From the NCBI GenBank assembly GCA_948567375.1, contig OX419755.1, forward strand, positions 47,014,291-47,078,290: a stretch of 64,000 nt of DNA, given 5' to 3'. The translations under genes were made by a program, and so were the position numbers. Shown here piece by piece: positions 1 through 64,000 of this stretch; position 1 is the first letter of the stretch; every line of letters starts with the position of its first letter. This DNA is from Lunularia cruciata (Eukaryota > Streptophyta > Marchantiopsida > Lunulariales > Lunulariaceae). The notes beneath the pieces are model-generated. The model did not search any database. It was not told where the DNA came from and saw only the letters and a list, made by a program, of their open reading frames with translations.

Positions 1-896
1 AGGAGTGGTATGTGTGTAGGGCTTGGTAAAAGTTCATAAGCCAACTAGAGGTATATCTGAAAGTCATGGACACCTAAATCCATTATTGTGATAGGTATTA
101 ATATAAAGGGACAACCATGGTGTAAGAACCTATTGGCTAAGTGGAGGACCACTAAGGCCCATGCACCTATAAATCTTGTTGGTCAAATAGTCTCTTGTAG
201 TATGAGTACATATCTTCCCATTGCTATAAGTAAAGCTATCTACACCACTCCTATGATAGTTGTGGGAGCATACATAGCCCTTACAAGGTGGAGAAGGTAT
301 AGCAAATGGTGCTATCAAAAGTGCATAATTGTGGTAGAAGTGCCTCTATAGGAGAGAGTATATGCAAGCTACATAGAAGGCTTGGAGAGAGCTACATACT
401 AAGATGGACTAGGATATTTGTGAGTTCTCCAACCTAGTGAGAAAGTGAGAATGGGTTGTGGCCTACACCAAAGTGTTGGAGATGAACATGCTATAGTAAT
501 CATTCACTCCTAGTGGAGATCCCAACAATCTCACTCCTCATACATGGAATTAGAACCATGTGGAAAATATGAGAAGATGAGAATTGCACATGCGCTCCAT
601 ACCTTGCATATGAGTCTGGTCTTGTAAACCCAAGGTCTCTAAGCTACAAGAAAAAGCTTATATAGCATGTACAACATCCTCCAAAGGGCCTAAGATGTTG
701 GTATCATTTGAGAGGGATGGAAAGGGACAAGATGGAAAGGCAATTGTGACTTTTTGTAAAGCTTTTTAGTAAGCTATGGCAAAAAGAGATCCCCCAAGGA
801 GATCCTCTTGGCATATACACTCAATGATGCAAGTTGTGTAAATCTCCTTTGGTAGTATGGTGACTATATAGAAAAAGAGTCTTTATGCCATAAAAT
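1..896. other. No gene recognised
   Basis: I see only short, interrupted reading frames in AT-rich sequence. The region adjoins a LINE-D reverse-transcriptase scrap at 897-1136 and may be more of the same decayed element, but I could not match it to any protein family. Confidence 0.4.
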
Positions 897-1136
897 TTAT
901 GGACAAATGGAATGAAGGAGGAGATCTGATCCCTTGCCAAGCAAAGAGCATGAAACAAAGTTGGAAAAAACGTTGTTGAAGGCATTAGAGACATTCACTT
1001 GGACAACAACCCAATTGGGATGAAGATCCAAAGAAGCAAAGATGCCAATAAAAACCATCTTGCAACCACTTGGAGTGCCATGAGAAACTGATGTGGAGAC
1101 AAAAATGAAGAAAAATAATATCATAATTGTAGGCAA
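897..1136 (-). pseudogene. LINE-D reverse transcriptase remnant
   Basis: The minus-strand translation contains a stretch typical of one lineage of plant LINE reverse transcriptase: a Gly-Cys-Lys block, then LDLHPNWVVVQVNVSNAF, where the usual Asp of the V-D-x-x-N-A-F motif has become Asn. The same block occurs at 43000-43197 on the plus strand as DVKNTFNSV. It is a short fragment with no start, no upstream endonuclease and no YADD box nearby. The family assignment rests on motif memory. Confidence 0.5.
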
Positions 1137-2960
1137 ATGGAATGAGAGATTAAATGGAGAAAGACATCCCTAATAGTAGTGGAGGGAACACTAGATATCT
1201 TGTTTGATAGAGCAATGAGACAACATGCACCAAATAGATAGGCTACTCTTGAAGGCACTAGATCCAAGGCAATATGTTGACAAAAAGCAAAGAGAAGAGG
1301 AAAACCAAAATTCTAGAGAGTTTGGAAAAGGTAATCATGTAGGTGCTCAAAGACTAGTCCTAATGGACCACCTATTGAGAAACAATGGAGAATGAAGTAA
1401 AACATGAGCAAAGACAAACTCCGTAAGCTGAAGCTCCTGATTTGGCTGATAGTCATAGAGGAAAGAAGAGAGCTCTTCCTCAACCAATGGATGGAGCATC
1501 TATAAAGTAGATAGAGTATTTGAGTGTACTGACCAAGTGGGGTTTAGTGCTTGGTTGTGTGTGTATACTTCCTGCTTGGCCTAGCATTTAGGAGCAATGG
1601 AGGCAATGATGCTCTAGAGGAGGGACGTGAGATTGAGGGGACTCTATAATCCTCCTAATTGTTATATGTGTCTGTATGGTATACTCATCTTGAAGTACTG
1701 CTCAATCTCCTCTCAAGAATCTATGGATCCTAGAAGTGGTCTCACGGTGTCCTAATACACCATCATGTATTGGTAGACAAAAACAAAGTCCAATGTGATA
1801 GGAGAGTTGATAAGGTCCAAGTAGATACATCTTTGGTCATAAGCCAAGTGATTTGCAATGAAATGGAGAGCATGGAACACACTCATTGTTGTTGTAGTGG
1901 CATAAGGATTCTAATGTATATACGAGATCTAGATAAACCCAATAAGAATATTTGGATATGATCTAGAGAATGTAACAAAGAATAAGAATCTAGTGAAACT
2001 TGAAGAGAGACAATGAATGTACAAAGAGTGTCCAATGGTCAAAGCGGAGCAATAACCTTTGCACTCATCCATAAACATCTTGTATGCACTTGATACTATA
2101 CTAGACCAATGTTCATCCATGTGCAAGACAAATAAGACTATGGAGGTCATTGGTGGAGAAGTAATAAAAGGCATGCTAAGAGCACTGGTGGAGGGGTATG
2201 GCTCTATAGTGGAGGAGATCTAAAAAACTAAAGGGAGTGGTCAAATACTATGGAGGTAGATCATATGCTAAGCTAGAAGGAAAAGTATGTATGAGAGTGG
2301 AAGAATAGTGCATCTCAATTTGGGAGTTATCGGGTCCGATAATTGGCCAGAAGAAAAAATATGAGGTCTTTGAACATTTTTATGGTAGGTGAAACAAGGG
2401 TACATGTTTTGAATTATAGGGTAAGTACCACATCCTATAATATGCTCTATGGGGCAATAAAGGGTCGATACACAAATTCACTATGGGGTTAAGGGTGCAT
2501 ATGGGAGGTGATAAACATTAATTAGGGGTAAATCAATGCCTCTTACTTCCACTTGGCAATCCTTATAACATCACTTGTAATACTTATATTTATTTATGAT
2601 TTCTCATACATTACTCTTAAAAGAGAAAAGAGATATGGGCAAGAATAATCTTGGGAGAGTTTTATTATAACACTCATTGAGAATTATTTTCCAGATAAAA
2701 GTTATGAGATTGATAAATGAAGTTACTTTTTTAAACAAAGAAAGTTTAGAGAAAGTTAGAGTATGCAGAATAAATGGAGAATTAAAGTTTAGGTTCCGTA
2801 TAATATTCAGGAAGAGTGTAGACTATTATGATTTGGATAAAAATTGAATTCACCAAAAAGTTTATGAGAAAATTGAAATCATAAATTTGAACGAAAATGA
2901 AATATAAATTTGTTTGTTCCAAAATAGAAACTATCAAGATTGCAGATAACAATTCCCTTT
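1137..2960. other. No gene recognised; AT-rich decayed DNA
   Basis: Only short open stretches are present on either strand and none has a recognisable domain. Composition changes near 2960, where more balanced sequence upstream of the SCP2 gene begins. Old retroelement sequence is likely but not shown. Confidence 0.35.
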
Positions 2961-3708
2961 AGTCCTTTGCCCCCCTGTAATGAAACGTCCCGTCCCACCG
3001 TACCCTAGTGCTTTTCTATGGACGTTTCAAGAATAGCAGCCGTTCGGACTTGTGTGACTTGCTAGTATTTTTCCAGACCAACCTCACTATCGGAAGTTGC
3101 TATAGATTTTCCACCCGACACGCCCTATTCGTTCTGGTGTGGGGTCCTCGAAGATAAATTCCCCCAGCAGGTAAGGCGGCATGGCAAGGGAACGGAAGAG
3201 TCTAGGCCAGCATAGGAGTATGGTGAAATTGTCGCAGACGCCGGGGTCTGGTCACGGCGGAAGACGAAAGTAGATTGGGAGTTCCCGACTGGTTAACTCG
3301 CCGGTGAAGTAAGAGAATATAAAGTGACATTCTAACCCATTGGACCTCTCGCTTTCGCGTAGCGCTCCACCTGCGCTCCGATAATCGCCGATCGGAGAAG
3401 GAGAAGGAACTATTCCTGTGCGTGCACCGAATTGGACCTCCTCCCGCTCCTCCGGTGCTGGTGCTGCTTCACTTGTGTTCCACGTTGTTGTAGGAAATTG
3501 CTGTACGTGATTGATCTGTCCTTGATTTCAGCTACTCGAACTGAATTTACGTTCCGATTTTGCAATCACTTATCGATCAGCTTTCATGTTGGTGCATGCT
3601 CTTAGAGAGCGGGAGGGACTTTGTTTCACATCTTCGGCAGCGTTCACCGTCGTAGGGAGTTGCAGCTGAACTATTTTTGGAATTTCAGATCTTTGAGTTT
3701 GAGAGGCC
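2961..3708 (+). promoter_or_regulatory. SCP2 promoter and 5' leader
   Basis: The sequence turns from AT-rich to GC-balanced with CT-rich tracts, as is common for plant promoters and leaders. A TATAAA lies at 3318-3323, which would put transcription start near 3350 and give a leader of roughly 360 bases before the ATG at 3709. The start site is inferred, not seen. Confidence 0.45.
3318..3323 (+). promoter_or_regulatory. Candidate TATA box
   Basis: TATAAA within GAATATAAAGTG, about 390 bases upstream of the SCP2 start codon, with CT-rich sequence downstream. This six-base match could be chance. Confidence 0.35.
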
Positions 3709-6217
3709 ATGGCGGAGAGCACTGAGAATTTCGCTAACAGTTCTCCGCTGAAGTCAGCCGCGTTGATGGATATGATGAGGGGCCACTTGACCACAGAGGA
3801 AGGAAAGAAGTTGAAGGAGAGAATTGGACTCGTGTATCAGATTAATGTTGCTCCCAAAGTAAGTCGAGCTTCCATTTGGTTAGCATATTTTCTGTTGGTG
3901 CTTATTTTCATTTTATTTACGTTTTTTGCTAGAAGCGCTGAACTCATGGAAAGAAATGAAGCTGTGGATATATGAGAGATTAGATTAAATTCCTGATTTT
4001 GATGGTTTACTCCGGTCTTGTCTGAGTTCTTCTATTTTTTGTTTTCTTTATTTGTTTCCTATTCTTCAGAACCACCTTTCATCTTCCGAGAAATGGATAA
4101 TTCGTGCTGGAATCGGAGCAAGCGTGTAGGTTGAGAAGATTGCTCTGATTAGGTCATCTCGGTAGAGCTTCGGCTTGTTTGAATTAGAGACACGGTAGAG
4201 GAAGGAAGACTATGTGAGCTTTCTACTCCCAGTCATCTACACAAACTTCCTGGAAGTTTAGTTCCTTCGGAGCAGCGGAGCTTCCGGGTATTTTTCGCAG
4301 GTTTAGCAGGTATCCGCGCGGGTTTCTCTTTGGCTTTTCATGCCAAGCTGGTGTTTCCTTGACGCCTTCTTCGTCATAGCGCCTGAACGTGGTCCACAAA
4401 AAGTACAACACTACGAGAGAAAAGATTCTAAATCTTGTTTAAGTTCGTGGGTATGCTCAAGCAGTTTGTCAGGCAATTGTTGAGTATCTCGACACCGTTG
4501 GACTAGTCCTACAAATCGTGCCATGGACTGTTTGTGTTCGGATCTATTGCATCGGAGCACCAGAGACTGTTCTCTGTAGGACGAGTCCTGTATATCTACT
4601 ATCACTCATAGTTACCGGAGATTCAGAATGAGCATGCGTCTGATATTGGAGGCTTTATGTTCAACCTTCTAGTATCAGCTCAAGACAGAGCCAGATTGAA
4701 ATGCCATTAGAGTTACTCTTAAGTGGCGCAAATGATTTCTAGATGTCTGGATTTAGTCGATAATTAGAATGAATATCAAGGTGATGGCTTAGAGAATTCC
4801 GAGGTTTAGGCGTATGCACTTCTGCTCTTTACGTTGTTGTTTACTTCGCGCAGAATCAAATCCTAAACTGAAAATCTGGCCTGAAAGCCATCAGCAGTGG
4901 TGGACAAGCCATCTGCTTAGATCGTAGTTTGGGCTAGAAACAGTGTCGTACTCTCAAAAAGCTTGCGGTGCTGTTTCAGACAGTTCCAGGCAATCTTGAG
5001 CGCATGTTCATATCGGTCCTCGTAGTACTTGGATAGTTTGGAACTATATTCAAGATGGACATGTGATTTGGTGTCCTCTTACTCGAAATAAGGCTAATTA
5101 TATTTGTCGCTTGCATATGTTGTGCTTGAATACTACAGCACTCATTTGTCTCGGCATTTTAATGGCAATGCATTGGTCCTGCTGGTCGCAGAAAATCGGT
5201 TTTCAGGAGGAAATTTTCGTGGTCGATCTGAAAAACTTGAAGGTCTACAAAGGCAAGACCACACCTTAATAATTGTGACGTTTTGTCTCTTTGCTTTCGA
5301 TACGTAGGTTTGTGCCTCACGTGCGCCGTAGTACCAACTCGCTGAGATGCAGCATCTGACGCTCTTGATCAATGTATCCTGAAAACTTGTTCTAACGTGA
5401 GGCTCCATCGACATGTGTTCTACAGTAATCGAAGAACAGCTGGGACCACGCGGTTAACTCGCTTTGTTGATGAATATAAAGCTGTTCTTGCTATCTCTTA
5501 GGGGAAAGCTTGGGACGTAAAGCATGTGGATTTAAGTTGCGTTTTTCTTTCACTTGTAGCATGCATGATTGTAGACAGAAAATGAAACTATGTGCATTGT
5601 TTGCTTTCTATATATCTAGGAAGCTCACCATCGTCTTTGTTGCTGTTACTTTCTGATACTTGCAGGACCCGTTAAGGGTAAACCAGACGCTACGTTTTCT
5701 TTTGCTGATGGTGACTTTGTCGCGGTTGCAACTGGGAAACTCAGTCCAAATATGGCTTTTATCAGGTGCGAAGCTAGAACTATTTTTGCCGAATCATTGA
5801 CTTACCTGACTGAATATAGTGTGAAAGTTACTGACTGAATAATATAGTTAGGAAAATAAGGTTAGCGCTTGAATATCGACGTAAATTTTACAACTGTTTT
5901 GCGTTGCGAACTAGTGTCATGTAAGGCAATTAATTATGTGGGTGATTGCAGGCATTAATGTTTCTTCCTTGCCTTGGACATTATAGTTTCGTAGGAAACT
6001 CAAGTAGAATTTACTTGACAGTCCTAGATTTGGAGTACGTTGCTATCAACCATTGATGAGTGCTCATTGTCAAATGATATTATTTCCAAGTCAAAAGCCA
6101 TGGTTTAAAATTTGACAATGTCTTCTGGTGTCCAGGGGAAAGATGAAAATCAAAGGAAGCATGGCCAATGCACAGAAGTTTACCCCTGACATCTTCCCGA
6201 AGCCAGCAAAGCTCTAA
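3709..6217 (+). CDS. SCP2: Sterol carrier protein 2 (SCP2-type lipid transfer protein), 4 exons
   Basis: A small soluble lipid-binding protein. The plant SCP2 family moves sterols and fatty acyl lipids and is peroxisomal. Exons: 3709-3858, 5192-5252, 5666-5765 and 6136-6217, giving 130 residues against about 123 for the Arabidopsis protein. Exon 1 ends IGLVYQINVAPK; exon 2 gives FVVDLKNLKVYKG; exon 3 gives GKPDATFSFADGDF and VATGKLSPNMAFI; exon 4 gives KIKGSMANAQKFTPDIFP. These are the SCP2 fold's conserved blocks in order. The protein ends in Ala-Lys-Leu, a type 1 peroxisomal targeting signal. Introns 1 and 3 are GT-AG; intron 2 appears to use a GC donor. All junctions keep frame and no stop interrupts, so the gene looks functional. 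The long first intron (3859-5191) holds no other gene I can see. Confidence 0.92.
5253..5665 (+). other. GC-AG intron of the SCP2 gene
   Basis: Exon 2 must end after the first base of a Gly codon for exon 3 to read GPVKGKPDATF. The sequence there is AAAG|GCAAGACC, matching the AG|GCAAG consensus of GC donors, and the acceptor is TTGCAG. No GT nearby gives the right phase: the upstream GT in AAGGTCTAC would shift exon 3 out of frame, and reading on meets a TAA before the next GT. Confidence 0.8.
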
Positions 6218-7179
6218 GATATACTGAGATTGATCAATTGCTTCTCTGTGCATAGAAGAGTCCGCTCATTATATGAAATTATTCTATTTACACAAATTAT
6301 GTTGTTTTTCTTAATGAAGACAGTAAATAATCCTGCTCGGAAAAGTAGAAAGTGAACGGTTTGGACTAAATTGTCGATAGGATTCTAGAACTTGCCTTTG
6401 GGCTCTAGAAGGATAGATACCGTTCTCTTGTATATCATTTACTGGAACACGTAATCAACTTACTTCTGAACGTCATGGTAAGTAAAGATGTGGAGGTGCA
6501 CCATGTGTATTGCTTATTACGGATGAACTTGGAGTTGAATAACAAACCTTGATAAAGAACGCTTTTCCAGTTCCTCTATCCTGCCAAGTATCTTCGCGAA
6601 TAATCTAGTTATCTCCAGCGGGAGGTTAGAGAGGTAGCGTGGAAGTCTTAAATGCTCTTGACCGACCTAAATCCAGTTCCAAGTTTCTCTTTATGTCTTG
6701 AATCGTTGTCATCGTGAAACTGTGAGTTCTCTGGATCCGAAAAGGTGAACTTTGATGGATGCTTCGGTACAGGCTTTTCCGGATGAGCTAAGCAGTTGTC
6801 ACGTTGGTGGCTGTGCTCTTCTCTCAAAAGGTTTTCTGTCGTTCAAATATCCGATGTTCCAACATCCTCGAGTTTTCATGGAGGAACCGCAAGTGGGTTA
6901 TCTTATCCGAGAGTTTGTGTGCCACCACGAGCAACATCAATAAAATGAATATCAACTATCTGGACATGACAGAGGAAGTGTACACGGTGATCACTGCTGT
7001 ATACTTGTATTCCTGCTGAATCATCTTTGTGTATTCAGTCATTTTGGCCATTATAATGTTGGAGGTGGTGCGGAATGGAAATTCTGAACTTGAGTTGGAA
7101 AGAAGTAAGCAAGCAATTTGGACAACTAAGGATAAGATTCCCCAAATTCAATTGAAACTTTTATATACTCCATGGTTTA
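6218..7179. other. SCP2 3' flank, no further gene
   Basis: This contains the presumed 3' untranslated region just after the stop at 6215-6217, then sequence with only short frames. I found no clear polyadenylation signal that I would commit to. Confidence 0.4.
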
Positions 7180-8065
7180 CAATAAAATAATGAATATAAA
7201 ACCTAGAAGATCCAAAGAGAGAAGAAGATTGAAACACAATACAAATCATATACAATGCACACTTTAAAAATAGTAGGGCATTGAAAAAGATTCAAAAAGT
7301 CCAAAAACCCAAAACACAAAATAAATCATATGGAATGCATGCTTACAAAACACCCTAGGGCACGTGAACAACCGGGAATATATTGATGCAAAGGAAATAA
7401 TGAAACACCATACAAATCATATACAAGGCATACTTTTAAAAACAGTAGGGCATCGAAAAAGATTCAAAAAATCCAAAAATCCAAAACACAATATAAATCA
7501 TATGGAATGCATGCTTACAAAACACCCTAGGGCATCTGAACAACCTGGAATATATTGATGCAAAGGAAATTAATCTCTCATTTTTTTTAAAAGTTAAACT
7601 TTCAATTTACAATAGAGTGCAAAGCTTTTTTGTATCAATATCAAGAACTAAAAATCCATAGAGTCAAAAAGTGGAGAATACAATACAAATCACAAGCAAT
7701 GTGACCCTAGAAGAAAAATCCATAGAGTCAAAAAGTTGAAAATACAATACCAATCACTTGCAATGTGACCCTAGAAAAAAACCTCGGTACTTGACCAGTT
7801 TTTAATATATTGATCCGGTTGAAAATACAATACAAATCACAAGCAATGTGACCTTAGGAGAAAACCTAGGTACCAGTTTGTAATATATTGATCCGATACA
7901 AATTGATCTCTATCATGTACTTTCATGAAGCTAAAGCCTCAATCTGCAAGAGAGTGGAGAAATATCATGCTAATATGATGTCTAATTTTTGTGATTTTCT
8001 CATAACAAGTGCACTCAAGAAATACATGGTGCTCATCTTAGATGAAATACATGGTACTCCTTGAT
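7180..8065 (-). mobile_element. LINE-C 3' region, with internal tandem duplications
   Basis: The plus strand starts with AATGAATATAAAACC, then sequence resembling the reverse complement of the LINE-C 3' end seen elsewhere (AATGAAATATAAAGCCCAGA followed by an ACACAATACAAATCAC block). The tail side is therefore on the left and the element runs on the minus strand. Later parts match the LINE-C sequence preceding the tail (around 7880-7950). The copy is more diverged than the others and has been expanded by a 172-base tandem duplication and a shorter repeat at 7640-7880. No coding part remains. Confidence 0.6.
7266..7566. repeat. 172-base tandem duplication
   Basis: A block beginning AGTAGGGCAT(T/C)GAAAAAGATTC and ending near AATATATTGATGCAAAGGAAAT occurs twice, offset by about 172 bases (near 7270 and 7440), with few differences. 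It lies within the LINE-C 3' remnant. Confidence 0.75.
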
Positions 8066-8093
8066 CACCTCTCCTAGCACAATCAGTTTTTAC

Positions 8094-8708
8094 TATAGTG
8101 CATATGTACATCACTACATAATAAACATCATTATCAACATCACTATATCATTATCAACATCACAACACTATAGAAGCACAACTCATACATGAACTCTAAA
8201 ATGCCACTATAACTACATCAATCCACACTCTCAACTGCTATAAAAATGCAACCCTGAACTCCACAAATTGATCATCAACGGGTTTTGATTACACAATCAA
8301 GTCACACCCACTCTAACTAAGAGATTCAAAGTGATGCTTATCGGCTTTTGTACACGATAGCCAAGATTTTAAAGGCTCAACATCAAAGAAATGAACTCTC
8401 TAGAGTTACACTTTGAAAGTATATCCCTTTGGCTTGACATAGAATTCCAACCCTAACGGCACCGCTGATTACACATCTAACAATACAAATGGTATAATGA
8501 ACAATAGTGTCAATGAGATGATCACTAGCCCTAACATGAAATCTAGATGAGATTAAGTTATCTTTGAGCAACTATGTGTATAACTCTTACTACAAGACTA
8601 ACACTCCAGCACTTGAGTGAACTAGCTTTGACATTGTAAATATCATGACAACTATTTTACTTAGATACATTACTACACAATATGTGGCTATAAACACCAT
8701 ACATTATA
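8094..8708 (-). repeat. B1 element LTR, larger part
   Basis: This aligns block by block with the B2 LTR at 55474-56144. Shared landmarks are the CACTATAGAAGCACAACTC block, AAGGCTCAACATCA(A/G)AGAA, CCCTAACGG and the ATCATGACAACTAT stretch. The last part of this LTR lies at 15282 onward because element A inserted here. Its left boundary is set only by where similarity to B2 stops. Confidence 0.7.
8704..8708. repeat. Target site duplication of element A, left copy
   Basis: TTATA directly precedes the TGTAAT terminus of the left LTR. The same five bases follow the right LTR at 15282-15286. Five bases is the usual duplication for Ty3/gypsy integrases. Confidence 0.85.
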
Positions 8709-9448
8709 TGTAATACTCCAAGGACAAGAGAAGAGAGAAACACAAATTACACACTCAACATTTGGTGCCCCAAAGGAGCACCTTCTCTTTATTATATAGA
8801 TAACGAGGATCTCCTCCACGGAAGCTCCACCATAGGATTAGGCACACAGATAGGTGACATGTCAGCAAGCTCCACCCTTGGATTATTTACTTGGATGGGT
8901 GACATGTTGGTCTAGGTCTTATCTGGTTGGTCAAACAAGCTTTGACTGAAAGGAATCTTTTAGGGAATCTTCTTGTAGGAGTCTTAGAATCACGTGAGTA
9001 AGGTAACGTTGGAAAGCTCTTGACAAGAAAAACTAGGTAGAGGGAAGACCAGCCTTCCCTTTGTTGGAGGGAGGGTGCCATCTGCATATTTTTTAGGCCT
9101 AATTCATTTGTTTAGTCCTTTGAAATTGCCTTTAAAGATTTCAGGCATATTTTGGTTCTTACTCTATTAGTAGAAGTCCCTTTTTGGTGATACCTCTTTT
9201 TGATCTATTTAGTCCATCATGTGTAACATCCTTCCAAATGTTACCAAATCAATTCTCACCTTTAAATCATATGTCTAGCTATTGGTTCTACGGGTCTCAA
9301 GTCTATTTTGGTTTTTGCTCTATTTGTAGAAGAACTCTTTTGGTGATACTTCTATCTGATCTATTTTGACCATCATGTATAGCATCATTCTAGATGTTAC
9401 CAGACCAAATTTCACATCTAGATCATATGGCTAGCTCTTGGTATTACA
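8709..9448 (-). repeat. Element A 3' LTR
   Basis: 740 bases, starting TGTAATACTCC and ending GGTATTACA on the plus strand. It matches 14537-15281 over its length, including the block TTTGGTGCCCCAAAGGAGCA and the paired ATCATGTATA(G/A)CATCATTCTAG region. Confidence 0.92.
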
Positions 9449-9463
9449 GACCTCCCTCCTTTT
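9449..9463 (-). other. Element A polypurine tract
   Basis: Read on the minus strand this is AAAAGGAGGGAGGTC, lying directly against the 3' LTR. It is the expected primer site for plus-strand DNA synthesis. Confidence 0.8.
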
Positions 9464-9529
9464 AAGACACAATGTCCTCGTTGTGCAATTGTAGCTCAAA
9501 TGCTTGCACCAACACCGGTGCATGTGTCA

Positions 9530-9662
9530 AATTGGCAGTGGGCTCCCATGTTGCTTCATAAAGGGGGTAACCTTTCCACTATACTAGATAGTCCACCTGT
9601 GGATGGCGAGTACCACGCATGCACTTTTGGAGAATACGCTCTACTTCATATTCCTCTATGCC
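9530..9662 (-). pseudogene. Chromodomain of element A
   Basis: At the C-terminus of the integrase reading frame the translation shows EEYEVERIL, then YLV, a stop, WKGYPLYEATWEP. This is the classic chromodomain core with its aromatic residues. Chromodomains bind methylated histone H3 tails and steer chromovirus integration to heterochromatin. One TAG stop interrupts the domain between V and W. Confidence 0.85.
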
Positions 9663-10720
9663 ATCACTGAGTGTCGAACAAGGTCGAATGTCTTGGGTGG
9701 AATGACCCTGGCTTGAGCGGGGAGCATATTGGCGTAAAAAGGAAACATGGAACACAGGATGGATTGTCATGTGTGGTGGTAGCTCAAGGTTATAGGCCAC
9801 AGCGCCGATGCGACGAAGAATTGAGAAAGGCCCAATAAAATGAGGTTTGAGCTTACGAGGTCCAACTAATGTGAGGTTGGTCGTCGATAGCCACACTTGA
9901 TCTCCAACATTGAACTGCATGTGCCTACGGTGTGCATTAGCATATTGCTTCTGTCTATTTTGTGCAATCTATAATATGTGCTTGGCGCTCTCTACACCTT
10001 GTTAGATTCTAGAAACAAACATATTGAGTGCATCGACCTTGGTAGCCACTAGATGTATCTTCATCAAGCTAGAAGGTGTGAAAGGATGCTCACCATACAT
10101 GAGGAAGAATGGAGTGACTTGGGTGGATGCATTCACAAAATTATTGTAAGCGAATTCCACCAATGGGAGTAGGGTGTCCCACCTCTCTTGCTCTTTTAAG
10201 GTGAAGCTGCGTAACATGTCTTCAATAGTGCAATTAGCCCACTCTGTTTGGCCATCTGTTTGTGGGTGGTAAGCTTTGGACATGGCCAACTTGGTTTTGA
10301 AGAAACCAAAGAGTGTTCATGAAATTTTTTTGGTGAATTGAGTGCCTCTATCAATGATAAGTACTCTAGACAAGCCATGGTGAGAGAAGACTGCATCTAA
10401 GTATAATTGAGCTAGTTGTGGAGCGGTCACATCCTTGGTGGTAGGACGTACATGAATCATTTTGCTGAGCCGGTCCACAAAGACCACAATGGAGTCAAAC
10501 CCTGAGGTGGTCTTGGGTAATTCATAGATGAGATCCATACTCACTTGTTCTCAACATTGGGTAGGCGTGGGGAGAGGTTGAACGAGCCCTGTAGGAGCTT
10601 GATTAGAAGCTTTGTTCTATTGACAAAGTAGGCAGCTGCGCATGTAGTCCATCACGTCGTTCCTCATCTTAGGCCAATAGTAATGGTGTTGGATTGCATC
10701 CAAGGTCTTGTCCACTCCGA
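9579..10720 (-). pseudogene. Element A integrase
   Basis: Inserts the element cDNA into the genome. The catalytic acidic residues are visible in three blocks: SMDLIYELPKT, LIIDRGTQF and HPQTDGQTEW. Upstream, around 10600-10720, are remnants of the zinc-binding HHCC region. The C-terminal part (9579-9920) has the VGDQVWLSTTNL and KLKPHFIGPF blocks found before chromodomains. A TGA lies between the second and third catalytic blocks. Confidence 0.85.
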
Positions 10721-10803
10721 CATGACATGCAATGGCAAAATCATGACATTCCGCTGGAATGGTGGTGCATAATTCTGGGACATTTGGGATCCATAATCTG
10801 CCA

Positions 10804-11300
10804 TCACAAAAGGTGAGTCTTTAGGGTGCTAGTGACGCATTTGGATGATTGCACTTCTACAATCTGTGGATCAATTTTTGTAGCAGCCAGAATCTCTAGC
10901 CAAAATTCAGGGTTAATCTTAACCTCTACCATCAAGTTGTTTGCCATTGGCATGCGGGTGAATGCATCTACAAGTTGTTTCTTACCTTCCATGTAGGTGA
11001 TTGTCATGTTGAAGTGTTGTCACCACTCTGCCCACCAAATCTGGCAACAAGATGGATCCTTTTGCGTCTCAAGGTAGATTAGAGGTTTGTGGTCTATCTC
11101 TACTACAAATGCCTTCTCGCCCAGATAGTGCTTCCAATGCTTGATTGCCAGAATGATGGCCAACTCTTCTTGTTCATGTGGTGTGGTAGTTGCACTCTGC
11201 CAAAAATGAATTTTGAGAGAAATATGCAATTGGATGCCATCCGTCATGCCACTCTTGTTGTAGGACTACTCCTATTGCTACGCTTGATGCATCTATAGCC
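10804..11300 (-). pseudogene. Element A RNase H
   Basis: Degrades RNA in the RNA-DNA hybrid. Recognisable blocks are HEQEELAIILAIKHWKHYLG and VVEIDHKPLIYL, the second half of a Ty3/gypsy RNase H. A downstream part (10804-11007) carries the GKKQLVDAFTRMP block that links RNase H to integrase. Stops lie between the blocks. Confidence 0.8.
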
Positions 11301-11639
11301 AACTTGATTGGACGTTTTGGGTCATATCACTTCAAGTTTGGTGCATGTAGCAAGGTGGCTTTCAATTCTTGAAAGGCCAACTCTTGTGTGGTTCCCCATG
11401 TCTACTTCTTCCCCTTGCCAAGTAGTGTCGTTAAAGGTTGGGCAACCTTAGAGAAGTTCTTGACAAATCTACGATAGAATCCTATCAACCCCAAGAAGCT
11501 CTTGAGTTGATTCTGATCTTCTAGTGCACTCTATTTTTGAATGACCTCTATTTTATCCATCAATACTTGAATGCACTTTGCACTTACTCTATGCCCCAAG
11601 TAGTCTACTTCAAACTTGCCAAACTCGCACTTTGAGATT

Positions 11640-12364
11640 TTGGCATACAATCAATTCTGTCTTAGAATTTGGAAGACCTCTTGTAGATGTTGTTTGTGTT
11701 CCGTCATCATGCTATTGTATACTAAGATATCATCCAAGAAGACGATAACAAACTTATCCAAGTATGGACAAAATATGTCATTCATTAGACTCATGAAAGT
11801 GGCAAGTGCATTGGTGAGACCAAAAGGCATCATAAGATACTCGAAGTGACCATACTTGGTTCGAAAGGCAGTTTTGTACACATCCTCCTCTGCAATTCGG
11901 ATTTGATTGTAACCACTCCACAAGTCCAATTTGGTGAAGTATCTTGCTCCATGGAGTTGATCAAACAGGTCATCCATGCGAGGTAAGGGGTATTTGTTCT
12001 TCAATGTTTGTTGATTGAGACCTTGATAGTCAATACACATGCGCATTGTACCATACTTCTTCTTCACAAACAAGATAGGAGCCCCATATGGTGATACGCT
12101 AGGTTGGATGAACCCCTTCTGTAGCATCTCCTCAATTTGAGTCTTACACTCCTCCAACTCATGAGGTGATAGGCAATATGAGGCCTTACAAGGAGGTGTC
12201 TTCCTCGAGATTGTCTCAATTTTATGATCTACTCTCCTTTTTGGTGGTAATCTTGAGGGTAGATCATTGGGAAAGACATCTTGAAATTCATCTACCATAG
12301 CCTTCAATTTCTCAGGAATTTGTCCATTGAGTTGTGCACTCTGGACTTCTCTTATTAGACCCAT
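11640..12364 (-). pseudogene. Element A reverse transcriptase
   Basis: The longest open stretch in the element, 237 codons. It shows the Ty3/gypsy RT order: [69 protein letters not shown] and the catalytic FLDDILVYN. The frame stops at TGA soon after the active site; the LYAKISKCE block of the thumb follows directly after this stop. The palm domain looks chemically complete, but the polyprotein does not. Confidence 0.9.
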
Positions 12365-12522
12365 GAAACATATATCGGTCTTACAAACAGTTGCCGTCCC
12401 TATGACATAGAGGCAAATCCTGCTTGGGTGATTTTTCTTTAACCCTAATGATTGACCATTGGTGGGTTCTCACTACTTTCTTCCTCCAATCTACCATAGG
12501 GTTGTAATGCTCCATCAATTAA

Positions 12523-12750
12523 TCACTCAATTGCTTCTTGATTTTCCTCTATAGAGAGTGTGACATGTCTAGGTAATGATTCAATCCTCTCTGTTTGTCC
12601 ATTAGGCAACTCTACTTCTTCACTCCCATCTCTCTCTAGATCCATTCCCAATCTTATTGCAACAAAGGGAGATAAGAAATTCTCTGTTGCTTCCGGATTG
12701 ATCAATACTCTCACTTGATTGCCTTCTAGGACTCCATTCACGACAATCAA
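12523..12750 (-). pseudogene. Element A protease, active site destroyed
   Basis: A retropepsin-like aspartic protease would cut the polyprotein. The flanking sequence is typical (VNGVLEGNQVRVLI before, FLSPFVAIRLGM after), but where an Asp-Ser-Gly triad is expected the sequence reads NPEAT. The catalytic Asp is Asn, and Ser and Gly are also lost. Confidence 0.75.
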
Positions 12751-12845
12751 TTATGAGGTTGCCTTTTGGGATCTTTTCACATTAGTCTTCTTCCTTCCCT
12801 CGCTTCTCTTCTTCCTTATTGAGCCAGTAAGGCCACGAGGTACAT

Positions 12846-13933
12846 TTATTGGTGATCTTCATTTTCCAAAGTGTTTTCCACCTCCTCCTCTTCAATGCGC
12901 CTCTCCATGTTGTTCAAAGATCCCTTGTATGAAGGCCGAGGGCCTCTAGGGAAACAAGTGTGACAATTGGTAGATATGTGCCCAATATGGCCACAATTAT
13001 AACAATGGCTTTGTTCTCCTTGAGTTCCTCTCCTTGTGGGACTCCATCTCTTTGTTCTTCTACCCATCCACGCTCCCCTTGAAGCGGTCGTGCTCCTCGA
13101 TCTTGAAATCAAAGGTTGCCCAATTCCATTGATACGGGTCCACCCATGTGTGGCATTTTTGCCCAATAATGTTGAGGTGGAACTACTCCTTCACCTCCAC
13201 CCAATGCTCCTGCTATTCTCTATGCACAAGCAATGGCTTCAGATACCGTGCGAGGATTTTGCAGCATGACTTCTTGGCAAATCCACTCCTTTAACCCTTG
13301 TTTGAAATTGTCGAGAGCCTCTGCTTGACTCATGTCGGTTATTGCAACTTGTAGATCCAAAAATGCCTCCATATACTCTTGTATGTTGTTCTTCTGTCTC
13401 AATCCCCATAATCAGGTTCGAGCCATTTGCATAGAATCCACCGATTGGAAATTCTTCAACAATCCTTCTTGCATTGATGTCCATGTGACCTCCCTTCTCT
13501 CTGCCAACATGGATCGTTCCCAAGCATCATACCATGTAAGGGCTTTATCGGTCAAGTACCCACATGCAAACACACATGCAGCATGCTCAGTGATCTTTGT
13601 TGAGAACAATTGGAAATATCGATTCATTCTTGAGATCCAAATTTCCACTACTCCCATCATATGCTGCCCCTTGTAAGGCTCAATGTTGCAAGTCTTCTTC
13701 ATCCGGAGTAGCAATGTGGCTTCATCGTTGATAGGGTTCGTAGGCATAGGTGCCTTTCCAAGTACTTCAGTCGCAGGTATTGGGTTTTGAGACTGCTCTT
13801 CTTCTTGCATTGCTTGATCATTCCTGAGGTTCTACACTTGACTTTGTAATGTCTCCATGGTCATCTTAATCTCTCAAAATTCATTCAACATCCCTTGCAT
13901 TCCTTGCACCAACTCTTGCAATTGTGGATCCAT
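12846..13933 (-). pseudogene. Element A Gag
   Basis: Forms the virus-like particle and binds RNA. The likely start ATG is at 13933 (MDPQLQELVQGMQGM). The capsid-like region includes IEPYKGQH, WISRMNRYFQ, ALTWYDAWERSM and DSMQMART. A CCHC knuckle, CYNCGHIGHISTNC, lies at 12962-13003 in a second frame, so there is a frameshift around 13050-13160. In-frame stops are TGA and TAG only in the part I read. Confidence 0.85.
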
Positions 13934-14523
13934 GGTTCATGCAACACTCAATTGCTAATGTCTACTTCAATACAGAGTCAATATGATCACTTTGGAAGGT
14001 GCACGAACTATCAGAACTACCATTGGGACCTCAGAAGCTATCACTTGTTGATAATACTCCTCGCCAAAATTTCTAACCACAAAATCTCTAAACATCACTT
14101 TTGGTCTCACTACATAACAGATTTCTACTTGAGTGTTGAAAGGGAGAGGACTTAGGATGTATACATCCATATCATCATAGTAGAATGTAGATTTTCAAAT
14201 CCCACTCTCTGTCATATATCACCATAGGTAGAATCACCGGGTTTGGTGAGTTCATCACCCTATCCATGAATTCTATGCTAAAGTGATTAACTAGCGATAC
14301 CCTCATTTGCTCACGCTGGATGTACATAACCTTGATGTGGAATGGGTTTGGGAATGGAAAGCTAGGTGTGGGAAATAGTCCTCCTGGTGCATCCATCCCG
14401 TCCGCTCTCTAAAGTCCTTCCTAAGTCTAGCAACTACTCTATGTTCTCTACCTCATATTACTCAGGTTCAATAGTTCGTGCTCTTCCAAGAGGGGTGATC
14501 CACTCTCTTGGACTAAGACACTT

Positions 14524-14535
14524 GCTCTGATACCA
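14524..14535 (-). other. Element A primer binding site (initiator Met tRNA)
   Basis: On the minus strand TGGTATCAGAGC lies one base inside the 5' LTR. This is the usual plant primer site complementary to the 3' end of initiator methionine tRNA. Confidence 0.9.
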
Positions 14536-14536
14536 T

Positions 14537-15281
14537 TGTAATACTATGAGAACAAGAGAAGAGAGAGAAACACAAATTACACACTCAACATTTGGTGCCC
14601 CAAAGGAGCATCTTCTCTTTATTATATAGACAACAAGGATCTCCTCCACGGAAGCTCCACCATATGATTAGGCACATAGATAGGTGACATGTCAGCAAGC
14701 TCCACCCTTGGATTACTTACTTGGATGGGTGAAATGTTGGTCTAGGTCTTATCTGGTTGGTCAAACAAGCTTTGACCAGAGGGAATCTTTTAGGGAATCT
14801 TCCTATAGGAGTCTCAGAATCACAGGAGTAAGGTACCATTGGAAATTTCTTGATGAGACAAACTAGGGAGGAGGGAAGGCCAACCTTCCCTAAGTTTGGG
14901 GGGGGGGGGTTGACTCGCACATTTGTTAGGCCTAATTCATCCGTTTAGGCCTCTAAAATTGCATTCAAAGATTTCAGGCATATTTTGGTTCCTACTCTAT
15001 TTGTAGAAGTCCCCTTTTGTTGATACCTCTTTCTGATCTGTTTAGTCCATCATGTGTAACATCCTTCCAAATGTTACCAAATCAATTCTCACCTTTAAAT
15101 CATATGTCTAGCTATTGGTTCTAAGGTTCTCAAGTCTATTTTGGTTTCTGCTCTATTAGTAGAAGTACTCTTTTGGTGATACTTCTATCTGATCTATTTT
15201 GACCATCATGTATAACATCATTCTAGATGTTACCAGACCAAATTTCACATCTAGATCATATGGCTAGCTCTTGGTATTACA
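14537..15281 (-). repeat. Element A 5' LTR
   Basis: 745 bases, plus-strand termini TGTAATACTATG and GGTATTACA, matching the LTR at 8709-9448. It contains a run of 13 G at about 14898-14910, absent from the other LTR. Confidence 0.92.
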
Positions 15282-15489
15282 TTATAGAAGCATATCACAA
15301 TTATCCCAGTTGTTGGCAATTAGGTCCTTCTAACTCCAAATAGTCATCTACTCCAAGTGTGTGATATGTCTTATAATGAACAAAGATCAAGAGGTTGGGT
15401 GCTATCAAACCCAATCGTTAGTCCCCTATCTATAATCTATAATACATAAAGAGTGAACCAACTATAGGTTAAATACATTGAGTACATAG

Positions 15490-15606
15490 CCATTGAGGAA
15501 CTACAATGAGGAGGAATCACACATGCCAAATGCCATCCTCTTGAAAAACTATCACACACCAATATAGTAGTAGCTCTACGAAAAGAGCCACATAACATAC
15601 ATCTCA
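15490..15606 (-). pseudogene. Decayed PHD finger of B1
   Basis: The translation reads LRCMLCGSF, then TTILVCDSFSRGWHLACV. It matches the B2 PHD finger residue for residue in spacing, but one zinc Cys is now Phe (CDSF) and the last Cys pair is lost. Its presence shows that the finger is a family feature and not a one-off capture by B2. Confidence 0.75.
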
Positions 15607-17699
15607 AGCCTACACATATAATTGACAAGCTTCCTTCTACCATCAATGTCTAGGAGGGTGGCATGGTGTGCAATTGCACATATGATCCTGCCAAGCAACA
15701 CCATCATGTCCTTCCAACATGAGGACTTTGAAAGGCAAAATATTGTATACTCTCAAAATAATGTGGCTTATAGGCCCATCAAGTACCATTAGTGTAGTCT
15801 ATTATAGATATACATAATCACCCAAATGAAATTGACAGATCAAGAGTGGTAGCATAGCATAAGGTACCACTATGTTGATGAATAACTAAGTTCTCAAAGG
15901 CCATCAACATCACTCTCCAAAAGATCTATGGCCATTCAAAACATTCAGTCACCCATATATCTTCATTGTTCGAGTCCAAAACTACAATATCATTGCAACA
16001 AATGATATAGGTAAATCTAGACCTTGTCCAAAGAGTAGAAAGTGAGGAGACTTGATGGCTAAACCAATAGCCCATGGCCAATCAAGGTATTGGAGACAAA
16101 TCTCCCAAGTGGCCTCTCTACAAACCGTACTTATGCAATCTTCTCGTCATTGTTTGAACAAATCTTTCTACAAATCTATCTATCTCAAGTGACCTTGGGA
16201 GGTGGTATGATGATCAACCACGGCCTTGTCACACAATATCTAAAACTCTCCCAAAAGATTTATACTTTGATTAGTAAAGACTTCAATTGGTCCACTAAAA
16301 TGACTAAGAACTTGATCTAGGAATGAGTAAGTTGTCCCTTTATAAGACTTATCAAGAAATACCACCCAACTCAATCCACTTAGAGAAGTGCTCCATCATA
16401 ACCAAAACATATTTATGATGTTTCACAATCAATGGTAAAAGTCCAACAAAGTCCAAACTTCCAATGGTAACCTGACCCCATGATGGGTAATGGATGTAAT
16501 TATGGCATATAAACATTTAATGATGCTCTAACTTGGTCATAAAGCACACATCTAGTAACAAATTCATATAAATTAGTTTGCATACCACGCCACCAATAAT
16601 GATTTTGGACACCAATAATGATTTTGGAGTAAGTTGTATGTTTATTTTACTCCAAAATGTACTAATTACTCATGAGCATATTGTACCAACAACGTTCTCT
16701 AGGATGGAAGGAGTACTACTTGCACGTTACCATTCTCCCATGCTCAAAGAAGATGTATGCACTCCAATCTAAATTTCTTAGCTTGTTAAATGACATGGTC
16801 TCTTCTTGGTATCAACTATGCCACTCACAACACCAATGCAAAGACAGTCCATTACTAAGACATCCTCATGAATATCTTGCTGACCTATACTAATATCTTT
16901 GCCTTTTGGATTTGAGACCTCAAGAACTCCTTTTGTTTATATTGAGACAGATACTATCAAAGCTTCAAAAAATATACATAGAAAGGTAGATGCATGCCAA
17001 CTTGGTACCATCTCCTCATTTGTCTCACCATGAAAATGTGCTTTGGTCTCATCAAGTTAGCTAGTACATGGGTTTATATTCAACCCATTTGTATCATGGT
17101 TCACCACTCTAGGTCTATGAATAATCTTGAAATTATATTCTTGTAAAATTAAAATCCATTGTGCAAACTTATATAAAGGCTTATTGAACTTCATCAATCA
17201 CTTGAGTGGTTGATGATCAATGATGAGAATGAAAGGGTTACCAAATAGATAACTTCTGAAATGTGTTATTGTCCACATTGCTACCAAACACTCTTTCTCA
17301 TATGAACTATATTTCATCTCTATTGATTGAATTGTTGGAAGTACTAGCTTAGGTCACCATAAACTCCTTCCCCTAATCATCCTATTGAGTAAGCACTACT
17401 CCAAGCCCCAATGTAATTCAATTAATCTTAAGTATAGGAGCAAATATCAACATTTCCTTGAGTTCTATAAAAACTCTCTCTTGCTCATCTTTCCAACACC
17501 ACTCTTGTGTAAGCTTGGTCAGCTTTGTCAAGGTCTTGGAAATTGTGTTTTCAGACTTTTTACTCTTTAGGTCTTCCAAGCTTTATATTTCATTGTTTCA
17601 ATGGCAATAAATCTTATAACATATGGGCAATAAATTTTGCTAATGCAAGAAATACTTGCACTTTGCTCATATCCATAGGCTAAGGAATACTTGCAATAG

Positions 17700-17997
17700 C
17701 CTACACCTTGGTATGCTAAACATCAAATCCACTAGGGTAGATAATGTAACCCAAATACTCAACATGCTCAAGGAAGAATCTATACTTCCCATGATGTAAT
17801 TTTAGCCCACAAGATCTCAATATCTCAAACACCTCTAACAAATGTCTCTCATGCTCCCCTACAATAATGCTATAGATCAAAATGTCATCAATATAACGCC
17901 GAGCAAAGTAAAATCCCAATATGATCCTATCCATGACCCTTTCGAACTCAACAAGAGAGTTCTTTAACCCAAATGGTAAGAATTGCCAGTGATACAT
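17700..17997 (-). pseudogene. B1 reverse transcriptase fragment
   Basis: An open stretch of 93 codons: PFGLKNSLVEFERVMDRI, ARRYIDDILIYS with the catalytic Asp pair, then GLKLHHGKYRFF and VEYLGYIIYPSG. It aligns without gaps to B2 58565-58850. The N-terminal half of RT is missing. Confidence 0.85.
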
Positions 17998-18226
17998 GAA
18001 TAAAACACTGAAATATAAAGCTCAAAAGACCTAAATAGTCAAAATGTTGAAAACACAACCCAAACACATGTAATGTGAGCTTAGTAAAAATCCAAGTGCA
18101 ACTGACCAATCTATAAACTACTAGTCTGATGTAAAGTAATATGTGATTCCTTAAAGCTAAGCCTAAATTTACAAGAGAATGGAGAAGAAATCTGATGTCT
18201 AACTCTGATGCTCTCATGAACAACAA
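17998..18226 (-). mobile_element. LINE-C 3'-end fragment
   Basis: Begins near TGAAATATAAAGCTCAAAAG, the reverse complement of the LINE-C 3' end, immediately after the broken B1 RT. It is strongly 5'-truncated and followed by a second tail-first fragment at about 18227. Confidence 0.65.
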
Positions 18227-19440
18227 ACAATGAAATATAAAGCCCAAAAGACCCAAAGAATCAAAAGACTAAAAACACAATATAAATCACATGGAATGTG
18301 AGCCTAGGTCACCTGACCAATGCAATAAACTGATCTGATCTAGACTGATCTCAGCCATATATTTTCCTAGCGCTAAAGCCTAAAGTTGTGAGAGAGCAAA
18401 GAAATCACTTCTACTAATCTTATGTCTAACTTTGATATATTGGTAGCAAGATCACTCAATAACGACTTAGTGCTCATCCTCAACTTTGCCCATAGAACAC
18501 AATTTGAAAATTTTCATGGAGTGCTCTATGTGCCACCAGCATCCTTGTTTAAATTTTAGTCTATGAGAGCTAGTTCTATATTCAACAATGACATGTCTAA
18601 GTGAAGTAGAGATCCTAGCCAAGAGATCATCTTGTTCACAATACACCAACATCGGATTTACAAATTGCTGATAGAAAAACATCTTGGTACTAGGTTCATC
18701 CTACAAGCAACATAAGAATTGCTCCTTGATCACCTTTAGTAATGCAAAAGGTCACTCATAAAAATTCCACCTTGTAGCTTATCCAATCAAGTTTGTATAC
18801 CAATCAATAGATAGAGTTGCATAAAGAGGTTGGTAGAGAAGTCTCTCATGCTCTATGGAACTCACTTTAGTGGTATATGTGAGAGCTAAGAATAAAGCTT
18901 TAGGTTCAAGAGGCACAAACCCTATTTTAGCAAATAGCAAACCATAGGGAGTTTGAGTCCTCACACCAAGTTCATCACACAAAAGCACTTTTTGAACTTT
19001 CTCATCCTTTTGTCACCAAGTCTTTTTAGTACTTGGACCCCAAATCTGAGCACAATAGAGAACCATCGGCTGTACAAGAGATTTGAAAATCAACTTCTTC
19101 AACTCCTATGTGGTAAAATGAGAAATTTTACAATGATTTATGAGTGAATACAAAGATTTGAATGTTGCACCAATCCTATTCTTAACACAAGCACACCAAT
19201 TGTAGACATGAAAGGATTCAATCCCCAAGTACTTTCAGTTTATTATAGATTGGTCAGGTGCCCTAGGCTCATATTGTATGTGATTTATATTGTGTTTTTA
19301 GCCTTTTGACTCTTTGGATCGGGCTTTATATTCATTATTTCAAGAAGAAACCTACTCCAAGCGCTTTCCACCAAAGTAGAAATGTGTGACACCTTTAGAA
19401 ACCACCACAATGATCTTGAACTTGTCAAGGTGTGAACCTT
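18227..19440 (-). mobile_element. LINE-C ORF2 C-terminal fragment
   Basis: Starts with the 3' tail (AACAATGAAATATAAAGCCC) and runs back through the C-terminal region of ORF2. Pieces include FYQQFVNPMLVYCEQDDLL at 18467-18682 and CDELGVRTQTPYGLL at 18779-18988. It reaches the SFFFDG block near 19360-19400. A short plus-strand LINE-C end interrupts it at about 19241-19345. Confidence 0.7.
19241..19345 (+). mobile_element. Nested LINE-C 3' end, opposite orientation
   Basis: TTTATTATAGATTGGTCAGG through TTTATATTCATTATTTC is the LINE-C 3' end on the plus strand. It sits inside the minus-strand fragment, whose sequence resumes at AAGAAACCTACTCC. This is probably an extreme 5'-truncated insertion. 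Confidence 0.6.
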
Positions 19441-19614
19441 GACAAGTCCATCTTCTTATCTCATTAGAACAAGCTTCTTGAGGTCCTTTCTTGAACACCT
19501 GGCTAGTAGTGCTAAGAGTTGTAACCTAATAGATACACCCACTTGAAAATCTTGAAGTTTTGGTGTCAAAATTAAAACTTCTACTTCCATTGTGAGTGAC
19601 TAGTGATTGGCACA

Positions 19615-20413
19615 ATGGAGAATTCCAAGATGGTGAAAGATATTGTTGATATAGCAATGAAACAACAACAATTAGCTGAAATGCATAGGAAAACCAATTA
19701 CTTCCACAAAGAGCTTAGAAGCTTCTTTGAACCTATATCATGTGCATGAATTCTTCATGGTTGACATGGAGATTGTAAAGGTTGAGATCAACATTGTGAA
19801 AGAATCCTTGAACTTGGTTAACCAAGAGATTCAAGACCTCAAGAAGAGTACTATCTTGCTATTAACATCAACCAAGAGGATGCTTGACACTAACAAGAGA
19901 GTTGCTTCTTTGGCAGCACAAGCTACCAACATTTCTACACAAAGGAGAGGGCTCCAACAGATTGTGGACACATTGGAAGGGAAGATGAAGTAATGTGCTG
20001 AAGCTACTAAGGTGGCTCAAATCTCTTACTTGCAAGATCATGAGGTTGAGAAGGAGAACTAACTTGTTGGAATGAAGAACTTGAGGACTTTAGCTTTGAC
20101 AAAGACAAGGAAAGAAGACACCAAGGCTATAGTATGTGAGTTTATCACTGATTCTTTGAGAGTCCATAATCCTCAAAATTTGCAAGCGTATAGATTGGGA
20201 CAACAAGGTGCAAAACAAAGAAGTATTTTGGTGAGGTTTGGCTCACAAATGCAAAGGAATTTAGTGATGGAAAACAAGGCTATACTCAAGGAGAAGCGCA
20301 ATTGGTTGGACCCTTATCTCACTCCTCTCCAATGGCAAGCAAGGAAGGGAAGATTAGCAAAAGTGAAGGAGGCTCAACAAGCAAGTTTTGTTGCATTCTT
20401 GAGAAAAAAATAG
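19615..20413 (+). pseudogene. LINE-C ORF1 (coiled-coil, L1 ORF1p-like)
   Basis: An RNA-binding protein that would accompany LINE RNA. The N-terminal part (SKMVKDIVDIAMKQQQLAEM) and residues from VDMEIVKVEINIVKESLNLV have the heptad pattern of a coiled coil. The C-terminal part has QAYRLGQQ, RSILVRFGSQ, MENKAILKEK and LDPYLTPLQWQARKG. This order is like the RRM-like core of L1 ORF1 proteins, an assignment I make by pattern only. A frameshift near 19730 and two TAA stops (19991-20060) break it. Confidence 0.6.
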
Positions 20414-20465
20414 TGCTATGATCACCCAAAGGAAACAATCAGCTATTGCATAGCAATCCGAGACC

Positions 20466-21332
20466 CTTAGAGTGTTGTTTTGAGACCCTTAGAGTTTTGT
20501 TTTGGAATTTTCATGGGTTCATACATAGCAAGTACTCAAGCACTAAGCCTTTGTGGGGTAATGCTGATATGATCAATCTTGTGAAAACATAAGAACATGA
20601 GGAGAACACCATTCAAGATATTGAAGGATTCACTCTTGTTAGTTCAACCTAGAACAAATAGAGGCAACATAAAGGAAGAGGCTTTGGAGGTTTTTTTACT
20701 TGTGTGAGATTTGGCTTTGAAAAATCAGTCTCTTTGATAGGTCAAGATTCAAGTGGACAATACTAGTGGTTAAAGATTGGAGGAGTTGTTACACCTTGCT
20801 TTCTTGATGTTTGCTACTATACTCCATTGAAATCACCAATTTACTCAAGTAAAGCTCTCAACATCATGCAACCTTTCCACTCCTTGACAAAGCATGTGTT
20901 GGAGTTTCAAAGTAACGATGCAATAATTGGTCATGGTTATTTCAATGCTAGGATCCAAGCTTCTCAAATTCATGAGTTTAGTGACCTTGAGAATGACCCT
21001 ATTCATACCTTGGTAGATGATTCTAGTGCTTGGTCCTGCTCTTCCTTAGATTTGATAAGCAATCCCATGAATGAGCACTTTTTGAGCTTTGATACCAATT
21101 GTAGCTTGAAGATCTTGAATGGCCTTTCTCAATTTCTTGAAACTTGCAAGAGCACATGCTTTGATTCTAGTGGATCTAGCAATATAGATTACATGTTGAC
21201 CTCACCTAGTAATATACATTGCGTTTTTTAATTTGTTTTAGATCCACAACCTAAATTTGATCATGCAACTCTATCATTTCCCGTCCTTCTTCCTTGCACC
21301 AATAGAACCACATTACCTATTGAGCATGCCTC
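20466..21332 (+). pseudogene. LINE-C ORF2 apurinic-type endonuclease domain
   Basis: This domain nicks target DNA to prime reverse transcription. Around 20490 the translation gives a WN-H-GF block, then GRGFGGF. The open part (20827-21231) has GHGYFNARIQAS, matching the G-D-F-N-A-R motif with D changed to Y, and SSNIDYMLTSP with the catalytic Asp. The FDHA block for the catalytic His follows near 21255. Stops occur at about 20590-20660. Confidence 0.7.
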
Positions 21333-21904
21333 TAGAGGGAAAATCTTGGAGGTTGGAGCCTATTGCATTATGAGAAGTGATCAAGGAGCAGCTATATTGT
21401 GTATATGGTATGAACATGGTACCAAGATGGTGTTTTGTCAATAGTTTGTAAATCCTATGTTGGTGTATTGTGAGCAAGATTATCTCTTGGCAAGGATCTC
21501 TACTTCACTTAGATATATTATTGCTCAATATAGAACTAGCTCTCGTAGATTAGAAGTAGAACAAGGACATTAGCAACAGATAGAGCATTCCTTGCGACTT
21601 CACACATTGTGTTTTATGAGCAAAGTTGAGGATGAGCATCATATCTTTGTTGAGTGCTCTTGCTTCGAGCAGATCGGATTAAGACATCAGATTAGTAGTA
21701 ATAATTCTCTACTCTCTTACATACAACTTGAGGCTTTAGCATTAGGAAAGTATATGAACAAGATCAGTCTATATTGAATCAGTTTATTAAAGACTGGTCC
21801 GGTGCCATAGACTCCTACCTAGTCTCAAATTGTATGTGGCTTGTATCATGTTTTCAACCTTTTAACTCTTTTGGTCTTCTGGGCTTTGTATTTCATTTTT
21901 TCAT

Positions 21905-22189
21905 GTGTACTATGAGCAAAGTTAAGGATGAACATCATATATTTGTTGAGTGCCCTTGCTACCAACAGATTAGAGTTAGACATCAGATTAGTAGTGATGA
22001 TTTCTCAACTCTCATATAGATTGAAATTTAGCATTAGTGAAGTATATGATTGATATTAGTCTATATCGGATCAGTGTATTACAAATAGGTCAGATGCCTT
22101 AGGCTCACATTTCATATGATTTGTATTGTGTTTTCAGCCTTTTGACTCTTTGGGTGTTCAAGGATTTATATTTCATTGTTTGTTGTTCA
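21905..22189 (+). mobile_element. LINE-C 5'-truncated 3' end
   Basis: Starts at TGTACTATGAGCAAAGTTAAGG, inside the C-terminal cysteine-rich region (MSKVKDEHHIFVECPCYQQI), and ends with TTTATATTTCATTGTTTG. It joins directly to the preceding and following truncated copies in the same orientation. Confidence 0.7.
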
Positions 22190-22829
22190 TTATTGGTTGG
22201 TATATATATCTGATTGCATGGGCTACAAGGTGGAAAAGTTGTGAGAAACATTGGATGTTAGAGCCTATTGTATTACAAGAGGTGATCAATGAGCAATTCT
22301 TAAGTTGCTTGTGGCATGAACTAGTACAAAGATGGCATTTTTTTAGTAGTTTGTAAATCTTATGTTGGTGTATTGTGAGATTATCTCTTGGAAAGGACCT
22401 CTACTTCATTAAGACATTTCATTGTTGATCATAGGACTAGCTCTCATAGGCTAGAAGTAGAACAAGGACGTTCATGGAAGATAGAGCACTACATGCGGCT
22501 TTGAATATTGTGTTCTATGTGCAAAGTTGAGAATGAGCATCATGTCTTTGTTGAGTACCCTTGCTACCAGTAGATCAAAGTTAGATATCAAATTAGTAGT
22601 AGTGATTTCTATGCTCCTTATAGCTTGAGGCTTTAGCACTAGGGATTTATATGACCAAGATTAATCTACATTTGGATCAATTTATTATAGATTGGTCAAG
22701 GCTATGGGTCAAGGTCAATTTATTATTAGCACTAGGCTCACATTTCATATGATTTGTATTTATGTTATCAACCTTTTGACTCTTTGGGTCTTCTGGGTTG
22801 TTTATTTTATTGGTTCATTGTTTGTTTCA
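22190..22829 (+). mobile_element. LINE-C 5'-truncated 3' end
   Basis: Starts with a GGTATATATATCTGATTGC block of the ORF2 C-terminal domain and runs to a tail near 22820. It is the third same-orientation truncated end in a row (with 21333-21904 and 21905-22189). Confidence 0.7.
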
Positions 22830-23557
22830 ACTTGTCCAATCTTCAACCATTGGTATTGTCCACTTGAGTCTTGTCCTATCAAAGACACTGATTTTTCAAA
22901 GGCAAATATCACATAAGTAACAATACCTCCAAAGCTCCTTCCTTTATGTTGCCTCCGCTTGTTCTAAGTTGAACCAACAAGAGTGATCCTTCAATGTCTT
23001 GAAGGATGTTTCTTTCATGTTCCCACATGGATCTCCACAAGATTGATCAGATTAACATCATCTCAAAAAGGCTTTGCTCTTGAGTACTTGGTATGTGTGT
23101 GCCCATGAACATTCTAAAATAGCACTCTAAGGGTTTGGGATTGCTATGCAATATCTGATTGTTGCCTTTGGGTAATCACAACTCTACCATCCTGCAAAAA
23201 TGCCACAAATCTAGCTTGTTTAGCATCCTTCACCTTAGCTAGTTCTCCCTTCCTTGCTTGAATTTGGAGAGAGGTGAGATCAAGATCTAACCAAATGCAC
23301 CTCTCCTTAAGTATAGCCTTGTTTTCCATCACTAAATCTCTTTGAATTGGTGACACAAACTTCACTAATTCCTTCTTGGTTGTAAACTTGGTTGTCCAAA
23401 ACCTATATGCTTGCACAATCTCATGACCATGAACTCTCAAAAATTAAAGATGAACTCACCCACTATAACTATGGTATCCTCCTTCTCTACCTATGCTAAA
23501 CTTGAAATTCTTAAGTTCTTCATCCTAGCAACTTGGTTCTCCTTCTCAACCTCATGA
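22830..23557 (-). mobile_element. LINE-C internal fragment, inverted (endonuclease N-terminus to ORF1)
   Basis: The minus strand reads from ORF1 (QRDLVMENKAILKERCIWLD and LQIQARKGELAKVKDAKQA, 23144-23440) into the first part of the endonuclease (near 22840-22870). It lacks RT and tail, so it is a rearranged block and not a simple truncated insertion. Confidence 0.7.
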
Positions 23558-23790
23558 AACAATGAAATATAAAGCCTAGATGTTCCAAGAGTCAAAAGGC
23601 TGAAAACTCAATACAAATCACATGAAATGTGAGCCTAGTGCACTTGACCAATTTGTAATAAATTTGATCCAATGTAGACTAATCTTGGTCATATACTTCC
23701 TTAATACCAAAGCCTCAAGCTATAAGAGAGCCATAAAATCACTACTACTAATTTGATGTCTCAATCTAATTTGTTAGGACTTGTGAATAG
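23558..23790 (-). mobile_element. LINE-C 3'-end fragment
   Basis: Begins with AAACAATGAAATATAAAGCC (tail) and covers only the last approximately 220 bases before the tail. Confidence 0.65.
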
Positions 23791-25966
23791 GAACTACCTT
23801 CTTGAAATACCATCTATAGAAGGCCTTTAATCACTTCTCTCTTGCCCTTAGTCATCTATCATGCCACTTGAAGAAGGTAGTTCCCATTTGTAAGTATGGC
23901 AAGATGTTGTCACCAATTATCATACAATACTATTTGGTAGTATCTTTGCCAAGTTGTATGGTCCAATTTTGGGGTTGGGTAGGAGTCTTGATGTATTTTC
24001 TAAAGAAGGTAGTTCCCACACACAATTCTAGCCAGAGATGTTGTCACCAATTACCGTACCACACTAGTTGGTAGTATCTTTGCCAAGTTGTATGGTCAAA
24101 TTTTGGAGTCTAGGTTGAGTACTTGGGCTAAGTGCTAAGCTAGTTTCAAATTAGGCTTTAGTACATTGGATCATCTATTATTACTCTATGTTTTGTGATG
24201 GAAATCCAAGGGTACTAGAAGAGCTCTATATGTTGCATTTATTGATTTCAAGAATGCTTTGATAAGGTGCTCATGAAATCTCTAAGTGAGAGGCTCCTTG
24301 AAGTTGGTGTTTCATTGGATCTAATTGGTGATATCTCTATACTCTATAAGAAGATGTTTATAAGACTCTCATTTGTGAGCTCCTAAGATGTCCTTAGTAC
24401 AATAGGAGTGATTCAAGGCTTCTCTTTATCTCCAACTCGGTTTGGAATCTTCATTGACGACCTAGTTAGAGTACTCATGGAAGTTGGAGCTATAGATTGG
24501 CTCTTTGATGATGCATGCACTCTTTTATGTAGATGATATATTGCTCTTCTCCACCAATCTAGAGAGTCTACTGAAGCTCTTGGATTCCCTCCTTTTGTTT
24601 TGCAATCAAACAAAGATGGAGGTGAACCTTGACATGTCCAAGGTGATTGTGATGGGTTCTAAAGGTGTCACATCTTTCTTCTTTGATGGAAAGTGCTTGT
24701 AGTAGGTTTCTTCTTACAAGTACTACTTGGTGATTAAGTTTTCTCATGACTATAGTTGGCTACTTGTGTGAAGAATAGAATCAATGGAGGGTTTAGAGCT
24801 TTGTATTCACTCATGAATTGAACAATGAACAATGAAATATAAAGCTCAGAAGACCCAAAGAGTCAAAAGGCTGGAAACACAATACAAAAAACATGAAATG
24901 TGAGCCTAGGCCAAAGCCTAGGGCATCTGACCAATCTGTAACAAATTGGTCCGATGTAAACTAATCTCTGTCATATACTTCCCTAATGCTAAAGCTTCAA
25001 CCTGTAAGAGAGTTGAGAAATTGCTCTAGACTTGCTCATCTTACCACAGGGGAGTTGAAGAAGGTGTTGATCAGATCTCTTGTACAAGTAGTGATTCTCT
25101 ATGGTGCTTAGATTGAGGTCAAGGTACTAAGAAGACTTGGTGGCAAAAGGTTGAGAAAGTTCAAGAGTGTTCTTGTGTGATGAACGCAGTTTGAGGACTC
25201 AAACTCCCTATATCTTGTTGCTTGCTAAAATATGTTTTGCCTCTTGAGGCTGAAGCTTTGTTCTTAGCTTTCATATATGCCACTAAGGTGAGGTCCATGG
25301 AGCATGAGAGACTTGCCTACCAAGTCTATTGTGCAACTCTATCTATTGGTTAGTATAAAACTCTAATTGCATGGGTTACAAGGTGAAACATCTCTGATTA
25401 TCATTGGATATTGGAACCTATTGCATTACAAGAAGTGATCAATGAGCAGTTCTTATGTCACCTATAGCATGAACCAGGTACTGAGATTGTGTTCTATAAG
25501 CAGTTTTCAGATCCTATGTTGGTGTATTGCAAGCAATATTATCATTTTGCTAAGATCCCTACTTCACTTAGACATGTCATTGCTCAATATAGAACTAGCT
25601 CTCATAGACTAGAAGTAGAACAAGGATGTTAGCAGCAGATAGAGCACTCCATGCAGCTTTGCATATTGTGTACTATGAGCAAAAATTTGAGGATGAGCAC
25701 AATGTCTTTGTTGAATGCCCTTGCTACCAATAGATCACAATTAGACATCAGATTAGTAGTAGTGATTACTGAGCTCTCCTACAGCTTGAGGCTTTAGCAT
25801 TAAGAAAATATATGACTGAGATTATTCTAGATCTGATCAGTTTATTACAGATTTTCAAGGTGCCTTAAGGTCTTGCCTCGGCTCACATTTCATTTGATTG
25901 TAATTTTTTCCTTCCTTTTGACTCTTTGGGACTTCCAAGCTTTATATTTTAGTGTTCATTGTTCAT
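23791..25966 (+). mobile_element. LINE-C reverse transcriptase copy
   Basis: It carries a duplicated stretch of the KKVVPI block and the SIFAKLYG block (near 23870-24110). The RT core is next, with FIDFK near 24240, the active-site block around 24505-24560 (ALFYVDDILLFSTN, where YVDD replaces the usual YADD), and TKMEVNLDMSKVIVMGSKG. The C-terminal domain and tail end near 25966. Many frameshifts are present. A minus-strand LINE-C end is inserted at 24821-25018. Confidence 0.75.
24821..25018 (-). mobile_element. Nested LINE-C 3' end with target duplication
   Basis: AACAATGAACAATGAAATATAAAG starts the insert and AATTG flanks it on both sides (24816-24820 and 25019-25023). The host LINE reads TCATGAATTG before and CTCTAGACTTGC after, which are adjacent in other copies. 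It is therefore a clean insertion of about 198 bases. Confidence 0.8.
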
Positions 25967-26180
25967 AGGCAACGGAAGAATCGCTCCCTGATCACCTCTT
26001 GTAATGCAATAGGCTCTAGCCTCTAATGTTGCTTAGAAATGTTCCACCTTGTAGCCCATGCAGTCAAATCTATAGTGCAATCAATAGATAGAGTTGCACA
26101 AAGAGTTTGGTAAAGAAGTCTCTCATGTTCCATGGACCTCACCTTAGTTGCATATGTGAGAACTAAGAATAAAGGGGTGA
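25967..26180 (-). mobile_element. LINE-C C-terminal fragment, inverted
   Basis: The plus strand carries reverse-complement blocks of the ORF2 C-terminal domain (CACCTTGTAGCCCATGCA, CTCATGTTCCATGGACCTCA). It directly follows the tail of the preceding copy. Confidence 0.6.
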
Positions 26181-26600
26181 TTACAAAGCTATATGTGAAT
26201 AAATAACAAAGGTATAGGTGATTACAGTGTAAGTGTTTAAAGCTTTCAACTTGTAAACCAAGTTCTAAAAGCTTTCAATTGAGTGTATAGTTCTTGAGTT
26301 ACAATAGAACAAACATCTGGAAAGTAGTAGCTTAGAGATTTCACAATGGAGGATTCCAAGGTTGTGCAAAACATTTCTCATATAGCTATGAAACAAAAAT
26401 AGCTGATTGAAATGTATAACTAAACCAATGACTTTCATAATGAGCTTAAGAGCTTCTTTGCACCTATGTCCCTATGCAAGAGTATTCTCATGGCTGACGT
26501 AGAAACCATTAAACTTGAGATCACATCCTTGAAAGAGTCCATGAGCTCCAAGGGATTCAGAACTCAAGAAGACCATCGGCTCCTACTTTTGCTTAGAATA
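26181..26600 (+). mobile_element. LINE-C 5' leader and ORF1 start
   Basis: From ATG 26345 the translation matches the ORF1 N-terminus at 19615 (EDSKVVQNI, IAMKQ, FHNELKSFFAPMSLCKS). Stops interrupt it. Similarity ends near 26600. Confidence 0.6.
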
Positions 26601-27580
26601 AAGAATAGAGGCATAGCTATGAACAAGAAATGAACTTACATAAGACATAACCAGGTCCTATCTATCTATCTACCGACATCTAACTTCACAATGATACTTG
26701 TTTTATAATTTGATCCTCATATTGAACAAAAAGTCATAGATCAGCGAGCATGAAGAGTTTTTAATAGTAAAATAGTTCCTCTGAGCACAATACCTCTAAC
26801 AAATCTTATTATTATTATACCTGGTCATTGAATCTTTGGCCCGACCGTGGACCCTTTTCACAAGAAGTGCGGAATTATTAATGACTACAGAATAGTAATT
26901 TTTAACTGATATTTCCTTATTTAGATATAGTTAGTAATAGTTGGACAGCTTAAACTCAAGGGCCAAAGGTTCTATGGGATAAGAATAAGATGTTGAAAAG
27001 TTGACCTAGATGACCATTCTCACTTTACGATAATAATGCTAAAAACGAATTGAAGGGAGAACGGACTCTCTCGTACAACAAACACGAGTCTTATAAATTC
27101 ACAGTGAAGGAAGATGATCCATTAGCAATTTATTTGTAAAAGCAGGTCAAATAAGAACTACACTATATATAGTATGGTGGAAAATATGATCGATGGTAGA
27201 AGGGAAGACCTTGGTAAACATATTTATTAAGTTTTGCTGTTTGTACGAGAAGAATAGATGACAGAGTTACAGAAATCCAAAAGACATCTAAATTGGACAA
27301 GCATGATTCTGAATCGTCAATAAACATTAGAGGCTTTCAAATTTGAACTTTAGGGGAATTAGACATTCCCGAAAGGTTCCCTAAATTATAAACGGGTCCA
27401 CAAACCAAATCAGACGTTTATGTTTATGAATATGGAAATAATATTTTAAGGGTGTTGATTATATTTTTAAGTGTAAGTTTGGCCTTTTTTCCTTTGTCAT
27501 TAAATTCTACAACACTCCCATAACCAAGTAAAATTTACATGTTTCTCACGACCTATAAAATTTGATAGGGCTACGAGAGT

Positions 27581-27952
27581 TTACCCCGTAATACTCAAGT
27601 GCGACTCCCCTACACCCTGTAACAGGTTATGAGATCTCCCATAACAAAAATTTATGCAAGTCGAAAACTCGTTTTTGAAACCCCCTATTGAAGAACTACT
27701 CAATATGATTTCATCTTTTAGGGGCGTATCCTCCCCTCCATACAGGTCATATAGAATCAAAATAATAATTTTCCAGTGATTAAAATCCAACTGGCTGCTC
27801 TCGAATCCAAAACACTTAGTGCCTTCTCTTTGACATCGTCCATCGAAGAACTTGTCACAATGGAATAGTGTGAGACTTGGTTCAGGGAGTTCCAAAGAGA
27901 TTGTCATATCGCAATTTAAAATTTTCTTCACCCCAGAACCAGCTTTTATCAC
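27581..27952 (-). other. Orphan ORF, 123 codons
   Basis: An uninterrupted frame containing TISLELPEPSLTLFHCDKFF and LYGGEDTPLKDEIILSSSS. I do not recognise a family. It could be an exon, an element fragment or chance. There is no supporting splice or promoter context. Confidence 0.2.
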
Positions 27953-29131
27953 AAAGGTTACCTGGGATTATCTTGATTTCCTATGGGGTAGGTTATACAG
28001 TTAATACTTAAGCTCTTAACTAGATGATTAGGGTCACTCTTGTGTAATTCTTGTTTCGGTTCGTTCATCTCAACAAAAAACACTTGAATACTTTCCTTGT
28101 TAAATCAACCATGAGACATATAATAGAACTTTGAGTTTTCGGTTCTTTTCAAATCCAACATAGCGAGACAGACCAACTGATGTTGTTTCAATCATGCATG
28201 GGAAACTTCGGCTTCGCATCCACAGGTTCTGGAGATGAATGCATATCAGTTGCAATTAACTTTTTCCTTTGCTTGTCTCGTGCCCTCAATCCCTTGGAGT
28301 GCAGTCAAGAATATCAAAGGAGGAAAATATCCCCACACACCCGTAGACTCCCTGTAGATCTGTCCTCACTCACTCTACTGGACGGGGGACTGCAATACAC
28401 ACTTAACTGTAGCAGGAGATCTTACAACCAAAAAGTGTAGTCAAGGGGATTTTATCTCGAAGGATTCCTACCGAAATTTTATTCCAGTGGATGTGCAGAA
28501 GTAATTGTAAAACTTTGGAAAATCCACAAATTATCTTTCCCGAAATCATATCTTCGCTGGGAATCTCTGGCATGTCGTCATGTAAGGAACTTTCTTTCTC
28601 TAGTACTATTGTTTAATCTGGCTGGAGAGATGGATACTTATTTGTGTTTAAAGATATCTATCTGACCCAAGAGAAACGATCCTGATGACTAGAGAGGGGT
28701 TTGAATATTGTCTGAACAAACCACCACGAGATTTTGTTGTAGAAGATTTCGACCTGAACTAGAAAGAACATGCATCTCAAATCTAAGATCATGCATTTGG
28801 AAAGTACGCATGTGATCTTAAAATGGGGCTTAGCCTCATTTTACCCCTTGTCTTTTATCTTTGTGGGTCTTCCCATCCTTCTTGTTATTCTACGCGGTCG
28901 CGCATCTCTTTTTAATGTCCTTGTATTGCCTACTTTGAAACTAGCATAATATAATTTGCCCGTATGCAGATTACGGTGAAATATACTTACTATAGTAAAT
29001 CACACAAGTATCATTATTCAACATTTGGTCATAGCCAGACGTACTGGAGTACAAAGCCCTGCTGCCATGAAGAACTTAGGAACTGTTGGAACCCAAATTC
29101 ATCATGTAAACTTTTGTTGTCGGTCATTATC

Positions 29132-29455
29132 TCATAACCAGTGCAATACAGTATATTCATCTATGATGGATAAGAGTAAATGCGTTAGTTGCTTAAACTC
29201 TAAAAGCTTAAAACCACTTAACTGATATCTATCGAAGTTGACAGCAACCTGTTCTGTTGGAAAGAAACCACAAATTTTAATCTTCGAATCTATCATGGAA
29301 ACTCCCAAAAAGTAATGATTGGCCCCTTCATGATGTGTAGCAGGAATCAGATGCATACACTTCAGAGCAGAAGAGAAACGGTACGGGACATTGATTGATA
29401 AAGGTGTATAATAAAAAGAATTGTACAAATAATCCATTTTAAAGATTTCGACCAC
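29132..29455 (-). other. Orphan ORF, 107 codons
   Basis: An uninterrupted frame with a protein-like composition (SSALKCMHLIPATHHEGAN, MIDSKIKICGFFPTEQVAVN). I do not recognise it. It may be a broken gene or chance. Confidence 0.2.
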
Positions 29456-31578
29456 CCACTAAATGGCATATTCTCCCAGTAAGAATTGAATATTTACCAC
29501 CCCTGCTCTTCGTTGAGAAATTCAGCTAGAAATTTAGTACCCGCAAACCCGCACATTCCTTCCGTCAGACCATATAGCACTCCCGGGCTCTCTCTAGGGC
29601 TCGCTATGAATGCCAATAGGATCTGAGATGTTCTTATACGGGAGAGAAGAAGGTTCTCCATGAGAAGTGATCCATCCGTATACCGTAGTGTAGTGTCAAT
29701 TATTTATCCAATACGAGTCCTCTGTAACATATCTTCGATTTCAATGCATCCACTGACAGGTCCAAAAACCTGGGCCCCGTACTTTACCAATCCCTCCAGA
29801 CGATGATCCCTTTTGCTCCTTACCTTTTCCCTAATTCTTACCATGGGATAAAGGAGGTGCACTGCACGAGGATGGTGGTGACGTGCAACTGTCACGTCAG
29901 AAGCCACCAACTTCAGATTTCCAAGTCAACTCATAGAAGAACAAGAAATTCCATATGAACGGACGGATGGATGGACATGGCTGCCCATACCAGTTCTGTA
30001 CGTTGGTTGGGTCCAACGATGAACGTAGATGTTAGCCACACAAGTGGCTTCTGGTCCATTCCTCGCCTCGTCTATATAGGTTGGTTGTTTCTGTCCCGAC
30101 TCGCTACCACCCCTACCACTTAGCTTAGTATACAACGAGAGAAAAATCACATGTGTTTAGTAACCCCGTAGAGAATAGGGGGAAATTCTAGACCAAAACG
30201 CGTGGTATATTTAGTAGTGTAAAAGATGGGGGATAATATCCTACGATGACAAGAGATGATGCTCTTGGGTCTGGTGTTGCCAGGAAATCCACCAATAAAG
30301 AAAGAAGGTGACATTGACTAACCCTGTTGGAATCTCCCCGTTATATGCCCCCAGAAAAGTTGAGGAAGTTCACAAGTTGCACACCCGGAATGATTAAAAG
30401 GCATAAAACATCTACTGGATGAAGACAAATGTGTTCATAACCATCCGACAAAAAAAGATTCTAAAAGCAGCATCATCCCTTCTCTTCTTCTTTACTTCAC
30501 CCCCAGGAGGAATTAAAATTTCCACACATACAGAATACCTGTTATTTATTATTCTATATGCGTATACATCATTTTCTGTGAATTCTAATTAATATTTCTA
30601 TCCTCATTTCCTAGGTAAGCTTTTCCTCGTAGAAACTTTCTCATTGTAGAAATTCCGGAAAGAAAGAGGTGTTCTGTTAACATTTATCTAGCTCTGAATA
30701 CATTATAAATAAATCACATGTTTGTATATTCTCCACTAGGGTTTTTGCACCGAAATTGAGGTAATATTTTGCGAGAGAAAAGGAGAAGGCAAGCAAAACT
30801 AATTTGTTTCTGCAAAGTTTATTGGACAGTAGTGTTGTATGTAGCAATTATGAGTGCACACATAAAGACATAGTTTGTGTATATTGGCAAATGTGCTCAT
30901 ATTCTGTCCTGTTCGAATTTGAATTCAACAAAATTCTAATGAAGTCTATCTCTTTACATTACAAGTGTACTTTAATGCTCCAATAGCTTTTTAATGTATT
31001 GACGTGATGGCTATCAACCTCACCACGTTTATGGTCAAAATAAATAAATTCAGGGCCAGGACAAGTAGCAAATTTGTGTGCTCACGAAAGACGAAAAATC
31101 ATGTATAGTGTTGTCATGTTGTCAATTGATCATGTTTTATCTCCATCCTTGTCTCCTATGACAAGGTAATCTATGATCAGCTGAAGTCTTAAGCTAGACA
31201 CTCTTAATTTCAAGATCTATGTTTTTGCTTCTTACCATTACTCTATTCATGTAAAGTAAGTTTTACCAATGTTGTCTTACGAAAATTAAAACCCAAAAAT
31301 AATAATTATTCAAGATTATATAAGATGAAATCTAGATTCCAACGCGATTTGTATTCACATCCTACCTAAACATAGTTGTTGATGGAGAATGTGCTAAGTA
31401 GCATGTAACTGCGTAGCTTGCATGTTTTACTACACTAGTCGTACCGACGAAATAAACTCTGTAAATCCTATGCATAAATTAAGGGGATTCTGTCAGCCGC
31501 TAAAGATCACCAACCGGGTAAAAACGTCCTTCAAAACACTTTTGAAAACAATGTCCGGTAATAAGGTGGATTTAGGTA

Positions 31579-32077
31579 GATGCTCCTCATCCCCGACGGG
31601 ACAAGGGCAGCCCCTAGTTGTTGTCCTCGACTTTGCCACAAAATATTTATTCCCTCAACCGCCAAAGACGATCACTACTGGAAACCAAAGGGATTTCCAG
31701 TAAGAAGGAAGATTTCATATCCCGCTAAGGATTGCCAAAGCGGAACCGTAATCTATTATTATCAGTAGATGCCCGTTGTCCCGAGGGGCGAAGGGCAGTC
31801 CTCAATGTTGTCCCCAGACCTCCAATTTCCGTATGATTTCCTCACCGTTAGATTCGTGTTACCCTCGATCCCCCAACCCAATGTTACCCGGTCCCCAATC
31901 AGACTCCGTCACCTGCTAGTAGGGGCCCGTTGTCCCAGTCGCGCCAAGGACAGTCCAGACTTTGCGGCAGAGTCAGATTCCACACAGCCTGAAACCAAAA
32001 ACATTTACAGTAATGAGACTGATTTGTTATGCTCTAAGGATGACCAGAGCTGGAATCTAATCTATTATCATTGGTAA
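31579..32077. repeat. Three diverged tandem units of about 150-190 bases
   Basis: Units start near 31579, 31768 and 31921. Each opens with a C/G-rich block resembling GATGCCCGTTGTCCCGAGG...GGGCAGTCC. Units 1 and 3 close with similar sequence (AATCTATTATTATCAGTA and AATCTATTATCATTGGTA). A 102-codon plus-strand frame crosses units 2 and 3 but looks incidental. Confidence 0.6.
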
Positions 32078-33299
32078 GATAGATTTATTCTCAATAATGC
32101 AAAGTAAATATAAATGTGAGAACTGATTTACGGTTAGATTAGGAGTAGCCACAAATAGAAGTCCCTATAAAATAGATTCTGGAAAGAGAATTTAATAATG
32201 CACTCCCGCTTCCGTTCTTCTCCTACATATCAGAGAAGTCAGGATGAAAAGGTACATTAGGAACCGTATGGTGTGAGCGTCCTGATACATGGTTAAGTGG
32301 TAGAGTAGATGTAAAGTGGTGTATTTCTGAAGTTGTTAGAGTTGTGATGTTCGAGTGGTAAACACTTGATAGACAAGCTTGTCTATGTTTTCTTTTCCTA
32401 CGAGTTATGAGCTTAATTACAATGCTGTTCAGAGCTCATAATGTGGTTCGTCTGAATTTGAATTTTAAGAATTAAGAAAAGTTCTAGCTAACCACCCAAT
32501 TGCTCACCTTGCTGCGAGAAACATGGCTTGATTTCTAGAAGTGACTTTCCAATTCATGGAAAGGGACTCCTCGCTCATCTGCCAAGGGATTGCCACTGTA
32601 ACGGACCAATTTCATTAAAAAAATGACTAAAGTTAGTGAAAGAGTTAACTCCAGTTTGCGCGTGCGTCAGAGTATCAGCTAAATAAAAGTGCGATGGAAT
32701 CCACGTGACTTGGACAATGCTCCGCATCGTACATATGTATGTATGCTGCGGAAATCATCCCTTCGCCTGGATAATTGGCGATGACGTCCCAAGGTTCATC
32801 CCCTACCCTGTACAGTACATGCACTCGGTCTCAGGGAGAAATTTTCCCCTGCTGCCCATCCCCGCCCACCTTCTTTCTTTCTTTCATGGTTCTGTCTACT
32901 TCCGCTAAGGGCAAGGACTTCCTGACGTACTGCTAGTTGACGTCTTGACGTGAATAGTGCTTAGGAAGGCACCGCCGATGGTGGTATGGTGGGCCCGCTC
33001 CCGGTCCAATCATGGCCCCCGGGATGATGGTAAATGTAGATGACGGGGCTCCTTCCGGTGACTCCTAGTGGTCGATCGCCCTTATGTGGGTTTCACCACG
33101 AGCATGCTAACAACTTGTCCTTATTGTGAGATAAGCCTCGCTTTCTAACGGTGCGCAAGTAGCGCCGTCGGTAGCGCCGTCGGCTGGTTCGAAGAGTAAA
33201 TTTCCTTACCATCCTATTTTAAGACCCTCCTCGTCGGAACTGGTGACGGGTCGTCTTTGTCTGCCTACTTGTCACTCGCTGTGGGGAAATGGTAGAAAC
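32078..33299. other. No gene recognised
   Basis: Upstream intergenic DNA of the CCT gene. GC content rises from about 32900. A 12-base direct duplication, GTAGCGCCGTCG twice, lies at 33159-33182. Confidence 0.4.
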
Positions 33300-34598
33300 T
33301 AAATCAGGGAATCTGCCTTTACTTTCACATCAGGATGAACGCTGTCCAGTGAAGCGGGAGTGGAGTAGAGTTGTCGTTCTTCAAGCTTGTGGCCGATCAA
33401 TTGCATTTCCTTTTCGTTCTACTACTCTCCCCCTAAGAACGTAGTAGTACTGGAAGTAGAGAAGCTTGATGGGGTCTTCCCATCTTTCTTGTTATCCTAC
33501 GCGGTCGCCTTTCTTTTCTGAAGTAGAGGAGCTTGGAGCTTAGGGGCCACCTACGGCAGTGTAGTGTGACTAGTGCCTGCGTACCTGCGGGCGTCGCAGC
33601 TAAAGCCAATTTGGTGTTTGGGGGAATGGTAGTGGAATTTCGTCGTGTTGTGGATCTTCGGTGGTCATCTCATCTCATCTTGCTTTACCCCTCCTTCCGC
33701 CCGCGCCATCCTGTGGATGGATTTCAGTCACGGGCTGGGCAGAAGAAAAGATGGCGCCGAGGGGAAGATTTGTGAATCGTTCCAGCTTTCTACTTGTTCT
33801 TCACAGAAGCAGCAGTCGTAAGCAGTAGCAGTACGGTATTGTAGCGAAAGGAGTAGAGAGCAAGAGCGCGAGAGACCAGATCCGACCCGCGGGGAGGGCT
33901 TTCTCCGACGATTTCACTCCACTCGCGCGAGGAACTAGTCGAGTTGTTCCCTTTCCCCATACCTTCCGGCATAGCTTCTGGCATTGCTGCTGCTCATCAC
34001 CCCTCCACTCATCTGTAGCCTCTCTTACTTTTTCATTTTACTCGTTCCTTCTCCCCCTCCTGCTTCTGCAGCTGCTGCATCCGCCCTTCCTTCCACTCGC
34101 CGTGTTCCGGAGTTCTAGAGTCCCCCACCCCTTCTGCCCTCTCTTTCTGTCTGTGCATCTCACTTGCTTCCCCCCTCACTCTCCTCCCTTCTCTTTTCCT
34201 CTCTCTGTTCTTTCGGTCTCGTTATACTTCTTTGCAGGCAGGCAAACAAACTGCGGTGCGGTGCTGTGTCGGTCCGTCCGGTAGAGCAGCGCAACATCTT
34301 GAATCTTCCACTCTTGTAAAGAGCTTGAGCACTGACTACTGTAGTGGTGGAAGGGAAGCCTGGAGCTTGGAGCTGGACACCATTCGGTGCTCATCTTCTC
34401 TCAGGTCCTACAACCCTTGTTCTCCAAAGCACGCTCCATGCCTGGTCGCTTCAACTTCAGGAAAGGGAGAGTAGAGCTTGCTAGAAGCGTGGAAGATTTT
34501 GCCAAAGGAGCCGCGATGGGTTACAGGGTCTGAGACGTCAGCAGTGTGTCTGAGAAGGACTGGCTTGGAGGCGACTGGGCGTGTGGTCATCTCTCTGA
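33300..34598 (+). promoter_or_regulatory. Promoter and long CT-rich leader of the CCT gene
   Basis: GC-richer, with long CT tracts (about 34010-34220) typical of plant 5' untranslated regions. The main ATG at 34599 is directly preceded by an in-frame TGA at 34596-34598, so the coding sequence cannot extend upstream without a splice. A 31-codon upstream frame is listed separately. I could not place the transcription start. Confidence 0.5.
34438..34533 (+). promoter_or_regulatory. Upstream ORF (31 codons) in the CCT gene leader
   Basis: ATG at 34438 opens MPGRFNFRKGRVELARSVED and continues to TGA at 34531-34533, 65 bases before the main ATG. A second in-frame ATG lies at 34516. If the leader is unspliced here, scanning ribosomes would meet it first, which could lower main-frame translation. 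Function is inferred from position only. Confidence 0.45.
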
Positions 34599-37113
34599 AT
34601 GTCTGGGGAAAGTGACGACCTATTCTCCCAATCTGCCGGCTTGTTATTTCCGGACCTCACAGACAATGGCGACGACCTCGATTTTACGAAGGATTTCTTT
34701 TCCGACGATATCAACCACTCTAGTGACCTCAATGTGAGCTTGAGTCTGTAATTTGTCAGATTGCTTGATTGGGTTACACATTTCACGTAATCTGTTGCCT
34801 GATTATTCATTTCCAGTTGGTAATCTCTTGTGCTTAATCTCCCATTTGAATGCAGGGTAACTCGTATGAGGGCATGGGAGGAGATGACTTGATAGCGGAA
34901 TTAGAGGGTCAGGATGATTTTCCGAGGTTAGGGGCGTCGGAGCTCAACGATGGGTCATCCTTCGGGGGCGTGGATGTTGACCATAAGGCCGGCATGGCAG
35001 GTCCTCCACCCACACAGAACAAGCCCTTCACACAGAATGGCCAGGTTTTGCCTACTTATGGCAACTTCCAAAAGCCGTCCGTCAGTCTGAACCATATGAA
35101 CTCCGGCTATGGAGCTAGTGGTGTATCGGACATGTACATGCACAGAAACGGGATCTCCGTCTTGTCCTCTCCTACTTCGCCCGCTCTGAAGTCAAGTGGC
35201 ATGCTGTCTCCTGGGGCCACTTCCGAGAAGCTTAATTGTTTATCGTTGGATCAAATGTATACTTCGTTTCGGCCCCCTTTCGATGTCAAAGGGAGTGTGT
35301 CCCGATCTTTCTCGAAGGGAGGGCCTTTTTCACCCGGACTAGTGCCTCACAGCCCAGCAGGAGGAGGTGACAAACGATTTTGCTCCTCTCCTCTGTCTTC
35401 TCCTACTGTGCAAGCTTCAACTCCGCATAGCAATTCAAATGGAATTTCACTATTTGTTTCTGGCAGTGGAGGACAGGAGCTTTCCAACGGAGATGGCATG
35501 CATTCATCTTCTTCCCAAACTATCCATGCTGCAGCTGAGGCTGTTTCCCCCCGTGGTTTGGTGAACGCTGAGTCGAAAGATTCCGTCGATGGTATGGTGG
35601 TGTCCGAAGGTAGCTTGAAAATTCAGCAAAACAAGCCTCTTTTCATGTCGTCTCCCGGCTTAGCTCACAGGCTGGGGTCTACTGTAGATAGTTCTGGATT
35701 TGTTCCACAAGTTGATTCAAGCGGAGATGGTCTCAGGCCACTACCTTCTTCGATGCACCCATCTCGACCCCCAATCATGCAGAGGAGTTTCAGTAGTCAC
35801 GATCTTGGCCAGCTCAGAAACTTAGCCCCTTCACCACAGGGCAGTAATGACCAAAACTCATCCTTCAGTCAACGAATGGCTCCCCTCGATACACCCAGTC
35901 GACTAAGCAACGGGAGCGGTAGTCCACATCTACAACCTCAGCTGTCAGACTTGCAAAATATCCATATGCGACCCCTTATGCAGTCCATGAGGAGGGTGCA
36001 CAGTACTGGTGACATACAGGTGCTTCTGATCTCTTTGACTCGTCTTGGATAATGGTGTCGTACACACATTTGCAGCTTGTGTTGTGAACTCATAGCCGAG
36101 GATTGCCTCTCTTGTTACCACATGACCACTTTCGCGGTGCAATTTAAGCTGCAAGGTCTCGTCTATGAGGTGAAAGTTGTACGATAAGATCTGCGGACGT
36201 TCTCCGAAGTGTGAATTGCTTTAAAGATGTCCATGTAGAGAAGTGAACCCCACGTGTACGGTCAGAGCCGAATATGCAGCCTCTAAATGTTGCTCGTGCA
36301 CTGATTTTCCAGACTTTGAATGGTATGGCTGGAGGTGCTAGCAGTCCATCGTCCCTCGATCGAAGCTACGAAGATGGTGGTTTCAAGATTGGCCGTTACA
36401 CCATGGAGGAGCGAAAGATAAGGATACATAGATACCAACAAAAGCGGACGCAGAGGAATTTCAATAAGAAGATAAAGGTTAGCTTACTTGGATCCGTCCT
36501 GTCCATGCCATAATGTTTATGATCTTTGTGATCTTCTGGTGAGCCCGGGCCCCAGGTGTGTCAATTGTGTCCTTGCTTGTGTCTTTCGTACTTCATGTAA
36601 TATGGTTTACTAGAGTAGAACGAAGTTCTAATCAGTCCGTGGTTATCTAACTCTAGCTTTGCTGATTGCGTAGTATGCTTGCCGGAAGACACTGGCAGAT
36701 AGCCGGCCTCGAGTGAGAGGACGATTCGCCAAAAATGACGAGGTGGGAGAACCATTGATAAAAGCAAAGCATGAGGATGAGGATGAGGAAGAGGTATCGG
36801 ATGTGTTCTTGATATGCATTGATATAATTCTGTTTGCTTCGCGCACATAGATCGTCTTGGATATTTCGAACAAGTGGCCGGTGCTGCGCAGATAGTGGAG
36901 TTTTTCTCTGCAACTTACAAGTATCCTTTTTTCTCTTGAACTTTCCAGGGTGACATGCTGTATGAAGATGAGGACTTCTTCGTCGACGAGGACTCTTCAG
37001 GAGATCTATCTGACGTTTTAGGAATGAACGGGGTAAAGCTAGAGCACCCTCCTACTAAGGGAGTGAAGGTAGAGCTTCACCACAGTGATCGCAACAAACT
37101 TCTTCAGACATGA
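34599..37113 (+). CDS. CCT-motif transcription regulator (CMF type), 5 exons
   Basis: A nuclear regulator with a CONSTANS/CO-like/TOC1 (CCT) domain; such proteins act in light, clock and sugar-linked transcription. Exons: 34599-34733, 34856-36019, 36313-36477, 36674-36793 and 36949-37113, all phase 0 with GT-AG introns, giving 582 residues. Residues 1-45 are acidic (SGESDDLFSQS, NGDDLDFTKDFF). Residues 46-433, all in exon 2, are Ser/Pro/Gly-rich and low in complexity. The CCT domain is at about 464-511: MEERKIRIHRYQQKRTQRNF, KKIK, then across intron 3 YACRKTLADSRPRVRGRFAK. A very acidic tail follows (HEDEDEEE, YEDEDFFVDEDSSGDLSD). No B-box is present, so it is not a CONSTANS-type protein, and no receiver domain, so not a PRR. 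The frame is intact and the gene looks functional. Confidence 0.92.
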
Positions 37114-39020
37114 CCCTAACGGGATCTGACCGTCAAGGATAACTTTTGTCTCAAGCGTTTGACATCTCAAAAAGCATCAGATGGCTGGAGTCAAGCAGGC
37201 AACTAGAAGGCTTACTGCAACATATACTACTATGGAGCCTGGATCTGAACTGTAGCACTGCTAACGGAGCATGGCCTCAATTCTTTTTTGGAAGGGATGT
37301 TGCAAGGAAGGTAGTCATAAGTAGGTGCGTTCCCAAAACTATGCCGACAGCAGGTGAGAGAGTACTTTCTGCTACTACTGGGAACATTTGTACCAATAAG
37401 CTTGAGTAGAATGCTTGCTATATAAGGTGCGCATAGGGATGTGCTTTGTTCAGTCCACTCTGCTTGTAAAGTGAGATGTGGAAGGACATCTGGGTTGGGG
37501 GACCCTGTCCTGGAGAAAAGATGCTTCACTCAAGAAGTTAAGAAGCAGCTGTAGGACTGATAAAGGAAATATTTACTCCTGTGTCACCCAGCCAGTATGC
37601 GTGGTATAGAAGCAGAAGGTGGTAATAATTTGCCCATTGTAAAGCTGAGGGCTTCTTGCAGGAATTTTTTTAACCTTTGTAAGATCAGTTGCGCTTGCAC
37701 CTTCTACATGAGCAGGTTCGCTAGTTGGTGACAATGGTGTTCATGGCCCAATATTGCAGTGACAGCGTGACCACCTGGATTGGTTATTAGAAATGGGTTG
37801 ATAGTTAGAAATTACTCGTCGAGACTCTGTGGATTACTCTGTTCCATCAATTCTAGTGTAAAATTGCTCAAGAATCGTAAAGTGAGGAGCAGTCTCCAAG
37901 ATTTGTACAGGACATAATATGCATGTAACAAAACTGCATGAGAAGACCTTGTTATGTAAAATACTGTGTCTCCACTGTGAAGTACTGACCTAGCATAGGA
38001 GGGTCAATTTGTAAACGTGTGGCGCGCAATCTGCGGATGAGTAGTTCTGTGTAAAATGGGCGTCCAATAATGTGTAATGTGGGTGTTCTTAGTCTCGAAG
38101 CGTGCACATTGGTTTTGTTGTTGTTTCTCACTCTCACACACGTGTACGTCTGCTTATAGTCCCGATCAGAGTATGGAGAACAAGTCTAGATGCAGATATA
38201 TGTAACTTTTTATAACCGTTTACATGGATGTTATTGTGCAATGCAGCCTGCTACTTTGCTGTGAACAGTAGTCTGCACATGCTTGTCAAGGTGGAACTGA
38301 GTTTCTCTAATTTGGTCGGGATAATACCTCCATCGTCTGCCCTAGCCTCCAATCTGTTCGCATGTTGAAAGAGTTGAGGTGAGATCGATAGTGAACCGGC
38401 CTTTATGAAGAAAAAGTTTCATATTGTTGTCGGCTTCCGTCTCTATCAAGTGAAGAGAGCAAAAGATGGGAAGGTGAGTAATGTTTGCGAACATTGTACA
38501 GAGATGGAACATTGAGTTTTAGTGGACATTGTACAGGCTTCAAGTGTTTGTAGTATATATTGGGAGAGTTCTCGGTTTCACGGTTGTTTACTAGTTTGTT
38601 AGCCATATGTTATTCTCATGTTTTTTCAATTATGCCTTTGCTTCAAGTTACATTCGATGCATTCTACCTTATGGATTTCTCACTATTCTAGCGTTGTGAA
38701 TCATGTACATCTTGCTTACCGATCATTTGCACTTCATGAGTTCTGGATAACCCGTTCCCAGAACGGCTTCTGTTCTCATATACCTATGTATTGGGAGTGT
38801 GGATGGTTAATATTATCATTTTACCAGGGACATTATCTGATTTTTAATATAAGTTCAAGTAACTGGTTGTGACATTAGACAAGATGATAGTCATACCTTC
38901 TGAATAACTTCCTTCTGGTTCTTTTCAAGCTTTTCCTCTATTTACACTCATGCTTACTTTCAAGCTATACACGAAATGATATTGTTACTAATCCTTGTTT
39001 TTCATCTCCATATCTGTATC
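37114..39020. other. CCT gene 3' flank, no further gene
   Basis: This contains the presumed 3' untranslated region and then sequence without a supported coding frame. Short ORFs at 37146-37409 and 38618-38872 lack any recognisable domain. Confidence 0.4.
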
Positions 39021-39025
39021 TCTAT

Positions 39026-39089
39026 AAATTCATCGGGGGCAAAAGCGAACTGGGGGCCAACCCACTTCGCTTTTGCCCCCGATAAATTT
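39026..39089. repeat. Near-perfect hairpin, 24-base arms
   Basis: The left arm, 39026-39049, contains ATCGGGGGCAAAAGCGAA. The right arm, 39066-39089, is its reverse complement with one mismatch. The loop of 16 bases is 39050-39065. The stem is GC-rich in the middle and AT-rich at the base. Confidence 0.85.
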
Positions 39090-39236
39090 GTATCAAAGTT
39101 TTAAGCGGACATGTATGCACCCTCTCAGAAGATGAGTCGGCGCGCCTGTCCGAAGAAGCAGAGGGAAGATTTAATAGCCACTCACACGAGGAACTCTTGA
39201 GTAGGCAATAACAGCATGTTAAGCAGTTCTGCGGGA

Positions 39237-39262
39237 CCGGTAGAGTTTAGGGACTCTACCGG
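39237..39262. repeat. Perfect hairpin, 10-base arms
   Basis: CCGGTAGAGT, loop TTAGGG, ACTCTACCGG. It lies about 150 bases from the larger hairpin. Confidence 0.8.
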
Positions 39263-39420
39263 ATGCCACTGTTGAGCAAGAACGTGTCTGCACCCTGAAC
39301 GTTGGCAATATTGCAGCGAAGTTGCGATATTCCACGACAGATCTAAACTTGTGCAGATTAGTGAGAGAGATATCCCTCTCCCTATTTCTAAGATCCTCCT
39401 ACTTACTACTGCCGGGAGAT

Positions 39421-39444
39421 TAGGGAGAGAAAATTCTCTCCCTA
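39421..39444. repeat. Perfect hairpin, 11-base arms
   Basis: TAGGGAGAGAA, two-base gap, TTCTCTCCCTA. The flanking stretch CTCTCCCTATTTCTAA also occurs as a direct repeat at about 39376 and 39436. Confidence 0.75.
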
Positions 39445-39544
39445 TTTCTAATATCTCACTACTTGATTCTGTGCAGACTCCAGACGTTGCTCGCTTTAGG
39501 TCAAATATGCCGACCACCGAAGTGCCACTCCTACAAGTGACTTA

Positions 39545-40807
39545 GAGTTTAGTAGCTCTTCAAAGAAGAATAGTATTCAACGACCAAGGACGGAGGAAAA
39601 CGGTTTTGAAGTTAGAACTAACGAATCTGCATAGCAAAACGGACTGCAAAACATAAAATAGATATTGACACCTAGGAGATATGAAACTCTAAGCACAAGA
39701 AGGCAAGAGACAAGGCCAAACCTAAATTAGAAATTGACACTAAGGAAAAATGAGACATTAAGCACAATAATGAAAGAAAGCAAAATTTTATTACTATGTA
39801 CACATTGGAGAGAAACAACAACCGTGAAATCCGAAGAGGGTCAAAGGTTTAGATCATAACCCAAAATATATGGAATGTGGTACTATGAAGAGACTATATG
39901 CAGTGTGAGACAATGAAGAAATTTAGAGATATGATGGAATACTAAGTTCTAAACATTATATCACTTTTGCTCATAACACAAATAAGTCAACTGAAAGATC
40001 GTGAGAACATTCATTGTCTACCTTGCTATTGCATGTATGGTGTAGACTGCAAAATTCCAGATATCAGAGTTGTGGATAAAACCTCTCAATAGAGTGTGTA
40101 GAATTTTGATTTTCTCTCATAGAGATGGTGAAGTACAAGAAGAGAAGAAAGTTGGAAGAAAGTTTATCTCTTATACAAATCTCTTATCTCTTGCCAGGGG
40201 AGGGGAGGGGGAGGGAAGTGGATGAGACGTGACAGGAGGTAGGGGCAACAATTGGAAGTATATTCTAGAATTTTAGAGAGCTCATTTATATATATCACAT
40301 GAGTGAATAGTCTAATCTATTCGTCTTTCACTTTTGGTTCCATTGGTACCTAGATTGAAGACTATGGAGAATTAAGTAGAGTTATGAATACTTTCAAGTT
40401 TTTTAGGGTTTAGAATAATTATTTCACATCAAGAGTAATGGATTCAGAATTTTCATTTCTAATCTCTTGGTATTCAAGCTTAAGTTCCATGGGAATTTAG
40501 TTTAAAAATTTTTGATATGGAAATTGAAAGTTATGAGAGTTTATAATTGTTTGGGGGTGGACAGATTGTATTTACTCATGTGAGTTACAATGTGAAGAGT
40601 GGTGGTTTTGCAGGTATGGGGAGATATGGAAAGGAGCATAGTGTGTTACGGTCGTTGTTCTTGTGCTAGCCAAGGCTATAATTCCCCATATGGGGTCATT
40701 TAGAGCAATAAGGGATACACCATGCTTGATGTATCATTGACGCTTTACCTCGCAATGGATAAAGACCCATGTGAGAAGGATACACAAGGACTATGATTGG
40801 ACTGCTT
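39545..40807. other. AT-rich DNA, no gene
   Basis: There is no supported coding frame. It contains the G-run motif at 40197-40215 and ends where a LINE-C tail begins. Confidence 0.4.
40197..40215 (+). other. G-quadruplex motif
   Basis: GGGGAGGGGAGGGGGAGGG: four G tracts of at least three separated by single A residues, the arrangement predicted to fold most stably. Confidence 0.7.
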
Positions 40808-42008
40808 GAAACAATGAAATATAAAACCCAAAGAGTCAAAAGGTTGAAAGCACAAAACAAAGCACATGAAATGTGAGCCTAGGGCATTTGACCAATTTGT
40901 AAAATACTAGTCCGATGTAAACTAATCTCGGTCATATACTTCCCTAACGCTAAAGTCTCAACCTATAAGAGAGTTGTGAAATCATTACAAGTAATCTGAT
41001 GTCTAACTCTAATCTGTAGGTAATAAGGGCACTCAATAAACACATGATGTTCATCTTCAACTTTGCTCATAATACACAATATGCAAATTCGCATGGAGTG
41101 CTCTATGTGCTACCAACGTCCTTGTTCTACTTCTAGTCTATGAAAACTAGCTCTATACATGTCTAAGTGAAGTAGAAACCCTAGCCAAGAGATAATCTTG
41201 CTCGCAATATACCAACATAAGATTTAAAAACTATTGATAGAACACCATCTTGGTACCGAGTTTCTGCCATAAGCAAAGTAAGAATTGCTCCTTGATCATC
41301 TCTCGTAGAGCAATAGGCTCCAATCTCCAATGTCGTTCATAAACATTCCACCTTGGGGCCATGCACTAGGATCTATATACCAACCAATAGATAGAGTGAC
41401 ACAAAAAGCTTGGTAGAGAAGTCTCTCATGCTCCATGGACCTCACCTTAGTGGTATATATGAGAGCTAAGAACAAAGCTTCAACCTCAAGAGGCAAAAAC
41501 CATGTTTCAGCAAGCAACAATACGTAAGGAGTTTGAGTCCTCACTCAAAGTTTGAGTCCTCACTCGAAGTTCATCACTCAAAATTTGTTGAACTTTCTCC
41601 ACCTTTTGCCACCATGTCTTCTTAGTACCTTGACCCCAAATCTGAACACCATATAGAACCACCGACTTTACAAGAGATCCGAACAACACCTCCTTCAACT
41701 CCCATGTGGTAAGATGACCAAGTTTAGAGCAATTCATGAGTGAATACAAAGCTCTAAACCCTTCATTGATTTGATTATTCACACAAGTGGACCAATTATA
41801 GTCATGAGAAAACTCAAGGCCCAAGTACTTATAAGAAGAAACTTGCTCCAAATGCTATCTATCAAAAAAGAAAGGTGTGACACCTTTTGACATCACAATC
41901 ACCTTGGACTTGTCAAGGTTCACTTCCATCTTTGTTTGATTGCAAAAGCAAAGAAAAGAATCCAACAACTTCTATAAACTCTTTGGATTGGTAAAGAGGA
42001 GCACTACT
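40808..42008 (-). mobile_element. LINE-C ORF2 C-terminal half
   Basis: Tail first (GAAACAATGAAATATAAAAC), then the C-terminal domain, the open block 41507-41851 (VSSYKYLGLEFSHDYNWST, TTWELKEVLFGSLVKSVVLY, GTKKTWWQKVEKVQ) and back to near the RT active site, where it stops at GAGGAGCACTAC. Beyond that a LINE-D piece follows. Confidence 0.8.
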
Positions 42009-43197
42009 TGGGATGTTGATGTGAGGCGAGCAACCACATCAATAGTGGTGAGACTCTATCTCTTTGTTGATCATTCCAAGGATAAAGATCAAATAGTGGG
42101 AGTGGTTAGCATCTCATGCCAGTTGTATCTTATAGTTATTTGAGATTAGTTTCCCATATCCATGTCTATTCCAAAGCTACCCCATACACTCCATGATGAG
42201 GCTAGATAGGCTTTTTGCCTACCACTTGATTGTTTGGCATGTGATCCGTTGGACAACTCAACATGGTTCTTATTCTTCTTACTCCCTTGATGGTGCCTTC
42301 CTTATGCTAGAGAGGAACGTGCAGGGCATAGAGTTTAGGGCTATTGGGCTACTAGATTTTGTCAATTTTGAGCGGGAGATTGGGCTACCTTATAGGAAGA
42401 GTCGATTGGGCTACCTTATAGGACGAGTCAATCGTTTTAGGAGATAGATTCTACTATAAAATACCACAAAGTTCACTTGATTACGACCATGTAGGACATT
42501 GGTTAGGCAAGAGCGTTTTGTAGAGTAGCACAAGTACTACACCTTTTGTCTATGGTTAGTCTCACTGCTAAGACTTTCTCTTCCCTATGCTCACTACATC
42601 TTATGGCAGGAGAGGAAGCACCATTAGAGGTTTAGATTATTAGCTTGAGTAGCTTTTATATCTTGGTAGGTTTCTTTTTGCACAAGCATTGTGCACTGCC
42701 CCTTGCCTCTCCTCAAGAGGCTTGTCAAGAATGGTATATGAGCATCATAGAGATTGCTTTTAGGCTTATGATTTTCTAGTGGATTTATTGAGCTATTCCA
42801 AGTGGCTATAGTAGTAGCAAGGATAGATATTCCTTTGTCAATTAGTCAATTGTTAGGAGCTAGTCAACTTCTCGCAATGGAGAAGAGCATGGGGAGCATT
42901 AGACTGATTGCTATTGGAGAGATCTTTTTTCACTTTATTAGCCATACCATTCTCCTTCAACATCAATCTCACTTCCAAGAGCACCTTAGTCCACATTAGT
43001 TTGGAGTAGCTACACTTGAAGGTTGCAAGGCTATTTCTCTAAGCATCAAGGCATTCCTAAATATCCATATAGTGTGGGTTATCCTACAAGTGGATGTCAA
43101 GAACACTTTTAATAGTGTCTCTTGGGCATCTATCTTTAGAGAGCTTAGGGAAGCTGGTGGATTTTTGGTGAGTCTCATTCCCTTTGTGCAGTTGTTC
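42009..43197 (+). mobile_element. LINE-D fragment with reverse transcriptase N-terminal half
   Basis: The plus-strand translation shows SMGSIRLIAIGEIFFHFI, HLSPH, stop, FGVATLEGCKA, then VDVKNTFNSVSWASIFRELR and GGFLVSLIPFVQLFYE. This RT lineage differs from LINE-C, which has FIDFKKAFDKV at the same motif. It starts and ends exactly against LINE-C sequence on both sides. Upstream frames (41940-42143, 42193-42447) may be its preceding domain, but I do not recognise them. Confidence 0.65.
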
Positions 43198-43435
43198 TAT
43201 GAGAGCTAAGAACAAAACTTTAGCCTCAAGAGGCAAAATCCCTATTTCAACAAGCAGCAATACATAAGGAGTGTGAGTCCTCACCCCAAGTTCACCATAT
43301 ACAAATATTTTTTGAGCTTTCTCTACCTTTTGCCACCATGTCTTCTTAGTACCTGGACCCCAAATATGAGCTCCATAGAGAACCTCAAACTGCACAAGAG
43401 ATCTGAACAACACCTTCTTCAACTCCCATGTTGTG
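43198..43435 (-). mobile_element. LINE-C ORF2 fragment, inverted
   Basis: Reverse-complement ORF2 blocks (FRSLVQFEVLYGAHIWGPGT, ELGVRTHTPYVLLLVEIG). On the minus strand its frame continues without a stop into antisense LINE-D sequence, giving a 170-codon chimeric ORF (43084-43596) that is not a real gene. Confidence 0.7.
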
Positions 43436-44235
43436 ATTTCAATGCTAGGATCCAAGCCTCTTAGATCCGTCAGTTGAGTGACCTTGAGAATTACCTTATT
43501 TATGCCTTGATAGACCACTCTAGTACTTTGGTCACGCTCTTCCAAAGACCTCATGTCCAACCCCATGAGTGAGAACTTTTTGAGCTTGGGTACCAATTGT
43601 AGCTTGAAGATCTTGAATGGCCTTTCTCAATTTCCTGAAAGTTGTGAGAGCACATGCTTTGCTTCTAGTGGATCAAGCACCATAGATTATATGCTCACCT
43701 CACCCATTGATATACACCTTGTTTTGGATTTTTGCTATTTTAGACCCTCAACTTGAATTTGACCATGCACCTCTATCTTGTGCAATCCTTCTTCCTTGCT
43801 CTAATAGAACCACATTACCTATTGAGCATGCCTTTAGAGTGAAACTTCATCTAGATTATCACAAGAGAGATCTATACCAACAAGCTATCCAAGAGAAATT
43901 GAGCTCTATGGAATGGAGTTTTTGACAATGTAGTGATCAGTTGGTTGCAGTTCTTCAATCTACATCCACTACTTTGTTTCCAAGAGGTTCTCATAGGAAG
44001 AGACTTGGTCTCCCTTGCAATAAGTGGTATGATCCTGACTGTAAAATGGAAAGGCTCAAAGCTATGGATAGGTCTCTTGATTAGATTGCACAAAATCAAG
44101 CTTTTGTCTCTTATAGAAAGTTGGTGAAATGCAAGAAGCGAGTATTTTTGAGACTCAAGGGAGTTGAGTTGAGCACTGAGGAGCAATCCCAAGGCTTTTT
44201 GGAAGAAAGTAACAATCAGATCTCCATCTCCATCA

Positions 44236-45207
44236 TTGGACTTGAAGGAGCTTTGTAACTATGTGAAGGATATGTACTTTTTCCCTGATGCTCCAAGCAT
44301 GGCACTTAGCCTTGGATTTGCTCTCATCATCTTTGAAGCTAATGTCAGGTACCAACTCCAAAAGTTGGCCAATGGTAAGGCTGAAGACCTTGATGGACTA
44401 TGTGTTGAAATTTTGAAGTGGAGCGGTAGCCATCTGGTTCTAATACTCACTTCTCTCTTGAATGAGGCAATCAGGTATGGCTTTCCTAATAGATGGTGCT
44501 TGAAGAAGGTAGTTCATATTCATAAGTCTGGCCAGAAAGATGTTGTCACCAATTACTATACCATACAAGTTGGTAGTATGTTTGCCAAGTTGTATGGTTG
44601 AATTTTGGAGTCTAGGTCGAGTACTTGGGCTGAAAAGTATAGAATTTGAGCTAAGTGCAAGCTGGTTTTAGAGCATGCTTTAATACCTTGGACCACCTAT
44701 TGGTACTACATGTTTTGTGGGTGGAAATCTAAGGGTGTTGGGAGAGCTCTCTATGTTTCATTTATTGATTTCAAGAAGGCCTTTGATAAGGTGCTTATGA
44801 AATCTCTAAGTGAGAGACTCATTGAAGTTGGTGTTTTAGCGGATATGATTGGTGCTATCTCTAGATTCTATGAGAAAGTGGTTGTAAGACTTTCATCTTT
44901 GAGCTCTCAAGAAATCCTTAGCAAAATGGGTGTGATTCAAGGCTGCTCTCTATCTCCAACTCTATTTAGAATCTTCATTGATGATCTAGAGAGACTATTC
45001 ATGGAAGTTGGAGCTACAAGTGTACAAGTTAGCTCTTTGATGATACATGCACTCCTTTATGCAGATGATGTAGTGCTCCTCTCCACCAATCCAAAGAGTT
45101 TACAGAAGCTCATAGACTCTCTTCTTTGCTTTTGCAATCAAACAAAGATGAAGGTGATTGTGGTGGGTTCTAAAGGTGTCACATCTTTCTTTTTTGATGG
45201 ACAGTAG
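44236..45207 (+). pseudogene. LINE-C reverse transcriptase
   Basis: Two open stretches (44236-44601 and 44710-45207) carry the non-LTR RT blocks in order: LQKLANGKAEDLDGLCVEIL, LKKVVHIHKSGQKD, FIDFKKAFDKVL, GVIQGCSLSPTLFRIFIDDL, LLYADDVVLLSTN (catalytic Asp pair intact) and VIVVGSKGVTSFFFDG. The NLD(K/M)SK stretch seen in sister copies is deleted at about 45150. Confidence 0.85.
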
Positions 45208-45577
45208 TTGGATTAGGTTTCTTCTTATAAGTACTTGGGCCTTGATCATGACTTTAGTTGGTCTACTTGTGTGAAGATGAAAATCAATGCAGGGTAGAGC
45301 TTTGTATTCACTCATGAATCACTCTAAACTTGCTCATCTTACCACATGGGAATTCAAGAAGGTGTTGTTTAGATCTCTTGTGCAGTTAGTGGTTCTCTAT
45401 GGTGCTTAGATTTGGGGTCCAAGTACTAAGAAGACATGGTGGCAAAAGGTGGAGAAATTTCAGAAACTATTTTTGTGTGATGAACTTGGGGTAAGGACTC
45501 AAACTCCTTATATATTGCTGCTTGTTGAAATAGGGTTTTTGCCTCTTGAGGTTGAAGCTTTGTTCTTAGCTCTCACA

Positions 45578-45637
45578 GAACAATTGCACAAAGGGAATGA
45601 GACTCACCAAAAATCCACTAGCTTCCCTAAGCTCTCA
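45578..45637 (-). mobile_element. Short LINE-D scrap inside LINE-C
   Basis: GAACAATTGCACAAAGGGAATGAG onward is close to the reverse complement of the LINE-D end at 43138-43197. It sits between two copies of AGCTCTCACA and stays in frame with LINE-C ORF2 (LALT|EQLHKGNETHQKS). Confidence 0.75.
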
Positions 45638-46300
45638 CATATGCCACTAAGGTCCATGGAGCATGAGAGACTTCCCTACCAAGTTTTTTGTGCTACTCTA
45701 TCTATTATTGGTATACAGATCTAATTGTATGGGCCACAAGGTAGAATGTTTTTGAGCAACATTGGAGATTGGAGCCTATTGCACTACGAGAAGTGATCAA
45801 GGAGCAGTTCTTACTTTGCTTATGGTAGCAACCCTATACCAAGATGGTGTTTTATCAACAATTTGTAAATCTTATGTTGGTGTATTGTGAGCAAGATTAT
45901 CTCTTGGCTAGGATTTCCACTTCACTTAGACATGTTATTGCTTAGTATAGAACTAGCTCTCATAGACTAGAAGTAGAACAAGGACGTTGGTAGCATATAG
46001 ATCACTCTATGCAACTTTTCATATTGTGTACTATGAGCAAAAGATGAGCACTATGTGTTTGTTGAGTGCCCTTGTTATTTATAGATCAGGGTCAAACATC
46101 AGATTAGTTGTAGTGATTTCTCAGCACTCTTACACATTGATGCTTTAGCATTAGAGAAGTATATGACCAAGGTTAGGTTACATTGTAATAGTTTGTAATA
46201 GATTGGTCAGCTGTCCTAGGCTCACATTTCATGTGTTTTGTATTGTTTTTTTAGCCTTTTGACTCTTTAGGTCTTCCAAGCTTTATAGTTCATTGTTTCA

Positions 46301-46597
46301 ACTCCTCCAATCTTCAACCATTGGTATTGTCCACTTGATCCTTGGCCTATCAAAGAGACTGATTTTTCAAAGCCAAATCTTACATAAGTAGCAATACTTC
46401 CAAAGCCCCTTCCTTTGTGTTGCCTTTGCTTGTTCTAGATTGAACCAAAAAGAATAAAACCTTCAATATCTTGAATGGTGTTTCCTTCATGTCATCATCC
46501 CACAAAGGCTTAGCGCTTGAGTACTTGGTATGTGTGAGGTCATGAATATTCCAAAACAACACTCTAAGGGTCTTGAATTGCTATGCAACAACTGAGC
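46301..46597 (-). mobile_element. LINE-C endonuclease N-terminal fragment, inverted
   Basis: Reverse complement of the start of ORF2; the minus-strand frame at 46380-46562 gives MLFWNIHDLTHTKYSSAKPL, the first endonuclease block. It directly follows the tail of the preceding copy. Confidence 0.7.
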
Positions 46598-47764
46598 AAA
46601 TTCTCATGACATAAAGATCACTTCATTTGGATCATTGAGTACAAAGATACAATAGCTTGAATTTACACTTCACAATGTTGTGATATACAAAGAGTCATAG
46701 ATTTCAATCTGTCACAACTTCCTTGTCAAACCTCAATAAAAACCTTGCACAATACTTGTTCTACAGCCATAAAAACCACTAGCTTTGGACCTATAAGTAC
46801 AAAGCAATCCTACTTCACATGTGCAGATCTTAACACCAAGTACTTGGAATTTTCACAATGAAAAAAATGGTCATATCATCTGCCTTTGATATTAAAAAAT
46901 TTACAAATATGGATTCAATAGGAAGCTCATGACTTTGTGGTTCTTATGACACAAGAATCACTTGGATTGGGTCTGTGAGTGACGAGAACTTGCCCTACAA
47001 GTTTGGTACTCCAACACCAAGATGCACAAGATGTGACAGAATGAGAATTGTCACCACTTCTTGCTCAAATCTCCATATCCTGCAAGCTTGGACTTGAAAG
47101 AGATTTTGTAAGTCACAAATTTTGATGCAACAATTTTCATTGGATTTGCACTTGTGATTGCAGAGCAATACCCGTCCAAATTCTTGCACAATCGCAAAGA
47201 TTACTGAAGATTCCTCAAAATTCAAAAATTCAGAGCTCTTTTTGTACTGCTCCAAAATGCATAATCTTTACCTTGAAAGAAGCTATCAGCATGGTCCTTC
47301 TAATGAGACCTCAACCACTCTATTTGCTAAAGTATTGGCAGAGATACAATCATTCAAAATTGCACCTTAAACCCTAAAATTTGCCAAAGATGACAAAATT
47401 CAAATCCTTGTAAGTTTCTACACAGATGTAGCCTTCAATTTTGCTTGATATCAATCAAGAGAGATGTTCAAGGAGCATCTAATATCACAAAAATCACTCC
47501 ATTTGGACTCCAAATGATGAAGAAACAAACTCTCAAATATGGATTCACTATCAAAAAATTCAATCACTCATAACTTTTGGCATAAAGCTCAAAAAAATGC
47601 AATCTTAGTGGTCGTGAAAAGATCTTTGCAAGGTGTTCTAACAAGACCAAAATCACAAGGTTTGGACAAGTAAATGCTGAGATATGGCATGCCAAATTTT
47701 TGGGCAATATCTCTTTTAAAAATTTCAAAATCTCTCTCTTGAATCCCTCTCTTACAAAGATGAT
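46598..47764 (-). mobile_element. Probable LINE-C 5' region, inverted
   Basis: No RT or endonuclease. Its left-to-right end (about 47590-47730) is related, in reverse complement, to 48915-49060, with a shared peptide pattern (QKFGMPYLSIYLS here, QKFGKPYLTTYMS there). The latter lies just upstream of LINE-C ORF1, so this is probably the 5' part of the family. Confidence 0.45.
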
Positions 47765-48690
47765 ATAGTCCAACAAAACCACATAACCTATTGAGCATGC
47801 TTCTAGAGAGAAACTCTCTATAGATTTCCACAAGAGAGATTTGTACCAACAAGCTATCCAAGAAGACATGGTGCCAAAAGGTGGAGAAAGTTCAGAAATT
47901 GTTTTTGTGTGATGAACTTCGGATGAGGACTCAAACTCCTTATGTGTTGTTACTTGCTGAAACAGAGTTTTTGCCTCTTGAGGTTGAAGCTTTGTTCTTA
48001 GCTCTCACATATGCCACTAAGGTGAGGTCCATGGAACATGAGAGACTTCCCTACCAAGCATTTTGTGCATTTAATCTATTGGTTGGTATACAAATCTGAT
48101 TGCATGGGCCACAAGGTGAAATGTTTTTGAACAAAATTGGAAATAAGAGCCTATTGCATTATGAGAAGTGATCAAGGAGCAGTTCTCACTTTGCTTATGG
48201 CAGCAACTCGGTACCAAGATGGTGTTTTATCAGCAATTTGTAAATCCTATGTTGGTGTATTGTGAGCAAGATTATCTCTTGGCTAGGATTTCTACTTCAC
48301 TTAGACATGTTATTGCTCAATATTAGAACTAGCTCTCATAGACTAGAAGTAGAACAAGGACGTTGGAGCACTACATGCAACTTTGCATATTATGTTCTAT
48401 GAGCAAAGTTGAGAATGAGCACCATGTGTTTGTTGAGTGCACTTGTCACCAATAGATTAGAGTCAAACTCTAGATTAGTTGTAGTAATTTCTCAACACTC
48501 TTACAGATTGAGGCTGGAGCGTTAGGGAAGTATATGACCGAGGTTAGTTTACATTGGACCAGTTTGTTGTAGATTGGTCTGATGCACTAGGCTCACATTT
48601 CATGTGTTTTGTATTGTATTTCTAGCCTTTTGACTCTTTGGGTCTTCTGGGCTTTATATTTCATTGTTCATTGTTCAATTAGACATAAGA
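47765..48690 (+). mobile_element. LINE-C copy lacking RT
   Basis: Begins with the post-endonuclease block (HKRDLYQQAIQE) and jumps directly to the TWCQKVEKVQKLFLCDEL block, deleting RT. It then runs through the C-terminal domain to a tail near 48690. Confidence 0.7.
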
Positions 48691-48904
48691 TTACTTGTAA
48701 TGATTTCTCAACTCTCTTAAAGATTGAGATTTAGCATTAAGGAAGTATATGACTAAGATTAGTTTACATCAGACAAATTTGTTACAGATTGGTTAGATGC
48801 TGTAGGCTCTAACCAATCTTGCCTAGGCTTGCATTTCATGTGTTTTGTATTGTGTTTTTAGCCTTTTGACTCTTTGGGTCTTTCGGACTTTATATTTCAC
48901 AAGC
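48691..48904 (+). mobile_element. LINE-C 5'-truncated 3' end
   Basis: Starts at TAGACATAAGATTACTTG in the last part of ORF2 and ends TTTATATTTCAC. It joins the preceding tail in the same orientation. Confidence 0.65.
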
Positions 48905-50215
48905 TCAAGGAATGAGAATTTTGAAAGTTTGAGAAGAGAGAAGTCCCAAAAGTTTGGCAAGCCATATCTCACTACATACATGTCCCACATTTACGGATTT
49001 GATCTTGTTAGAAGCACCTTGCCAAGAACTCTTCATAGAAATCAAGATTGTGTTGATCTAAGATTGGTGATGGAAGCACAGATCTTCAAGCACAATCTAT
49101 TTAGGAGTGCAAAGCTCAAATTGCCACCAACGTTGCTTCACAAAATAGAGGACTACAAAAGATTTTTAAGACATTAAAGATCAAGATGAAGTCATATGTT
49201 GAACCCACAAAGGTGTCTCAAATCTCTTACTTACAAGTGCATGAGGTTGAGATGGAGAATAAATTAGTTAGAATGAAGAACTTGATGATTTCAAGTTTGC
49301 TAGAGACACAGAAGAAAGACACCAAGGCCATAGTGTGTGAGTTTATTGTTGATTCTTTGAGAGTCCATGATCCTTAGATTTTGCAAGCATATAGATTGGG
49401 ACAACAAGGTGCACTAGAAGCATTTTGGTGAGGTTTGGCTCAAAAACTCAAAGGAATTTAGTGATGGAAAACAAAGCTATACTAAAGGGGTGGCATACCT
49501 GGTTTGAGAGATGTGAGATCAGGGTCTTGATCTCACATCTCTCCAATGGCAAGCAAAGAAGGTGAGAATTAGCAAAAGTGAAGGAGGCTCAACAAGCATG
49601 TTTTGTTGCATTCTTGACAGATAATAGAGCTATGATCACCCAAAGGAGATTGTCAGCTGCTGCATAGCAATTCCATATCCTTAAGAGTGTTGTTTTGGAA
49701 TGTTCATGGTCTCACACATACTAAGTACTCAAGCGCTAAGCCTTTGTGAGATGCTGATCTGATCAATCTTGTGGAGACATGGGAACATGAAAGAAACACT
49801 ATTCAAGACATTGAAGGCTTCACCCTTGTTGGCTCAACTTGGCACAAGCAGATGTTACATAGAGGAAGAGGCTTTGGGGGTATTGCTACTTACGTCAGAT
49901 TTGGCTTTGAAAAACTATCTCTTTGATAGGCCAAGACTCAAGTGGACAATACCCGTGGTTGAGGATTGGATGAATTGTTACACCTTGCTTCCTTTTGATT
50001 TTTTACTTTGCTCTATTGACATCACCAATTTACTCAAGTAGAGCTTTAAACACCATGCAGCTTTTCACTCCTTAGTAAAGGATGTGTTGGAGTCTCAAAG
50101 TGAAGGTGCAATACTTGTTCTTGGTGATTGCAATCCTATGATCCAAGCTACTCAAATTCCTGATTTAGTGATCTTGAGAATGACACTTTCCAAACCTTGA
50201 TAGAAGCTTTGGAAA
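48905..50215 (+). mobile_element. LINE-C 5' region, ORF1 and endonuclease start
   Basis: Pre-ORF1 frame at 48845-49177, an ORF1 C-terminal piece at 49186-49377 (KKDTKAIVCEFIVDSLRVHD) and an endonuclease N-terminus near 49690-50150. A short unrelated insertion lies near 49490-49530. Confidence 0.65.
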
Positions 50216-50300
50216 GGAAGAAATGATTGTCATTTTAGTGATTGTGATTTCAGCCTTTTGATTCTTTGGGTCTTCCGGTTTTATATTTCATTGTTTCATT
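50216..50300 (+). mobile_element. LINE-C 3' tail fragment
   Basis: About 85 bases, TTTCAGCCTTTTGATTCTTTGG to TTTATATTTCATTGTTTCATTG, inserted in the endonuclease region of the surrounding copy. Confidence 0.6.
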
Positions 50301-51087
50301 GATTGGTCCTACTCTTCCAAAGATCTTATGTCCAACCCCATGAGTGAGCACTTTTTGAGCTTTGGTACCAGTTATAGCTTGAAGATCTTGAATGCCCCTT
50401 CTCAATTCATGAAACTTGCAAGAGCACATGCTTTGCTGCTAGTGGATCAAGCACCATAGATTATATGTTCACCTCACTCAATGATATACACTTTGTCTTA
50501 GATTTTGATGCTTTAGATCCTCAACCGGAATTTGACCAGGCACCTCTATCATGTGCCATCCTTATTCCTTGCCCTAATAGAACCACATTACCTATAGAGC
50601 ATACCTCTAGATAAAAACTCTGTATAGATTTCCACGAGAGATTTGTACCAACAAGCTATCCAAGAGAAATCAACCTCTATGGAGTGGAGCTTTGATTTTC
50701 AAGAACATAGTGATCAATTAGTTGAACTTCTTTAATCTATACCAACTACTTTGTTTCCAAGAGGTTCTCACTGTCTCTTACAATAGGTGATATGATGCTA
50801 GTTGTAAAATAGTAAGTATCAAAGCTATGGATAGGTCTCTTGATCATATGGCACAAAAGTAGGCTTTTGTCTCTTATAGAAAGTTGGTGAAGTGCAAGAA
50901 GCAAGCATTTCCGAGACTTAAGTGGGTTGAATTGAGTACTGAACCAAGGAGCAATCCCAATACTTTCTAGAAGAAGGTTACTATTAGATCCCCATCTCCA
51001 TTGCTGGACTTGAAAGAGCTTTGTAACTATGTTAAGGATCTGAGCTTCTTCCCTAATGCTCCAAGGGTGGCAACAAGCCTTGGAGTT
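50301..51087 (+). mobile_element. LINE-C endonuclease end and inter-domain region
   Basis: Continues the endonuclease from TCCAACCCCATGAGTGAGC through the IDYM block near 50455 to the LLDLKELCNYVKD block, ending near 51087, where orientation flips. Confidence 0.65.
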
Positions 51088-51572
51088 TGAGTCCTCACTC
51101 CAAGTTCATCACAAAAAAATAGTTTCTGAAATTTCTCCATATTTTGCTACCATGTCTTCTTAGTATATGGGCACCAAATCTGAGAAGCACCATAGAGAAG
51201 CATTGGCTGTACAAGAGATATGAACAACACCTTCTTCAACTTCCATATGGTAAGATGAGCAAGTCTAGAGCAATTCATGAGTGAATGCAAAGCTCTAAAC
51301 CCTGCATTAATTCAATTCTTCATGCAAGTAGACCAACTATAGTCATGAGAAAACTCAAGGCCCAAGTACTTATAAGAAGAAACCTGCTCCAAATGTTGTC
51401 CATCAAAAAAGAAAGATGTGATACCTTTAGAACCCACCACGATCAACTTGAACTTGTCAAGGTTCACCTCCATCTTTGTTTGATTGCAAAACCAAAGAAG
51501 AGAATCCAATTGCTTCTGTAAACTCTAAGGATTGGTGGAGAGGAGCACTACATCATCTTCATAAAAGAGTGC
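51088..51572 (-). mobile_element. LINE-C RT to C-terminal block, inverted
   Basis: Reverse-complement blocks TWWQ...QKLFL and SFFFDGQHLEQVSSYKYLGL (51312-51509), running back to the active-site region. It lies between two plus-strand blocks that would be adjacent in the intact element, so it replaces or inverts an internal segment. Confidence 0.7.
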
Positions 51573-53670
51573 ATGTATCCCAAGACTAAGGAGCAATCCC
51601 AAGGCTTTATGGAAGAAGGTTACTGTCAGATCTCCATCTCCATTGTTGGACTTGAAGGAGCTTTGTAATTATGTCAATGATCTCTACTTCTTCCTTGATG
51701 CTCTAAGCATGGTACCTAGCCTTGGATCTGCTCTAAACATCTCTGAAGCTGATGTCAAGTACCAACTCAATAAGTTGACCAATGGTAAGGTTAAAGACCT
51801 CGATGGACTTTGTGTTGAACTTCTAAAGTGGGGTGGTAGCTATCTAATTTTAATGCTCACTTCTCTCTTGAATGAGGTGAGCATATATGGCTTTCCTAGT
51901 AGATGGCGATTGAAGAAGGTAGTTCCTATTCACAAGTCTGGCCAAAAAGATGTTGTCACTAATTACCATAACATACTAGTTGGTAGTATCTTTGCCAAGT
52001 TGTATGGTCAAAAAGTTGAGTACTTGGGCTGAAAAGTATAGAATTCAAGCTAAGTACAAAGCTTGTTTCACATCAAGCTTTACTATGTTGGACCACCTAT
52101 TAGTACTCCATGTTTTGTGGTGGAAATCTAAGGGTGTTAAGAGAGCTCTCTATATTGCATTCATTGATTTCAAGAAGGCTTTTGATAAGGTGCTTAGAAA
52201 ATCTTTAAGTGAGAGACTAATTGAAGTTGTTTCATTGGATCTAATTGGTGTTATCTCTAGACTCTATGAGAAAGTGGTTATGAGACTTCTCATCTTTGAG
52301 CTTTCAAGATGTCCTGAGCACAATGGGTGTGATTCAAGGTTGCTCTCTATCCCTAACTCTATTAGGAATCTTCATCAATGACCTATAGAGATTACTCATG
52401 GAATTTGGAGCTATTGGTGTACAAGTTTCCTCTTTGATGATACATGCACACCTATATATAAATGATGTAGTGCTCCTCTCCACCAATCCTTAGAGTTTAC
52501 AAAAGCTCTTGATTCTCTTCTTTGCTTTTTCAATCAAACAATGGAGGTGAAACTTGACAAGTCCAAGGTTATTTTGGTAAGTTCTAAAGGTGTCACACCT
52601 TTCTTTTTTGATGGACAATGTTTGAAGTAGGTTTCTTATTTGGACCTTGAGTTTTCTCATGACTATAGTTGGTCTACTCGTGTAAAGAATTGAACTAGTG
52701 CACGGTTTAGAGCTTTGTATTTACTCATGAATTGCTCTAGACTTGCTCATCTTACCACATGGGAATTGAAGAAGGTGTTTTTCAGATCTCTTGTGCAGTC
52801 GGTGGTTCTATATAGTGCTCAAATTTTGGTCTAGGTACTAAGAAGACATGGTGGCAAAATGTATAAAAAGTTCAGAAACTATTTTTGTGTGATAAACTGG
52901 GGTGAGGACTCAAACTCCTTATGTATTGATGCTTGCTGAAATGCTTGCTGAAATAGTTGAAGCTTTGTTCCTAGCTCTCACACATGCCACTAAGGTGAGG
53001 TCCATGGAGCATGAGAGACTTCCCTATCAAGATTTTTGTGACACTATCTATTGGTTGGTATACAGATCTGATTGCATGGGCCACAAGGTGGAATGTTTGT
53101 GAGAAAATTTGGAGATTGGAGCCTATTGCCCTACGAGAGGTGATCAAGGAGCAAGTCTTACTTGGCTTATGGCAAGCACTCGGTACCAAGATGGTGTTTT
53201 ATCAGCAGTTTGTAAATCCTATGTTGGTGTATTGCAAGCAAGATTATCTCTTGGCTAGGATTTATACTTCACTTAGACAGGTTATTGCTCATTATAGAAC
53301 TATCTCTCATAGACTAGAAGTATAACAAGAACACGGGCAGTAGATCTTAGAGCAATCCATGTGGCTTTGTGTATTGTGTACTATGAGCAAAGTTGAGGAT
53401 GAGCACCATGTCTTTGTTGAGTGCCCTTTTTACCAACAGATCAAACTTAGACATCAGATTACTTGTAGTGATTTCTCAACTCTCTTACAGATGAAGGTTT
53501 TAGCATTAGGGTAGTACATGATCAAGATCAGTTTACATCGGACCAATTTGTTACCGACTGGTCAGATGCCCTAGGATCTTGCCTAGGCTCATATTTGATG
53601 TGTTTTGTATTGCATTTTTAGCCTTTTGCCTCTTTGGGTCTTTTAGGCTTTATAATTCATTGTTCATTGT
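51573..53670 (+). mobile_element. LINE-C RT and C-terminus to tail
   Basis: KELCNYVNDLYFF, ANGK-type block, KKVVPIHKSGQKDVVTNYH, FIDFKKAFDKVLRKSLSERL, a broken active-site region near 52440, the C-terminal domain (52902-53325) and a tail near 53665. Multiple frameshifts. Confidence 0.75.
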
Positions 53671-55473
53671 AATGTAATGGTTGTTGATAGCAAATGAATT
53701 ATCTTTTGGCTAAACTCATTATTGTAGATGTTACACACTCTTTTGGCAAAAGTGCACTACCAAGCAATGAATCAGGTGGAAGGAAACTTCCAAGTATTTT
53801 TCTAAAATCTTCACTATCTAGCTACATTTAATCCTTGTTAAAAGAAAATTATTATTGGTTTAGACATTATTTAGCTTGGCAACAAATCTTGGACCACAAT
53901 AGGAACCTCTTGGCCAATAGTATATCCCTAGTACAAAGATTTTTGCCCCATAGCTTGGCAACAAGATCTCAGAGCATAGCCAAGAAACTAGCTTGGTGGT
54001 GCCTTGTGCATAGGTTTTCTGCCCAAAGCTCTCCATAAAGAAATCAATGTGTGTTATTGGCTAAGTAACATAAAATTCACATTGTGGTGAGGTTCTTTGT
54101 CCATAGTTGAGCTTTTGGTTCTTTACTTGAGGTATGGACCAAGGACCTTAGGGATGACTTTTTTCCTTTGTGTTCTTTGCTTATAACATTTTCTTATTAT
54201 CTCATTTAGAAGTTAGGATGCACTAAGGTTCTACTTATAGCTTCTTAATGCATTTTCTTCCTTTTATCTTCTCTTGCCAATTTTGTTTTACTTTCAAACT
54301 ATAATTTATTGACAAATAAGAAGTTGGGGAGTACTTGGACTGTATTATTTTACTTTTCATGCAAAGAAAATCAAAAGGATCAAATACAAAGACTATCAAG
54401 CCTAGCATCTTGTTGGACAGTAAACAAACAAAATTTGTGCAAGGCTTCTTTTTCACACAAGACGATAATTCTAATGACAAATTTTATGTATACCATACAC
54501 TATAAAGAAGAACATGTTGGTATAAAGCACCATTAAGGATAACAACTCAATAAAGAAACTCTCAGTCACTCATAAATCTCTCTCTTATTCCAAAGCTCCT
54601 CCAATATGCCCCATAAGAAGCACTCCACATAGAAGATCTTCTTGTCATACTTACCAAAGTTCCTTTAAAGTAAGACATTATTCCAACATCAACACCAAAA
54701 TGATGGCATTCTCAGGCTGAAAATCTCATTTTTAATTAGCAAATGTATATATAGTATTCACAAACCTTCATTCTACTCACTCACTCCATAATTTAAGCTC
54801 ACTAAGGGATAGATTGCCTTCATTTTCTAAGCTTCTCCTTGTATACTCACTAGAATTACCATGTTGAGTCCTTGGTAGATCTAAAAACCTCCACTCTTCC
54901 TAGATTACCCTAGGTAAGGAATCCCTACTAAAAATTTACATCACATGGGTTTTGACTTATACTTCCTCCTTTGGAAGCTTCCAAAGATATTCCTACAAAT
55001 CTAGTCCCTTCTCTTAATTAATTCTAAGATCAACTTAAATCTTCCTAACTTGACTAACTTCCAATATCAAAAGTCATTGACTTTATCAAGCTAAAAAAAG
55101 TTTTACACTTCCTATATACTAAGTTACTTTGTCCATACAAAGTCAAAGATTGAGATCACATTCCAACATACTCTAATATAAAATCCCTTCAAGTGTCTCA
55201 CTCTAATATAAAATCCTCTAAAGATGTACTACTCTAATATAATCTAATTTTAAACACACATGAATCATCTAAAGATATACTACTCTAATATAATCTAATT
55301 TTAAATGCACAAGAATCCTCTAAAGATGTACTACTCTAATATAATCTAATTTAAAACTCACAAGATGATCCCATTGAGTATCCAAAAATATGCAATTGGA
55401 TCCCTCTATTTAGTTAGTTATCCTAACTTACTCAAAGATACCTCTATCTTAGTTATTATTAAAATTAGCTAGT
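53671..55473. other. AT-rich interval, no gene
   Basis: No supported coding frame. It contains a small tandem array at 55215-55366 and ends at the LTR of B2. Confidence 0.4.
55215..55366. repeat. Three tandem copies of a 51-base unit
   Basis: The core TCTAAAGAT(G/A)TACTACTCTAA followed by TATAATCTAATTTTAAA recurs at about 55215, 55266 and 55317. Partial copies (CTCTAATATAAAATCC) precede it. Confidence 0.75.
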
Positions 55474-55488
55474 TGTAACTATGTCGTG

Positions 55489-55588
55489 CGTATATACATC
55501 GCTACACAATATACATCGCTGTCAACATCATACACTATAGAAGCACAACTCGCACATAAGTCATACATAGACTCTAAAGTGCCACAAT
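55489..55588. repeat. Internal direct repeat of the B LTR, left copy
   Basis: About 100 bases (GTATATACATCGCTACACAA ... GACTCTAAAGTGCCACAA) nearly identical to 56041-56144. The same arrangement is visible in B1 (about 8100-8215 and 8660-8708 plus 15282-15300). Confidence 0.8.
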
Positions 55589-56040
55589 AATCAGATTGCT
55601 TACCACTCTCAACTCAACTCAACTCAGATCAGTACTTGATCTGTCACTCTATAAAATGCCAACAATTGGGCATTGATTACAGTCAAGCCACACCCACTCA
55701 AGCATAGAGAATCCAGGTGACGCTCGCCAGCCTCTGTCCACCATAGCCAGGAACTCAAAGGCTCAACATCAGAGAAGTGAGCTCTCTGGAGCTCACTTCA
55801 AAACTATACCCCCTTGGACTTGAGCTAGCTCTAAAACCCTAACGGTCCCGCTGACGGCACACTCGACGGTGCAAACGGTGCAAAGTGACGGTGGGCCCCA
55901 CCATGAAGTCAATACCCCAAACATGAAATCCAACCGTCGGAAAGTAGTCTCTGAGAAACTACTGAAATAACTCTAACTACTATCATTGGAACTCCAGTGT
56001 CCGAGTCTCTAGACGTGGCACTACAAATGGCATGACAACT

Positions 56041-56144
56041 ATCATGCATATATACATTGCTACACAACATACATCGTTGTCAACATCATACACTATAGAA
56101 GCACAACTCACACATAAGTCATATATAGACTCTAAAGTGCTACA
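56041..56144. repeat. Internal direct repeat of the B LTR, right copy
   Basis: Pairs with 55489-55588; shares CAACATCATACACTATAGAA and AAGTCAT(A/C)(T/C)ATAGACTCTAAA. It forms the extreme 5' end of the LTR in transcript sense. Confidence 0.8.
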
Positions 56145-56321
56145 ATCGCCTCCCTAGCTGGCGGTTAGGCCTCTCTAACTCCATATAGCCATCTACTCTA
56201 CGTATATGGTATACCCTCTAATGGGCAAAGATCAGGAGGCCATAAGCTATGGAGCCCCATCATTAGTTGCCTATTTGCAATCTATACCATATAAAGAATG
56301 AACTAGCTATAGGTCAAGTAC

Positions 56322-56457
56322 ATCTAGGACATAACCACTATCCTTGAGGAACCACCGTGAGGGGAGGAGTCACACATGCCATATGCCATCCTCTCAAACA
56401 GCTATCACACACTAACATAGTAGCAGCTCCACCAGAAGAGCCACATAACATACACCT
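56322..56457 (-). pseudogene. PHD finger at the C-terminus of B2 pol
   Basis: PHD fingers read histone H3 tails. The translation gives RCMLCGSSGGAATMLVCDSC, LRGWHMACVTPPLTVVPQG, a stop, then WLCPRC. Zinc ligands fit C4HC3 exactly: C-x2-C, x11, C-x2-C, x4, H-x2-C, x14, C-x2-C, with the conserved Trp before His and before the last Cys pair. It follows the integrase in the same direction with about 550 bases of degraded sequence between them. A single TAG precedes the WLCPRC block. Confidence 0.88.
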
Positions 56458-56939
56458 CAAGCTTGCACATACAAGTGCCAAGCTTGGGTCCATAGTACCA
56501 TCAATTTTTGGAAGGTGGCATGGCACACAATTGCACACATGATCCTTCAAACAACACCATCACGTCCTTCTAATACAAAGACTCCAGATGGAAAAACCTC
56601 GCGCACTCTCTAGATAGTGCAGCCTGTAGAAACATCAAGTGTCGTCGGTGCTGTCTACTGTAGATATACATAGTCGCTTGGATCAAATTGACAAATTGAG
56701 GGTCTATAACCTCCTCCTCGAATGGTAGCATAGCGTAAAGTATCTCGATGTAGAGCAATCGCCAAGTTCTCAAAGGCCATTGGCATCACTCTCCAAAAGA
56801 TCTTTGCCCGCTGAGAACATGCGCTCATCCATACATCAAGGTCATCCAAGTCCAAAACTACAGTAGCATCTCAAAAAATGGCTGCAGGTAAATCTAGATC
56901 TCGTGCATAGAGTAGAAAGTATGGAGAGAAGGATGCTAA

Positions 56940-57620
56940 GGAGGCTTGCTGGTTGAATCGATAGCCCATGGCCAACCAAGGTAATTGGAGATCCCAATCT
57001 CCCAAGTGGCCTCTCTACAAACCATATTTTTGCAATCCTCTCTTCACCATCTGAACCTCTCTCTCTGCTAAGCCATCTGCCTCAGGGTGATCTCTGGATG
57101 TAGTACAATGATCAATCAAAGCCTTGTTGCACAAGACCTGAAATTCTCCCAAGAACTCTATACCCTTATCAGTCAAAACCTCAGTTGGTGCACTAAAATG
57201 ACTAAGAACTCAATCCAGGAACGAGTAAGTTGTCCTTCACTAGACTTGTCAAGAAATGCTACCAACTCAATCCACTTGGAGAAGTGCTTCACCATCACCA
57301 AAACATACCGATGATGTCTCATAGTCAATGGTAAGGGTCCGGTGAAGTCCAAACTCCAATGGTAACCCAATCCCATGATAGGTAATGGGTGTAACTGTGG
57401 CGTAGGAGCATTGAATGATGCTCTAACTCGATCACAAACCACACATCTGGCAACAAACTGCTATACTTCGGTCTGCATACCGTGCCACCAATAATGACTC
57501 TGGAGTAAGCTATACATACGCTTTACTCCAAAATGTCCTAGCTCCTCATGAGCATGACTGACCAACTGTGGTCTCTATGATGGAAGTGGTACTACTCACA
57601 CTCTACCATCCTCTCATACA
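56940..57620 (-). pseudogene. B2 integrase
   Basis: The zinc-binding HHCC region is visible: HAHEELGHFGVKRMYSLLQS, then CVVCDRVRAS. The catalytic core has SLDFTGPLPL (first Asp), VLTDKGIEFLGEF (second Asp, after a frameshift near 57190) and HPEADGLAER (Glu). Stops are TGA, TGA, TAG and TAG in the zinc-binding region. The core region resembles Ty3/gypsy integrases, and no chromodomain follows; the PHD finger takes that place. Confidence 0.85.
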
Positions 57621-58018
57621 CATAAAAGGTATCTACCTTCCAATCTGAACCGTCTAGCTCGCTGAAGAACACGGTCTCTCTCCTTGGCCCCAACTGTGCC
57701 ACCCACAACACCAGTGCAAAGATAGTCCATCACTAAGACATCATCATGAATGTCTTGCTGAACTGTACCAATATCTTCACTCTCTGGATCTATGACCTCA
57801 ATAACTCCTCCTGTATGTGCTGAGAGAGATACCACCAAAGCCTCTGCAAATATACACAGAAAGGCCGATGCATGCTAACCTAGCACCATCTCCTCATCTG
57901 TCTCACCATGCCAATGTGCTCCGGTCTGATCTTGCTGGTTGGGACATGGGTTTCTACTCAACTCATCTGCATCATGATTCACCACTCCAGGTCTATGAAC
58001 AACCGTGAAATCATACTC

Positions 58019-58310
58019 CTATAAAATCAGAGCCCATCATGCAAGCTTCCTTGAAAGCTTGTCGGACTCCATCAACCACTTCAACGGCTGATGATCAGTG
58101 ATGAGAGTGAAGAGGTTACCAAATAGGTAACATTGGAAATGTACTACTGCCCAAACTGCTACCAAGCACTCTCCCTCATATGAACTATACTTTGCCTTTG
58201 CTGAATTGTTGGAGCGACTAGCATAGGCCACCACAAACTCCTTCTCCTCATCATCATGTTGGGTGAGCACTGCTCTAAGCCCCAACATACTCCAATCAGT
58301 ATGAACCTAA
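58019..58310 (-). pseudogene. B2 RNase H
   Basis: VHTDWSMLGLRAVLTQHDDE, VVAYASRSNNSAKAKYSSYE, GECLVAVWAVVHFQCYLFG and LITDHQPLKWLMESDKLSRK are the usual Ty3/gypsy RNase H blocks with the acidic residues in place. It is bounded by TGA and TAG stops on both sides, all in one frame. The following block WALIL, stop, EYDFTVVHRPG continues to the NHDADELSRNP motif. Confidence 0.9.
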
Positions 58311-58315
58311 AATGG

Positions 58316-59340
58316 TCACCCCCTGATTGGTCTCCTCAAAATAGGAGCAGATATCAACCTCTCCTTGAGCTCTACAAAAGCTCTCTCCTGCTCATCTCCC
58401 CAACACCACTCTTGTGTAAGCTTGGTCAGCTTTGTCAAGGCCTTGGCAATGGCACTAAATCCTCTAACATACCGGTGATAGAAGTTTGTCAACCCAAGGA
58501 ATGTTTGCACTCTGCTCACATCCGTAGGCCAAGGAATACGTGCAATAGCCTCCACCTTGGTCTGCTAGACACCAAGTCCTCCGGGGTAGATAGTGTGACC
58601 CAAATACTCAACCTGCTCGTGGAAGAACCTACACTTCCCATGATGTAATTTGAGTCCATGAGATCTCAACCTCTCAAACACCTCCAACAACTGTCTCTCA
58701 TGCTCCTCCACAGTAGTGCTATAAACTAAAATGTCATCAATATAGCACCGAGCAAAATCCAATCCAGCTAGGATCCTATCCATGACCCTCTGGAACTCAG
58801 CAGGAGCGTTCTTTAACCCAAATGGTAAGGACCTCCACTAATATAACACATCCTTGCCGGGAGGATCAATAACCCAAATGTTGTCTTGGACTTATCCTCC
58901 TCCTTGATCGGCAACTGATGATATCCTGCTCGAAGATCCAAAGTATTGAAGATCTTTGCATGCCCAATTGCATCAAAAATCTCCTCCGGTGTAGGCATGG
59001 CATACCGATCAGCCCTGGTCTATCGGTTGATAGGACGGTAATCTCCACACATCCGCCTATCTGTATAGTTGCCATGCATATCCTTCTTGGCTGGCATCAT
59101 TGTTGCTGATGTATACTCTCCATGTGAAATCTCCACCAAACCAGCCTCAAAAAGGTCACTACTCCGGCTTTGAATCAATGTCCTCTCCATATCACTATAT
59201 CAATAAGGACGTCAAAAAACTGGTGTGTTGCTAGTCAGCTCAATCCGTATACCATGTCCCTTTAGAGCACCCAAATCCTTCATACTGAAGACAAAACAAC
59301 TCATGTGACTCCTCAAGAACCTCCAAACCCTCCGTCTTTC
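58316..59340 (-). pseudogene. B2 reverse transcriptase
   Basis: Blocks in order: GLVEISHGEYTSATMMPAKK, DRRMCGDYRPIN, YAMPTPEEIFDAIGHAKIF, TLDLRAGYHQ, a frameshift near 58860, SLPFGLKNAPAEFQRVMDRI, CYIDDILVYS (catalytic Asp pair, 58733-58746) and GLKLHHGKCRFF. The thumb/connection continues to FLGLTNFYHRYVRGFSAIA (58316-58555). Apart from stops and one frameshift it is well preserved. Confidence 0.92.
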
Positions 59341-59424
59341 CTCTCCAGTAAGCTTGGGTCCAAGATCTGGCTCCCAAGTATCCTCTGTAATTGTAGTAGG
59401 AGTGGAAGACGTACTGACTGACTG

Positions 59425-59745
59425 CTACACTGGGCCCTTGGGAGCAATAGTGTCATGCTCCCGACCACTAGAGGTCTCAACCTCTGTGTGAAAAACTCCC
59501 TCCACTCTGGCTGCAAGCTCCACACGTCTTCTAGCTGCATCCCATGTGGACCAAGGATGTAATCCAAGTAGCTCACGCTCACCTGGATGGACTCCAAGTA
59601 GACCACTCTCCCTAGTAGCTATTGGATGTGTCCCAAGAATACCATGTCCACTCGGTCCATCGCCCCAGCATGTGCTTGAATCGTCTTGATAGGCACAGGG
59701 CTCACAAGTGTCCAAGTGGTGATGCCTATCAAGCACATCCAACAT
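59425..59745 (-). pseudogene. Linker between methyltransferase and RT
   Basis: An open stretch (part of 59425-59871 in this frame) with AMLDVLDRHHHLDTCEP and ARRRVELAARVEGVFHTEVE. It does not match a domain I know. It shares the frame of the downstream RT N-terminus, so the pol reading frame runs through it. Confidence 0.55.
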
Positions 59746-59749
59746 TGCT

Positions 59750-60720
59750 CTGCCAAGCCAAGGCTCACAATCCATGTCAAACAATTTAGGTCCATAGCCT
59801 GACCTAACACCTGACGCCTGGATGCCTCTAACACTGATGGAACAGCGGTAATACCAGTGCAAAAAACCCATTGCCCGCTCTCTCTCTCATCAACATTGGG
59901 CTCCACCGACTACTATAACTGTGAGTCCCAAACAAGTCCAAGTCCTCCCTCTCAAAAAGCATGAGAGCCTGGGAAACTCATGAGTGTGGGAAATGCAGCT
60001 CTAGGCTGTCCAACTAGGTTCACCACTGCTATAGGTGACCTATCAGCCACTACCACTGTCTAAGACTGACGCCCAACATCCAAAATATCATCAACAAGAA
60101 TGTGGTCCAGTTGTTGAATCCCATCATAAGCACGTTGTAGAACCTCTCTAGGTAAGAGGTTCGTCCACCAAAGACAAAGATGATGAGCCCGTGATCCCAC
60201 TCTGGCTGCATCTAACAATACACGTCCCATCCAAGAATAGACCTAATGTGTACTCGTCACCACTCTAGTGCGAGAATCACCCATCAAAGGAACATTCTCC
60301 AAAAGGTAAGCTGGAGAAACGGATTGATGAACCTGGAGATGTTGTAGTATCCGTAACATCTCCCAAAACACACCAGAATGAGGATCCTAAAGACCCAAAC
60401 CACGGCCCGCACGTGTATGTCCCTAACATGGCCATCCTGAAATCACCAAGTGAATAGGCCCATGTCTCTCTAGGTCATGCGCCCCCAGTAAGGAAATGTC
60501 CCCTTGTAGGGCCTTCTGGTAACCTCTGACTGCTAACATTGGTAATAACTCCGGATACCGATAGGCCAAGTGTGCCACAAGATGTAGAGAGACTTGCCTA
60601 GCAGTCTCATCTCTCTCTACATACAAGTACCTTTGCACTCATATACCCGCCTGTAACAGCGTAGCTAGTCCGGTGCTAATCCCACTAAACAACTCCAATA
60701 CGCATATCCCCTCTACTGGA
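59750..60720 (-). pseudogene. C5 cytosine DNA methyltransferase domain in B2 pol
   Basis: The enzyme class transfers methyl from S-adenosylmethionine to cytosine C5. About 323 codons in a single frame show motif I VLELFSGISTGLATLLQAG (cofactor loop, 60670-60705) and motif II-like YLYVERDETARQVS. GDISLL and HGPIHLVISGWPC follow, with the catalytic Cys codon at 60427-60429, then GHTRAGRGLGL. Motif VI is YLLENVPLMG (ENV at 60291-60299), motif VIII-like RAHHLCLWWTNLLP (60155-60186) and motif X RRQVLGQAMDLNCLTWIV (59768-59822). A recognition-type region of about 110 codons lies between VIII and X, including PTLMSFPGSHAF. The order I to X is canonical, and the HGPIHLVISGWPC and WWTNLLP blocks resemble DNMT3-type enzymes. 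No BAH domain or chromodomain accompanies it. Eight or more stops (TAG or TGA) make this copy inactive. Confidence 0.9.
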
Positions 60721-61105
60721 TACTGCCAAGCAATGAGTGTGGTATCTAGAGGTGTTAAAGCAATTGCCTCTGGAAGCTCATGCTCACACTCATCTCCTGA
60801 TGGTACGAAGGCTCCACTCCAAGCCTGCTGCACCAATTGATCTGCATGCTGCTGCAATGCCTCCTCCGAACTCCACAATGGAATATCCAAGGTGGATGGA
60901 AAAATCCCAATCATACTCCAAAGCCAAGTGATCTCCTCTGGTACTGGAGTATCCTTTGCATGGGTGTTCCCCTCCAACAAGTCACCAAGCCAAGTAATTG
61001 CACCACTGAAAGCTAAAACTGATGCTGCCATGGTCCCAGACTGTAGTGAGCCAAGACTGCCACTACTAAAGCGTACTGGTAGATGACATACCCGTCCCTC
61101 ACCAA
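60720..61105 (-). pseudogene. Spacer between protease and methyltransferase
   Basis: About 120 codons without a stop: from GEGRVCHLPVRF through ITWLGDLLEG, WSSEEALQQHADQLVQQAW and GDECEHELPEAIAL to the start of motif I. I recognise no domain. It may be an N-terminal extension of the methyltransferase or a protease-adjacent region. It is unusually well preserved compared with the rest of B2. Confidence 0.5.
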
Positions 61106-61590
61106 CCAGGTCTATAAGAGGTTGTCTTCTCCCAATAGTCAATGCTGAAACCCATGGGGTATAACACTGCTCCCCCAACTAGCACATCATATGACTCGGC
61201 TATCGTCGCAATAGCGTGAGCTCTCACCACCGAGCTATCAGTCAGGTGACTAGGCTGAACCTGGACAACAAGCTCTCCACGTGTGATGTACTGTGTCGAA
61301 CTACCACCTAGAGATGTCTGGATCTGAAATGGACACCTCTCCACATCGGTCTTCCGTAACTCTAGACCGACAACTGCAGCCTTCCCCAACATAAGGGGCT
61401 ACGCACCAGAGTCTAACAAGACTCTCTGTGGTGTATACACCTTCCCTGAAGGTCCCACTAAATGGAAAATCCCCCTTTGGTTATCCAATAGGACAACACC
61501 AGGTGTGAACCATGCTCTCTCAAAGGCCGGTCTAGCTGGCAACTCCTCCAGTCTAGCCGCTATTGCCTGCCATAAACCACTGGTCACTGA
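61099..61590 (-). pseudogene. B2 aspartic protease
   Basis: Retropepsin-like. RVLLDSGA carries the catalytic Asp-Ser-Gly, followed by a TAG stop, then PLMLGKAAVVGLELRKTDVE. The flap and C-terminal parts continue through AIATIAESYDVLVGGAVLYP to IDYWEKTTSYRPGW. A single-base frameshift near 61105 leads into the spacer frame, and another near 61590 connects to Gag-side sequence. Confidence 0.85.
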
Positions 61591-61809
61591 ATGGATCCCA
61601 TGAATGAATGGATCCCATGCTCCTCAACCAAGTCAGCTCCACTACCAACCACCTCTGCTCTAGTAGTAGGAACTATACCATCCCTACTCCCACACAGCGT
61701 GGCAGCCAACTGGAACACTAGGGTTGGGTCAACTCCCAATGTAAACTTATCACTGGCCAAAAACAAAGGACGTTGCATAATCAGCTGAGCCGCCCCCAAC
61801 ATCATGCTA

Positions 61810-63650
61810 GATTCAGTCTATGTAGTAGCAGGTGGCTGACTAGCAGGTAGTCCATCATGTACTCCATCACCATTTACCACACTTGCACTCGGACGCCTAG
61901 GAACCATGGATGTCATCTGCAATGCCTCAGATAGTATGAAAGACTGGGGAAGTCTGACCTGTCTCCCAACCTCTCCTCTCTATGGGTCCAATTGCATTGA
62001 TGCTCCTCTAGGCTCTGGAGCACGTACTGCACTCCTAGTCACTGCTGCAGATGCATCTACTTGTGCTGCTCCGCACATGAAGTCCAAAGCATCTCTATCA
62101 CCAGCATATGAGGTGGAAGCCTCAGCACCCAAATCTGATCTCCTCTGAGCAATAGCCATACTAGCCAATCTCTGCTCCAACTGCTCAATCCGAGTAGCCA
62201 TAGTTGTGTCAAAAGTAAGGGTAGGTATTGCACCCCTACTAGGTGTAGATCCTCTACCACCACCTCGTCCTCTATGACCTGGAGCTCCTCTACTACCTGC
62301 CATAGCAGCCCTACCACTCCGTAACTCCAGGTGTAGGTCAAAACACCGGTCACTAGTGTGACCAAATCTGTGCCAGTGCTCACACTGCGTTTGTGCTGGC
62401 TGTGATGCACCCAAGGTATCAGGTCCACTACCCTGAGTACACTCTCTCCAATAGTGAGTTCCACCACAAGTCCAACAAGCAACACCACCACTCACTGGCT
62501 GTTGTTGACCCAAAAATGAGCGTAAGGGTCTAACTCCACTAGGCCCTCCACTTGCTCTATAGGATCTGGGCTGTCCACCCTGTCCTCAAAAACCAATTGG
62601 GCGTGATGCACTCTAGAAGAAGTCACAGCCGTGGATGAGGTCTCCCTACCAAATCTAGATGTCACCACTCTCTCCTCTACCATGTTGAGCTCAATACGCT
62701 CAGCCAAACCAAAGACCACTGCTAAAGTAGGCAAAGTAACCTGTAACAACGTAGCATCACAAACTCTACATCACAACTCCCTGTCCAGTATCCCATACCA
62801 AAATTGGACTGCATGGGCCTTAGTAACTCCCTGAGTGAAACTGATCAGCCGCCTCATGCAAGTGTATGCCTCACGTAGGCTCTCTCCAGCCTTCCGTTGG
62901 AACTCCTGCAAGCTCCTCAGCTTGTCAGTCCGCACTCCTTGGTAGTTCTGCCTCAAACATAGGAAGAACTCCACCATGGGGTTAAACCCCGATACCACAC
63001 CACCTCCTGCAACGGTACCTCCACTCGTAGTAGCACTATCTCCAACTAGTGCACCTCCACTAGCTCCACCCACACTACTTGAGCTAGAACTCGTAGGTAC
63101 AGCCAATCTACTCTTGGCCACCGAGCCTGAAGTGATGGAGATATAGTGTGAAGACCAATACTGTCTCCATAACTCAAATTCCTCCAAATGAGCTCTCTTG
63201 AACTCATGGTAGTCATCCATCGGTGGACCCTCCAAGTGTTGAAACAACCCCTTCCATGCCATGAAGGGTGTGAACAAAGTCGGGTTCCGCATCTACTACA
63301 GATCACACCAACTATCAAACTCCTGGATGAAGTCATCCAACTCAATGGTACCCACTATACCAGAGTAACGCCTAGGGCCTTTGGAGGCCCCATAAATCTT
63401 GTCCATGTCCCACAACAACGGTGCGGACACACTAAGTGCACTCTCAATTGAATTAGCTCTTGTGTCGAACTCCAACTTAGAGTGAATCTCCTCCCTCACT
63501 GGGACCTGAGATACATGCTGATACCGAGCACCACTTCGAGTAAACCCACTGTGTACTGCAGGGCTAACTCCTCTGGAATCTCCAAAGAACTTCCTTGTGA
63601 CAAAGTAACCACAACAGCAAACCCGAACCACCAACTGCAACCGCAAGTCG
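61810..63650 (-). pseudogene. B2 Gag with zinc knuckles
   Basis: Particle protein. N-terminal part: YSGIVGTIELDDFIQEFDSW, two TAG codons, then MAWKGLFQHLEGPPMDDYHE and FKRAHLEEFELWRQYWSSHY. A Ser/Gly/Ala-rich linker (about 63000-63100) precedes the second capsid part (RSLQEFQRKAGESLREAYTC). After a frameshift near 62620 comes a knuckle, CWTCGGTHYWREC (62439-62477), and a second, CEHWHRFGHTSDRC, in which the second Cys is Trp. The likely start Met lies upstream of 63400; I cannot fix it. Confidence 0.8.
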
Positions 63651-63982
63651 CAACACCACCACGTGCCAACACCACCAAGTGCCAACCCCACTAATGTAAC
63701 TCTAACCGAGATAACTACACTAGGGGAAAGGGCAACCTGTAACCTGCCATCATAACACGCACTCTCACAGTCTGCATGTCATCATTTCCTACCTCACCAA
63801 AGAGAAACAAAGGTAGTTTGACTGGTCATCACTCCAACCTCACCACCGAGAGCACACTAGAGCACCAACGCTCAAAAGTCAAGGCACCTCACACAAACGT
63901 GGTGCACAAATAGGAAGCAGAGAATGGAGGGGGTCCAATCACAAGAAATCTAAACAAAAACCCTCCATCTCATAACACAACA

Positions 63983-63999
63983 CGAGATTGACTCTGCCA
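63983..63999 (-). other. Possible B2 primer binding site
   Basis: The last bases of the window, read on the minus strand, give TGGCAGAGTCAATCTC, which begins TGG as primer binding sites do and lies a plausible 350 bases before Gag. The LTR end that would prove it is outside the window, and I cannot name the matching tRNA. Confidence 0.25.
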
Positions 64000-64000
64000 C

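Follow-up and report, generated by a model that had tools for sequence, protein, structure and literature searches.

Organization of the locus

The window (the whole stretch of 64,000 nucleotides analyzed) carries a decayed copy of a Ty3/gypsy retrotransposon on its minus strand, in which the domains are arranged in the order gag, protease (PR), DNA methyltransferase (DNMT), reverse transcriptase (RT), RNase H, integrase, and PHD finger. The following features were identified:

55482..64000, minus strand: Ty3/gypsy DNMT element, part lying in the window; both ends placed by comparison with 16 other copies
62600..63406, minus strand: gag; tblastn with Marchantia P0089 residues 1-275, 59%
61102..61572, minus strand: aspartic protease (DSGA); tblastn with P0094, 58%, motif by reading
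59643..60755 (about), minus strand: DNMT3-type C5 cytosine methyltransferase with 8 in-frame stops; Pfam, PDB, homologs, and fold
58303..59400, minus strand: reverse transcriptase, split over two frames; Pfam RVT_1 in both pieces, E 1.2e-22 and 0.0014
57848..58300, minus strand: RNase H; Pfam RT_RNaseH, E 9e-28
56550..57595, minus strand: integrase, broken (H2C2 finger and rve core); Pfam Integrase_H2C2, E 2.5e-18
56320..56454, minus strand: PHD finger, C-terminal to the integrase; Pfam PHD, E 2.1e-11
56037..56146, minus strand: repeat B1, with a purine-rich tract ahead of it; comparison of copies
55589..56036, minus strand: repeat A2; A1, its partner, falls beyond the window edge, at window-equivalent positions of about 64900-65340; blastn of A2 to A1, 93.0% identical with gaps excluded
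55482..55588, minus strand: repeat B2, forming the 3' terminus of the element; comparison of copies
15314..17980, minus strand: an older, second copy of the family, truncated within RT and carrying a decayed PHD finger; blastn, 74-83%

The whole copy extends from 55482 to the window-equivalent position 65340 (9,859 bp), its initial 1.34 kb at the 5' end lying past the window edge, and the tetranucleotide TAGT is present identically on both flanks as a 4-bp duplication. Tblastn searches with Marchantia proteins traced a single collinear element from gag (63406-62600) through the integrase and the PHD finger (56550-56317). The protease upstream of the DNMT (DSGA at about 61415) and the RT downstream (YIDD at about 58745), which had been noticed on the basis of the letters alone, were both found in these places on the same strand. 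The decayed gag and protease pieces of the window copy had no Pfam match; Asp_protease_2 was identified by Pfam in the relative P0103. The rve core is weak in the window integrase (two pieces, Pfam E 0.005 and 0.056) and scores E 7.5e-12 in the Sphagnum relative P0105. The window copy is dead, as it contains in-frame stops and frame changes: 32 in-frame stops align to relatives, of which 13 are TAG at codons that encode Gln in most of the relatives compared, and 8 are TGA where these encode Arg.

In the second copy, the PHD finger falls below the Pfam cut-off (E 0.0048), and the 3' end resumes at 8085-8708, on the far side of a nested chromovirus. The latter occupies 8727-15216, has LTRs at 8727-9383 and 14557-15216 that are 92-93% alike, and lies in the 3' repeat region of this second DNMT copy.

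The methyltransferase domain

The DNMT frame of the window copy runs from 60899 to 59700 on the minus strand, with eight in-frame stops, one of them immediately after the catalytic Cys, and no frameshift inside. This single frame holds VLELFSGISTGL, ISGWPC, LLENV, RAHHLCLWWTNL, and GQAMDLNCLTWIV, that is, all the motifs named in the sequence-only reading; the extent given there is 59750-60720, and the matched stretch spans about 60755-59643. When X was placed at the stops, the frame scored above the cut-off of PF00145 in the profile search which that reading had proposed against the DNA_methylase family (E 2e-6 to 3e-6, 27.3-27.9 bits, cut-off 22) and matched DNMT3A in the PDB (E 8e-9). The frame also matches 86 database proteins (best E 4e-152), and these Pfam, PDB, and database scores are far beyond chance.

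The enzyme is of the DNMT3 type, on the evidence of Pfam, the PDB profile, the predicted fold, and the unrearranged order of the motifs (I, then IV, VI, VIII, and X). A profile of 11 relatives gave E values of 3e-22 for DNMT3A, 1e-11 for DRM, and 1e-6 for HhaI, and the C-terminal block is in the DNMT3 order. The fold predicted for the relative P0001 (26 rows, pLDDT 80.7, pTM 0.84) was compared with PDB folds, and all 50 matches listed belong to the DNMT3 family (E 7e-18 for the best of them, with a target TM of about 0.8). Good matches to this model were also present in a viral protein library, the best being a phage enzyme with E 5e-17 and a lower TM of 0.58. The DRM type was rejected because the motif order is not rearranged and both the profile and the fold favor DNMT3, and the DNMT1 type because the profile and fold matches are to DNMT3. 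One scan of IMG/VR gave no match; another gave 53 loci with 23-53% identity, all on viral contigs, which were judged to be phage enzymes and not this element.

The catalytic C, E, and N residues are intact in all 19 copies studied in the host genome, and the motif VIII arginines are kept in 18, 18, and 15 of them. Among the 93 aligned relatives having a letter at the catalytic column, 92 have the Cys. The identity of the element and its enzyme is as good as certain.

Copies in the host genome

The 74 contigs of the host genome searched add up to 565,766,749 bases, and among those seen eight measure 60-85 Mb. Judging by the nearest relatives of the element, the host is probably a bryophyte. In the PF00145 search, 123 of 2161 candidates were scored, and in the search with P0001, 111 of 13,363 first-look candidates, which makes the copy number a lower bound. 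Each of the 111 scored P0001 matches covers nearly the whole domain with E 1e-174 or better, and many are in open frames of up to 1448 aa. Ranks 1-4 of the PF00145 list read as host-type genes and rank 5 (L058) as a copy of the element. The 19 copies studied are ranks 6-28 minus ranks 8, 15, 20, and 25; as they come from the high-scoring end, this sample is biased toward well-kept domains.

In 10-kb stretches, the DNMT, RT, RNase H, integrase, and PHD finger follow one another in order in 19/19 copies, and gag and PR lie directly upstream of the DNMT in 17, in which the Ty3/gypsy order from gag to integrase is therefore complete; in L068 and L073, another RT-RNase H-integrase stretch takes the place of gag-PR. 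The PR-DNMT-RT order also occurs in the Marchantia sequences P0094 and P0101, where RNase H follows the RT. On these grounds the methyltransferase belongs to the element among the copies examined, which supports the view of a retroelement-owned enzyme in a plant-type genome, and the position between protease and RT which the sequence-only reading had suggested checking genome-wide is found in 17 of these 19.

The pooled dN/dS values, all of which are inflated by post-insertion decay, amount to 0.45 for the DNMT (19 copies), 0.42 for gag and 0.41 for PR (17 copies), 0.25 for RT, 0.45 for RNase H, 0.58 for integrase, and 0.39 for the PHD finger. The value for the DNMT falls inside the 0.25-0.58 span of the other domains.

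In the case of L070 (G000:C10:37342916-37352914), the 3' end abuts sequence matching the element's own 5' internal region and a TCCT duplication is present on the flanks, as if this copy had been inserted into another copy of the same element.

The PHD finger

The PHD finger is an addition to what the sequence-only reading had noticed. All eight of its zinc ligands are kept in 19/19 copies, and in Marchantia P0121 an integrase tail is likewise followed by a PHD finger (E 4e-9). The nearest solved fingers include those of CHD4, ATXR5, KDM5A/B, and PHF21A, which we take to be readers of unmodified H3K4. The element resembles the chromoviruses in combining a gypsy Pol with a chromatin reader after the integrase. 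It differs from the chromovirus of the window, which has a chromodomain (Pfam E 1e-12) at the place of the PHD finger, and ordinary LTRs; no chromodomain was found after the integrase of the element, and tblastn of the window gave no DNMT match in the chromovirus. The finger might tether the integrase to non-promoter chromatin, and it is a second, independent chromatin module within one Pol. In DNMT3A, an ADD finger reads H3, and the element, which has both a PHD-type finger and a DNMT3 domain, is reminiscent of this. The catalytic fold of DNMT3 is shared with the host DNMT3/DRM enzymes, while the finger and the enzyme of the element stand at opposite ends of Pol; if both act as proposed here, they would form a split DNMT3-like outfit.

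Terminal repeats and integration

The repeats of the element are arranged as A-coding-B-A-B, the 5' end consisting of A alone and the 3' end of B-A-B. A1 was found in 16/19 copies, never with an adjoining B (there was no A1 within reach in the other three), and B-A-B in 17/19, the last B being partial in two; the layout of the window copy is the same. Two identical long terminal repeats were not found at the ends of these copies, and the stretch 56146-55477 was rejected as a plain LTR because the 5' end holds A alone. The arrangement is that of the split direct repeats by which DIRS/PAT elements are recognized.

The termini of the element are TG..CA. Exact 4-bp target duplications were found in 13 of 15 cases, namely in the window copy and in 12 of the 14 copies for which both ends could be reached; the two copies showing no matching duplication are L069 and L075. 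At the inner B1|A2 joint, exactly two extra nucleotides, commonly GC, separate CA from TG in all 19 readable cases, one of which is the window copy. In 32 of 35 readable cases, the A2|B2 joint is identical, the exceptions being L075, with five extra bases (ACATC, the sequence which follows A1), and L078 and L118, with one each. A purine tract lies ahead of B1 in the six copies inspected; downstream of A1, a perfect tRNA primer site was not observed. The Pfam scans of pieces of the element gave no tyrosine recombinase; an H2C2/rve integrase and 4-bp duplications are present instead. The split direct repeats A1-B1-A2-B2 are common to this element and to PAT/DIRS, Ngaro, and Viper, which are described in the available part of PMC4157794 as using a tyrosine recombinase, in contrast with the integrase and target duplications found here.

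From the end structure, the joints, and the purine tract, we infer a B-A-coding-B-A product, a circle, and an opening at B|A, with about equal chances for and against a circle intermediate opened by the integrase at this junction. A transcript reaching from A1 into A2 would be copied by ordinary reverse transcription, using the purine tract before B1 and a primer side just after A1, into B-A-coding-B-A, the ends of which would be joined into a circle. The integrase would then cut at the B|A junction, the palindrome CAGCTG, after CA on both strands, and insert A-coding-B-A-B. Cutting after CA on both strands has a likeness in retroviral 3' processing.

In a competing explanation, somewhat less probable than the circle, reverse transcription would include a special strand transfer, as proposed for split-repeat elements, and give a linear A-coding-B-A-B molecule directly, which the integrase would handle as a normal substrate. 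TG..CA ends with 4-bp duplications correspond to ordinary gypsy integration, and the constancy of the A2|B2 joint (32/35) fits this explanation and counts against regarding end-joining as demonstrated. It accounts less well for the two extra bases at B1|A2, which are absent from the integrated ends as if one cut had made both, for the purine tract being located before B1 and not before A2, and for the five bases following A1 that are held in the joint of L075. The presence of split repeats together with a DDE-type integrase and target duplications questions the rule tying split repeats to tyrosine recombinases, and makes circle integration testable; if the circle exists, the opening at CAGCTG would be a natural case of circle-junction integration.

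CG content, decay, and the possible role of the methyltransferase

The identity between A1 and A2 ranges over 91.9-99.8% in 13 copies, with transitions making up 155 of the 178 differences, and is 93.0% in the window copy. Of 112 stops in all, 99 lie at codons where agreement reaches 60% or more; 68 of these correspond to CAG to TAG, 20 to CGA to TGA, and 5 to TGG to TAG changes. In the 13 copies, the CpG observed/expected ratio (o/e) is 0.39-0.46 across ages and does not change with age (rho 0.28, p 0.36), which means that CpG poverty was present already in young copies; CWG o/e is 1.30-1.49 and drops with age (rho 0.65, p 0.017). The values are 0.44 for CpG and 1.49 for CWG in the youngest copy, 0.33 and 1.11 in the main copy of the window, and 0.14 and 0.18 in the second copy (15314-17980).

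The youngest copy, being CpG-poor and CWG-rich, weakly suggests that the DNMT may methylate the element's own DNA at CG, a reading to which we give slightly less than an even chance. The enzyme, made within Pol, would methylate newly made double-stranded DNA at its CG sites, either ahead of integration or during it, and the element would then enter as methylated, host-like DNA. The host would later add CHG and CG methylation, and the copies would decay by deamination.

It is less likely that the CG poverty and any methylation are all the work of the host, and that the DNMT serves another end, such as nucleic-acid binding or packaging, RNA modification, or keeping the element's expression low to the benefit of the host. 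CpG o/e is 0.37 over the entire window and 0.35 in the nested chromovirus, so that host methylation suffices as an explanation. By reading, the host has its own DNMT-like genes: L054 and L057 are of the DNMT3 type, L055 of the DRM type with its rearranged order, and L056 of the DNMT1/CMT type. On the other hand, a mere binder would not need the catalytic residues to be conserved as they are in the copies and the relatives (C, E, and N in 19/19, Cys in 92/93).

The sequence-only reading had mentioned that enzymes of retrotransposons can methylate CG sites de novo. According to the part of the article available, this holds for the Dnmt3-type enzymes of SymbioDIRS-Dnmt3 from Symbiodinium, which carried out de novo CG methylation in yeast, whereas the gypsy-type KnitGypsy-Dnmt3 enzyme of Klebsormidium nitens gave no methylation there (de Mendoza et al., 2018; PMC5890265). 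The latter outcome, which the authors call inconclusive, is in line with the host-methylation explanation. The enzyme may mark the element or its insertion site, as the sequence-only reading had proposed.

Relatives and origin of the element

Three protein searches gave 164 relatives in total, many of them without a source name. The named sources are the liverworts Marchantia polymorpha, Riccia sorocarpa, and Calypogeia fissa, the mosses Sphagnum troendelagicum, S. jensenii, and S. fallax, and the zygnematophyte Closterium, in which P0147 has a protease followed by a DNMT; no Klebsormidium-named sequence was among the matches of these searches. A second architecture was found in P0106, P0107, and P0062, from unnamed sources, in which the DNMT is placed after RNase H and has GWEC or GWDC instead of GWPC. 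By reading, P0106 has a stretch resembling an integrase zinc finger behind the DNMT.

In the trees, the window's family groups with the bryophyte relatives with a support of 100. P0106, P0107, and P0062 group together with a support of 84 in one tree, from which five near-full rows had been removed by hand and to which eight shorter ones had been added, and of 91 in another, which has only two host outgroups. The DNMTs of both architectures can be aligned along the entire domain, with the C-terminal half included.

The nearest published element is KnitGypsy-Dnmt3, described as having gypsy-type domains, DIRS-like repeats, and purifying selection, for which an independent capture was concluded (de Mendoza et al., 2018; PMC5890265). 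By the available part of this description, it shares with the present element a gypsy-type Pol, an unrearranged, intronless Dnmt3-type DNMT, and the DIRS-like repeat order; the PHD finger after the integrase and a genome nearest to liverworts and mosses set the present element apart, in which the 4-bp duplications, the TG..CA ends, and the two-nucleotide B|A junction are shown as well and the DNMT lies between protease and RT. SymbioDIRS-Dnmt3 and SymbioLINE-Dnmt likewise own DNMTs, the former being an element with a tyrosine recombinase and the latter a LINE, in contrast with a gypsy element carrying a DDE-type integrase (PMC5890265). The charophyte precedent mentioned in the sequence-only reading is correct.

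Whether the bryophyte, Closterium, and RT-RNase H-DNMT elements captured DNMT3 independently, as concluded for Klebsormidium, was also considered, and seems rather unlikely. The DNMT occupies two positions, before RT and after RNase H, as independent captures would have it, and the trees leave room for them, with two host outgroups only and no support value read for a clade of all the element enzymes. However, the DNMTs of the elements are 38-41% identical to each other and 31% to a host DNMT3 exon, the RTs of both architectures are closer mutually (39-44%) than to the window's chromovirus (31-36%), and KnitGypsy-Dnmt3 is reported in the accessible text to have the same repeat structure (PMC5890265). 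The chance presence in the retrotransposon of a host gene, or of a separately inserted DNMT, for which no supporting point was found, has practically no probability as an explanation, given the place of the DNMT in order in 19/19 copies and in Marchantia, its identity of just 31% to the host DNMT3 exon, and its intronless frame. A separate insertion was accordingly rejected for the copies examined, the second copy of the window, truncated inside RT, being uninformative in this respect.

Retrotransposon-owned cytosine methyltransferases were previously known from dinoflagellates and one charophyte. In the parts of these sources available, PMC6338049 states that land plants such as tracheophytes lack these transposons, PMC12344493 mentions the retrotransposon DNMT3s of streptophytes and dinoflagellates only as previously reported, and the survey text of PMC6317226 refers to neither a methyltransferase nor a PHD finger. 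Searches of an open-access library gave no paper on a bryophyte lineage of such elements. As far as these searches show, the occurrence in land plants, the PHD finger, and the end structure (A-coding-B-A-B, TG..CA, 4-bp duplications, and the two nucleotides at B|A) are new.

The best explanation of the whole, and one that we consider probable, is that of a streptophyte gypsy lineage which owns a DNMT3 and a PHD finger, would open a circle and methylate itself, and may be tethered by its finger. A bolder form of it is doubtful: an ancient, streptophyte-wide gypsy lineage in which a DDE-type integrase would open a two-repeat circle at CAGCTG, making both ends at once, and in which an outfit consisting of a CG writer and a PHD reader of H3 would methylate the element's own DNA on arrival. 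A genomic parasite has here taken over the kinds of tools that hosts use to silence parasites, namely DNA methylation and a histone-reading finger, and its occurrence in liverworts and mosses brings it into laboratory plants with mutants and methylome data.

Other features of the window

The Rfam and tRNA scans of the window found nothing. Three tandem copies of a 51-bp unit are present at 55212-55365, immediately beyond the 3' end of the element. The open frames at 44173-45207 and 51565-52381 resemble fragments of two related LINE-type reverse transcriptases, and a 400-residue open frame at 34850-36052, located in a stretch where GC content (0.49) and CpG o/e (0.70) are higher, is possibly part of a host gene.
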